Origin: a virus
IMG/VR virus record: IMGVR_UViG_3300020469_000079
Location: 1-46,815 of that record
Direction: 5' to 3' (one strand)
Length of the DNA stretch: 46,815 nucleotides
Below, one piece after another: positions 1-46,815 of this stretch. The notes beneath the pieces are model-generated. The model was not told the DNA's origin. It did not search any database and saw nothing but the letters and a program-made list of their open reading frames with translations. Both the position numbers and the translations under genes were made by a program. How positions within the stretch are numbered: the stretch's first letter is position 1; the number at the start of each line of letters is the position of its first letter.

Positions 1-452
1 TTATACGTCGGCATATTTTGTAGTTGATAGAATGGTGTATCTCCATCAACGTATCGAATTTCAAATAATCCTTTAACAAGGGGTAGATAAATTAAATCTC
101 CTTCATTTGGCCTAATTAATTCATTAGGAGCATTACCGAATCTACCAATTAAATTATCCCAACGTTTACGCGATAGAACAAAACTAATTTGGTTTCTTAC
201 TTCTAATCCAAACTTACTTAAAAGATTGCCATCACCTTCATAACCATCAACCGCATCGACATACATTTCAATCATGTATGCTTCTCCAAACTTACTTAAC
301 TCTTCTTCATTAAAAACAGAGCTTTCATTGACGATAGTTCTTGGTATATAATAGCACTCATGTCCATATATACGAAGACTCTCTATAATTATATCTTCAT
401 AGAGATGTTGCTCGCCTTGAGTACCATGAGAAAAATAAACGTTTCTTGGCAT
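1..452 (-). CDS. gp14: Neck protein gp14, 3' end cut by window edge
   Basis: The frame is open from an ATG at 452 to the window edge (150 codons, no stop), so the N-terminus is complete and the C-terminus is missing. It begins MPRNVYFSHGT and contains LYEDIIIESL, LSRKRWDNL and EGDLIYLPL, which I recognise as typical of gp14 neck proteins of marine T4-like phages. In T4, gp14 works with gp13 to close the portal vertex and form the site where the tail joins the filled head. The ATG lies 6 nt after the gp13 stop and has no promoter octamer of its own, so it is probably co-transcribed with gp13 from the promoter at 1205-1212. No Shine-Dalgarno sequence is obvious. The identification rests on remembered family sequence and on the gp13-gp14 order. 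Confidence 0.85.
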   Translation of the reverse strand, partial: MPRNVYFSHGTQGEQHLYEDIIIESLRIYGHECYYIPRTIVNESSVFNEEELSKFGEAYMIEMYVDAVDGYEGDGNLLSKFGLEVRNQISFVLSRKRWDNLIGRFGNAPNELIRPNEGDLIYLPLVKGLFEIRYVDGDTPFYQLQNMPTY

Positions 453-458
453 AATACA

Positions 459-1199
459 TTATCCCATGAATAGGTCGATGGGTTTTTCATAAGTTAGTTG
501 CATAGTCTCTTCGATCTTTTCAATATCTTGAATCGCGTCATCGTAGATTTGACGACCATTCAGTGTGACTCCACCTGGAAGTTGCATTCCTTCAAACTTA
601 ATAAGATTTACTCCCCATTGTCGTTTAATCAAAGCTGTAAGATATTTCTTTAAAAGCATATCGTTGTACACATCTGTAAACGTATCTGGATCTAAAATCT
701 CATGACCTTCAACAATAATGTATATTCCTTCTATCAAATCGTCTCCTTCAATATAAACTCGATTTTGATGACGAGAGAATGTACTTCTCTGACTCATGCC
801 ATTGATTTTAAGATCAATTAAAGCCATATATTGCTTTGTCATTTCATAATCGATTAAAACACCTGGATGACGTAAGTTATAAAGATCGTTTAAATGCATT
901 TGATACTCAACTGAAAACATTCCAGCTTGTGATGAACTCGCAGCAATTGGAAATATGCTATTTACAAATATCATCGAATCAGGTACCTCGACATAACCAT
1001 TTGTTACATCAGTTGCTGTAACTTTATGTTTACGGTAATTCCGTACTATCGAATCAGAATGATATTCTTGATAAAACTGTAAAGCTTCGTCAACGCGATC
1101 TTCTAATTGATTTTCATCAACATTTATTTCAATTACTGGAGCACCTAAAGCACGAAGTGAATAATCTATTAATGATTGTCTTGAATTAGGTTTAGCCAT
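459..1199 (-). CDS. gp13: Neck protein gp13
   Basis: This 246-aa protein opens with PNSRQSLIDYSLRALGAP, followed by VIEINVDENQLEDRVDEAL and QFYQEYH, the N-terminal signature of gp13 in marine T4-like phages (T4 gp13 is somewhat longer, about 309 aa). gp13 and gp14 form the neck that seals the DNA-filled head and receives the finished tail. The start ATG at 1199 lies 6 nt from the last base of a perfect late-promoter octamer, so the predicted transcript starts at or next to the start codon. gp14 follows directly. The family assignment is firm from sequence and context; the exact length of the mRNA leader is inference. Confidence 0.88.
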   Translation of the reverse strand: MAKPNSRQSLIDYSLRALGAPVIEINVDENQLEDRVDEALQFYQEYHSDSIVRNYRKHKVTATDVTNGYVEVPDSMIFVNSIFPIAASSSQAGMFSVEYQMHLNDLYNLRHPGVLIDYEMTKQYMALIDLKINGMSQRSTFSRHQNRVYIEGDDLIEGIYIIVEGHEILDPDTFTDVYNDMLLKKYLTALIKRQWGVNLIKFEGMQLPGGVTLNGRQIYDDAIQDIEKIEETMQLTYEKPIDLFMG

Positions 1200-1204
1200 G
1201 GTTC

Positions 1205-1212
1205 TATTTATA
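1205..1212 (-). promoter_or_regulatory. Late promoter octamer for gp13-gp14
   Basis: A perfect T4-type late octamer TATAAATA on the minus strand, 6 nt from the gp13 start codon. With the T4 geometry (octamer about -13 to -6) transcription would begin at the A of the gp13 ATG. Confidence 0.75.
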
Positions 1213-1221
1213 CATTACGAA

Positions 1222-1243
1222 CTAATCATTCAGTGATGATTAG
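1222..1243 (-). other. Perfect 8-bp hairpin before the gp13 promoter
   Basis: CTAATCAT at 1222-1229 and ATGATTAG at 1236-1243 form a perfect 8-bp stem with a 6-nt loop. It lies 11 nt past the stop of the upstream fibre gene (1255) and 9 nt before the gp13 late octamer. No T-run follows on either strand, so it is not a canonical intrinsic terminator. It could be an mRNA 3'-end stabiliser or a weak terminator separating the two units. Confidence 0.4.
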
Positions 1244-1254
1244 ACTAGGTGTGC

Positions 1255-4029
1255 TTAATTAAGATCAACCCAAGCTGCACCGGTATAACCTTGGAATTTA
1301 GTACCAGATGTTACGAAAACCATCATACCAGCTTGTGGTGAAGGGATAGCAGCATCTCTTGCAGTTGCATCTGCAAATACTCCTGGTCGTATAGACTTAT
1401 CTACAGTTAAATTAGCAGTTATTGATGTATTACCAACCGTTGTGATATTACCTGTATTTAGGGAACCTGGAACAGTTAGATTTCCTCCTGTTGTAATATT
1501 TCCAGATGAACTTATTGATAACGATTTTTGACCACCAGTTGAAATTTCAAAGGGTTTATTATTTTCGACTTCTATAAAAGCTGCATTAGCTGTAGAATTT
1601 GTATATCTTCCACCGCCACTGGCACCAATAAATCCTACATTCATTCGTTCTACATTAGTACCGCTATTTGATGTATGGTCTTGTTGTAGTTTTAGTATTA
1701 TAGAACCATTAGCACCTGAATAACCTTCGCCGGCAGTACTATTATCAGTATCTACTTTTAAGTGGAGAGCAAGATCATTCTTTGAACTAAATAAACCCGA
1801 ACCTATCGCTTTAAGTACTACATTATCTGTTCTAGCACCTTGACCGACAATATGCAAAGCAGCATCTGGAGAATTAGTATTAATACCAACAACTGCCTCA
1901 GGCATATACATTCCACCAGTAGTAGATGCCGCTTTTCTAATAACCATCATATCATTTGGATCGTCATCAAAATCTCTAAATGTATGAATTCCTGCATCGT
2001 AAGTAAGATTAATAAAAGCGGTTTGTTGTCCACTTATCCTTGCTGCTTGAATGCCAGTGGTAGATAATGGCTTTAATGTTTCTGTATATGTTGGCGTAAT
2101 CAAAAGATGATTAGTAGCATCACCAGATCCGCTATCAGGGTCATATCCTATACGAATACTTTTATCAACGTTATTGTATACGTTTTTACCAATTGCTATA
2201 CAATTACCATCAACTTCATTGCCTGGACCAATTTGAAAACTTTTATATCTACCAGCATTATCAGCATTAAAATTCATTAATGTATCACCAGTAGTTATTC
2301 TGTGAAGTCCGTCTAATGAGCCTTTTAAAATTGCTAGTATCTTATTTCGATTATATGTAAGTGGCAAATCTGGATCGTTATCAAATAATCTTCCATAAGA
2401 TGCATACACTTGAGATGAGCTTACGCTTATTACAGTTGCAACTTCTGCTTCTTTATAAGATTTACCATTTTCAGATTCACCAGTTGTAATAATTGTTAAA
2501 ACGTCATTTACTGCTAAACCATCTGAGACACTATTTCGGTTAAATTTAAATACTCTTCGACCAGTTCTTGCTCCGTGACTACCTAATAAACTTCTAAAAC
2601 TCCTTTGGAAAGCATCACCTGCGCTAAATCCACCATTGCTTGGTAATATATTAGTGCTAGTATCAATTTCAGTAACACTAAAGCCGGTTGTAATTGCTGT
2701 TTGTGGATCTGCATTTCCTGGTGTTGGTGAAGCACTAGTTGATAGATCAACTTCATTGGTTGATTTATAACTACCATTATAAAGAACTACAGTTGCTGAT
2801 AGTCCATTAACCGCAGTTACTTTTGCAAAATGTGTAGCAGCTACAAGCGGTCCTTCGAAATCAATATCAATTGTTAATTGTAATATATCATTGATTGTAA
2901 ATGGATTAGTTGTATTAAATGTAAATGTAGTAGTTTCTGATTGTGTAAATGGAACTTGTCCTGCGTTAGACCTATTAGTGCTGTCTTGAATATTTTGAAC
3001 ATTCCAACCAGATAAATCCGACAAACTGACTGTTGTATTATCTATTGAACGAGAAACTCGACCAAAATTCCAGAATGCGGCGTTCGAACCTCTTAATACA
3101 TTAGATTCAACAGCATAATATTGTTCTTGAACCCTTTCAATATTTTTAACTGAGCCTGTACCTTGTTGTGAAATTCTATTGATTTTAGTAATATCATGAA
3201 AGTGATTTGAGTTATCTCCAAATCCATTATTCACACCGCTATTTTTAAATAGATCGTGCGTTACAGTAATTGGACCTTCGACTCTTAAATTTGTACCAGT
3301 CTTATTTGTACTTTTAATTAAAGCTGGCACTATTCCGTCAACACGATTTTCTGGAGATATGAATAATCTAAAGTTACCATCCATATCGAAAGTACGCTCG
3401 GGCACTTTGTTTACACCAACTCGATCGTTAGTTGAATCAACTTTTAATGTATCAGTATCAACTGCTAAGTCACCCGATATTGCAACATCCCCAGTGGTTC
3501 CATCTTTCGATTGAAAATTTGTTTCAGCATATATCTTATTTACTAAATGACCAGCTAATGTTGGATTTGCTGTTCCAGTTACATTACCGGTAACTGTTAA
3601 GTCTGATAATGTTCCAATACTTGTAATATCTGTAGCTAAAGGCAATCTATCTTTATTAAGTGTACCGCTCGAAATATTTGTTGCATTTAAAGTTGTTAAT
3701 CCACTTCCATCGCCTACTAATCCACTTACAGTACCAGTAAATGTTGGGTCTGTGAACATTGTCGCCTTCGACTCGTTTGCTACATTTTCTAATCCTAAAT
3801 TTGTCTTAGCATTCACTAGTTGTGTAGCATCTAATGCTTGAGCGTCAGTATCAATCCTTAACCTATTGCTAAGTGATGTTGCAGTTGAAGTAGCATAATT
3901 TTCATCATCTCCAAGAGCTGCAGCTAATTCATCGAGTGTGTTTAATAACTCAGGTGCAGCGCCAATTATTTGGTCTTTTACCGTGTTATCGTCAGATATT
4001 ATTGTGTTTCCTATGTAAATTTTAGCCAT
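1255..4029 (-). CDS. Tail fibre-like structural protein
   Basis: This 924-aa protein has common fibre features. Near the N-terminus (about residues 25-95) is LLNTLDELAAALGDDENYAT, then NAKTNLGLENV, short linker or foot motifs found in many fibres. The middle is rich in Ser, Thr, Asn and Gly with repeated beta-type segments such as GNITTGGNLTVPG near the C-terminus. It ends GTKFQGYTGAAWVDLN, a small C-terminal cap seen on many phage fibres. It is likely a virion-surface or fibre protein. It has its own late octamer at 4048-4055, with a longer gap to its ATG than its neighbours have. It is the last gene of the fibre block before the neck genes. The specific role and receptor cannot be read from sequence. 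Confidence 0.65.
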   Translation of the reverse strand: MAKIYIGNTIISDDNTVKDQIIGAAPELLNTLDELAAALGDDENYATSTATSLSNRLRIDTDAQALDATQLVNAKTNLGLENVANESKATMFTDPTFTGTVSGLVGDGSGLTTLNATNISSGTLNKDRLPLATDITSIGTLSDLTVTGNVTGTANPTLAGHLVNKIYAETNFQSKDGTTGDVAISGDLAVDTDTLKVDSTNDRVGVNKVPERTFDMDGNFRLFISPENRVDGIVPALIKSTNKTGTNLRVEGPITVTHDLFKNSGVNNGFGDNSNHFHDITKINRISQQGTGSVKNIERVQEQYYAVESNVLRGSNAAFWNFGRVSRSIDNTTVSLSDLSGWNVQNIQDSTNRSNAGQVPFTQSETTTFTFNTTNPFTINDILQLTIDIDFEGPLVAATHFAKVTAVNGLSATVVLYNGSYKSTNEVDLSTSASPTPGNADPQTAITTGFSVTEIDTSTNILPSNGGFSAGDAFQRSFRSLLGSHGARTGRRVFKFNRNSVSDGLAVNDVLTIITTGESENGKSYKEAEVATVISVSSSQVYASYGRLFDNDPDLPLTYNRNKILAILKGSLDGLHRITTGDTLMNFNADNAGRYKSFQIGPGNEVDGNCIAIGKNVYNNVDKSIRIGYDPDSGSGDATNHLLITPTYTETLKPLSTTGIQAARISGQQTAFINLTYDAGIHTFRDFDDDPNDMMVIRKAASTTGGMYMPEAVVGINTNSPDAALHIVGQGARTDNVVLKAIGSGLFSSKNDLALHLKVDTDNSTAGEGYSGANGSIILKLQQDHTSNSGTNVERMNVGFIGASGGGRYTNSTANAAFIEVENNKPFEISTGGQKSLSISSSGNITTGGNLTVPGSLNTGNITTVGNTSITANLTVDKSIRPGVFADATARDAAIPSPQAGMMVFVTSGTKFQGYTGAAWVDLN

Positions 4030-4047
4030 TGTAATTTCTTTTTCTTT

Positions 4048-4055
4048 TATTTATA
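4048..4055 (-). promoter_or_regulatory. Late promoter octamer for the 924-aa fibre
   Basis: Perfect TATAAATA on the minus strand, 19 nt from the start codon at 4029. This is the longest octamer-to-ATG gap of the minus-strand set and leaves room for a leader of about a dozen nt containing AAAGAAA. Confidence 0.65.
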
Positions 4056-4057
4056 TA

Positions 4058-4393
4058 TTATCCAACGGTTACTCGAGGTGTAATATCAACTTGACCTTCG
4101 ACAACTCGTGTTACAATTGGAGTGGCATCTCCTGAACGTATTTCAATATCGTAAACATATCTTCCAGCTTTAAGCGCTCCAGTTTGTGCAGCAGTTAAAG
4201 AACCTGTTAATTCTTTATTGGTATTATTTATGGAAATAGTAAAATCAACTGCATTTGTAGAAGTATAAGTTTTACGCAATTGTCCTTTATGTGTATAGTT
4301 AGATAAATCAGTCGACCCAACAGTAGGTGTAAGATCGACGGTAAAGTTAAAGTCTGATCCTTGATCGATATATAAATTTGAATAAGTCGCCAT
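4058..4393 (-). CDS. Small virion protein, beta-sandwich type
   Basis: This is a 111-aa protein beginning MATYSNLYIDQGSDFNFTVD, then LSNYTHKGQLRKTY, SLTAAQTGALKAGRYVYDIE and a final VVEGQVDITPRVTV. This pattern (an N-terminal dependence on IDQG, a GQLRK strand, then LTAxQTxxLxxGRYVYDIE) is common in small phage structural proteins, and I read it as one Ig-like beta-sandwich of the sort used as fibre adaptors or baseplate attachments. It has its own late octamer 7 nt from the ATG and sits inside the fibre block, which supports a virion role. The exact attachment site is unknown. Confidence 0.6.
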   Translation of the reverse strand: MATYSNLYIDQGSDFNFTVDLTPTVGSTDLSNYTHKGQLRKTYTSTNAVDFTISINNTNKELTGSLTAAQTGALKAGRYVYDIEIRSGDATPIVTRVVEGQVDITPRVTVG

Positions 4394-4399
4394 ATTATC

Positions 4400-4407
4400 T
4401 ATTTATA
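4400..4407 (-). promoter_or_regulatory. Late promoter octamer for the 111-aa protein
   Basis: Perfect TATAAATA on the minus strand, 7 nt from the ATG at 4393. The predicted transcription start falls one base before the start codon. Confidence 0.72.
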
Positions 4408-4418
4408 ACTTTATAGTC

Positions 4419-5201
4419 TTAAAGGGTAACTGTGATTTTCACGTCGTATCCTACGTTATTATTTGCGATTTTTCCGGATTCTCCACTAATTTGAATTGTA
4501 TGACCATTAGGACTATTCGCTGTAAATGTGTGAGTAACAGTTTGATTTACTTCATTAACTCCATCCAAGGCTGGGATATATTTTCCAGTACCATTTACAC
4601 TTGGTGTTGTATACGATACATCAGCTGTACTCTGGAAAAAGGCTATTTGACTTCCGTTTACGTCAATTCCAAGAGTATCATAACCAACACCGTAAATATC
4701 ATTTCTACCAATAACTTCAATTTCAATTTTTTCTGCTTGAGGATTAACCACAAAACTTATTCCACCGCTATCTATATAGGCCGGATCTGAATACGATCCA
4801 TAGGCGTCATCAGTATTAGCTGCTCCACTTGCATTCGCTTGGTATATATTAAACACATTATTACCAGTAAGCAAACCAGCACTTGAGTGATTTATTTTGG
4901 CGGTTGAAGTAGCAGATCCGGTAAATGTTAGATTTGTAAAATTATTAGCATCATAACCATAAGCATGTCCAACCTGAGTATCTGAAGTTAACTCCTCAGA
5001 AGATCCATCTCCCCAATGAATACTCGAAGTTCCGGCAAATGTAGTTGTTAAAACAATTTGATCATTAGTTGAAGGATCAGGAAATTCCCATATTCCTTCT
5101 TCACCAGCTATTTCACTAGTCCATACCAAACCAGTTCCTAAACGAATTTCTGATATATCAGTTGTGCCAAGTTTTGCGTCGACTGCGGTATATAAAATCA
5201 T
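4419..5201 (-). CDS. Virion surface protein with PKD-like segment
   Basis: This 260-aa protein starts with a short segment (TAVDAKLGTTDISEIRLGTG, then LVWTSEI) of the kind found at the head of many phage fibre proteins. Residues about 45-95 contain IHWGDGSSEELTSDTQVGHA followed by Y, which matches the WGDG...H.Y core of PKD-type Ig folds. The rest is a Gly/Asn/Thr-rich beta region ending NNNVGYDVKITVTL. It starts 8 nt after the stop of the 649-aa leucine-rich-repeat protein, without a promoter octamer or Shine-Dalgarno sequence between them, so the two are probably co-transcribed and may act together. I do not recognise a specific family; a decoration or host-adhesion role is inference. Confidence 0.5.
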   Translation of the reverse strand: MILYTAVDAKLGTTDISEIRLGTGLVWTSEIAGEEGIWEFPDPSTNDQIVLTTTFAGTSSIHWGDGSSEELTSDTQVGHAYGYDANNFTNLTFTGSATSTAKINHSSAGLLTGNNVFNIYQANASGAANTDDAYGSYSDPAYIDSGGISFVVNPQAEKIEIEVIGRNDIYGVGYDTLGIDVNGSQIAFFQSTADVSYTTPSVNGTGKYIPALDGVNEVNQTVTHTFTANSPNGHTIQISGESGKIANNNVGYDVKITVTL

Positions 5202-5209
5202 ATTATTTT

Positions 5210-7159
5210 TTATGGTGATGATGCAGGTGGCGTTACTGTTATGCTAACATCATGAGGAAACGGTTTAAAAACATTACTAGTTGGATGGATATATCCTGGT
5301 GTATCTGGATTTCCGTTTATATCTTTATGCGAAAGTGTAAGTTGATACTTTGACTCTCCGCTCTGTGTTCCTAGTCTCTTCCATTGTGTTATATCAGGTT
5401 CGAACGTTACATCCATACTATCATTAATAAATAGACATACCACAGCGTCTTTTTCTTGTCCAGATGAATCTGTTCGTGGAATAACAATAGTGTTTGAACC
5501 TGCACTTCTATCTCCCCATGGTGGTTCTGATGTTACGCCTGTAACTGGATCAAGATATATACCACCCGCATTAAGATATTCTATATACTCTAAATCTTTT
5601 CTGAAAATCTTGACTCGTGGTCTATCATTTTCATTACCTTCTGGATCGTATGCAGTAACAGGTACATTAGTAAAATCCCAATCTATATTAATATTATATG
5701 ATGGCCTATTCGGCCATATAACTTTCGCTAAGGCTTTATGAACGTTCATTATACCAACGTTTGTATCCTCTATTGCTCCTGCTTGTAAGCTTAGTTTAAA
5801 ACCAGTTGTTGCATTACCAGCTAAAGAGTTATAAAATACGCTTTCAGCGGTTGTTCCTTTATCGAGATTAACAGTCGTACTTTTTGTTATATTATCTGTA
5901 AGATTTTGAAATAAACATGCTATTGTAGTTGTGGCGGCAGTTTCTTTTACATCGATATCTGCAGCAACTCGAAGTCGCTTACCTTCAACACTTGAAAGAT
6001 CCATATTTCCTATAGCGACACTATTTGCTACACCGTTAGTAAAACCAGTTTTTCGAAAGAAAGCTGTTACTTGATCACCATGAGTAGCATTTGCTACAAA
6101 CTTGACAATGATTGACATATTGGGATGAGTTAATACGCCTTCATTGCTAGCAGGATATACTGGCATATCAACAAAAGAAAACATAGCAGTTCTTTCTGCA
6201 GTTTTATTATCTTGAACAATATTAACTTCAAAAGATTCACTTCCTATAGTGACATTACTTATTCCGTTATTAGTATCTGTAACTTTAAAATTAGTCTTAT
6301 TCGGTGAGCCATCCAAATCGTCGGCATTGATTGAAGGAGTACGAGTGATATCGCTTTGACCTACGGGTGGACCAATTCTAATTTTCACACCAGAAGGGCT
6401 AATTTCCATAATTCGGCCTTCTATTGTATGAGTGGTACCGTTGGTGACATTTGTTTGAGTAACAGTATCACCAACTGAAAATGATCCAGTATTGGCTATC
6501 GTAAGTACTTCACGTTCAGTTTCATCAAGTGTAAGGGTATTTGATCCAAAGTCAAATTCTACCTCCCAACGAATTAATGAACCAACTTTAGATATAATTG
6601 GATTACTAGTTCTTATATTTTTAAAACGAGCATCACAGAAAATTTTATTATTTGTTCCATCCATTACCCATTGTTCTGGAGTGCCAACTACTGAAGGTCT
6701 TCCTTCCCAGTCTGGGTGTGTCTGCACTGTTTCATCTGTTGAAGTATAACCATGAGTAGAGGTAAACTGTGTATCAATTCCTCCTGTAATTTCTACGTTC
6801 CACCCTTTATTATCTACTAAATTTCTCAACGCTGGATTATACCTTCCGAGAGTAGGTAATGCATTCGTACCTCCAAGTTTAACCGTACCGTTCGATAACC
6901 CAATTGTATCTAAAGTTTCAAGAGTGTTATCTATTTCTATTGTGGATAGCTCGTTATTCGAGAGATCTAATTCAACAAGTTTAGTATTATTGGCAATAGA
7001 ATAACGTACTTTAGCAAGATTATTATATGCAGCCTTTAACGACTCTATATTTTTAAACTTTGTTACAGATAAAATACCACCAACCGCATTTGTATGCGAA
7101 GATCTATTGAAATCTAATTTAGTGATCCTATCTAGATTAGTTAATGATAAAGTTCTCAC
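5210..7159 (-). CDS. Leucine-rich-repeat virion protein
   Basis: This 649-aa protein has a GTG start at 7159; I see no in-frame ATG upstream before the preceding gene. Residues 1-130 hold short leucine-rich repeats: LSLTNLDRITKLDF, ...NIESLKAAYNNLAKVRYSI, NTKLVELDLSNNELSTIEI, LETLDTIGLSNGTVKL, then NPALRNLVDNKGW. The rest, about 500 residues, is beta-rich and low in known motifs, with a ratio of Asp, Asn and Thr typical of secreted or virion-surface proteins. No signal peptide is seen. It sits between two small fibre-type genes and is followed 8 nt later by the PKD-like gene. Leucine-rich repeats in phage surface proteins suggest protein or glycan binding, but function is not established here. 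Confidence 0.5.
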   Translation of the reverse strand: MRTLSLTNLDRITKLDFNRSSHTNAVGGILSVTKFKNIESLKAAYNNLAKVRYSIANNTKLVELDLSNNELSTIEIDNTLETLDTIGLSNGTVKLGGTNALPTLGRYNPALRNLVDNKGWNVEITGGIDTQFTSTHGYTSTDETVQTHPDWEGRPSVVGTPEQWVMDGTNNKIFCDARFKNIRTSNPIISKVGSLIRWEVEFDFGSNTLTLDETEREVLTIANTGSFSVGDTVTQTNVTNGTTHTIEGRIMEISPSGVKIRIGPPVGQSDITRTPSINADDLDGSPNKTNFKVTDTNNGISNVTIGSESFEVNIVQDNKTAERTAMFSFVDMPVYPASNEGVLTHPNMSIIVKFVANATHGDQVTAFFRKTGFTNGVANSVAIGNMDLSSVEGKRLRVAADIDVKETAATTTIACLFQNLTDNITKSTTVNLDKGTTAESVFYNSLAGNATTGFKLSLQAGAIEDTNVGIMNVHKALAKVIWPNRPSYNINIDWDFTNVPVTAYDPEGNENDRPRVKIFRKDLEYIEYLNAGGIYLDPVTGVTSEPPWGDRSAGSNTIVIPRTDSSGQEKDAVVCLFINDSMDVTFEPDITQWKRLGTQSGESKYQLTLSHKDINGNPDTPGYIHPTSNVFKPFPHDVSITVTPPASSP

Positions 7160-7180
7160 GACGTGAATAATTATAGATTA

Positions 7181-7426
7181 TTAAATAGTAATAATATACA
7201 ACGTATTAGCATCTGCAGCATTCGCGCTTACCAAATTATCATAATTGTTTTGGGTAATAGTGACTAAATTAGTTACATTTGTGCTTTGAACACGACCTGT
7301 CATTAAAGCATTTGGTGTAATTTTTTTACTTTCATTTGCATTAACAATTACTAATGAATCTACACTACTGTTTACATCTGTTGATGTGCAAGCGTTTAAT
7401 GCTGTTATTTTTTTATCAGTTGCCAT
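7181..7426 (-). CDS. Small fibre-module protein (81 aa)
   Basis: This is an 81-aa protein, MATDKKITALNACTSTDVNS, followed by a middle segment with DSLVIVNANESKKITPNAL that resembles the fibre foot motif seen in other phages, and a C-terminal ITQNNYDNLVSANAADANTL followed by YIITI. The same C-terminal pattern closes the neighbouring 290-aa protein, so the two share a module. Upstream lies only a degenerate AATATATA at the usual octamer position (7432-7439), so it may depend on the promoter of the preceding gene. Its size suggests a free adaptor or cap for a fibre, which is inference. Confidence 0.5.
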   Translation of the reverse strand: MATDKKITALNACTSTDVNSSVDSLVIVNANESKKITPNALMTGRVQSTNVTNLVTITQNNYDNLVSANAADANTLYIITI

Positions 7427-7444
7427 ATTTGTATATATTAAAAA

Positions 7445-8317
7445 TTATGTTACGATATAAAGAGTTGCCGCATCACGATCTGAACCTAAGTCGGTATATT
7501 GTTGTTGTGTTAATTTACGAATAGCCTTAACCGCGACTTCTCCAGAAAATTTAGTTGGATCTGTTTCTCCAATACTTTTAACCGATGAACCAGGATTCGA
7601 GCTAGAATCTCCTAGTGAACATGTTTTAACCTCTCCAGCTATGTTAACATCAATCAATATTTCATCTCCATTTCGGCGTATAGCATACATCTCATGAGGA
7701 AGCTTATCGTTAAGTTCCTCGCCAACCACTGAACCACCATCTTTAATAGCGGTAGAAGAATTGTTTAATGTCATTGCGACATTCCCACTTGCAATTCGTA
7801 CAGAAGATGTTCTAGAACTTGTAGAAGACCATTTTCCTAATTCAAAAACATCAGCAGGTGTTTTAACTCTAGATCCAATTGATATAGAATTACTTCCAGC
7901 TGCTTCATTAAAAGCACCAACAGCAATTCCATTTTCAGAACTAACTTTATTTCCTATACCAAATGCTTGACTATTTGATGCAGCAGTTCCAAGTTCATTG
8001 GCTAATCCAAAGGTTAAAGAATTATTGGAGCGTATAGCATTTACATTTTCTCTACCAAAAATAAGGTCATCAGCTGCTGTGAATTGTAAATTAAGAAGAT
8101 TTACTGTGCTAGTAAGAGAAGTAACATCACGCTCTAAATTACTAATTTGTCCAGGAAAATCCGAAGATGCTACTTTATGAACAGTATTATCTTCTTTTTT
8201 AATATATAAATGGCCATCTGAATAGTTAATAGCTATTTCACCATACGATATACTACTATCTGCAGGAACTGCACCTACTACCTCACTTTTTGTATGAATT
8301 ATTCTTGAATATGCCAT
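7445..8317 (-). CDS. Fibre protein with YadA-head-like repeats
   Basis: This is a 290-aa protein. Residues about 20-50 carry SISYGEIAINYSDGHLYIKK, a linker common at the N-terminus of phage fibre proteins. A short coiled coil follows (ISNLERDVTSLTSTVNLL). Residues about 85-150 hold repeats such as SQAFGIGNKV, NGIAVGAFNEAAGSNSISIG, which match the head repeats of trimeric adhesins of the YadA type (left-handed beta-roll, SxAxGxxxxAxGxxSxAxG). The C-terminus LTQQQYTDLGSDRDAATLYI repeats the end of the 81-aa neighbour. A trimeric fibre or decoration is the simplest reading. A near-consensus late octamer lies 8 nt before the ATG. Confidence 0.6.
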   Translation of the reverse strand: MAYSRIIHTKSEVVGAVPADSSISYGEIAINYSDGHLYIKKEDNTVHKVASSDFPGQISNLERDVTSLTSTVNLLNLQFTAADDLIFGRENVNAIRSNNSLTFGLANELGTAASNSQAFGIGNKVSSENGIAVGAFNEAAGSNSISIGSRVKTPADVFELGKWSSTSSRTSSVRIASGNVAMTLNNSSTAIKDGGSVVGEELNDKLPHEMYAIRRNGDEILIDVNIAGEVKTCSLGDSSSNPGSSVKSIGETDPTKFSGEVAVKAIRKLTQQQYTDLGSDRDAATLYIVT

Positions 8318-8324
8318 TGTATTA

Positions 8325-8332
8325 TATTTATT
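8325..8332 (-). promoter_or_regulatory. Late promoter octamer variant (290-aa gene)
   Basis: AATAAATA on the minus strand, one base off TATAAATA, 8 nt from the ATG at 8317. The same variant occurs at 13440-13447 and 42654-42661 at almost the same distance from a start codon, which supports it as functional. Confidence 0.55.
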
Positions 8333-8340
8333 AAAATTTA

Positions 8341-11300
8341 TTAAGCAAACACCGTTATGTTAACATATGATTTATCAACCTTCACTGCAGAATTATCTTC
8401 GTCATACATAACAGCATCAAATCCCCAAGTCTGTTGATTAAAAATAAATGGTACTGTATGACCTTTACCCGAAATATATTCTTGACTAACACTTACATTC
8501 GCTGAATAATATTTATTTTTCATAGCAACATCAAAGATAAATCTATAATGTCCGACATTGATATATCCCACACTCTTAACATTACCATTTTGTAAAAGTT
8601 GTTTTGTAACTCCGTTATAATGTGCCCAAGCTCTGCAACCATAGTAAGGAGCAGAACCTCCAGTATTTTCATTTTGTACATTTTCAATACTAGAAACTTT
8701 ATCATCAACGTATTTTTTATTAACTAGGTCACCATTTGCAGTACCAGTTTTTCCTAAAGCTACTGTTCCATTTTCTTTTATACGTAAACCTGTTATTGAA
8801 CCTGTACTCTTAGTATAACCAATTGTTAGTCCATCAGTAGCATGCTTTGAAATATAATGAAAATCACCGGTTTTACCAATTTGTATTCTACCTTCGGTGC
8901 CAATATTTCCTAGATTGTAAATATCACCACTTGAGTATACGTCACCGTTAGTAGCTCTTACGTGGAAGATTTCTCTATTTAAACCAGGATTTTTATTATA
9001 TGCACTTATAGCAAGTTCATCGAAATTCGAATCAGTAACATCAATTGATATTCCTCCGCCATCACTGCCACTTGTAGTAGTAAATTTAGCAACAAAACCA
9101 AGGCCGTGTGAATGCTTACCCGTACCAGACGGTATTACACTTCCAACATGAGATCTAGTTACATCTCTTGCGCCAGATGCTGGAAAATCGCTTCTACCAA
9201 ACAAATCACGAGAACTTGAAGTAGAGATACTAATAGAATCATCAACGTATTTCTTTGTTGCTGCATGATTATCTGCAGTTGGAGTAGATACTGAAACTTT
9301 AGTGTTTATCTTAGCAAATACCGCTGCATGATTTCCGTCAAGTTTATCAGCATCTAACCCTGAATTAGCTCCATCATTTCCAGTGTGCCAGAATTTCTGC
9401 CATGCTTTTTTGCCATCATTATGGGTATTTCGAAAATAAATTTCTTGATCGAAAAATGGAGCAGCGATTTGTAAAGCGTAATAATTAGCAGTGTTACTAT
9501 GCGTACTTGTAATTAAATGCTGCCAACTGCGAGTATCTTCTGGCCATCCTTCAGCTTTTGTACCGGTAATTGTTTCATAGAATCCACTATCAAGACGAGT
9601 AGTAATATCACTTTTTGATTGAATAGGCAAAAACTTACGATCATCAACATATTTCTTAGTAACAAGACTTTTATCTGTTGTACCATCTCTCGTTAGGTTT
9701 ACATTTCCACTTGACTCGGAAAAAGAAAGTAATATCTTATTGCCCGTTGCTGAGTTATGTACAAAACTTAAATTTGTATTATTGGCTCCTCGCTGGATCG
9801 AGTAATAATCAGCGACCTGTTGACCAATTGATATATTACCTTCAGTACCAATATTTCCTCGATTGAAAAAATCACCTGCTGAATATGTGTCTCCAGTGGC
9901 AGCTCGTACATGAAAGACTTCTTTATTAATATGCGTATTTACGTTATATACGCTTATAGCATGTTCATCGCCATTCGAATCACTAACATCGATTAATATT
10001 CCTCCACCATCATGACCGTGGTTAGTAGTAAATTTAGAAACAAAACTATGGCCGTGAGAAAAAGTATCACTAGCAGTTGGTATATTGTTCCCAGCATGAG
10101 ATCTATTGGACGCTCGCTGTGCACTAGTCCGTGTAGCAATTGTAGAGTTAGGTCCATCACCACTAAAAAATGCAGTTCTACCAGTAAAGGTACTTGTCGT
10201 ACTGGTTATACCTGCTACCTTAGCATCAACATAATCTTTTCGAACAGCGTGACTATTCTTTGTTGGTGTATAACCCAATTCAAGAGAATTCTTAACAAAA
10301 CCATTACCGTCACGATTTAAATAACACTCTAAAGATCCATCTTTACCTACTCCAAGTGTTCCGCCGTCAGAATATACATCAAATGTTGTTAATCCTCCAC
10401 CCCAGTTGTTTGGGGTTGTTTTGCCTTCTTGTATAATATCAGCGTCTTTCTTGAGTAAAATATTACCATCTACGTAAAGCTGATATCCAGATTTTTCTCC
10501 TGTACCGCCAATATTTACACTACCGCTTTTATATTGTCTAAATCCAGATCCAAAATTCCAATCAGTAAGCCTATCGTTTCGTGAAGCAAGCTCAAAATAA
10601 TCTCCACGACTTCCGCGACCCTGTCTACTTTCTAAAATCCACGCGCCTTCTCGGTTAGTACTACCAAATATCATATTACCTAATGCACTAAGAGTGCCAT
10701 TCGATGTAATAGCACCAAGAGATTTAATTGTTCTCGAGCTAACAAAATCTCCTGTAGAAGTAACTTGGCCGTTTTTATTAAATGTTAATATATTTGTATC
10801 TTTATATCTTCCTGTAGAAACAACATATTCGCGACTTACAATTGCAGAATTGGCACCAGGTGCATCAAATGCATTAAACATCCAAGCGTGAGTAGTATTT
10901 TTGGTAGGTCTTAAACTTATTGCCCCACCACCAGCAGTTATAGCCACGCTTCCAGCATCAGTTGATTTACCTCCAATACATAAGTCCCAATCTGGATCAG
11001 CTTCTCTAATCCCGACTTTATCAGAGGAGGTGATATACATTGATACAGTAGCAGCACCTTCATCATTTTCATGGAAAAATCTAAGCGATGGTGTGGATGT
11101 AGAACCGTGTGCATCGATATTCCAATAAGCTGTATCATCAGATGATCTATTTAATGTAATTTGACCACCTTCTAAGTTATTATCATTTGCTTTTAAAGAT
11201 AACGTTTTTAATGTATTGAATGCGTCACTTTGGTTAACAAGGTTTTCAACAAATATTCTATTAACCAAAGAATTATCAGCTGGTGTAACCACGTTTACTG

Positions 11301-13434
11301 TACCACCGCGCGGAAGGTCAACAGTAGCATTACGATTAATGAATATTGCTCCAAGTCCTGAACCGTTTGCGTTTTGAGGACCAAGTGTCATTCTATCAAT
11401 TGCAGATCCACTCTTCCAAATTCCAAATCGTTTAGTTTTTCCATCGGCATTAGATAGAACAAGCTGTGGATATCCATCGTTTTGTACAAATATATACGGT
11501 CCATCTATTCTTACATTACCAACAACATCAAGAGTTTCTTTTGGTTCAGATGTGCCAATGCCAACTTTACCGGTGCGATCGATCACCATCCGTTGAGTTA
11601 CACCTTGACTATTAGTTGTACCATCACTTAATGTTCCTGATGTGGCAAAAATTAATTCTCCATCGTTATAATTATTATTAATTTCACCAGTTGCTCCGGG
11701 AGCTCCACCAATATTAAGAGGACTTCTCGAATAAATTCCTGCAGTGGCTGACCTAAAATTCGTAGTACCAGCTTCTCTACTTGCGAATAAAATACTTGGA
11801 GCGAAACTTCCAGGAGTACCAGAAGCATTATATAATACTATGCCATGAGAATTAGGTCCTGAAGTACTACTATTATTATCTGAAATAATAAGAGGAACTG
11901 CACCTTTAGATATGGTATAATTATTATTACCGTCACCAGTACCGTGTGGATCATAGCTTGAATGTTTATCAAGATCTTTAATGAAAAGAGCTTGTCCGCC
12001 TGCTGGGCCATTAGCATTCCATGTATCACGAATTAATATTTGATTAGATTTGGTAGTTTTACCAATAGTTAAATTATTAGGAATAGATATAGAAGCATTT
12101 GATTGAAAACGCAATGCGTGAGTATCTACATATTTATTAGTTGTTGTATTACGTTTGCGTGATGTAATAGCTAAATCACCGCCAGGTGAATCGAATGCAT
12201 TTATTAACCATGCGTGAGTAGTATTTTTCGTAGGCCGTAAACTAATTGCTCCTCCATCTGCATTAATAGCTACGTGACCAGGTTCATCAGATCTAGCTCC
12301 AATACATAATGCAAAATCTGGATTTTCTACATCGAGAACACCAAGTCTACCAGTAATATTTGTTTTACCATTAATATTAGTAGGTGTAAATATATCAACT
12401 AAGTTAGTCTTAAGTTGTACAACTTGTGTTAAATTACGAGTAGAATCTTTTATTGAATTGTCTCCAACCTCAAATATCATTCTACCAGTAGTTTCATCAA
12501 CGCTAGTTTCGATACGAGCAGATGATCCGTTTCTCGTTGGTCTACCACTAGCATGATTAAATGCTACATTAGCATTACCATATCCGTCATTTAATGTAAG
12601 AGCTACACCACCGCTTGCTTCTCCGGCGTGGATAAATCCACTTGTTTTTAAATCTCCAACTATATCAAGTTTTACAGAAGGATTTGTTGTTCCTATACCA
12701 ACAGCACCAGTATTTGTAATACGTAAACGTTCAGCTGATGATGTTTGAACCGCGGTATCTTCTCCAGTAAAGAAGCGCATAGAGTTTCCAAGATTATGAT
12801 ACAGAATTTGTCCGGACTTATGACTTTTCTCATCTCCAAATGTAATAGCTGCAAATCTATCTCCTTTCGATTGAATAGCTATAACACTATTATTATCTGC
12901 AGTTTGAACATTTAGTTGTACACCACTTTTTGGTAATGACGTACCAATTCCAACTTGTCCGCTAGAAGTGATTCGCATCTTTTCTGTTGGGCTTTCTACA
13001 TTTTTACCAGTAAAAAATACAAGAGATGCATTCGGGAATTTATCAGTATTAATTTCAGTAATAGAAGCAATACGAGAAACTAAATATGTATTTGATCCAT
13101 CACTTGCGCTAGTGTCTGGATTGTAAAAATCGATGGCTGGACCAGTTCCTTGATGACCAATATTTGATCCTTCAACCATAGAATTTGTAACTTTCAACTC
13201 TAACAAAGGAGTTACCTGATTTTGAGTATACTCCTTTGTCCAGTTAGATTTTTGAACGAATGATTTAACACCATCTATAGTTTGATTTTTAGTAAGTAAT
13301 ACGGCAATCTGATCGAAATTATCAATTTCGTCAAACATATCCTGGAGATTTAACTTAATTGAATTAGTCTTAAGTCTCCATTGATTAAATGTATCAGTTT
13401 CAAATACGTCTGTAAAAAGTGCTTTTCGTGCCAT
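8341..13434 (-). CDS. Long tail fibre protein with receptor-binding tip
   Basis: This 1697-aa protein starts VFETDTFNQWRLKTNSIKLN, a baseplate-proximal fibre head motif in marine myoviruses. Motifs of the type VGIGTSxPxxxLxVxG recur near residues 156, 245 and 625. Two copies of a CIG...GGAISLRPTKNTTHAW block lie near residues 378-420 and 815-860. A further duplicated block (FHVRA...GNIGTEG) occurs twice in the C-terminal third, at about 8890-9240 and 9840-10180. KKYVDD linkers and GLDADKLDG follow. The C-terminus begins APYYGCRAWAHYNG and is a tip domain seen on other marine fibres. No intramolecular chaperone motif was recognised. It is the longest fibre of the window and probably the main host-range protein; the receptor is unknown. 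Confidence 0.75.
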   Translation of the reverse strand: MARKALFTDVFETDTFNQWRLKTNSIKLNLQDMFDEIDNFDQIAVLLTKNQTIDGVKSFVQKSNWTKEYTQNQVTPLLELKVTNSMVEGSNIGHQGTGPAIDFYNPDTSASDGSNTYLVSRIASITEINTDKFPNASLVFFTGKNVESPTEKMRITSSGQVGIGTSLPKSGVQLNVQTADNNSVIAIQSKGDRFAAITFGDEKSHKSGQILYHNLGNSMRFFTGEDTAVQTSSAERLRITNTGAVGIGTTNPSVKLDIVGDLKTSGFIHAGEASGGVALTLNDGYGNANVAFNHASGRPTRNGSSARIETSVDETTGRMIFEVGDNSIKDSTRNLTQVVQLKTNLVDIFTPTNINGKTNITGRLGVLDVENPDFALCIGARSDEPGHVAINADGGAISLRPTKNTTHAWLINAFDSPGGDLAITSRKRNTTTNKYVDTHALRFQSNASISIPNNLTIGKTTKSNQILIRDTWNANGPAGGQALFIKDLDKHSSYDPHGTGDGNNNYTISKGAVPLIISDNNSSTSGPNSHGIVLYNASGTPGSFAPSILFASREAGTTNFRSATAGIYSRSPLNIGGAPGATGEINNNYNDGELIFATSGTLSDGTTNSQGVTQRMVIDRTGKVGIGTSEPKETLDVVGNVRIDGPYIFVQNDGYPQLVLSNADGKTKRFGIWKSGSAIDRMTLGPQNANGSGLGAIFINRNATVDLPRGGTVNVVTPADNSLVNRIFVENLVNQSDAFNTLKTLSLKANDNNLEGGQITLNRSSDDTAYWNIDAHGSTSTPSLRFFHENDEGAATVSMYITSSDKVGIREADPDWDLCIGGKSTDAGSVAITAGGGAISLRPTKNTTHAWMFNAFDAPGANSAIVSREYVVSTGRYKDTNILTFNKNGQVTSTGDFVSSRTIKSLGAITSNGTLSALGNMIFGSTNREGAWILESRQGRGSRGDYFELASRNDRLTDWNFGSGFRQYKSGSVNIGGTGEKSGYQLYVDGNILLKKDADIIQEGKTTPNNWGGGLTTFDVYSDGGTLGVGKDGSLECYLNRDGNGFVKNSLELGYTPTKNSHAVRKDYVDAKVAGITSTTSTFTGRTAFFSGDGPNSTIATRTSAQRASNRSHAGNNIPTASDTFSHGHSFVSKFTTNHGHDGGGILIDVSDSNGDEHAISVYNVNTHINKEVFHVRAATGDTYSAGDFFNRGNIGTEGNISIGQQVADYYSIQRGANNTNLSFVHNSATGNKILLSFSESSGNVNLTRDGTTDKSLVTKKYVDDRKFLPIQSKSDITTRLDSGFYETITGTKAEGWPEDTRSWQHLITSTHSNTANYYALQIAAPFFDQEIYFRNTHNDGKKAWQKFWHTGNDGANSGLDADKLDGNHAAVFAKINTKVSVSTPTADNHAATKKYVDDSISISTSSSRDLFGRSDFPASGARDVTRSHVGSVIPSGTGKHSHGLGFVAKFTTTSGSDGGGISIDVTDSNFDELAISAYNKNPGLNREIFHVRATNGDVYSSGDIYNLGNIGTEGRIQIGKTGDFHYISKHATDGLTIGYTKSTGSITGLRIKENGTVALGKTGTANGDLVNKKYVDDKVSSIENVQNENTGGSAPYYGCRAWAHYNGVTKQLLQNGNVKSVGYINVGHYRFIFDVAMKNKYYSANVSVSQEYISGKGHTVPFIFNQQTWGFDAVMYDEDNSAVKVDKSYVNITVFA
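8893..9240 (-). repeat. Fibre repeat block, copy B
   Basis: This segment and 9840-10180 encode similar runs (FHVRA, then SGD or AGD, then GNIGTEG, plus DGGGI with DVxDSN). They are diverged direct repeats about 950 bp apart inside the same gene, consistent with an old internal duplication. Confidence 0.6.
9840..10180 (-). repeat. Fibre repeat block, copy A
   Basis: Counterpart of 8893-9240 in the same fibre gene. The order of the small motifs (SFVSKFTTNHGHDGGGI, ISVYNVN, FHVRAATGD, GNIGTEG) is the same in both copies, while linker codons have diverged. Confidence 0.6.
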
Positions 13435-13438
13435 AACT

Positions 13439-13645
13439 CTATTTATTCATTTTAACGATAAGTGTTTGAACTAAATCTTTTAGCTCTGATATCTCGCTTT
13501 TTAGGTTTTTAAATTCTTCTGATGATTCTCTATTATATTTTTTTCTTAGCAATGCTGCCTGATACGCTTTAGAATCGTTATTTAATATTGCATTTGATGA
13601 ATTATCTCTTTCAAGTGCAGTATTATCTTTTACTGTTAACCGCAT
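13439..13645 (-). CDS. Small coiled-coil protein
   Basis: With the ATG at 13645 this encodes 68 aa beginning MRLTVKDNTALERDNSSNAI and ending in a helix rich in heptads, FKNLKSEISELKDLVQTLIV. A longer form from a TTG at 13660 would overlap the previous gene by 14 nt; I prefer the ATG, which comes 1 nt after the upstream TAA and suits translational coupling. I do not recognise the family. Its place right after the DUF4815 gene and before the long fibre suggests a small structural or trimerising partner, such as a fibre-attachment or assembly factor, but this is inference. Confidence 0.55.
   Translation of the reverse strand: MRLTVKDNTALERDNSSNAILNNDSKAYQAALLRKKYNRESSEEFKNLKSEISELKDLVQTLIVKMNK
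13440..13447 (-). promoter_or_regulatory. Late promoter octamer variant (1697-aa fibre)
   Basis: AATAAATA on the minus strand, 6 nt from the ATG at 13434. It overlaps the end of the small coiled-coil gene (stop at 13439-13441), so promoter and coding sequence share bases. Confidence 0.55.
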
Positions 13646-13646
13646 C

Positions 13647-16600
13647 TTACACCGTAGCAATTGCTCTAAAGTCCTTTACGGTAGGAACAATAGCGTGATC
13701 ATTAGAAACTAATACAATTTTGACTTGGAACGAAGTAAATAGCGGTGGAGTTGGACTATCTTGACCAAAATCTCTTATATAACGAACTTCTGCATAATCG
13801 TCAATGTCATTAATTAATAGTGGAGTTTCTGGATCAATTCTTTCAAAAGTCAAATCTTCTATATTATCTTCTGATCTTTTAAATCGAGCATAAACTAATA
13901 CATTACTATCAGCATATGGTTTATTAATATTTAAATATGCATCTAATCTATCTGCTGGATTATTTAACGCAACTTCTTTTGTCATATAGACCGCAGTTGC
14001 GTTACCATGATCTGCAGCTAGTTCTGAATCTCCGCTATCTTGTATTAAACTATCTGCAGGAGTAGGACTAGTTGCACTAGCATCTTCTGGTCCAATAACA
14101 TTTTTAACTGCGATAAGAGAGATTCTGTCTAAGTCAATGATTGGTGATATTTTTCTATTATCTGTATCTAAACTTATTCTTACTTTTAAATTATCGTTAT
14201 GTGTAAGAGGAGCGTCAACTGCTGTTGAAATATAATGATTTTCATTTGGAACAATTACTTCGTAATCTCCACCATTAACCGATATTTCGAATTTTATTGA
14301 TGTTTCTGGATGCTCGATAAAATCTGTATTTAGTTGAACTTGAGAATACTCGAGAGTACCGTCTATTTCATCAGTGGTTATTACAGGATTATAATCATCA
14401 CCGTTGGCTTTTGTGGTACTAATTCCACGCGCTTCTAAAACAATTTCTCCACTCGATTGGAAGGTAGCTTCGCGAACACGCATCTTAAAGTCCTTCATTT
14501 GGTCAGGTGTCCAAGTCGAAGCATTTTGAGATTTAAACGATACACCTAAGAATGGATTCTTTGAAATATATTCTCCAGTATTAACATCATTTTTACCGAC
14601 TTCAGATAACCATTGACGATATTCTGATGAATTAGATTCTGTGACCATTGCGTATTCTAATCCATACTGAAGATAGATCGGTGAATCAAATGTAAAGGTT
14701 GTTACCTCACTTGCATCATTTGATGTATTGACGTCACCAGGTTGTTTTATTACATCACTTCCTGGAACTCTCCGCTGTGTTGGCATACCATTTTCCATTT
14801 CAACTAAATACAATTTCAAAGGAATGTTTTTAGTTGATGCGTGGCTAAAATATAAATCTACAGAATGAATAAAGAGCCCACCTGGATTTTCTCCAATAAT
14901 AAATGATTGAGCGAGTGGATCATACCACTGTGTGCGAGTAACTCCACTAGAATTTTGAATTCTTGAGTGTGTAACACGCTGAGATTGTCGAACAACTGTT
15001 CTTGTAGTAACAAGAGTTCTTTGTTTTGTTTGAACTTTACCTTGAGCAGTATATGTTGCATCTGCACTTGTACTAGCTGCAGGATCAGTGGCTGTTTTAC
15101 CATCTGATAAAATAACTTTTCTTTCTCCACAAGGGAATTGTAATTCTTTATTGTTTGGTACAACAAACCAACCATAGACATCACCTCTATTATCACTAAT
15201 AATATCTCCACCGGTACCAGTAATTTGTGTGTTTGATCGGTTGTGATAAACTTGTACTGAAGGATTACTCGACCATTGTTTATAGCCACTAGGTACTACT
15301 CCTTGTGATGTGATAGGTATACCAGTTGAATATTTAGTAATATCTTTTCCATCAAAGAATACTTTTAATTTAGTATTAGGTTTAAATAATTTTCCGCTAA
15401 AGTAAATTTTGCGAGCTCGCATAAATGGAACAAAACTTACGTCAATGACACGATCATCTTTTACTCGAGTAACAGCGTTTATTGAGGCAGTTGTTCTAAT
15501 ACCTGTGCGCTGTTGCCTTGATTGAGTTTCTGTTGTTGTTACTCTTCTAACCCAACCTCTACCAGGTCCACGGCCCCAAGGAATTCCGGCACGATTTCTT
15601 CGTTCCATTGTAGTTCTTGTTACAGGTCGACCAGTCCATGTTGTTTGCCATGAATTCCACCTTGTACCCATTTGATTAATTCGATCAACTTCGGCTCTTA
15701 AATCAGAAAGATTTCCACCAACTTCGTTTATAATATTCGGTGCTCTTCGAGTTTCCATCCATTCGTCAGATGAAGGAGAAAGCTTGACTGATCCTAACCA
15801 TGTTGCTACATCATATGGATTAACACTAATTGATACTGCGGCTTTTTGTTGATCAATCCAACTTGGTCCTGCAGTGTATGAAAGAGTAGCTATACCATCG
15901 TTAGTTGTTATATTAGTATTATCTAAATTATTGCCTGTAAATGTAAGTGGTACACTTCGAGTTTCGAAATACGGCCGAAGAATTGGATCATCAGGATCCA
16001 TCGAATTATTATAGTGTGGATCAAATACATTTCCTACCTCATGGCCTTGGAAACTGTCGACAATAATTCCATTTTTAAATCTTTCATATGGATTAGTGTT
16101 TGTTGTTTCAAAAATTTGTTTACCATTTGCTTCTCTTTCAAGTAAAGAAAGTGACGTATAATATTCTAAATTATTTACACGTGAATTAAGACTACCAATA
16201 TCTTTCATCGTATATCTACGATTATCAATAAAGCTTGTTTCAATCATTGTATGACAAAATGTATATGCGGGAATATGCAGTGTATAAAGATGCAGCGCGG
16301 TTGAAGGAACACTCGGTTCTTCAGGAACTATAGCTGGAACTCCTTGTATAAGTTTAAATTCGCTATCCTTTGTAACAACTAATTTATCAATGCGAGCAAG
16401 ATAATATGAAAGTTGTGAGTCAATTGTACTATTTGGATCTAAGTGAGTACCTGACTCGCTGTCACCAACTTTAGCTCTAAAATCAAGGCAATCAGAAAGA
16501 CGCATATCTTTATATGTTGAAATATCTGAATAGCCAATACTTAAATGATCAGGATAAGATGCAACTGAAAAATAACCTGTATCATCACTATGATCAAAAT

Positions 16601-18911
16601 AAGTATAAGTTATTTTAAGTCCACCATCATCAATTGCAGGAGATACTGCATTATCGGTCGCCTCATAACCAGCACCAGTATATGTAACTTTTCCTTTTTT
16701 ATAACATCCGTCTCTTTGACCATTATCAAGAACTAGATCGGATAAAGGTACATCATTACCGGCAAAATCTGTTGCTGATACTATTTCAATAATATCATAA
16801 TGATCAAGATCAAACTCATCACCAGTAGCAACATTACCTTCTATAGCCACTAATTCTTTATTTGTTTCAGTTTCTTTTGTCTTAGTTCTTAAATTTAATT
16901 TTGAGCGATATGACGCTATAACATCTACAGTAGCACCGTTAATAGCATCAGCTCGAAGAGTGACTTGACTATTATTTGTTCCTCCTATAGCTACATCTTC
17001 AACTGCGCGCTGGAAACCGCCATCCATTATAATATAACTATTTGCGCCTTCTATTTCAAATTTATCATCACCATTTGGTACAGTTAGTGTTACTCGTTTT
17101 TCATTTGAATTAGTAGTAGTGACAGATTGACCAGTAAATACCTTTCTTGCAGTAAATTGCATAGTGGTAGCATCTACATTTCGTATAAAATTAGCTGGAA
17201 GTTTGTATATAGATCTATTAAATTTTGGCTCATATATACCAATATCAACATTCGTGTCGATAGTAAATTTAAATCCGTTAGCTCCTGCAGGACCTATCTG
17301 GATATCTACAGCTCCGGATAAAGAAGTAACATTGCTCGCTAACTCAATGTCATAAACATACAGCTTAAAGCTTGATGTAGTTTTTTCTAATGCACGCACT
17401 CTACATGTAGCAAGAATATCGGCTGTTGCGTTTCCATTACCATCTGTAATATTGTATATAGTATCTACATCGAAACTTGGTGTTCCACCAGATATGCTAG
17501 TTCCTATAAAATAAGAACCAAGATTAGCAGTACTAAATGCATCTGTTGTGTTACTAAATGTACGTGCTTTCTCTCCTATTACTTCAATCCTTTCAGGTTC
17601 AGCAATGCGATAACCATCAACATATGAAATAGATGGTTCTATACCTACTACAAATCGTGACTCTCCGTATTTAATTCTATCAGGATCTTCTTTACTTGCT
17701 AAAGTTCCGGCAGAAACACTTGAAATATCTCCGCTTCCAATTTGAATAGCTAAATCTCCCATTTGTGTTGGAGTGTATACACCACGTCCACACTTAGAAT
17801 CATCATCATCATTATTATAGAATCCAGTTATATCGATAAGATATGGTTCTACTGTAAAATCTCCGGTTTCTTCTCGAGAACGTTCAGCCAATACATCTAT
17901 AATTCCGCTAAACTCTGGTCTAGCAGATTGTACAAGTGAGCCGTTTGTAAATTCTAAAAGGAATAGTGTATCTCCTATTGATGTACTATTTCCGTAAATA
18001 TTTGTGTTGCCTCCTATAAAGTCATTATCGTTATCTGTTTCATCTTTACTTAATATCGATAATTGAAGATCAATTGTATAACGATCAGCACCCGGTGCAG
18101 TTTCATTTGGATAACCAGCAGCATTATCAAGTAAAGATTTATCTGTTTGATAAGTTACTATTTTCTCAACAACTTTATAAACAACTTTAAAATTAAATGG
18201 ATAATCTTCTGCAGGAATTTTTGCATAAATGTTTTGCTCTTCGCTATAAACAAATTCTCCTTTAGTAAAATATACACCTTCTGATGATTGTGCGTGAATA
18301 GCTTTTCCTGTTTCAATCGCTGTCCCAATAATCTGACTTGCGTCAAAGAAATTTTCTCCAGGATTAGCTGGATTTTCTACAATATTTGTAGTTCGTATGG
18401 AATCAGCTGGAGAATTTTCAGCTTGAAATTTTTGTATATTTTCTCCAGTAGTATCGTCTTGAACAGAACTAAGATACTTAATATAAAATCTATAGTGATT
18501 TGTTGTTGAAAGAGCTTCATAATGTAAAATTTCAGCATCAACAAATCTTTCGGGACTCGAATCTGGATCATAATCTAATCGTAAACCCTCAAGTTGATTT
18601 AAGTTAGGAGCCAGAGTAACAGCTGTATTTGCCGGTATTGCTATATCAACATAATGTACAGTACGATCTAAAGTAGCTTCAGTAGCTAATTTTGGAACTG
18701 GACCTTCTTTAAAAACACCTGTACCGATTTTATCGATTTGGTTTTGTAGAATAGATTGTATTTGGTTAAGCTCACGAGCTTGTACACTAACACCTGGTTT
18801 AAAAAGAATTCGAAGAAAGTTTTTTTCTTCAGCAGTCTTATTATTAACATTTTGATCTCGTACACCGAAATCATCGTTGTACGGAGAAATTTGATAGGTT
18901 TTTATAGCCAT
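13647..18911 (-). CDS. DUF4815 virion protein at the gp9/gp10 position
   Basis: This 1754-aa protein has near its N-terminus (residues about 10-65) NFLRILFKPGVSVQARELNQ, then IQSILQNQIDKIG, the hallmark of the DUF4815 domain of large phage structural proteins. Around residue 1165 is FMRARKIYFSGKLFKPNTKL, and from about residue 1329 YDPLAQSFIIGENPGGLFIH, both recurrent in marine T4-like baseplate proteins. It follows gp8 with a TAATG stop-start overlap and occupies the place of T4 genes 9-10, whose products connect the fibres to the baseplate wedge. It is nearly three times the length of T4 gp10. I call it a baseplate or fibre-attachment protein; equating it with gp10 is inference from position. 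Confidence 0.7.
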   Translation of the reverse strand: MAIKTYQISPYNDDFGVRDQNVNNKTAEEKNFLRILFKPGVSVQARELNQIQSILQNQIDKIGTGVFKEGPVPKLATEATLDRTVHYVDIAIPANTAVTLAPNLNQLEGLRLDYDPDSSPERFVDAEILHYEALSTTNHYRFYIKYLSSVQDDTTGENIQKFQAENSPADSIRTTNIVENPANPGENFFDASQIIGTAIETGKAIHAQSSEGVYFTKGEFVYSEEQNIYAKIPAEDYPFNFKVVYKVVEKIVTYQTDKSLLDNAAGYPNETAPGADRYTIDLQLSILSKDETDNDNDFIGGNTNIYGNSTSIGDTLFLLEFTNGSLVQSARPEFSGIIDVLAERSREETGDFTVEPYLIDITGFYNNDDDDSKCGRGVYTPTQMGDLAIQIGSGDISSVSAGTLASKEDPDRIKYGESRFVVGIEPSISYVDGYRIAEPERIEVIGEKARTFSNTTDAFSTANLGSYFIGTSISGGTPSFDVDTIYNITDGNGNATADILATCRVRALEKTTSSFKLYVYDIELASNVTSLSGAVDIQIGPAGANGFKFTIDTNVDIGIYEPKFNRSIYKLPANFIRNVDATTMQFTARKVFTGQSVTTTNSNEKRVTLTVPNGDDKFEIEGANSYIIMDGGFQRAVEDVAIGGTNNSQVTLRADAINGATVDVIASYRSKLNLRTKTKETETNKELVAIEGNVATGDEFDLDHYDIIEIVSATDFAGNDVPLSDLVLDNGQRDGCYKKGKVTYTGAGYEATDNAVSPAIDDGGLKITYTYFDHSDDTGYFSVASYPDHLSIGYSDISTYKDMRLSDCLDFRAKVGDSESGTHLDPNSTIDSQLSYYLARIDKLVVTKDSEFKLIQGVPAIVPEEPSVPSTALHLYTLHIPAYTFCHTMIETSFIDNRRYTMKDIGSLNSRVNNLEYYTSLSLLEREANGKQIFETTNTNPYERFKNGIIVDSFQGHEVGNVFDPHYNNSMDPDDPILRPYFETRSVPLTFTGNNLDNTNITTNDGIATLSYTAGPSWIDQQKAAVSISVNPYDVATWLGSVKLSPSSDEWMETRRAPNIINEVGGNLSDLRAEVDRINQMGTRWNSWQTTWTGRPVTRTTMERRNRAGIPWGRGPGRGWVRRVTTTETQSRQQRTGIRTTASINAVTRVKDDRVIDVSFVPFMRARKIYFSGKLFKPNTKLKVFFDGKDITKYSTGIPITSQGVVPSGYKQWSSNPSVQVYHNRSNTQITGTGGDIISDNRGDVYGWFVVPNNKELQFPCGERKVILSDGKTATDPAASTSADATYTAQGKVQTKQRTLVTTRTVVRQSQRVTHSRIQNSSGVTRTQWYDPLAQSFIIGENPGGLFIHSVDLYFSHASTKNIPLKLYLVEMENGMPTQRRVPGSDVIKQPGDVNTSNDASEVTTFTFDSPIYLQYGLEYAMVTESNSSEYRQWLSEVGKNDVNTGEYISKNPFLGVSFKSQNASTWTPDQMKDFKMRVREATFQSSGEIVLEARGISTTKANGDDYNPVITTDEIDGTLEYSQVQLNTDFIEHPETSIKFEISVNGGDYEVIVPNENHYISTAVDAPLTHNDNLKVRISLDTDNRKISPIIDLDRISLIAVKNVIGPEDASATSPTPADSLIQDSGDSELAADHGNATAVYMTKEVALNNPADRLDAYLNINKPYADSNVLVYARFKRSEDNIEDLTFERIDPETPLLINDIDDYAEVRYIRDFGQDSPTPPLFTSFQVKIVLVSNDHAIVPTVKDFRAIATV

Positions 18912-20503
18912 TAGAATTGAATAACAAGTTTAACTTCATCGGTTTGGTTAAAGTTTCTATTTATGGGCTTTCTATTTTCATAAAATATAACCTCTCCAGT
19001 TTCTGGCAAATATTCTGGATTTTCACAACTATCAACTTTATATGTTGCACCATCACTAAAACCAGCTATACTTGTAACTGTAACAGATGGCTGTGTAAAA
19101 CTTGATGTAAACTTTTTAAAATTAACTTTTGGAGAACTATTTTGGTGATAGTATAATCTTTCATTAATATTATCGGCATAATCTAACCAAGCTCGTGCTC
19201 CTGTATCTGCTTGTTCAATAATAAAATCTCTACCGATATAATCTCTTTGTAATGTTCCGGGTTCAAGCTGAAGATATTTTAAAGAATCATATGCTTCTTC
19301 AGGAGTGTACAATCCTGGAGGACTTGCAGGATCATTATCAAGTGCATTGTCAGTAAATGATCTTTCTGGATTTTTAACTAGACTAATTTGACGAACATCC
19401 ACGTTGTAACCAACAGGAGCTTCTCCATCAACATCACCCACAAAATCGACTGCAATGCCGGCATAGAAAGATGGTAGATCATTGTCTGGATATCTTCCTA
19501 AACCTTCATACGACAATACGTATGGCACGATATCAATTGATTCATCTACTACTCCATCAACTTCAACTACCACTGATGCTGACAAGTAATCAGCTGCCCA
19601 TGTAATTTGATTATTACTATCTACTTTATATCGAATTGATTCAATTCCACCGCTTTGTAAAAATACAGTGTTAAAGTTTGATTCTGATTGATCTTGATCA
19701 GCGAAATCATATATTACCACATCAGTAGCAATAGGTTCAATATTAAATGGAGTTGTCTTCGCTCGAGTTGTTCCTAGAATTTTTATTTTAGTATTAGCTA
19801 ATGATGCATTAGTTCCACCATTAACAATTTTAAAACCGTATATTAAACCACCAGTTTGTTTTATTTTAGTATCTGCAACTTGTTCGGAAGTAGGATATGT
19901 GTAATTTACAAATTGATCTGTATAAAATTTAGAATCTTCATCTAAAGATGATACATATGCCCAAACATAACCTTCTCCATTATCAATTGGTTGAGGTGTA
20001 TGATAGGTTAATCTATCTGTTGTTGCACCAGATGCTACTGGAATTGCAGTTGTTGATTCTATTGCTTCTCCATTACTATCGGTATTTGATAAACAAAAAT
20101 ATATTCTATCATTTGAAGTAACATAACATGGATAGTATGCAACACCGTCAATAGTTTCATAATCAAAACTCTTAGGATCTGTTGGATCAAAAACTTTATA
20201 AATTCGATTAGCTGCCCAATTATTTCGAGGAATAACATTAAAAACTTCTGCTGAATCTGTTTTTACAAGAATCATTAAATTTTTTAATACGTCGATCTTA
20301 TTGACAGTTGTATCAACTGGCAAAGGAGCAGCGAATTGTCTACTGTACTCTGTCACTTGATTTCCTAAAGAATCTACTGTATCAGGCCAACTATCTGTCT
20401 TACCTAATCCAATAAAATAATCATCTGCGTTAGATGTCTTAATATCACTTGTAAATAACGCTCTTGCGTTTTTTCTAAATTCTGATGTAATTATTGCTGC
20501 CAT
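18911..20503 (-). CDS. gp8: Baseplate wedge protein gp8
   Basis: This 530-aa protein matches T4 gp8 (334 aa) at both ends and in the middle: an N-terminal IITSEFRKNARALF (T4: IVTSKFRTEKML), FIGLGKTDSWPD (T4: FITFGRSEPW), VIPRNNWAANRIY, DNGEGYVWAYVSSL, and a C-terminal ENRKPINRNFNQTDEVKLVI matching the T4 ending. gp8 is a wedge subunit that binds gp7 and gp10 in the baseplate. The extra 200 residues are internal, mostly between the central GEGYVW motif and the C-terminus. A perfect late octamer lies 7 nt before the ATG; the downstream DUF4815 gene starts in a TAATG overlap and is probably translated by coupling. Confidence 0.9.
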   Translation of the reverse strand: MAAIITSEFRKNARALFTSDIKTSNADDYFIGLGKTDSWPDTVDSLGNQVTEYSRQFAAPLPVDTTVNKIDVLKNLMILVKTDSAEVFNVIPRNNWAANRIYKVFDPTDPKSFDYETIDGVAYYPCYVTSNDRIYFCLSNTDSNGEAIESTTAIPVASGATTDRLTYHTPQPIDNGEGYVWAYVSSLDEDSKFYTDQFVNYTYPTSEQVADTKIKQTGGLIYGFKIVNGGTNASLANTKIKILGTTRAKTTPFNIEPIATDVVIYDFADQDQSESNFNTVFLQSGGIESIRYKVDSNNQITWAADYLSASVVVEVDGVVDESIDIVPYVLSYEGLGRYPDNDLPSFYAGIAVDFVGDVDGEAPVGYNVDVRQISLVKNPERSFTDNALDNDPASPPGLYTPEEAYDSLKYLQLEPGTLQRDYIGRDFIIEQADTGARAWLDYADNINERLYYHQNSSPKVNFKKFTSSFTQPSVTVTSIAGFSDGATYKVDSCENPEYLPETGEVIFYENRKPINRNFNQTDEVKLVIQF

Positions 20504-20509
20504 ATCTTT

Positions 20510-20517
20510 TATTTATA
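20510..20517 (-). promoter_or_regulatory. Late promoter octamer for gp8 unit
   Basis: Perfect TATAAATA on the minus strand, 7 nt from the gp8 ATG at 20503. It probably drives gp8, the DUF4815 gene and the small coiled-coil gene, which have no octamers of their own. Confidence 0.72.
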
Positions 20518-20546
20518 TAAATTTAAAATGTTACTTTAGTTATTAA

Positions 20547-23500
20547 TTATGCTATCCTCCTCCACATGTAGATTGTTATGTAGGGTGGCATATTATTGTG
20601 AGCGGCTCCTCCACCTGTTGCATCTGTTCTAACAGTTGTTTCGCGATCATCTTTGGTAAATTCAAATGGGGACAGGGATTGACTATTGACATTGCCATTA
20701 GCTGCTCCACAAACGTGAGAGTGAGATGGCATTTGAGCTATAGTTAAAGTATGTGTTTTATTACCACCTGTTTTTCCTGCTTTATTAAAATCACTGTCAG
20801 CGGTATTAACACCGATTGGCATTCTACCCTTTCCGTATTCTGACCATGTACCGAAACCAAATAACGTATTAGGATTAGTAGCAACACTACTTGTATACAA
20901 TACTCCTACTGGATATACTTTCTTAAGTAATGTTACTTGAATATCTGGCATGCGCACTTCTGCAAAAGTATCATCAACATATTTCTTTGTTGCTGCATGA
21001 TTATTTGACGTTGGAGCAGATACCGAAATCTGGGTGTTTGGTTTGAGAAATGATGATGCATGCAATCCATCGAGTTTATCAGCATCTAATCCAGAACCAA
21101 ATCCATCATTGCCACCGTGGAAAACTGTATTTCCGGAAATTGTAATTCCATCACCTTTAATAACTGTTTCATTATGGCCGCCTGAGGCTCCACCTTGCCA
21201 ATTAGAAACTTTTGGAGTATTTACACTTAATCCTTGTTCAGCATTTACATAAACATACTCGTTGACTTGACCACTAACTTTACCGGCTGATTCACCAGCA
21301 TTTAAAATAAGTTCTTGGGTTGTTGATGTCCGTATCTCTTTTGTTTTAACTAATGTTTGTGGAGTAATAGTATTGGGGATTTTACTATCAGGAATTTCTC
21401 CATTTAAATTTGCTGGAGTTAAATAGTATGAACTTTCTTGTCCGTCAAGTAAATCAGCATCCAATCCAGAACCAGCTCCATCATTTCCACCATGGAAAAC
21501 TGTATTACCGCCAATACTAATATTTGTACCAGTAATAATTGTTTCATTAAAACCTCCTGCGGCTCCACCTTGCCAATTAGAAACTTTTGGAGTATTTACA
21601 CTCAATCCGCCTTCAGCATTTATATAAACATACTCATTAACTTGATTCGGAACTTTACCACTTGATTCACCAGCACTTATAACAATTTCCTGTTCCCCAA
21701 AGTCATTCTCGTTTTGACTGGTTCCAGGTAATATCTCTCGAGTTCGAACTGATGTCATCGGTGTGATTACATCAGGAAGTCTACTATCTGAAATAGTTCC
21801 AGTATTTAAATTTGATGCATTTCTAAAGAAAACAGAGTCTAATCCATCGAGTTTATCGGCATCTAATCCAGAACCAGATCCAACATTTCCAGTATGGTAA
21901 ATTGTATTACCTTTATACGAAAACTCGCTATTGGCTATTTTTAGAAGTTCTACTGGCGCCACTGTTCCATGAGGACTCATGACGAACCTAAAGAATTCAT
22001 TATTGTTATCTCCGATTTCAAACTCTAAACGACAATCTGGATCTCTATCACCTGTGTTATAAAATTTAATTGATGCAAAATCGCTATTATTACTCCAAGC
22101 TAAACCATTGCCGCTTTGAGTATTCCACGTAAGATCACCAGTCATATTATCTCCGGCTACTGCGACATAGCTAAGATCTGGATAAACTTTTGCAATCTCT
22201 GTGGCTACATATTCTTTTGTAGTAAGTGCTTTATTATTACTACTAATAATAGTTGTAGTTTGATCTGGAGCAATTACTTTACCTCTAACTTCTACACCGC
22301 CAGTATAATCTCTTGCATGATTGATAGTTAACTTATCTCCAACACCATGAACAAGTGCTCTACCGTTATGTGTTTTACCTGTTCCAGCACGAGTAGGATT
22401 GAATATTTTAAAGTCTGGTCCGGTTTGAGTTATTTGACCACCAACACTTAAATTATCGCCTACAGTGGCAATATCAGTAACTTCTAAATTATCCGGAATG
22501 ATAACAGTTGTACTGTTCCATTGTGGTCCACCAGGTGTAAGATCTCCAGGAGCGATTACTTTACTATCAACGTATTCTTTATTGATTAAATGATTTGCTT
22601 GTGTACCTTGAATAGGCAATATAACTCTTCTGGATTTAGAATCAATTTCAAGTGTTATTGAGTTAGCTCTTTCATTTCTAAAGGTGTGTTTATCTGCATC
22701 ATAATAAGCAAAACTTCGGTTACTAGCATTATTAATTCCGAATAATTTAATAGTAGCACCATTTGCATCTGTTGTGCCACCTCGAAGAGTTAAATTAGCA
22801 GTATCGCCGTTCCTTCTAATTACACCAGTTTCAGAAATAATATCGCCATCAACCTGAAAATTACCGCTAGATGTAAATTTACCTACTGTTTCTGTGCCTA
22901 TTCTAAAATAAATATTACTACCTTCATCAAGTGAACCTAAATGAAGATTATCGCCCTTTTGATATATTTCGTTATTGTCAATACCAATACCGTAAGAAGG
23001 TGTACCTAGAAGAAGATGGCCATTCGAAATATTTCCACCATTAATTGTAGAAGTTCCATTGCCACTAATTGTAAGTGCATGCCGAATGGTTGCGCGTGAT
23101 CCTGTTAGTACAAAATCACGACCATTTGAAGTCGAACCAAGCACAAGAGATCCATGACTATTTCTAATTAATAATTCTCCAGAACTTCCGGTATTTCTTA
23201 TAATAGATGCAAATCCACGCGATAAATCGTTAGTAGTTTGAGGACCGCGTAAAATTATTTGAGATCTACTATCATTTGATGCTGCATTTCCAATAGTTGT
23301 TGTTGTTCCTGCAACGTTTAAATCACCGCTTACTTGAACTTTACCAGTGTTGTCCCAATGTGGTCCAATTAATTCAATCTTTGGACTTGTTATTGCTTCA
23401 TCAACTATTTCAGGAGTATCGACCGAATTATCAGTCATATGACGTATTTCAATCGCATTATCTTGAATCTTATCCTCACCGATGGGATTAAGAAGAATAT

Positions 23501-24788
23501 CAGCTCTATCTACATACTCTTTTGTTACGACTGATTTTTTACCGCCAGCAGTAATATTAGAGAGAAACATATCATCAACCGTGACAACTCCTCTAATACT
23601 TACTCCTCCAGAGAAATCATTTAAAAAATTAATAGATAACTTATCGTTACTGCCGTGAACAAGAGCTCGACCGCTATGATTTCTATTAGGAGAAGATGAA
23701 CTATTAAATATACTAAATGCTTGTCCCTTTTGTGAGATATTTCCATTAGCTACAATATTACTGATAACATTTAAACTGTTTGGAATATTTACATTACTAG
23801 CATCCCACGATGGACCATTGGGAGATATTTTATCAGGAGTTACGGCATTATCAATGATCTTATCGGTTTCGACCGCATTTATTCCAAGCGTACGAGCATT
23901 GATTGCTCCAGTTTCAAGATTACCGTTTTTTACACCTTTACTTACAATTTTATCAGTATTTATCGCATTATCAGCAATAAGCTCTCTTCTAATTGCAAGG
24001 TTACGTATATTTAAACGATTTTCACTATCGCTGGTATTAATTCGAAAGTGATCAAGATTTACTTGATCTGTTCCAATTTTAGTATTACGGTCAACAGTAG
24101 TAAGATCAAATTCTTCTTCGATCTTCTTAAATGTATTTAGTTCAGGTTTAACACCATCTAATAAATTTACAAAATCTTGTGCAACTTCGGTGTTTAATCT
24201 GAAGTTAACTAATACATGAGAACCAGTTCGTGTGTAGTCTTCAGCATCAGTAGTAAAAGGCACATTTCCATTATTTGTGTCTAAAGATATACCTTTATCT
24301 TGATCACCAAAATATTCTTTAATTGCAGAATTAGAATTATTAAATAATAAATCTTCTTTAGCTTCTCTATTTTTCTCAATTGCAAAAGCTGTAGCTAATT
24401 GTGAATCGGTACTTATAAAATTTTCAGTAGAATCAATATATCCATCTGGATGAATATGACTAAATGCTACATCGCTATCTTCAATAACATACTTTTGAAT
24501 CCTGAGAGTTTGTGTAGCGCCAGCTTCGTCGATGTATTCTAATGTAAAAAACTTATTACTTGGATTTGTACCAGCGGCACGTTCTTCACCTTCAGTAATA
24601 ACAAGACTTGTTAATTTTTCAAATCCATCACCACTTTGAAAAAGTGTATCTAATCTAATCTTAAATGTCTGATAAGCTGTAACGTCGCTAGAAGAATTTC
24701 CACTGCCTCCATCAATTATAGGGAAAAATTCATCTCCAATAATATCACTCTGTACGCGTTCGGTTAAATTTGAAATTTTTGTACTCAT
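20547..24788 (-). CDS. Short tail fibre-like protein with gp12-type collar tip
   Basis: This is a 1413-aa fibre. The N-terminus (MSTKISNLTERVQSDIIGDE) is followed by a large region of duplicated modules: two copies of a block with GRALVHG and KEYV, and two of a block ending VFHGGNDG.GSGLDAD. The C-terminal 130 residues form a tail-collar domain: VYPVGVLYTSS, FGFGTWSEYGKGRMPIG, then HTLTIAQMPSHSHV with H1356 and H1358, and AAHNNMPPYITIYMWRR with H1397. In T4 gp12 a comparable HxH pattern binds metal in the trimeric tip that grips the host surface. By analogy this is the short tail fibre, but it is much longer than gp12 (527 aa) and lies between gp7 and gp8 rather than after gp11. Confidence 0.72.
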   Translation of the reverse strand: MSTKISNLTERVQSDIIGDEFFPIIDGGSGNSSSDVTAYQTFKIRLDTLFQSGDGFEKLTSLVITEGEERAAGTNPSNKFFTLEYIDEAGATQTLRIQKYVIEDSDVAFSHIHPDGYIDSTENFISTDSQLATAFAIEKNREAKEDLLFNNSNSAIKEYFGDQDKGISLDTNNGNVPFTTDAEDYTRTGSHVLVNFRLNTEVAQDFVNLLDGVKPELNTFKKIEEEFDLTTVDRNTKIGTDQVNLDHFRINTSDSENRLNIRNLAIRRELIADNAINTDKIVSKGVKNGNLETGAINARTLGINAVETDKIIDNAVTPDKISPNGPSWDASNVNIPNSLNVISNIVANGNISQKGQAFSIFNSSSSPNRNHSGRALVHGSNDKLSINFLNDFSGGVSIRGVVTVDDMFLSNITAGGKKSVVTKEYVDRADILLNPIGEDKIQDNAIEIRHMTDNSVDTPEIVDEAITSPKIELIGPHWDNTGKVQVSGDLNVAGTTTTIGNAASNDSRSQIILRGPQTTNDLSRGFASIIRNTGSSGELLIRNSHGSLVLGSTSNGRDFVLTGSRATIRHALTISGNGTSTINGGNISNGHLLLGTPSYGIGIDNNEIYQKGDNLHLGSLDEGSNIYFRIGTETVGKFTSSGNFQVDGDIISETGVIRRNGDTANLTLRGGTTDANGATIKLFGINNASNRSFAYYDADKHTFRNERANSITLEIDSKSRRVILPIQGTQANHLINKEYVDSKVIAPGDLTPGGPQWNSTTVIIPDNLEVTDIATVGDNLSVGGQITQTGPDFKIFNPTRAGTGKTHNGRALVHGVGDKLTINHARDYTGGVEVRGKVIAPDQTTTIISSNNKALTTKEYVATEIAKVYPDLSYVAVAGDNMTGDLTWNTQSGNGLAWSNNSDFASIKFYNTGDRDPDCRLEFEIGDNNNEFFRFVMSPHGTVAPVELLKIANSEFSYKGNTIYHTGNVGSGSGLDADKLDGLDSVFFRNASNLNTGTISDSRLPDVITPMTSVRTREILPGTSQNENDFGEQEIVISAGESSGKVPNQVNEYVYINAEGGLSVNTPKVSNWQGGAAGGFNETIITGTNISIGGNTVFHGGNDGAGSGLDADLLDGQESSYYLTPANLNGEIPDSKIPNTITPQTLVKTKEIRTSTTQELILNAGESAGKVSGQVNEYVYVNAEQGLSVNTPKVSNWQGGASGGHNETVIKGDGITISGNTVFHGGNDGFGSGLDADKLDGLHASSFLKPNTQISVSAPTSNNHAATKKYVDDTFAEVRMPDIQVTLLKKVYPVGVLYTSSVATNPNTLFGFGTWSEYGKGRMPIGVNTADSDFNKAGKTGGNKTHTLTIAQMPSHSHVCGAANGNVNSQSLSPFEFTKDDRETTVRTDATGGGAAHNNMPPYITIYMWRRIA
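21040..21880 (-). repeat. Two tandem fibre modules of about 130 aa
   Basis: Within the 1413-aa fibre, two adjacent blocks each read ITPxTxVxTxEI, then SAGES or NAGES, GKVxxQVNEYVYxNAE, GLSVNTPKVSNWQGGA and VFHGGNDGxGSGLDAD. They are well conserved tandem direct repeats at both protein and DNA level. Confidence 0.65.
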
Positions 24789-24794
24789 TAATTC

Positions 24795-24802
24795 TATTTA
24801 TA
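24795..24802 (-). promoter_or_regulatory. Late promoter octamer for gp12-like fibre
   Basis: Perfect TATAAATA on the minus strand, 7 nt from the ATG at 24788. The octamer falls just before the stop of the upstream gp7-like gene (24808), inside an 19-nt intergenic gap. Confidence 0.72.
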
Positions 24803-24807
24803 TGTTT

Positions 24808-27800
24808 TTAAGTGCTAATAGTAACTGTAGCTACAGTTTGTTGTGTATTATCTGGAGGACTACTATAAGGATCGACAACCGTATATATTTCTCCAGTTCT
24901 AAATAGCTGATCTAATTCTGGATTAGATGGAAGAGTTACATCGGGAGATTTACTTGTATTTATAGCACCTCTCCAAGCAATCGATATGGTGTTTCCACTA
25001 TTTGAAGTAGCAACTATTAATCCTTCGATTGTAAGATTATCTCCAGCATCATTAACAATATCTTGATATACTCTGTCTCCGTGATTTAATTGTGAACCAG
25101 CAGAGAACGAATTAATATTAAAATCAACTGGAGAAGATACGTCATAATCATTTGTTGGATCATTGTAGAAATTCACAATATCATCAAGAAGAATTCCTTC
25201 ATCTACACCAAATGGTGATGAATCACTTTCAAGATATATACCATCTCCACTTTCTGTTGAAAGTTGATTTCTCTTTCTAATAAGAGAACTAACATTTATA
25301 AAGACGTCTCTCTCAGAGAGTGCTCCTTTAATAGTTAAATCAAGATATGGACCAATACCACCTTCATCTTTAAATTTTAGATTTTGCTCGTAATCGTTTT
25401 TAGTAAAATCTTTATGTGATACTAATGAAGGTATAACATATTTGAATACCATAAGTACCGCTCTCATAAACATCTCAGAGTTGATATCTTCAGTACTTCT
25501 ATCTTGTAATAAATATGCTGCTTCTTGTTCTTCAGTTCCATAAACATCCATCACTTCATCTCTTCTTTTTACTTTAGTCGTAGTAATAGTTGCTAGTGTA
25601 TTTCTAGCTGGACTATCAGGACCAAAATACTCTATATCAATCGTTGAAGTAAGTGGATCAGCATATATAGAATCATATATACTAAACGATTTAATTACTC
25701 CAGTATATTCCATTACTCCAGCTGAGTTCACTCCTGCAGGAGAAATGCTTGATATAATGCCTCTTTTTTGTAAACTACGAGCAGGACTATTAGTATCATT
25801 TGGATCTGGTGTATCGGCACCAGATGAAACTATATCTCCTACTTCAAATGGAACTCCGGGATTTGATCCTACAGTGTCTCCTGATGACGTCAATAGTCTA
25901 AATTCAATATCACCAGACTCAGATCCATTTTCAAAATATGAATATGTGTATTTAGATGCTAAGTTATTTCCAGGAACAGATCTTGCTAATTGGGTCCATA
26001 ATCCAGCTTCAAATATAAATCGTCTTACTCTTATATCTCCTTGTAACCAACCAGGTTGGAAAATAGGCAGATGATATCCACCTGAATCAGATGGCGCAAC
26101 AAGAGATTCAAGCCATCTCATATCTTCTAATGGCTGTTTAGTTCTAAATGGAGATAAAAATTCCTCTTCAATACGAAGAAGATTTACATTTTGTCGAGTC
26201 TTAGTATCAAATAATATAGACTTAGGACCGTACCAATGATTGTCTCGTATAACAAGAAGAATAACGCTTGCAAAGAATTTTAGACCAGCTGGATGAACTA
26301 AATTTAAAAAGACATCTTCCCAATTATCTACTCTTAATCCACTCTGAATATTATACGAGAATTTTTGCCAAAAATTACTATCTTGAATTCTTCCTGTTGA
26401 AGATAGTCTTCCTTTTTTATTTGTGTATTCACCAACATATTCTAAACTCCATCTATGAAATGCAGGAGCATTATTTAATAAAGTATTTAATCGACCATCT
26501 CCCCAATATACAACTTCTTCACCAGTAATACTATTTCCGTAATCGACTGTTACAATTAATCCTGTATTTTCTGCTGGTATTATCGTAGGAGGACTACTAC
26601 TTTCATCGACTGTGTCGATTTTAAATTCGGGTTCTTCGTATCTTAAAAATGAATTAAATGAATGACCATCTAAATCTGTAAATTGAAAAGTATGATTCGC
26701 GCCTGGAATAGATCTGACCTTCGTGGCTCCTGAAGCAGTTCCTCTTATTCGATCAAATACAATTTTATAAAACTTTTTAACATTATTGGCTATAAATTCT
26801 TTAACTAATGTAGTTGATGCATTACTTATAGCATCAACGTAATACTGTGAATGACTAATATCACCATTATAGTAGTTACTTCCATTTACACCATTTCTAC
26901 CAAGAACAAAATTTGATTCAGGAGATATAGTTAAGTGCCGAAGAGTATTTCCTGATATTATTCTTTCATAATTATTATTATCATCAGTACTAATTTCAAT
27001 ATATCCATTATATCTATCTGCCCTTCCTCTTAATATAATTGTTTGAAATTCGTTTGTTGTAACTGTTTGATTATTTGCATATACTTCTGAAGAAGGAGCA
27101 GTAGACACAACAAAATCTGGGCTATACTCAGTACTATTTTTATAGTAGCCAACCGTAGTTTCATCATTAGTATAAACATACTCTATCATCGGTTTTTCAA
27201 TCGATGTTGTATGTATTATGTGCGGATATGAAAATACTGCGTTATACGATGGAGATCTATCAACAATTTTAAGTACAGCGCTATTACTTATTCTTCCTCC
27301 ATAAGAAGATACTTCTGAGTAACCTTCTTCCGGTTTAGCAAATGGAATTAAACGAATATATGTTTCACTTATCTTTTTATAAACATCGTATTTTACATTT
27401 GTAGCATTTTCAGTAGATGAAAATGTTGAAGTTGGTCCATTTAATATTTTATTGGCACTATTTGGTTCTAAAGAAATTGCGAATGATTCATCTTTATTAT
27501 CAATGGCGATATTTACTCCATAATTTAAACCAATTCTAAAATCATCATCGTTTGTTTGTACAAATGGTATTGATGGAGTTAACTCGTGTTTTACTTTCCA
27601 TGTGTTTTGAGCAGTGGTATATTGGCTTTCAATATAATAAAGTTTTGCTTGACTATTGTGTTGTACTTTGTTATATACATTTGAAAAATTATATTGATCT
27701 ACAAACTGCTTAGCATTATTTAATCCACCAGTTGCTATAAGAAAATCATCGCCAAAGAATTTATATGAATATAGTCTAGAACCATTATGTGTAATATAGC

Positions 27801-30800
27801 TATCAACAGTATTTGTTACAGATTCAAAAGTATTATAATAATTTTTCCAACCTGCATCCGTTATTTTTTCCCATATATTAATTCCATAATTAGTTACTTT
27901 TATAATAACTGAACCAGTTTCGTTTATTTCAAATTTTCCTCCATCCAGCAATGAATTAATGCCTGTTGTAACAGTTTCAGTATAATTACTTGATAAGTTT
28001 CTTTCTATTGCTTCAAATTCTATGTGTGTAAGTTCTTTATTATACAATGCAAGATGAGAAAATGCTATATCATTATGAAGAGTAAATTGAGATAATTGAG
28101 TAATACCATGAACAGGAACATTAACACTCGGCGGACTATCTTCGAAATCAATAAACTTAGATCTTTTAAATCCGTTTAAAGCATAACGTAATCCAGTAAT
28201 TATATTGTTTTCATTTGCAGTAAATTCAACTATTAAATTATTCCACGTTGATCTTTTTATTTGACTATTAAAATATTCATCACTAAATATTTCTAATGGA
28301 TTATCATCAAGAATAATATTAGTATCTATTTTATCTAATAATATAGTTTGATCAGGTTTTCCTGATTCTTGTGAAATAATTTGTAATTTTCTAACTAAGT
28401 TATCACGAACAATACGAAGAGTAATATTTCCGATACTTAATATATTGTCAACTGACTCAAATCTATCACGCGTTTTAAATCGAAGAGATATGGCAAATTT
28501 GTTTGAAACATCTAATCGAATTCCAGATCCAACACTTTTAGCGGGTGGTCTAAATATAACACCTGTATCTTTTAAAGTATTTGCAACTACTGTATCAGCT
28601 CTAAATCGAATTAAACCGCTTGTTGATGACCATTGTCCATCTACTAATTTTTTACTAATATCGAATTCTATATCGGGTTCAGGCGGATTTGAATAAGTAT
28701 TAGGTAAAGTTAGATAGTTTTCTGTCGACCATGAATTGTTTCTTCCTATAGTATATACTTGAATAATTTGAGCAATATCAACATTGTTAAAAGTATGTGT
28801 ACCAACTACAATTCGCGCATTGTTAATTTTTACATGTGCAAAATCTGCTGATCCTACGTGTGTGGCTGGAAGGTTTAAAGATACTGTTTGATGAAAATTA
28901 TATTGATTGTACTCATCTAATTTAAATATAACTAATCGAGATGCTCCATCATTAATTCTTCCATCTTGAGCTTTTACAGGTCGATCGAGTAAAACAAGAT
29001 GCGTTCCATGAACTGCATAATCTAAAATATCCCATAATCTTTCTTCACCATAAAGCGTAGTATCTCCAATTGTAATATCTTGCCAAGGAGTATATTCTCC
29101 ATTATGCTTATAATATATTGACAAATAACCTCGATTGTGCAAAGTAAATAAATGATCATTATTGTTTTTAACATACTCACAATGAGGTAATACTGGAAGA
29201 CTCGCATCTCCAGGTTTAGATGATTTAATCCATTTTGTTCCAATGTCGTATGGATTTACAGTTGTAATATCTGATTCCCAATCACTGTAATATGATATGC
29301 GACTTTCGTTTTTAATAGACCATCTACTGGTTGTATCTAAAGGATTTTTCTCAGCATGTATAAATGTTCCGATTGTAGCATTAATCGCAACTTGAAATAC
29401 ATCTACCTTTCCTCGATTTTCACCAGCTTGGTCATTTTCAGGAGATCCGACAACTACACGAGTTCCTGTTCCGTTTATACTTACACTTTCTCCTGCGTTT
29501 CCTGTATCTCCAAATCCTTGAATTGTTGCTCCAACCTTTTGCCAAGTTTGTAATGTAGATTGATAAGAAAAGGTTTGTACATGCCCAGAATTATTTCCAT
29601 TTTCATCATTATCTGGTGCTCCAATGACAATCACGTCTCCATTTGTATTTAAAGCAACACTTGATCCAAAGTCGTCATTTATATTTTCTCCTTCGAGTGT
29701 TTGACCAAATTGAACCCACTTATCTTGATTGTTAAGAGAATATATTTTAACTTCTCCTTTATATCCTTCCTGTGTTCTATCACCAAGGATTCCAACTGCA
29801 AGTGTTCTTCCATCATTACTTAAACTTAACGGAATTTTACCTCTATTAAGTCTAGCTTGCGGTATAAATTGTAAAGCTGTGCCGAGTTGAGTCCATGATG
29901 TTGTGCCTTCTTTATTAAAGTATGCTTTTACAGACATTAATATTTCATCAAATTCATTTATTTTATGAGTACCAACAATAAGAATTCTGCCATCATTGCT
30001 TAATCTAACAGTTGTTCCACTTAATGGATCATTATTGGGTTCTGTAATATTAGTGCCGATTTGACTCCATGCTGAATTGCTATATTCATAAACTACAACC
30101 TCATTTAATGCTCTATCTGTAAATCTATCACCAATATGTTTTCCTCCGTCATCTGCTCCAAATTGTGGACTTGTGCCAGTTTCAATAGTAAAAGAATTTG
30201 AAGTAATTGCTGGTCCACTTCTTACGTAAGTAATAGTTGATGTATCTGGTTTAGAACTAATTTCAAATAGTCCATCGTATTGATGTGATACGCCACTTAC
30301 ATATACGTGAGTAGAAGCGGCATCAAATTCTCCACCAACAGCAATAGTGGCTATTGTTCCATCAGAGCTAAATGAAAGAGTTGGATTTGCAGGTAAAAGT
30401 TGTGTATAGTCAGCAATTCGATCTCCATTAATATCGTCAAATGGAAAGTCAGTATCTCCAAGAGATGCACTAATATTTCCTGGAGCTGATTGAAAATTAT
30501 TAATTACCCAGCCAATTTGAAGACCAGATCCGGCAGTAGGCTCAAATTCAATTCGATAGGTTGTTGGGCCAGATTCATCGGTAAAACTATAAGTGGGCTT
30601 ACTGTGTACGGTCGAATTGGTTTTTGTATATGTATTTCCATTATAAACAAAACTAGTAATAGCTGCGCTAGCAACTTTAATGTTATGTGTTGTGGTAAAT
30701 CCATTAAAATCTTCTAAAAGTATACCATCTTCATCTTGAGTTCCGATATCATAATCAATATTTGGATCTGCACCAGAACCAATAGCTACGCGATCACCAG

Positions 30801-32829
30801 CACCATTTAAACTAACACTTGCACCCAACTTGCTATCTTCGATTGTTTCACTTCCAACAATAGATGATCCTTTTTGAACCCAAGTTCCTGGGCTTGAAGT
30901 TAACTCAAATATTTTTACCTCTCCTCGTGAATTTTCTGCATCAGTTGAATCTTTATCTTCAGGAGCACCAATTGCAAGAACAGATCCATCCGCGCTTAAA
31001 CTTAAATCACTTCCTAAAAGATCTTCTGAACTATCACCGTCAATATCTCCTCCTACTTGAGACCATGTAAGTGGTGAATTTTGTGATAATTCATATACTC
31101 TTACACTTCCAGAATTTTTACCTCCTCCGTCGTTTTTAGATGCTCCAATAGCAAGCTTAAATCCGTCTTCACTAATAGCATTTACTCCGCTAAAATCATT
31201 AGTACTTTCCCCATAAATCGAGCTGCCAATTTGTAAATTATTTGGACCATCAAATGAACTTGTATTTTCATCAAACTTATAAAACGATAAATCATCGGCT
31301 GTAAATCTGTCTAAAACCGGATCAGTTTCATGTACATAAACACTTTGCCCATTAAATTCAATAAGGGTTTTTTGCCATCTACCGTTATAATTATAGCCAA
31401 TTGACGATATAAATGAATTTAAATGATTCTTTCTCAGAGGTAGCTGATCATCGGGTGTGGCGAAAATTGTATTTCCATCAATAAAATTAGAAAACACGAG
31501 TGATTGAGGTGAGTCGTCACTCGCAGCAATAAGTGGTTCACCGATATCTACAAATGATCTACCTAATTTATTTGTATTTTTATTAAAGAATAATTCATGA
31601 GAATGAAGAGATTCATAATCTTTTGCCAGCGAAAAAAGTGGCTGAATAGTTCTATTTTCTTTAGTATATCTCGGCAGAGTGCGAATAACAAAAGAGTGTT
31701 CTTCTGTGTCAAGGCTAATTCTTGGATTTTCTCCTATATCACCAAAATCAAGATATGCAAATTTTCCATCAAGTTTTACTAACTCTTGTGATTCATTAAA
31801 TACTGCTCCTTGATAAAAATATCCACGAATAGTTTTATCAAATAAAACTGAATCCCAAGTTAGATTAATAGGATTTAAGTTTTTCTTTGTATTAAGATCA
31901 ATAACTAAACTACTAATAGTTGGTGCTGTATCGTATTTTACCGTTTCTTCAACGCTAACAATATTTCCTGCTCCTAATACTAAATTAGCATCGTCTATTA
32001 ATTGAAAACCAGTCTGATTAAATTCTCCTCTTAAATTTTCTTTTTCTACAGATGCTGTAAAAGTTTGTGTAAATTCGCTATTCTTTTTTTCAAAATTGCC
32101 AGCTGAAAGCTCAAACAATCTTTCTCTCGGATAAGATACTTTTATTACTTCGTCAAAAAACAAGCGGAAAAATGTAGTAATACTTTCTTCTGAACCTTTA
32201 AGAGAATAATATTGTATAATTCTTTTATACAAAGACACTCTATCCATGACTGCAGAATTAGGAATGTTTTTAGCAATTTCTCCTTGAATTCCGTCTAAAT
32301 ATTTATTTGATACCTCATCAATATCATGTTCATCAACAATTCGATTTGTTTCGTATGTAGGAAGACCTTCAGTATTAAGATACTCGTAATAATCTTTAAT
32401 TAAAGATATAAAATCTTCTGAACTTGCCCGCAATTGTTCTGGAATAAGTTCTTCAACACGAAGAGATTCAGTATTTGCTATATTAGTGTTAAAGGGATCA
32501 AAGGTATCTACAGTTGCAGCGATTGCAATGACAGGTTGCGATTGAGCAGTTGAGATATTTGTATATGATACTATAGTGTTATCAACATTATAAGTTGCAT
32601 ATTCTTGATACATAAAATCTCCATATGATGTATCACTTGGAGGATTTTCAACTCCGTGATTCATCTCATTTGAAGGCATATAGAATACTTCGTTATCTAA
32701 TGCTGTAAATGTATGCGAATGATATGGTCCACTGATTAGTGATTCATCGGTGTAAAGAGGATAATAATAGCCAGTGATCCCGCTCGTAGTACCACTATTG
32801 CTTTGACCTTTTAAATAATAAACTGACAT
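24808..32829 (-). CDS. gp7: Giant gp7-like baseplate wedge protein with propeller and lectin-like inserts
   Basis: This 2673-aa protein is much longer than T4 gp7 (1032 aa), but it sits exactly between gp6 and gp8 and carries conserved marine baseplate segments: SSEDFISLIKDYYEYLNTEG and YYSLKGSEESITTFFRLFF in residues 100-260, and RDNHWYGPKSILFDTKTRQN, FLSPFRTKQPLEDMRWLESL and PIFQPGWLQGDIRVRRFIFE in the C-terminal third. Residues about 520-1146 hold seven repeats of the type LSADGSVLAIGAPED followed by GxVxxFxL, an FG-GAP-like seven-bladed propeller, with an insert after repeat 3. Residues about 1440-1606 resemble a laminin-G or lectin domain (FAISLRFKTRDRF, WNNLIVEF, FSHLALYNKEL). T4 gp7 is the wedge initiator. 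The gp7 label rests on position and general character. It starts 6 nt after gp6 and depends on the gp25 promoter. Confidence 0.62.
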   Translation of the reverse strand: MSVYYLKGQSNSGTTSGITGYYYPLYTDESLISGPYHSHTFTALDNEVFYMPSNEMNHGVENPPSDTSYGDFMYQEYATYNVDNTIVSYTNISTAQSQPVIAIAATVDTFDPFNTNIANTESLRVEELIPEQLRASSEDFISLIKDYYEYLNTEGLPTYETNRIVDEHDIDEVSNKYLDGIQGEIAKNIPNSAVMDRVSLYKRIIQYYSLKGSEESITTFFRLFFDEVIKVSYPRERLFELSAGNFEKKNSEFTQTFTASVEKENLRGEFNQTGFQLIDDANLVLGAGNIVSVEETVKYDTAPTISSLVIDLNTKKNLNPINLTWDSVLFDKTIRGYFYQGAVFNESQELVKLDGKFAYLDFGDIGENPRISLDTEEHSFVIRTLPRYTKENRTIQPLFSLAKDYESLHSHELFFNKNTNKLGRSFVDIGEPLIAASDDSPQSLVFSNFIDGNTIFATPDDQLPLRKNHLNSFISSIGYNYNGRWQKTLIEFNGQSVYVHETDPVLDRFTADDLSFYKFDENTSSFDGPNNLQIGSSIYGESTNDFSGVNAISEDGFKLAIGASKNDGGGKNSGSVRVYELSQNSPLTWSQVGGDIDGDSSEDLLGSDLSLSADGSVLAIGAPEDKDSTDAENSRGEVKIFELTSSPGTWVQKGSSIVGSETIEDSKLGASVSLNGAGDRVAIGSGADPNIDYDIGTQDEDGILLEDFNGFTTTHNIKVASAAITSFVYNGNTYTKTNSTVHSKPTYSFTDESGPTTYRIEFEPTAGSGLQIGWVINNFQSAPGNISASLGDTDFPFDDINGDRIADYTQLLPANPTLSFSSDGTIATIAVGGEFDAASTHVYVSGVSHQYDGLFEISSKPDTSTITYVRSGPAITSNSFTIETGTSPQFGADDGGKHIGDRFTDRALNEVVVYEYSNSAWSQIGTNITEPNNDPLSGTTVRLSNDGRILIVGTHKINEFDEILMSVKAYFNKEGTTSWTQLGTALQFIPQARLNRGKIPLSLSNDGRTLAVGILGDRTQEGYKGEVKIYSLNNQDKWVQFGQTLEGENINDDFGSSVALNTNGDVIVIGAPDNDENGNNSGHVQTFSYQSTLQTWQKVGATIQGFGDTGNAGESVSINGTGTRVVVGSPENDQAGENRGKVDVFQVAINATIGTFIHAEKNPLDTTSRWSIKNESRISYYSDWESDITTVNPYDIGTKWIKSSKPGDASLPVLPHCEYVKNNNDHLFTLHNRGYLSIYYKHNGEYTPWQDITIGDTTLYGEERLWDILDYAVHGTHLVLLDRPVKAQDGRINDGASRLVIFKLDEYNQYNFHQTVSLNLPATHVGSADFAHVKINNARIVVGTHTFNNVDIAQIIQVYTIGRNNSWSTENYLTLPNTYSNPPEPDIEFDISKKLVDGQWSSTSGLIRFRADTVVANTLKDTGVIFRPPAKSVGSGIRLDVSNKFAISLRFKTRDRFESVDNILSIGNITLRIVRDNLVRKLQIISQESGKPDQTILLDKIDTNIILDDNPLEIFSDEYFNSQIKRSTWNNLIVEFTANENNIITGLRYALNGFKRSKFIDFEDSPPSVNVPVHGITQLSQFTLHNDIAFSHLALYNKELTHIEFEAIERNLSSNYTETVTTGINSLLDGGKFEINETGSVIIKVTNYGINIWEKITDAGWKNYYNTFESVTNTVDSYITHNGSRLYSYKFFGDDFLIATGGLNNAKQFVDQYNFSNVYNKVQHNSQAKLYYIESQYTTAQNTWKVKHELTPSIPFVQTNDDDFRIGLNYGVNIAIDNKDESFAISLEPNSANKILNGPTSTFSSTENATNVKYDVYKKISETYIRLIPFAKPEEGYSEVSSYGGRISNSAVLKIVDRSPSYNAVFSYPHIIHTTSIEKPMIEYVYTNDETTVGYYKNSTEYSPDFVVSTAPSSEVYANNQTVTTNEFQTIILRGRADRYNGYIEISTDDNNNYERIISGNTLRHLTISPESNFVLGRNGVNGSNYYNGDISHSQYYVDAISNASTTLVKEFIANNVKKFYKIVFDRIRGTASGATKVRSIPGANHTFQFTDLDGHSFNSFLRYEEPEFKIDTVDESSSPPTIIPAENTGLIVTVDYGNSITGEEVVYWGDGRLNTLLNNAPAFHRWSLEYVGEYTNKKGRLSSTGRIQDSNFWQKFSYNIQSGLRVDNWEDVFLNLVHPAGLKFFASVILLVIRDNHWYGPKSILFDTKTRQNVNLLRIEEEFLSPFRTKQPLEDMRWLESLVAPSDSGGYHLPIFQPGWLQGDIRVRRFIFEAGLWTQLARSVPGNNLASKYTYSYFENGSESGDIEFRLLTSSGDTVGSNPGVPFEVGDIVSSGADTPDPNDTNSPARSLQKRGIISSISPAGVNSAGVMEYTGVIKSFSIYDSIYADPLTSTIDIEYFGPDSPARNTLATITTTKVKRRDEVMDVYGTEEQEAAYLLQDRSTEDINSEMFMRAVLMVFKYVIPSLVSHKDFTKNDYEQNLKFKDEGGIGPYLDLTIKGALSERDVFINVSSLIRKRNQLSTESGDGIYLESDSSPFGVDEGILLDDIVNFYNDPTNDYDVSSPVDFNINSFSAGSQLNHGDRVYQDIVNDAGDNLTIEGLIVATSNSGNTISIAWRGAINTSKSPDVTLPSNPELDQLFRTGEIYTVVDPYSSPPDNTQQTVATVTIST

Positions 32830-32835
32830 AATTTT

Positions 32836-34869
32836 TTAGCTGTAGTAATCGCCGGTATTTCCACCTTGATTACCTTGATTACCGCCAGTGTTTCCTGTAT
32901 TTGAAGATGAGGAACTACTTGACGAACTGCTCGAAGATGAGGAACTACTTGACGAACTGCTCGAAGATGAATCACTTAAAGTAGAACTTCCATATGATGA
33001 GGTGGCTTGTGGTGCTAAATATTCATTGCGCTGTCTTTCAAATGGTACGTAGTCATTAACTCCAGAAGAACCAGACACTACAATTGAATCAACTTCTGGC
33101 GAAATTGTAGTTTTTCCTATATCAATTGTAAGAAGTTTATTTCTTTTTGATACTATATCATTCGATGCTGGAGTGACAAATACATTTATAGTTTCAGTTT
33201 TATTAATTGGTAAACTATCGATAGATAAAAGTCCAGTATCTGTATTAAGAGTTCCTAAATTAGGAAATAATACTCTTTTAACATTATCTGCACCAATTGT
33301 GAATGCATATACTCTCCTTTCATTATTTGAACCGATTATTGGAGCATCTTCTAAATTAAGAGATATATTATTATACGACCATGGATCTGAACTTAATATT
33401 GATTCTTCTTGACCAGGATCTACAAATAACTTCATTTGAAAATCAACTGGTGTAGATGTAAGTTTGCCATATTCAAGTGTCACTCGTTTATACACAAATA
33501 CTCGAACAAACGAATTTATAATTGCAACATCTAAATTATCTATTAACCCAAGTAACTGTGAATATCTAAATACTCCATCAAACTTCTGTAAATTATTAAT
33601 ATTAAAATCTGATAATAGTGTTTCTACAGTGCTTGCAAGTTGTCCGCTTGATAAAGATGTTCTATTTGAATCATACTTAAATAAAACATCTAAATATATG
33701 TATGTAAATTCTGGATCAATAAGAACAGGCTCAATACCAATTACACGTTTTGATTCAAGTTCTTTAAGTAAATATGTTTTATCTAAATCACTTAAAACTG
33801 GAGCATCGAATGGTTTAACCGATGCATATACTTTACCGTATTGAGGAGGATCATTATCTTCTCCTCCCCACACTGAAACAGTTTCAATGTTATTGAGAAT
33901 TTGACTAATTAAAGTTTTGTAGTCTTGTGAAGTAACAGCTCTATTTTGACTTATAAATGAAAGTGGTGCGTTTTGCCGTATACTTTCGATATCTTCTTTT
34001 TCACTGCCGTTAGTTGCTCCTGATAAAACTGTAATTGTTGGAGAAACCGGTCCTGGACTTGTCCAAGTAAATGCACTTGCACCGTTTCCACTTATTCCTT
34101 TTGTACTTAAGTATTTAGCTTTAATTAGATTTAATGATGAAGGTCTTTTGCCAAAAATATTATCTCCGAATCGAATCTCATAATTACCATTATAGTTTTC
34201 ATGAATAAAATATGCAGGAGTTGATGGACCAATATTTGAAAGATTTTCAAATAGCGAATATGATTCAACCGCTGTTGAATATTGATTATCAAACACATCA
34301 ATAATTAAGTGATCTAAATCAACCGTATTATCTTCAATAATATATTTTTGATCTATTTCTCCAGATTCTACAACAAAAGAAATTTCTTTCATTCTTCCCT
34401 GATATATAACAATTTCATCAAATACGTATTGCGCATTAATTTCATCAAGAATAGCTGTATAGTCATCAACTGTTATATACGTATATGTCGTACCATCAAT
34501 TGTGGCTGTAAGTGTTTGTCCTTTATAAAGTGTATAAGTACTTTTATTGCGATTAGCTGATGAAGGAAATACTAAAGAAATTTTTGCCATTGCTGCCGAT
34601 CTACTTCGTGGCGTATATCCTAAAAGTTTAGCTCGCGAAACAACGTTCGCGCGAATTTGTGCTGAATCGATAAATGATTCATTCATTGCATTGTGAGCCA
34701 CAACTGCATTATAGTGTGTATTGTATGCGAGTATGTCTAAAAGATGATTAAGTCCTGAACCTTCAAAGTCCCAATCAGAATATTCTCCGTTTGGATTATT
34801 TCTAAAATAGTCTTTAAGATTATTTTTAATCTGATCAAAATCTAGTTCTGTAACATTAAGCTGTTTCAT
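32836..34869 (-). CDS. gp6: Baseplate wedge protein gp6
   Basis: This is a 677-aa protein, close to T4 gp6 (660 aa). It begins MKQLNVTELDFDQIKNNLKD, then LLDILAYNTHYNAVVAHNAM and SRAKLLGYTPRSRSAAMAKI, the classic start of gp6/gpJ-type wedge proteins, followed by ENYNGNYEIRFGDNIFGKRP and SFISQNRAVTSQDYKTLISQ. gp6 forms the ring that holds the wedges together. The last 60 residues are unusual: a long run of serines ending in a Gly/Asn/Gln tail, part of it encoded by an exact 30-bp tandem repeat. Its ATG overlaps the gp25 stop (TAATG), so translation is probably coupled. Confidence 0.9.
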   Translation of the reverse strand: MKQLNVTELDFDQIKNNLKDYFRNNPNGEYSDWDFEGSGLNHLLDILAYNTHYNAVVAHNAMNESFIDSAQIRANVVSRAKLLGYTPRSRSAAMAKISLVFPSSANRNKSTYTLYKGQTLTATIDGTTYTYITVDDYTAILDEINAQYVFDEIVIYQGRMKEISFVVESGEIDQKYIIEDNTVDLDHLIIDVFDNQYSTAVESYSLFENLSNIGPSTPAYFIHENYNGNYEIRFGDNIFGKRPSSLNLIKAKYLSTKGISGNGASAFTWTSPGPVSPTITVLSGATNGSEKEDIESIRQNAPLSFISQNRAVTSQDYKTLISQILNNIETVSVWGGEDNDPPQYGKVYASVKPFDAPVLSDLDKTYLLKELESKRVIGIEPVLIDPEFTYIYLDVLFKYDSNRTSLSSGQLASTVETLLSDFNINNLQKFDGVFRYSQLLGLIDNLDVAIINSFVRVFVYKRVTLEYGKLTSTPVDFQMKLFVDPGQEESILSSDPWSYNNISLNLEDAPIIGSNNERRVYAFTIGADNVKRVLFPNLGTLNTDTGLLSIDSLPINKTETINVFVTPASNDIVSKRNKLLTIDIGKTTISPEVDSIVVSGSSGVNDYVPFERQRNEYLAPQATSSYGSSTLSDSSSSSSSSSSSSSSSSSSSSSSSNTGNTGGNQGNQGGNTGDYYS
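32911..32970 (-). repeat. Exact 30-bp tandem repeat encoding poly-Ser
   Basis: The unit at 32911-32940 is repeated without change at 32941-32970. On the coding strand each unit gives ten serines using several different serine codons. This points to one recent duplication of a segment already selected for serine. Confidence 0.9.
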
Positions 34870-35300
34870 TATCGTAAGCGTTGTAAGTAAAAATTAATTT
34901 CTTCTCTTTTTGGTGAAAATATAACGTTGAATCCTATAGTTACTTCGTATGAATTTCTTTCTGAATTGTCTATTACTTCAACAGTGTGTTCATTCGTCCG
35001 TGGCTCGAATTTTTTTAAAACATATAAAATTTCTTCTTTAATTGCATTTGCTGTAAATACATCTCCTGGTTCAAATAGTAAAGCTGTTACATTTGAACCA
35101 ATTTCAGGATGAAATAATCTATCATTAAAATTAGTTAAAACTAAATTTTTAACTGCGTGTTTAACTGCTTCTAAATCTTTGACGGCTGATATATCTCTTT
35201 TTGTCGGATGAATATCAGTAAAAAACATAGGAAAATCAGTGTACAAATTTTGTGCAACTTTTCCTGGTGCTGGATTAATATCTGATAGTGCGGTCGACAT
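34869..35300 (-). CDS. gp25: Baseplate wedge protein gp25
   Basis: This is a 143-aa protein of the GPW/gp25 family (T4 gp25 is 132 aa). Diagnostic segments are YTDFPMFFTDIHPTKRDISA, DLEAVKHAVKNLVLTNFNDR, LFHPEIGSNVTALLFEPGD and a C-terminal SYEVTIGFNVIFSPKREEI. gp25 links the wedges to the hub and tube and is conserved across contractile injection systems, where an EPR-like core helps sheath assembly; here the matching place reads FEPGD. It leads the gp25-gp6-gp7 unit, with a perfect octamer 7 nt before its ATG, and overlaps gp6 by one base. Confidence 0.92.
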   Translation of the reverse strand: MSTALSDINPAPGKVAQNLYTDFPMFFTDIHPTKRDISAVKDLEAVKHAVKNLVLTNFNDRLFHPEIGSNVTALLFEPGDVFTANAIKEEILYVLKKFEPRTNEHTVEVIDNSERNSYEVTIGFNVIFSPKREEINFYLQRLR

Positions 35301-35306
35301 GTAATC

Positions 35307-35314
35307 TATTTATA
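35307..35314 (-). promoter_or_regulatory. Late promoter octamer for gp25-gp6-gp7
   Basis: Perfect TATAAATA on the minus strand, 7 nt from the gp25 ATG at 35300. No other octamer is seen before gp6 or the gp7-like gene, so this one would drive about 10.5 kb. Confidence 0.75.
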
Positions 35315-35318
35315 CTAA

Positions 35319-36464
35319 TTATGCCTTATCTGGGTTAAGATGTATATTCGGTGCAATAGTTGTTTGATCGCCACCATATGTTTCTTTTACTACATCTCCA
35401 CTTGTCTCGGTAATAGTTGTTCCAATATCAATAGTCTGGCTTTCTTTTACACGATGTATATGAGTTCCGCCAATATGTTCATTCTTATTACCAGTCACTT
35501 GAATATTCCAGTCACCAATAATTCTAGTATTGCATCCTCCATCAATTGTAAGATTGCATCCACCTTCGATATAAACATTCTCCCCTTTCGCAACAACCCT
35601 ATAGTTTTTACCAACGATTACTTCGGTTTTATCACCGATTGGTGTAACTTCAGTGTATGTTCCAGTGCGATGAATAGTAGATATTCTTTCTTTTCCAGGA
35701 GTTACATCATACTCAACAATGTGTGCTGCTTCATTCTCGTCATTTGCTCTTTCATATGCAGTCACATGATTTTGTGGGTATGTGGGTGTCATCACATCGT
35801 CAATCGCTGGAAATTTCCATATTGCTGGTGAAGCATTAGTTTTAGGCTTTGTAGTATCCATCGCAACCACAGCAATAGTTATTTCAGGATCGTATAATTC
35901 TCTTAAAGATTTCTTTTCTGTATAACTAAATCCTTGTTTATATTTTTCTTCTTTAACTTGTGCAGATATTGGAGTATCAGGCATATTAAGATGTAATCCT
36001 AAATCTTCCTCTGGAGAGTCTTCGTCATCTGGATTTGTTTTGACCGGTTTTCCAGCAATTGGAGGTTCGTCAGCATTTTTCTTATTGCTCGGATATCTTT
36101 CAGTTTGATCAGAAAAGCCTTTACTATAATCACCTGGTCGTGATGTGATAGAAGGAATAGAACCCATAATCACAGGATCTTGAGCATTAGTTCCATCTCG
36201 AAAGAAACCAACTACCCACGTTCCTCGTAATAGACCTGTTGCAGATTGACCAACACCTGACATTGATGCTGATGTAACAGGCAACATTGTCATTGCCCAT
36301 GGTAGATCTTCAGTAGGTATACCTGTTTCAGTTTTGTCGTTGTTATGATATCCGTAACATCTTACACGATATCTACCCATCTCCATTGGATCATCAATGT
36401 CTTCAATCACTCCGGTGAACCATGCAAATCCGCCACCATTATTAATAAAATTTTCCGGGTTCAT
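35319..36464 (-). CDS. gp5: Baseplate hub/spike gp5 without lysozyme domain
   Basis: This 381-aa protein begins with the OB-fold domain of gp5 (residues about 12-140): FAWFTGVIEDIDDPMEMGRY, RVRCYGYH, DLPWAMTMLPVTSAS and GTWVVGFFRDGTNAQDPVIM. A charged linker (DDEDSPEEDLG) follows. From about residue 271 to 375 runs a beta-helix of short strands (TEVIVGKNYRVVAKGENVYI, then IDGGCNTRIIGDWNIQVTG), like the T4 gp5 C-terminal needle. T4 gp5 (575 aa) carries a T4-lysozyme domain between these parts; it is absent here. gp5 forms the central membrane-piercing spike with gp27. It has its own late octamer, only 5 nt from the ATG. Confidence 0.88.
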   Translation of the reverse strand: MNPENFINNGGGFAWFTGVIEDIDDPMEMGRYRVRCYGYHNNDKTETGIPTEDLPWAMTMLPVTSASMSGVGQSATGLLRGTWVVGFFRDGTNAQDPVIMGSIPSITSRPGDYSKGFSDQTERYPSNKKNADEPPIAGKPVKTNPDDEDSPEEDLGLHLNMPDTPISAQVKEEKYKQGFSYTEKKSLRELYDPEITIAVVAMDTTKPKTNASPAIWKFPAIDDVMTPTYPQNHVTAYERANDENEAAHIVEYDVTPGKERISTIHRTGTYTEVTPIGDKTEVIVGKNYRVVAKGENVYIEGGCNLTIDGGCNTRIIGDWNIQVTGNKNEHIGGTHIHRVKESQTIDIGTTITETSGDVVKETYGGDQTTIAPNIHLNPDKA

Positions 36465-36468
36465 GATT

Positions 36469-36476
36469 TATTTATA
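36469..36476 (-). promoter_or_regulatory. Late promoter octamer for gp5
   Basis: Perfect TATAAATA on the minus strand, 5 nt from the gp5 ATG at 36464 and overlapping the last codons and stop of the gp27-like gene (stop at 36472-36474). With T4 geometry the start site would fall inside the start codon, the tightest spacing of the set. Confidence 0.68.
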
Positions 36477-37824
36477 CATCAATACCAAATGAGTCTTTCT
36501 TTACGCGCACCTCTGAAAAATATTGACCATCTTCAAATAAATGATTTACAGAAGTAATTAAATGCCTTCCAGATAAATGTTTATCAAACAAATCACCATG
36601 ACCCTTTGGGTTATTAGCCATATTTTGTAGTAATTTTTTCATATGTGATGGATCTACAGCTTTTGGAAATTTTAAATTAATAACTGTTCCAGGATTTAAA
36701 TCAAAATCACCAAAAAGTTTTATATCATGAGAAACAGTTTCAAGAAGTTCCTCAATTGCTTGAGTTTTCCCGTTTGTATTTTGTTTTAACTTATTATAAT
36801 TTGCATCTTCTTCACCGTATGATAAGTTATTAATAGATGTGTATTCAATATGAGATTGGGGCATTGAGTTTAATGTTTCACCATTCACATCAAACTGAGT
36901 TGATAGCGGAGTTTTTTGATTTAATGTTAAACTTTGATCAAAATCATTCTTATAATTATAATCATACTTAGTATATGTCTTATACGTATAATCTAAATAA
37001 TTATTTTCAGATGCCCATGCTCCATTTGCCCCCTGATAAATTTTTCCAAGTTTTAAATCTGATGCAACATCAAGAATACGAGAAACTCTTTCATTATAAT
37101 CTCCTTCAGTATATGTATCCGCACTAAAATCTCTTACATCATAGTAAGTATGGTATTCTTTTTCAGTTATTAAATTGTGTAATGAAGATAATCGGATTTT
37201 ATTATCTAAAGAATGATAAAGGAAAAATGGTGAAAATGCTACATCATATGTTTTTGATCGCAACCATTCTGCAGCTTCAAGCGGTGTTTGCCACCGTATA
37301 ATTCCTTTCATTCTTGAATCTACTTCTCCATTTACTTCAAAATTGCTAAACCCAAGATCTTCGGTAATAATTTTTTTAATCTCCTCATCAGTAGTATTTG
37401 TAAATGATCGTGATATTTTAAAAAGCCGAGAATAATATGCATGATCAGAAACACAAGAAATATTATAAACATTAGTATGTGCCGCAGTAGAACTTCCATA
37501 AAGAGGATATTCTGTAACAATAAAATCAAGATCAATTTTCTTTGATTTTTTTGCAGTAGTATTTGGATTAGTTATTACAACTATTTTAATTTTTTCTTGA
37601 CCAATAAGTGGAGTACTTTCGAAAAAGTCTACTGTATCTTTTATGCTAAGCTGCGCAATTATATTTGGTGAATAAAGAGATTCAGTCAATGTTAATCTTA
37701 CAACAATGTTTTCTATATTGTATTTTTTACCATCATGTGTAGTTAATACAATTTTATCAATATTGTATGCTCCTGGAGTTAACGATACTTCTGCCCCAAA
37801 ATTTGTCCGTTGATTCATAGCCAT
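36472..37824 (-). CDS. gp27: Baseplate hub protein gp27-like
   Basis: This 450-aa protein (T4 gp27 is 391 aa) lies between gp53 and gp5. It has the hub pattern: VRLTLTESLYSPNIIAQLSI, then FFESTPLIGQEKIKIVV, DHAYYSRLFKISRSFTNTTD, IIRWQTPLEAAEWLRSKTYD and a C-terminal GRHLITSVNHLFEDGQYFSE followed by VRVKKDSF. Hub proteins of this fold form a trimeric ring under the tube that carries the gp5 spike. The ATG follows the gp53 stop directly (TAA then ATG), so expression is coupled to gp53. The gp27 name rests on fold-type motifs and position next to gp5. Confidence 0.78.
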   Translation of the reverse strand: MAMNQRTNFGAEVSLTPGAYNIDKIVLTTHDGKKYNIENIVVRLTLTESLYSPNIIAQLSIKDTVDFFESTPLIGQEKIKIVVITNPNTTAKKSKKIDLDFIVTEYPLYGSSTAAHTNVYNISCVSDHAYYSRLFKISRSFTNTTDEEIKKIITEDLGFSNFEVNGEVDSRMKGIIRWQTPLEAAEWLRSKTYDVAFSPFFLYHSLDNKIRLSSLHNLITEKEYHTYYDVRDFSADTYTEGDYNERVSRILDVASDLKLGKIYQGANGAWASENNYLDYTYKTYTKYDYNYKNDFDQSLTLNQKTPLSTQFDVNGETLNSMPQSHIEYTSINNLSYGEEDANYNKLKQNTNGKTQAIEELLETVSHDIKLFGDFDLNPGTVINLKFPKAVDPSHMKKLLQNMANNPKGHGDLFDKHLSGRHLITSVNHLFEDGQYFSEVRVKKDSFGIDV

Positions 37825-39006
37825 TTACTTAAGTAATTTTTCTTTATATAATTCAACAAATTCATCAATATATTCTGGACGTATTATGCGAATCTTTCTT
37901 GCTTCAAAAGCCTTTTCTGCCAGATCATCTTTAATTGATACAAACTTTGCTTGTTCAGCAAAATATGATTCGACAAAACTTGGTATATATTTTCTTTGTC
38001 TACTAATTGAATTATATTCAGTTATTTCACTTTGCTCAAATCCGTCTAATCGATCTCCAGAAACATTAGTATCAACATCTCCTCTAAAATAATTAACTGG
38101 TAATACTACGTCTGATTGACTAAATACTTTTGAATATGCATCGAATGCTGTAGATCTATCTTCTTCATATTCGTTATCAAGAAAATATGATGGAGCATTA
38201 TATGAAAGTTGAAAAAACCGATGAGAGACAAATGAAATTTTTTGAAAATACGTTTGTAAAAAATAATTATAGTAAGCATTGCTTTCAGTAATTAAGTTCT
38301 GTCTATTTTCAGTGTCTCTTAAAAACGAATAGTATACGGATGTCTGATTCTTTCTTGTCCACTCGAAAGCGCTTTTTGCCCATTCAACCTTTTGATCTTC
38401 AAATTGCCTATATTCTGTTCCTCCTTCGTATGGATTATCAATATATTCTATTTTCCAATTTCTATTATTAGAAAACTTTCCAGGTTTATTTGCATTATAA
38501 ACCCACAATTGAAAACGTTGATCATCAAATCGAAGTATTTCTGCTTCAATTTTAGAACCATCTAACTCATCATCATATGTTCTTATTCGTATATTTCCTG
38601 TATCTAAATCTAATCCACCAAAATAATTTATCATTTCAAAACTATTTTCGTATTTGCGTGCAGCTGGATATTGTCGAGGTACAAAGACAAGAACCGAATA
38701 TTTAGAATAATCTTCCTCAAGCATTAATTCAAATTGACGATATGATTTTGGCCAAGTATTTAATCCCTTTTTAAGAGATTCGTTTACTGCAAAAAATGTC
38801 CAATAGTAATCTGGTGATCCATATAATCTATTCGAAACAACATCTGGTCTTTCTCCTTCTATTATTTCATACCATGTATAAGTTCCTACATTATTAATAA
38901 GACCATCTTTTACGTCAACATATCGAAACATATCAGTAAGTTCAGTCTTAGTGCCATCTGCATTAATATCGTATTTTATTTTGGGAAACTGTGTGAAAAA
39001 TGACAT
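37825..39006 (-). CDS. gp53: Baseplate wedge protein gp53, with large internal insertion
   Basis: The N-terminus (FPKIKYDINADGTKTELTDM, WYEIIEGERPDVVSNRLYGS, PDYYWTFFAVNESLKKGLNT) matches T4 gp53 (RPEELANAIYGNPQLYWVLL), and the C-terminus (FEARKIRIIRPEYIDEFVEL) matches its KIIAKSDINSF region. At 393 aa it is twice as long as T4 gp53 (196 aa), with an extra segment of about 180-200 residues between the conserved parts. gp53 completes the wedge and helps join wedges around the hub. It starts 2 nt after the gp48 stop and is directly followed by the gp27-like gene. Confidence 0.85.
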   Translation of the reverse strand: MSFFTQFPKIKYDINADGTKTELTDMFRYVDVKDGLINNVGTYTWYEIIEGERPDVVSNRLYGSPDYYWTFFAVNESLKKGLNTWPKSYRQFELMLEEDYSKYSVLVFVPRQYPAARKYENSFEMINYFGGLDLDTGNIRIRTYDDELDGSKIEAEILRFDDQRFQLWVYNANKPGKFSNNRNWKIEYIDNPYEGGTEYRQFEDQKVEWAKSAFEWTRKNQTSVYYSFLRDTENRQNLITESNAYYNYFLQTYFQKISFVSHRFFQLSYNAPSYFLDNEYEEDRSTAFDAYSKVFSQSDVVLPVNYFRGDVDTNVSGDRLDGFEQSEITEYNSISRQRKYIPSFVESYFAEQAKFVSIKDDLAEKAFEARKIRIIRPEYIDEFVELYKEKLLK

Positions 39007-39008
39007 AA

Positions 39009-39950
39009 TTATCCGTTTTTAAATGGTGCAGGTTCTGATTGCGCAAGATCTGATGTTATACGTGGCATTCCGTTTTCGTCAATGCCTCTATTACCGAGCT
39101 GGTCGTTTTGCATAAAGTCAATATCCGCTCTATTTAATGCACGTGTTTCTTGGAATGATATTTCTAAATCAACCTCAAGTGGAGCATTATCTGTATAATA
39201 AATATTTCCAGTAGCATTAAAGTTTGTATTAACACTTGTACAAAACGAAGTATATATACGAGGAATATATGGGTTTTCTGTACCAGAATCCATATTCATA
39301 AATCTAATTGTCCATACCGGAGGATATTCAAGAGTAACTGTATTAGACTCACCACCGCGAGAAGCATAAAGATAATATCTAAATTTAGATTGAATTTTTC
39401 GAATAAGATCTGATTCTTCTTGAGAGCGCGCAACCATTTTAAAACTAAATGCAAAGTCTCTTATTGCATTATTGTTAAAAGTCGTATTTGTATTTGGATT
39501 GTTTATTTGACGTGTGACCAATCCCGCTGCAGCTTGTGCATCAGCAGGTAAAGCTTTTGATGCAATCGTCATTTTCTGTCGAGCGTTAGTGCCGACTATT
39601 TCTTTAGCAAGATCTCCAAAGCTTTTTTGACCAGTAAACTTACTAGCCGCTGCAGTTGCAGCCATATCAAGATTAGTTGGTCCGTAATCTGCTCCGTCAT
39701 CAAATGCTATATTCGGCGGAGCAGGAAGCCATATTCTATGTTGTATTACTTGTCCAGTAAGTTTTCTTTCGAAAGCAGTAAATAACATACACGGGCGAGT
39801 AGGATCGCCTCTCATATCTGGAGGATAAATAAGAGGAGCAACTGAACTCATAGCGTTATCATCCGTAGATGTATTACTTGAAAACAGTTTTTTACCGATA
39901 CGATTGCCCGCCATGGCGGCGGTGACGGCTGGAAAAATAAATAAAGGCAT
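39009..39950 (-). CDS. gp48: Tail-tube cap protein gp48
   Basis: This 313-aa protein (T4 gp48 is 364 aa) contains FTAFERKLTGQVIQHRIWLP, PNIAFDDGADYGPTNLDMAA, then IRDFAFSFKMVARSQEESDL, IRKIQSKFRYYLYAS, TLEYPPVWTIRFMNM and CTSVNTNFNATGNIYYTDNA followed by PLEVDLEISFQETRALNR. These are tube-type fold features of gp48, which caps the hub and starts tube polymerisation with gp54. The N-terminus is rich in small hydrophobic residues (PLFIFPAVTAAMAGNRIGKK) and may insert in the tube. It is the first gene of the minus-strand block, with a late octamer 11 nt from the ATG, in a 26-nt divergent gap shared with gp4. Confidence 0.82.
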   Translation of the reverse strand: MPLFIFPAVTAAMAGNRIGKKLFSSNTSTDDNAMSSVAPLIYPPDMRGDPTRPCMLFTAFERKLTGQVIQHRIWLPAPPNIAFDDGADYGPTNLDMAATAAASKFTGQKSFGDLAKEIVGTNARQKMTIASKALPADAQAAAGLVTRQINNPNTNTTFNNNAIRDFAFSFKMVARSQEESDLIRKIQSKFRYYLYASRGGESNTVTLEYPPVWTIRFMNMDSGTENPYIPRIYTSFCTSVNTNFNATGNIYYTDNAPLEVDLEISFQETRALNRADIDFMQNDQLGNRGIDENGMPRITSDLAQSEPAPFKNG

Positions 39951-39952
39951 AA

Positions 39953-39960
39953 TATAAATC
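39953..39960 (+). promoter_or_regulatory. Candidate late promoter for gp4 (plus strand)
   Basis: TATAAATC on the plus strand, one base from the late octamer, ending 17 nt before the gp4 ATG at 39977. It lies back to back with the minus-strand octamer, together forming the near-palindrome TATAAATCTATTTATA. Confidence 0.45.
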
Positions 39961-39968
39961 TATTTATA
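39961..39968 (-). promoter_or_regulatory. Late promoter octamer for gp48-gp53-gp27
   Basis: Perfect TATAAATA on the minus strand, 11 nt from the gp48 ATG at 39950. It abuts the plus-strand near-octamer at 39953-39960. Confidence 0.7.
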
Positions 39969-39976
39969 ATAAAATA

Positions 39977-40417
39977 ATGACATATAAAGGAAGATATACT
40001 GTAAAGAATCCACACAAATACGATGGTGATCCTACGAAAGTAGTATTTCGATCGTTGTGGGAAAGGCAAGTGTTCAAATTTATGGATACGAATCCTGATG
40101 TAATTAAGTGGCAATCAGAAGAAACTGTTATTCCATACCGCTGTAAGACTGATAATAAAATTCATCGATACTTTATGGATGTCAAAATGGTTACAAAGGA
40201 TAAGACGTATTTAATTGAAATAAAACCTAAAAAACAAACTCAGCCACCGAAAGAACCAAAGCGTAGAACAAAGCGATACATCAATGAAGTAATGACATAT
40301 ATTAAAAATACTTCGAAGTGGGAAACAGCCGAAGCATATTGTTTAGATCGAGGTTGGGAGTTTCAGATTTGGAATGAAGATACACTTCGAGATCTTGGTA
40401 TAAAATTACTTACGTAA
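39977..40417 (+). CDS. gp4: Head completion nuclease gp4
   Basis: This is a 146-aa protein, close to T4 gp4 (150 aa). It contains YRSLWER-type (VFRSLWERQVFKFMDTNPDV) and KWQSEETVIPY segments, then HRYFMDVKMV and YLIEIKPKKQTQPP. D68 and E81-x-K83 fit a PD-(D/E)xK nuclease active site, as in TnsA-type endonucleases. In T4, gp4 (with gp2) finishes the filled head before tail joining. It is the first plus-strand gene, opening the block that continues with gp54-like, gp26 and the tape measure. No Shine-Dalgarno sequence is obvious before the ATG. Confidence 0.88.
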   Translation: MTYKGRYTVKNPHKYDGDPTKVVFRSLWERQVFKFMDTNPDVIKWQSEETVIPYRCKTDNKIHRYFMDVKMVTKDKTYLIEIKPKKQTQPPKEPKRRTKRYINEVMTYIKNTSKWETAEAYCLDRGWEFQIWNEDTLRDLGIKLLT

Positions 40418-40420
40418 TAG

Positions 40421-40428
40421 TATAAATA
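40421..40428 (+). promoter_or_regulatory. Late promoter octamer for the 194-aa gene and gp54-like gene
   Basis: Perfect TATAAATA on the plus strand, 6 nt from the ATG at 40434. It is followed by GGGAT, the only unit in the window whose promoter-to-ATG gap holds a possible short Shine-Dalgarno sequence. Confidence 0.72.
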
Positions 40429-40433
40429 GGGAT

Positions 40434-41018
40434 ATGGCATCTCTTTTTGATACACTACAAGCTGCAGCGTTTAGATCTGATATAAAACGTGGAACTAAGC
40501 AGTCTCTGAAATGGTTCAGGGAAAAAGTTGCTGAGATAAAAAAGGTTAATCGTAAAGCTCTTTTAAGAGATGAAGCAACTAAAACAGTAGCAAAGCCGTT
40601 AATTGGTCGTATGTTTATGTACACTTACGATCCTAAAAACAAAAAGACTCTGCCCTTTTATGATAAATTTCCTCTTATTATTATGGTCGACAAAGCTCCT
40701 GGAGGATTTTACGGAATAAATTTACATTATCTTCCACCATTATTAAGAGCTAAATTCTTTGATAAGCTTCTTGATTACTCAAATAATGATAAATATAATA
40801 GTAGTACTCGTCTTAAAATGTCGTATGATCTTTTAAAAGGAGCATCAAAACTTTCTGCATTTAAACCATGCTATAAACACTATTTAACTAGACACGTCAA
40901 ATCACAAATATCCGAAATATCTGCCAGCGAATGGGAGATTGCAATCTTTTTACCATCTGAACAATTTGTTAAGAAAGCTAAAGATGTAGTTTGGAAAGAT
41001 TCAAGATCTAAAATCTAA
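40434..41018 (+). CDS. Conserved T4-like phage protein of unknown role
   Basis: This 194-aa protein has a basic N-terminal helix (FDTLQAAAFRSDIKRGTKQS, LKWFREKVAEIKKVNRKALL), then PLIGRMFMYTYDPKNKKTLP, FYDKFPLIIMVDKAPGGFYG, INLHYLPPLLRAKFFDKLL, FKPCYKHYLTRHVKSQISE and SEWEIAIFLPSEQF. I recall close relatives in marine T4-like phages in the same place beside gp4, but cannot assign a T4 gene number with confidence. The gene starts a short unit with the tube-fold gene, whose ATG overlaps this stop (TAATG), so a role in tail-tube or head completion is plausible. A nucleic-acid role is possible given the basic N-terminus. Confidence 0.55.
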   Translation: MASLFDTLQAAAFRSDIKRGTKQSLKWFREKVAEIKKVNRKALLRDEATKTVAKPLIGRMFMYTYDPKNKKTLPFYDKFPLIIMVDKAPGGFYGINLHYLPPLLRAKFFDKLLDYSNNDKYNSSTRLKMSYDLLKGASKLSAFKPCYKHYLTRHVKSQISEISASEWEIAIFLPSEQFVKKAKDVVWKDSRSKI

Positions 41019-41722
41019 TGGAAATCGATAAACTAAAATCAGCTGTAATGCGAAGAGATGGATTAGCTCGTGCTAATCGATTCGAAGCATTAATAATACC
41101 ACCAGCCCAGGCTTTTGCAGGTGATGTAGAAAAAGCACGAGATATGAATATCTTTTGTGAACAAATTTCTTTTCCCGGAAGACAAATACAAACATTCGAA
41201 ACAAATTATGTTCGACAACAAATAAAAGTTGCGCAATCTTTTATTAATGAAGATGTTTCAATAACATTTAATCTTACTAACGATATGTTTATAAAAGATA
41301 TATTCGACAGATGGACTAATTTAATTATCGATAGAGATACATTTAAGAAAAATTACGATAGTGTATATAAAAGAGATATGTATCTTTACCAAAATAATCA
41401 CGAGAATAAACATGTGTTTGAAGTAGAATTAAGAAATGCATTTCCAATATCAGTGCAGGCAATTGAAGCAAGCAACTCTGCTGAAGATATACAACAAGTA
41501 ATTGTAGAATTTACTTATGAGGACTTTAAGGAAAGATATATTAAGCAGTATCAAAGCGTTGTAAACCCAGTAGGCTTAAGACCTCGGCCGCCCAGCAAGG
41601 ATTTAGGTCGTGTTCGACAAGATGTGATAGCTCAAAATATAAAAAATATTAAAGCGAATTCCGCATTTGGAATAAGTGATTCGTTAAAGAGGCTTAGTTC
41701 CGAACGAAATCGTCTTAGTTGA
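41018..41722 (+). CDS. gp54: Tube-fold protein, gp54-like
   Basis: This 234-aa protein has the pattern of the tail-tube family: ARANRFEALIIPP near the N-terminus, NIFCEQISFPGRQIQTFETN, VSITFNLTNDMFIKDIFDRW, and a C-terminal FEVELRNAFPISVQAIEASN then IQQVIVEFTYEDFKERYI. T4 has three members: gp19 (tube), gp48 (cap) and gp54 (tube initiator). A separate gp48 is present, and this gene lies in the hub operon rather than by the sheath gene, so gp54 fits better than gp19. It is shorter than T4 gp54 (320 aa). Its ATG overlaps the previous stop (TAATG), so translation is coupled. Confidence 0.65.
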   Translation: MEIDKLKSAVMRRDGLARANRFEALIIPPAQAFAGDVEKARDMNIFCEQISFPGRQIQTFETNYVRQQIKVAQSFINEDVSITFNLTNDMFIKDIFDRWTNLIIDRDTFKKNYDSVYKRDMYLYQNNHENKHVFEVELRNAFPISVQAIEASNSAEDIQQVIVEFTYEDFKERYIKQYQSVVNPVGLRPRPPSKDLGRVRQDVIAQNIKNIKANSAFGISDSLKRLSSERNRLS

Positions 41723-41727
41723 TAACG

Positions 41728-41735
41728 TATAAATA
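41728..41735 (+). promoter_or_regulatory. Late promoter octamer for gp26 unit
   Basis: Perfect TATAAATA on the plus strand with a longer gap (43 nt) to the ATG at 41778. The predicted leader of about 37 nt is AT-rich and without a clear Shine-Dalgarno sequence. This is the only unit here with a leader of ordinary length. Confidence 0.68.
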
Positions 41736-41777
41736 CACTTTTATATTATAACTGAATGAATAACAACTAATAAAATT

Positions 41778-42479
41778 ATGGCATTACCAAAACTAGATAT
41801 ACCGACTTACCCTATCGAGGTACCGTCGCTTAACAAACGAGTTGATTTTAGACCGTTCCTTGTAAAGGAAGAAAAGGTTCTCATGATCGCTCAAGAAACA
41901 GATGATCAAAGCAAGCTTTTACCAGTAATTAAAAACATCGTAAAAGCATGTTCATTTGAAAAACTCGATCCAAATGAATGTACTGCAACAGATCTCGAAT
42001 ATATTTTTCTCCAACTTCGAGCTAAAAGCGTAGGAGAAACCGTATCAGTACAAATTAAATGTGAAGAGTGTGACGAATACGCCACAGTTAAAATTAATCT
42101 TGAAGATATTAAAATTACTGAAGCTGCAGATCTGAGTAATACAATTGAAATTACTGATTCGATTGGAATCGTATTAAAAAGCTTGTCGATAAAAGATGCA
42201 GAAAAAATCGATGATACAGATGCTGAAAAGGCATTTAATCAAACGCTTATGTATTCTATCGAATCTATCTACGATGCAGATAGTGTATATCCTGCAAGTG
42301 AATCAACTGAAAAAGAATTGATTGCATTTATTGATTCATTATCTCATTCGCATCTCGAAAAAATTCAAGAGTATATTCAAAATATTCCAAAGTTGACTTA
42401 TACCGCCAAATTTACATGTGAGGCGTGTGGTCATAAAAACGAAATTGTACTAGAAGGAATCGAATCTTTTTTCTCATAA
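41778..42479 (+). CDS. gp26: Baseplate hub / tail chaperone gp26
   Basis: This 233-aa protein belongs to the T4 baseplate gp26 family (the family I know as T4_baseplate). The N-terminus PIEVPSLNKRVDFRPFLVKE then EEKVLMIAQE is the hallmark. Two CxxC pairs, C95-x-x-C98 and C214-x-x-C217, suggest a small zinc ribbon. It lies directly before the tape measure gene, where long-tailed phages carry tail-assembly chaperones. At its 3' end the codons TCT TTT TTC contain the slippery heptamer T TTT TTC just before the stop, followed in the -1 frame by a gp51-like extension. Thus it probably makes two products: the 233-aa form and a 293-aa fusion. Confidence 0.82.
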   Translation: MALPKLDIPTYPIEVPSLNKRVDFRPFLVKEEKVLMIAQETDDQSKLLPVIKNIVKACSFEKLDPNECTATDLEYIFLQLRAKSVGETVSVQIKCEECDEYATVKINLEDIKITEAADLSNTIEITDSIGIVLKSLSIKDAEKIDDTDAEKAFNQTLMYSIESIYDADSVYPASESTEKELIAFIDSLSHSHLEKIQEYIQNIPKLTYTAKFTCEACGHKNEIVLEGIESFFS

Positions 42480-42508
42480 GCCTTTCTCATGATTCTTTAT
42501 CGAATCAT
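42452..42508 (+). promoter_or_regulatory. Putative programmed -1 frameshift signal (gp26/gp51)
   Basis: Three elements are seen in order. AGAAGGA at 42452-42458 resembles a Shine-Dalgarno sequence, placed 8 nt before the heptamer as in dnaX-type signals. The heptamer T TTT TTC at 42467-42473 is in the correct frame (gp26 codons TCT TTT TTC) so that both tRNAs re-pair on TTT TTT after slipping. The gp26 stop follows 3 nt later. A 7-bp hairpin (ATGATTC at 42489-42495 with GAATCAT at 42502-42508, 6-nt loop) lies 15 nt downstream. The spacer is longer than the usual 5-9 nt, so the hairpin is the weakest element. Confidence 0.7.
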
Positions 42509-42658
42509 TATCAAACAAACTTTGCGATGGTGCAACATCATCAATATAGTTTAACAGAACTTGACAATATGATCCCGTGGGAAAGGCAGATATACGTATC
42601 TCTTCTTCAGGAGCATATAAAAGAAGAAAATGAACGAATTAGGCGACAAAACAAATAA
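42473..42658 (+). CDS. gp51: gp51-like extension read by -1 frameshift from gp26
   Basis: After a -1 slip the frame runs CTC ATA AGC ... for 61 codons to TAA at 42656-42658, giving a 293-aa gp26-gp51 fusion. The segment reads SLSHDSLSNHYQTNFAMVQH then HQYSLTELDNMIPWERQIYV and a charged helix rich in E, R and K. I recall this pattern (LSHSH..., VQHHxYSLxE, MIPFERD) from proteins called gp51 (hub assembly catalyst) in marine T4-like phages. No ATG, GTG or TTG occurs in this frame before 42527, and that ATG lies inside the conserved part with no Shine-Dalgarno sequence, so independent initiation would lose the conserved N-terminal half. The tape measure ATG follows 8 nt after the stop. Confidence 0.72.
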   Translation, partial: LISLSHDSLSNHYQTNFAMVQHHQYSLTELDNMIPWERQIYVSLLQEHIKEENERIRRQNK

Positions 42659-42661
42659 ATA
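42654..42661 (+). promoter_or_regulatory. Late promoter octamer variant for tape measure
   Basis: AATAAATA on the plus strand, overlapping the stop of the gp51-like frame and ending 6 nt before the tape measure ATG. It is the same variant and spacing as at 13440 and 8325. Confidence 0.5.
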
Positions 42662-42666
42662 GATAT

Positions 42667-45600
42667 ATGTCCGACCTGAAAAAGTTAACAGAAGCAATTA
42701 AGCAAGATAAAGAAAGCAATAATGATAAGGATATCAGAGCTACTTTAGATATATCTGAATTGTTAGGTAAGAATGATAATTTAGATACTACGAATTATCT
42801 CTTGGCTTTAAAATATGTTAAAGTTAGAAGGAATATTCTTAATGCAATTATTAAGAAGACACAGGGAGGAAAGTTAAGAGGTCTTAAACTTGGCAAAGAG
42901 ATACAAATATCTGATATTCTTGGTGAACCACCCAAGACCGGTCTTCTTACAGGTTTAAAGTGGTTAAGAGTTAAAAATCAAATTCTGAAAAAGGTTAGCG
43001 CAGCTACTGCGGATGCAAACTTTGAGTTTGGTAAAGAGATAGATGTTAATGATATACTTGGCTCTTCGCCTGAGCAAGATTTTATAACGAAGACACGATT
43101 CTTTTTAATTCGTCAAAAGCTATTATCAAAGATTGCTAAAGCAGCAAAAGCTTTTGATGGTGAGTCAATGCTCGGTGGAATTTTAGGAATAGAAAGCAAA
43201 TCTACTGATATTGAAGGAATTGACTCGAGTATATCCTCAGCTGAAGGCATGAACGCAGCTGCTGGTCTATCTACTGATGAATCATTAGAAGAATTACGAG
43301 GCATTCGTACTGGTATTGATAATATCTATGACCACCTTCTAGATAGCAAAGGTGATAAATTAGATGAAAGAGAAAATGCAAGAGAACAGATCGCTCGCAA
43401 CGAAAGACGTCACAATGAATTACTGAATGCTGCCAAAGGTGGCAGTGGCTTTTTAGGAGGAGGCGGAATGGGAGGATCTGGCGGCGGCGGTGAAGATGGA
43501 TTAGGCTATGTAGAAGGCAGAATTGGCGAGAAGCTTGCCAGAGGAACATATGATAAAGTAAAGAAAAGTAAAGTAGGAGGGAAAATTGGTAGTCTCTTAC
43601 GACTCGGAAAAGCCGGACTTGTTACACTCGGTGGTGGAGCATTAGCTTTAGGATCAACAGCCCTAGCAAAAAGTAAAGGCTTATTTAGTAGAAAGCCTCC
43701 TGTGGCAAAACCTCTTACACCAATGCTAAGTAAGGGGGTTTCAGAGACAGCAGCTAAAGAAGTTACAAAAACAGTTGGTAAAGAATCTACAGAAAAGGTA
43801 GCCCAAGAAACAACTGAGAAAGTAGCTAAACAAGCCACTGAATCAGTTGGTAAACAGGTTGCAAAAACTACAGCAAAAGCAACTACTAAAGGTTTGATCA
43901 AAAAGATACCGCTTATAGGTGCCGTTGCAGGATTAGGGTTTGGATTATCAAGAGCACTCAAAGGAGATTTTCTTGGAGCTGGTATGGAAGTTTCTTCTGG
44001 TCTTGCATCAATAATACCTGGAGCAGGAACTGCCGCATCTTTAGGAATAGATGCTACTCTATTAGCCAGAGATGTGAAAAAAATTAAAGAAGGTGAAGGT
44101 GAAGGTGTGGATGATTCTATTATTCCAACCGAAACAATAACCGGTAAGAAAACCGATGGAGAGGCAAATTATAAAAAGGCATTAGAGAATAAAGAAAAGG
44201 CTGTAAATGCTTTACAATCTTTTGAAGATGAGACTGTCGAAGGAAAAGATTACGAAATGATTGACCAACCACAGGGATATCGCGGTCTCTATTACAGCGT
44301 CGGTCTGGATGATGAGCCGATGCAGATGCGGAAATATAAAGATCCAGCTCAACAAAAGAAATTTATAGAATTAGAAAATGCTGAAATCGCAGCAGCTAAT
44401 AAAGTGGATCAAGGCGAGGTAGACATGCTAATAGACGCTGGCATGTTGAATAAAAGATATGGCGGAAAGGACGGAAGAAGAAGGATTGGATTTAGTCAAT
44501 ATCTAAAACGAGCTCGGGCGCAATATGTTAAAGCTAATAACATTGACATTTATGCGGGTACAGAAAGAGGTTCTAATGAATACTACCGAGCACAGAGCGA
44601 TGATATCTCGTACAATGGCAGAAATGCCATACGAAAAAATGTATTAGGCGAAGATAATACCTTTAAACAAGAAGCTAAGAGCGAAGATACTACCATTAAG
44701 CCAACTGAGAGTATGACTGGTGAAAAGACTGCTCCTAAACCTGAAGTTGTTAAAGTGGGTTATGGTATGATAGATGGCGAATTCATAGGAGTATTAGATG
44801 GAGTACCATACCAATACGGGGAGAAAATGGGTCAAAAAACCGAAAATGGTAAAGTTGTCACATTTCAATATTGTTTTGTTAAAAAGGGTGTAAACAATCT
44901 CGATGATGACCCAGAAAATCATCAGGTTGATAAAGAATCATACGCAAAATTCGAAGAAAAGATGTTGGGTATTAGTTGGACAAGCGGAGCCAAATTATCA
45001 GAAGAAGAAATTAGAAATTTAAAGTCAGCACCTGCAATTAAACAACCAACTGTTGAGGATACTAAACCATCTATTACAGCTGCAGCTGCTGCTACAGTTC
45101 CTACTTTAAAGCCTGTTGAAGAAGAGCCATTTACTGAAGCTGAGAAAAATTTAATTGCGAATAACCCATTCCTACCACCGCCTCCTACTGAGGTTGAACA
45201 AAAACCAATTAATGAATTTAAAGGCATACTTGGAGTAGGAAATAACCCTAAACCTGAGACAATAAAAGCATTCGAAGCTCGTATAAGACAAGGTATTTCA
45301 AGTATAGATGCTGACGAAACAGCACAAATACAAGCGGGTTCGCAACAATACAAGATGGATTCAGCAACACGAATGGTTGAGAGTGGTCGAGGTATTGGTA
45401 TACCTTCTCAACGATTAAGCGGCATGTCAGGCCAAGTTGGACCAAGTCGAAGAACATCAGGACTAAGTAGATTCGCAAGTAAAGCACTTGGTGCAGTTAT
45501 TGGTCCAGATATTCAAGGGAAAATTAGGAAAGTATTATCTTCTCGAGATCCTATTGGAGAAGGTAAAAAGTTATTTAGCCGAACTAAAAATAGATATGAA

Positions 45601-45861
45601 GGATTTAAAGAACTGACACCTTTACAACAAGGTGTTAGAATTTTAAATGCACCATCTCCAACTGTTGGTGCAGATATGTCTGCGAGGCAAAATCAAAATA
45701 AAGATTTATTAAGTCAATTAACAAGTGCAGGATCATCAATTAATGCACCCACAGTTGTTAATAATAATCAAAGTTCTAATAGTGTGACAAATGCAATCAC
45801 CTCTTTGCCGCACCTTGATAAAACTCGAAACTTATTTGGCAAAACCAATTTAGGTTGGTAA
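42667..45861 (+). CDS. Probable tape measure / hub protein (gp29 position)
   Basis: This 1064-aa protein follows the gp26/gp51 unit, the standard place for a tape measure. Three N-terminal repeats (residues about 28-65, 79-114 and 126-161) have the form (D/Q)(I/V)xxxLG, a short loop, then a basic helix with VRRNIL, VKNQIL or IRQKLL. A glycine-rich linker lies at about 258-285, a hydrophobic stretch at about 314-334 (GLVTLGGGALALGSTAL), a Lys/Thr/Glu helix with short repeats (TEKVAQETTEKVAKQAT) at about 358-408, then IPLIGAVAGLGFGLSRAL and SIIPGAGTAASLGIDATL at 414-469, seen in other phage tail-length proteins. T4 gp29 is 590 aa. The long coiled coils of many tape measures are not evident, so the label is moderate. 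Confidence 0.6.
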   Translation: MSDLKKLTEAIKQDKESNNDKDIRATLDISELLGKNDNLDTTNYLLALKYVKVRRNILNAIIKKTQGGKLRGLKLGKEIQISDILGEPPKTGLLTGLKWLRVKNQILKKVSAATADANFEFGKEIDVNDILGSSPEQDFITKTRFFLIRQKLLSKIAKAAKAFDGESMLGGILGIESKSTDIEGIDSSISSAEGMNAAAGLSTDESLEELRGIRTGIDNIYDHLLDSKGDKLDERENAREQIARNERRHNELLNAAKGGSGFLGGGGMGGSGGGGEDGLGYVEGRIGEKLARGTYDKVKKSKVGGKIGSLLRLGKAGLVTLGGGALALGSTALAKSKGLFSRKPPVAKPLTPMLSKGVSETAAKEVTKTVGKESTEKVAQETTEKVAKQATESVGKQVAKTTAKATTKGLIKKIPLIGAVAGLGFGLSRALKGDFLGAGMEVSSGLASIIPGAGTAASLGIDATLLARDVKKIKEGEGEGVDDSIIPTETITGKKTDGEANYKKALENKEKAVNALQSFEDETVEGKDYEMIDQPQGYRGLYYSVGLDDEPMQMRKYKDPAQQKKFIELENAEIAAANKVDQGEVDMLIDAGMLNKRYGGKDGRRRIGFSQYLKRARAQYVKANNIDIYAGTERGSNEYYRAQSDDISYNGRNAIRKNVLGEDNTFKQEAKSEDTTIKPTESMTGEKTAPKPEVVKVGYGMIDGEFIGVLDGVPYQYGEKMGQKTENGKVVTFQYCFVKKGVNNLDDDPENHQVDKESYAKFEEKMLGISWTSGAKLSEEEIRNLKSAPAIKQPTVEDTKPSITAAAAATVPTLKPVEEEPFTEAEKNLIANNPFLPPPPTEVEQKPINEFKGILGVGNNPKPETIKAFEARIRQGISSIDADETAQIQAGSQQYKMDSATRMVESGRGIGIPSQRLSGMSGQVGPSRRTSGLSRFASKALGAVIGPDIQGKIRKVLSSRDPIGEGKKLFSRTKNRYEGFKELTPLQQGVRILNAPSPTVGADMSARQNQNKDLLSQLTSAGSSINAPTVVNNNQSSNSVTNAITSLPHLDKTRNLFGKTNLGW

Positions 45862-45862
45862 C

Positions 45863-45896
45863 AAAAAAGAGGGAAGCAGCATAAGCCACTTCCCCC
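45863..45896 (-). terminator. Intrinsic terminator of gene 32
   Basis: Read on the minus strand, GGGAAG and CTTCCC (plus coordinates 45889-45894 and 45871-45876) form a GC-rich stem, extended by a GC/GC pair around a small loop, and are followed by TCTTTTTT. This is a canonical Rho-independent terminator for gp32. On the plus strand no T-run follows the stem, so it would not strongly stop transcription coming from the tape measure gene. Confidence 0.85.
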
Positions 45897-45919
45897 TACT
45901 TATTCTAGTTCAGAGATGC

Positions 45920-46815
45920 TTAGCCTTGTTGAGCTAACTTGGCAAAATAGTCAAGTGTATCACCATCATCTTCTGTATCTAGGCTCACATTAGTATCTTC
46001 CTGAGGAACATCTACTTTAGCAGCAGGTGCATCAACTCGTGGTGGAAGTGTCTCGTTAAGCTCGACCTGTGTATCTGTCGAAAATGTATCTGCTACGGTT
46101 TCTTCACCAAGAACCTCATATAATTTCTTCTTTAGGTCAGCGTAAGACTTATAGTTGTCTTGGCTAACAAACTCATTCAAGCTATGAAGAGTATTATATA
46201 CTGATTCAAGTTTTGCTTCATCACCTTCAAAAAGTTCAGAAGCACCTTCGAACTCAGACTTATCATAATTACGATAGCCTTCGAAGTTACGAATTTTTAG
46301 TTTGAAGTTAGCACCGCCCCAAAAATCAAATGGGTTAACAGGCTTTTCATCTTGAAACTGTGGTTGCATAACATCCATTACCTTATCCATGATCTTCTTA
46401 CCATACTTGTAAAGGAAAACTTTTCCTTCATTTTCAGGGTTAGCAGAGTCAGAGATAACGAGGATATTCGATACGTGATGAAGGCGACGCTTGCGCATAC
46501 GTGCAAGCTCTTTATCTTCTTCACGACCTGTGTTCCACAGTTGTGTATTCATTTCACTTACTGGATCGGTTTGACCAATCGATGTAAGAGAATTTTCGAT
46601 ATACCAGCGACCAGTTGGACCTTTAAATCCATGATCCCAGTACTTAATCCACGGAAGATCTTCACCTTCAGGGGAGGGTAAGAAGCGAATAACGGCATAA
46701 CCATTACCTGCTTTATCGACGGTTGGTGCCCAGAATCGATCATCACCGTATGATTTCTTTTCGGTGTCTTTAGAAGCTGCATTAATGAGCTTATCGATTG
46801 CTGATGCACGGTTTT
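45920..46815 (-). CDS. gp32: Single-stranded DNA-binding protein gp32, 5' end cut by window edge
   Basis: The frame is open from the stop at 45920 to the right edge (297 codons in view), so only the first residues are missing; the ATG at 46552 is internal. Landmarks shared with T4 gp32 are KAGNGYAVIRFLPSPEGED (T4: NAGNGQAVIRFLPS), WDHGFKGPTGRWYIE (T4: NHGFKKNGKWYIE), SNILVISDSANPENEGKVFL and FWGGANFKLKIRNFEGYRNY, plus an acidic C-terminal tail (DTEDDGDTLDYFAKL) used in T4 to recruit replication proteins. The T4 zinc ligands are replaced (SLTSIGQTDPVSEM in their place). gp32 coats DNA in replication, recombination and repair and is normally expressed early to middle; its promoter lies outside the window. 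Confidence 0.92.
   Translation of the reverse strand, partial: NRASAIDKLINAASKDTEKKSYGDDRFWAPTVDKAGNGYAVIRFLPSPEGEDLPWIKYWDHGFKGPTGRWYIENSLTSIGQTDPVSEMNTQLWNTGREEDKELARMRKRRLHHVSNILVISDSANPENEGKVFLYKYGKKIMDKVMDVMQPQFQDEKPVNPFDFWGGANFKLKIRNFEGYRNYDKSEFEGASELFEGDEAKLESVYNTLHSLNEFVSQDNYKSYADLKKKLYEVLGEETVADTFSTDTQVELNETLPPRVDAPAAKVDVPQEDTNVSLDTEDDGDTLDYFAKLAQQG

Follow-up and report, generated by a model that had tools for sequence, protein, structure and literature searches.

A conserved −1 frameshift signal very probably joins gp26 to a gp51-like domain in a T4-like phage

The tail-assembly chaperones (TACs) of T4-like phages have been identified as gp26 and gp51 (Vladimirov, Gautam & Davidson, 2022, Virology 566:9-15, as cited in PMC10885494 and PMC12846349). 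According to PMC10885494, the same work found that some T4-like phages have one short and one fused TAC gene, and PMC12846349 credits it with the poly-T −1 signals known in the TAC-N genes of T4-like phages. According to PMC3004832, T4 gp51 is needed for assembly and is not part of the particle, and it is counted with gp26 among the hub assembly chaperones; both this absence and this listing are as expected for TACs. Earlier, cyanophage and marine vibriophage gp51 were described as being without the first ~200 residues, with cyanophage gp51 having only about 20% of the normal length (Sullivan et al., 2010; PMC3037559). The locus described here was first noticed in a sequence-only reading, which took a −1 frameshift between gp26 and gp51 to be possibly undescribed. 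As far as the 2022 work is related in PMC10885494 and PMC12846349, this is mostly not so, since the chaperones and the poly-T signal were both published in it.

The window analysed here is a record of a marine T4-like virus, 46,815 nucleotides long, a fragment with a single gp26-family locus. The gp26 gene (41778–42479, + strand, 233 aa), the candidate short TAC (TAC-N), is preceded immediately by a tail tube gp19-like gene (41018–41722). Its product scores 188.1 bits against the Pfam family T4_baseplate (PF12322; curated cut-off 24.5) and belongs to PHROG 150. The 3′ end of the gene reads …GAA TCT TTT TTC TCA TAA, with the stop codon at 42477–42479, and thereby holds the slippery heptamer T TTT TTC in the gp26 frame (42467–42473, + strand). 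From the heptamer onwards the −1 frame encodes 63 residues (42467–42658, + strand) before it is closed by the TAA at 42656–42658, with 59 codons lying beyond the gp26 stop. This extension, the putative TAC-C domain, is homologous to the C-terminus of T4 gp51. It matches PHROG 634 (‘baseplate hub assembly catalyst’, gp51) with an E-value of 4.5e-28 and also the C-terminal end of PHROG 150 (gp26; 1.7e-9), which implies that the PHROG 150 profile includes fused members. The in-frame heptamer and the open −1 frame with its gp51-like segment, both pointed out by the sequence-only reading, are therefore present. A 1064-aa ORF (42667–45861, + strand) begins 8 nt past the TAC-C stop; it matched no tape-measure family, and on its position and length it is a probable tape measure protein.

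The AlphaFold model of gp26 has a mean pLDDT of 89, and the C domain is predicted to be helical throughout (pLDDT 78). Fold searches of the PDB with both predicted structures gave no significant match; for the gp26 model, Foldseek placed the HK97 tail chaperone 2ob9 at rank 15, which is not significant (probability 0.20, E-value 0.87, TM-scores 0.21/0.36). A sequence search of the PDB with the gp26 profile found no relative either.

We propose that the locus very probably yields a short and a long tail-assembly chaperone from one gene by −1 frameshifting. Most ribosomes would terminate at 42477–42479 to give gp26 (TAC-N). A minority would pause as AGAAGGA, upstream of the heptamer, pairs with 16S rRNA, and these would slip from T TTT TTC to TTT TTT C and so pass the gp26 stop. 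A further 61 codons in the −1 frame would then lead to the fusion gp26-ESFFLISLSHD...RRQNK (TAC-NC), and the TAC-C domain would be made solely as part of it. By analogy with lambda G/GT, the N domain would coat the tape measure protein, which is probably encoded by the ORF that follows, and tail-tube subunits would be recruited by the C domain, both domains leaving before the tail is mature. The direct basis of this proposal is the sequence, the homology, the conservation at the nucleotide level and the absence of an alternative start; the occurrence of slippage, its rate and the chaperone function are what we infer from it.

A T4-late-promoter-like motif, TATAAATA, lies 42 nt upstream of the gp26 ATG (41728–41735, + strand). 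By itself it is neither rarer nor commoner than chance in the window. As a separate observation, seven of the 11 copies of this T4 late promoter core are followed, after only 4–6 nt, by the ATG of a long ORF in the same orientation (window positions 40421 and, on the minus strand, 36476, 35314, 24802, 20517, 4407 and 1212). Across all fetched loci, 118 of 302 copies are found 4–9 nt before an ATG, 56 of them at exactly 5 nt, these counts coming from related loci and so not being independent. Given the geometry of T4 late promoters, a transcript from an ATG-proximal copy would begin at the start codon, and these motifs may possibly produce leaderless late mRNAs. The tail region of the window also contains very large ORFs on the minus strand, at 24808–32829 (2673 aa), 13647–18911 (1754 aa) and 8341–13434 (1697 aa).

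Relatives of gp26 were drawn from IMG/VR and from annotated phages, and removal of genes at least 80% identical left 97 gp26 genes. At this level (<80% identity), an in-frame T TTT TT(C/T/A) occurs 0–8 codons upstream of the stop in 96 of the 97, the sole exception being Salmonella phage SFP10. The last base of the heptamer is C in 63 genes, T in 31 and A in two, and the heptamer lies one codon before the gp26 stop in 78/96 and directly at the stop in 13/96. The homologous −1 frame is open for 57–79 codons in every one of the 96 heptamer carriers. This comparison of gp26 3′ ends is the one by which the sequence-only reading had suggested its proposal be checked, and it bears the proposal out. 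The residue that precedes the two phenylalanines varies (Ser, Asn, Asp or Ala), yet its codon ends in T every time, and the first Phe is encoded by TTT in all carriers. Under the codon usage of each gene, the chance of this pattern arising among synonymous codons is ~10^-46, or 10^-33 for representatives at <60% identity, figures that are products of probabilities, ignore relatedness and serve as a guide, not as a test.

In the rest of the gp26 genes, by comparison, an in-frame TTTTTT is found at 14 of 21838 codon positions, and Phe-Phe pairs are slippery in six of 71 cases. Within the window, the gp26 heptamer exceeds chance because none of the other ORFs that reach 100 aa has an in-frame TTTTTT among its last 100 codons, nor does gp26 have a second one there. 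Differences among the relatives over the −1 segment number 5693, 1942 and 13565 at codon positions 1, 2 and 3, respectively, a distribution which indicates that the segment evolves as coding sequence in the −1 frame. A chance heptamer in chance overlap with a decayed gp51 would find some favour in the AT-richness of the window and in nothing further; the conservation and the coding-type substitutions of the −1 segment refute it, and its probability is negligible.

We may also ask whether the C domain is instead a separately translated small protein, gp51, made by reinitiation or from an internal ATG, with the poly-T run being incidental. Separate gp51 genes are annotated in public records for many relatives, and in D480, V05 and RL38J1 the annotated genes begin at an ATG overlapping the gp26 stop, such a −1-frame ATG being found in some distant relatives. 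However, no ATG, GTG or TTG in the window covers the first 20 residues of the −1 segment, which would be dropped by separate translation: the first −1-frame ATG, at 42527, corresponds to residue 21 and lies past the LSHDSLSNHYQTNF part. The conserved part of the segment does lack a start codon, as had been noted from the sequence. In 7/96 relatives the earliest possible ATG, GTG or TTG is at residue 34 at least, beyond the conserved core, and in 12/96 a −1-frame stop directly abuts the 5′ side of the heptamer. The gp51 genes annotated in Melnitz (L001) and S-CAM22 (L002) begin within the domain, and in S-MbCM6 gp51 is without annotation. Moreover, the heptamer and its phase are kept at the nucleotide level, and T4 has the C domain solely as a fusion. 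Separate translation of gp51 is thus very improbable compared with a frameshift.

Two other arrangements were observed among the loci. Vibrio schizotequatrovirus-type phages and Rhizobium phage RL38J1 (L008, L013, L173 and L174) have the heptamer together with a −1-frame ATG overlapping the gp26 stop, and both a fused and a free C domain are possible there. Ackermannviridae and the Vibrio phages K469 and 1.244.A encode a TAC-C homologue in the −1 frame and have no canonical heptamer, which speaks against the proposal. At these heptamer-less loci (L005, L168, L169, L172 and L178) the sequence is ATT TTC ATT TAA, or CTT TTT before the stop; an ATG overlaps the gp26 stop in some of them, and in SFP10 and HMGUkp5 an ATT stands in its place.

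The ribosomal frameshift may be helped by its surroundings. The sequence-only reading had picked out an SD-like AGAAGGA 8 nt upstream of the heptamer (42452–42458, + strand), which is a likely frameshift stimulator. Pairing of the 16S tail with the 23 nt on the 5′ side of the heptamer averages −6.1 kcal/mol, against −4.9 kcal/mol in synonymous recodings (z = −8.3), and, where scored (78 sites), the spacing is 7–9 nt in 69: the element is conserved beyond protein coding. The same reading had drawn attention to a 7-bp hairpin (42489–42508, + strand), the stem of which, ATGATTC/GAATCAT (42489–42495/42502–42508), starts 15 nt downstream of the heptamer. This hairpin is indeed present in our sequence, but not conserved as a structure: no covariation was found among 18 distinct close relatives, and the stem is broken in several of them. 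It was rejected as a conserved stimulator on these grounds, and its role is doubtful. On average, the folding excess downstream of the heptamer is mild (mean z of about −1 to −1.5, compared with −0.5 in the gp26 interior), and an Rfam search of the frameshift site gave no match.

The spacing of the SD-like element also bears on whether the ribosome changes frame or RNA polymerase slips on the T run. Polymerase slippage favours longer runs and requires neither a codon phase nor an SD-like element. A run of 6–8 T is conserved, as such slippage would have it, yet the run is exactly 6 in 65/96 genes, never exceeds 8 and never reaches to the 5′ side of the heptamer. The codon phase always fits tandem −1 slippage, and the SD-like element stays at a fixed 7–9 nt beyond synonymous expectation. 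With this run length, phase and spacing, transcriptional slippage is disfavoured, and we grant it very little likelihood.

The preferred reading, a ribosomal −1 frameshift, can be set against the two separate T4 genes. By hhalign, T4 gp26 (208 aa, encoded on the opposite strand) aligns to the whole gp26 profile (99.1%, E-value 2e-18) and has no match to the C domain. T4 gp51 (249 aa) matches the N domain (91.1%), and its residues 200–244 match the −1 segment (probability 75.8%, E-value 2.3e-5). The related gp51 of QL01 is covered end to end by PHROG 150. T4 gp26 is therefore N and T4 gp51 is N+C in one ORF, so that a fused N+C protein does exist in nature, and it follows that T4 uses two genes for the short and long forms, whereas the present lineage would use one gene and a frameshift. 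No separate single-frame N+C gene, the T4-type solution, was found in this 46.8-kb fragment. The original suggestion that gp51 is the frameshift domain thus holds for the marine and cyanophage type, but not for T4, in whose gp51 the C domain is joined to a second copy of N.

T4, with its separate N+C gene, has lost the slippery site. The gp26 genes of T4 (L180, 3303–3929) and QL01 (L006, 730–1353) end in …GAG TTC TTT…, in which the two phenylalanines are kept and the sequence is not slippery, and their −1 frame runs into gene 25. The terminal TTC TTT is likely to be the fossil of a lost slippery site. It is conceivable, and we put it forward as a tentative and rather doubtful scenario, that nearly all marine T4-like phages use the gp26/gp51 frameshift, that it is probably ancestral, and that the two-gene arrangement of T4 was derived by duplication and fusion, leaving this fossil in gp26. 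T4 would then be a clean case of a gene duplication replacing a frameshift. In the accessible literature we found no description of the exact distribution of the frameshift or of the T4 fossil site.

The proposed frameshift would assign a function and an expression mechanism to a core gene pair of hundreds of marine T4-like phage genomes, in which gp51 is mis-annotated, mis-started or missing. The truncated gp51 genes reported in 2010 are at the same loci, and PMC3037559 does not mention a frameshift; the frameshift would explain their truncated look, since the residues missing from cyanophage gp51 would be supplied by gp26.

As for the known systems, the T4-like TACs of Vladimirov et al. (2022), as they are related in PMC10885494 and PMC12846349, have the same two domains and protein families as found here, and our locus is a well-supported new example of known phage frameshifting, not a new mechanism. 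T4 itself differs in having a separate gene for each of the two forms, one on either strand, where our locus would have one gene and a frameshift. The TACs of Vandenendeviridae and Andersonviridae, which are other phage families and are set beside gp26 by description, have an invariant GTTTTT; as proposed for gp26, their TAC-N gene has a poly-T −1 frameshift at its 3′ end, and annotations often give the C domain as a gene of its own or a hypothetical one, as is also the case here (PMC12846349). Finally, the layout resembles that of lambda G/GT, with a short gene, a −1 overlap and a long fusion directly before the tape measure gene or, here, its likely equivalent. The lambda heptamer is G GGA AAG, compared with T TTT TTC in gp26, and hhalign detects no sequence similarity of lambda G and T to this pair (probabilities 0.1 and 0.03, respectively). 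The large-scale conservation and the comparison with T4 support the equivalence first suggested from the sequence, in which gp26 would correspond to lambda G as the TAC-N, and the −1 product to lambda GT as the TAC-NC.
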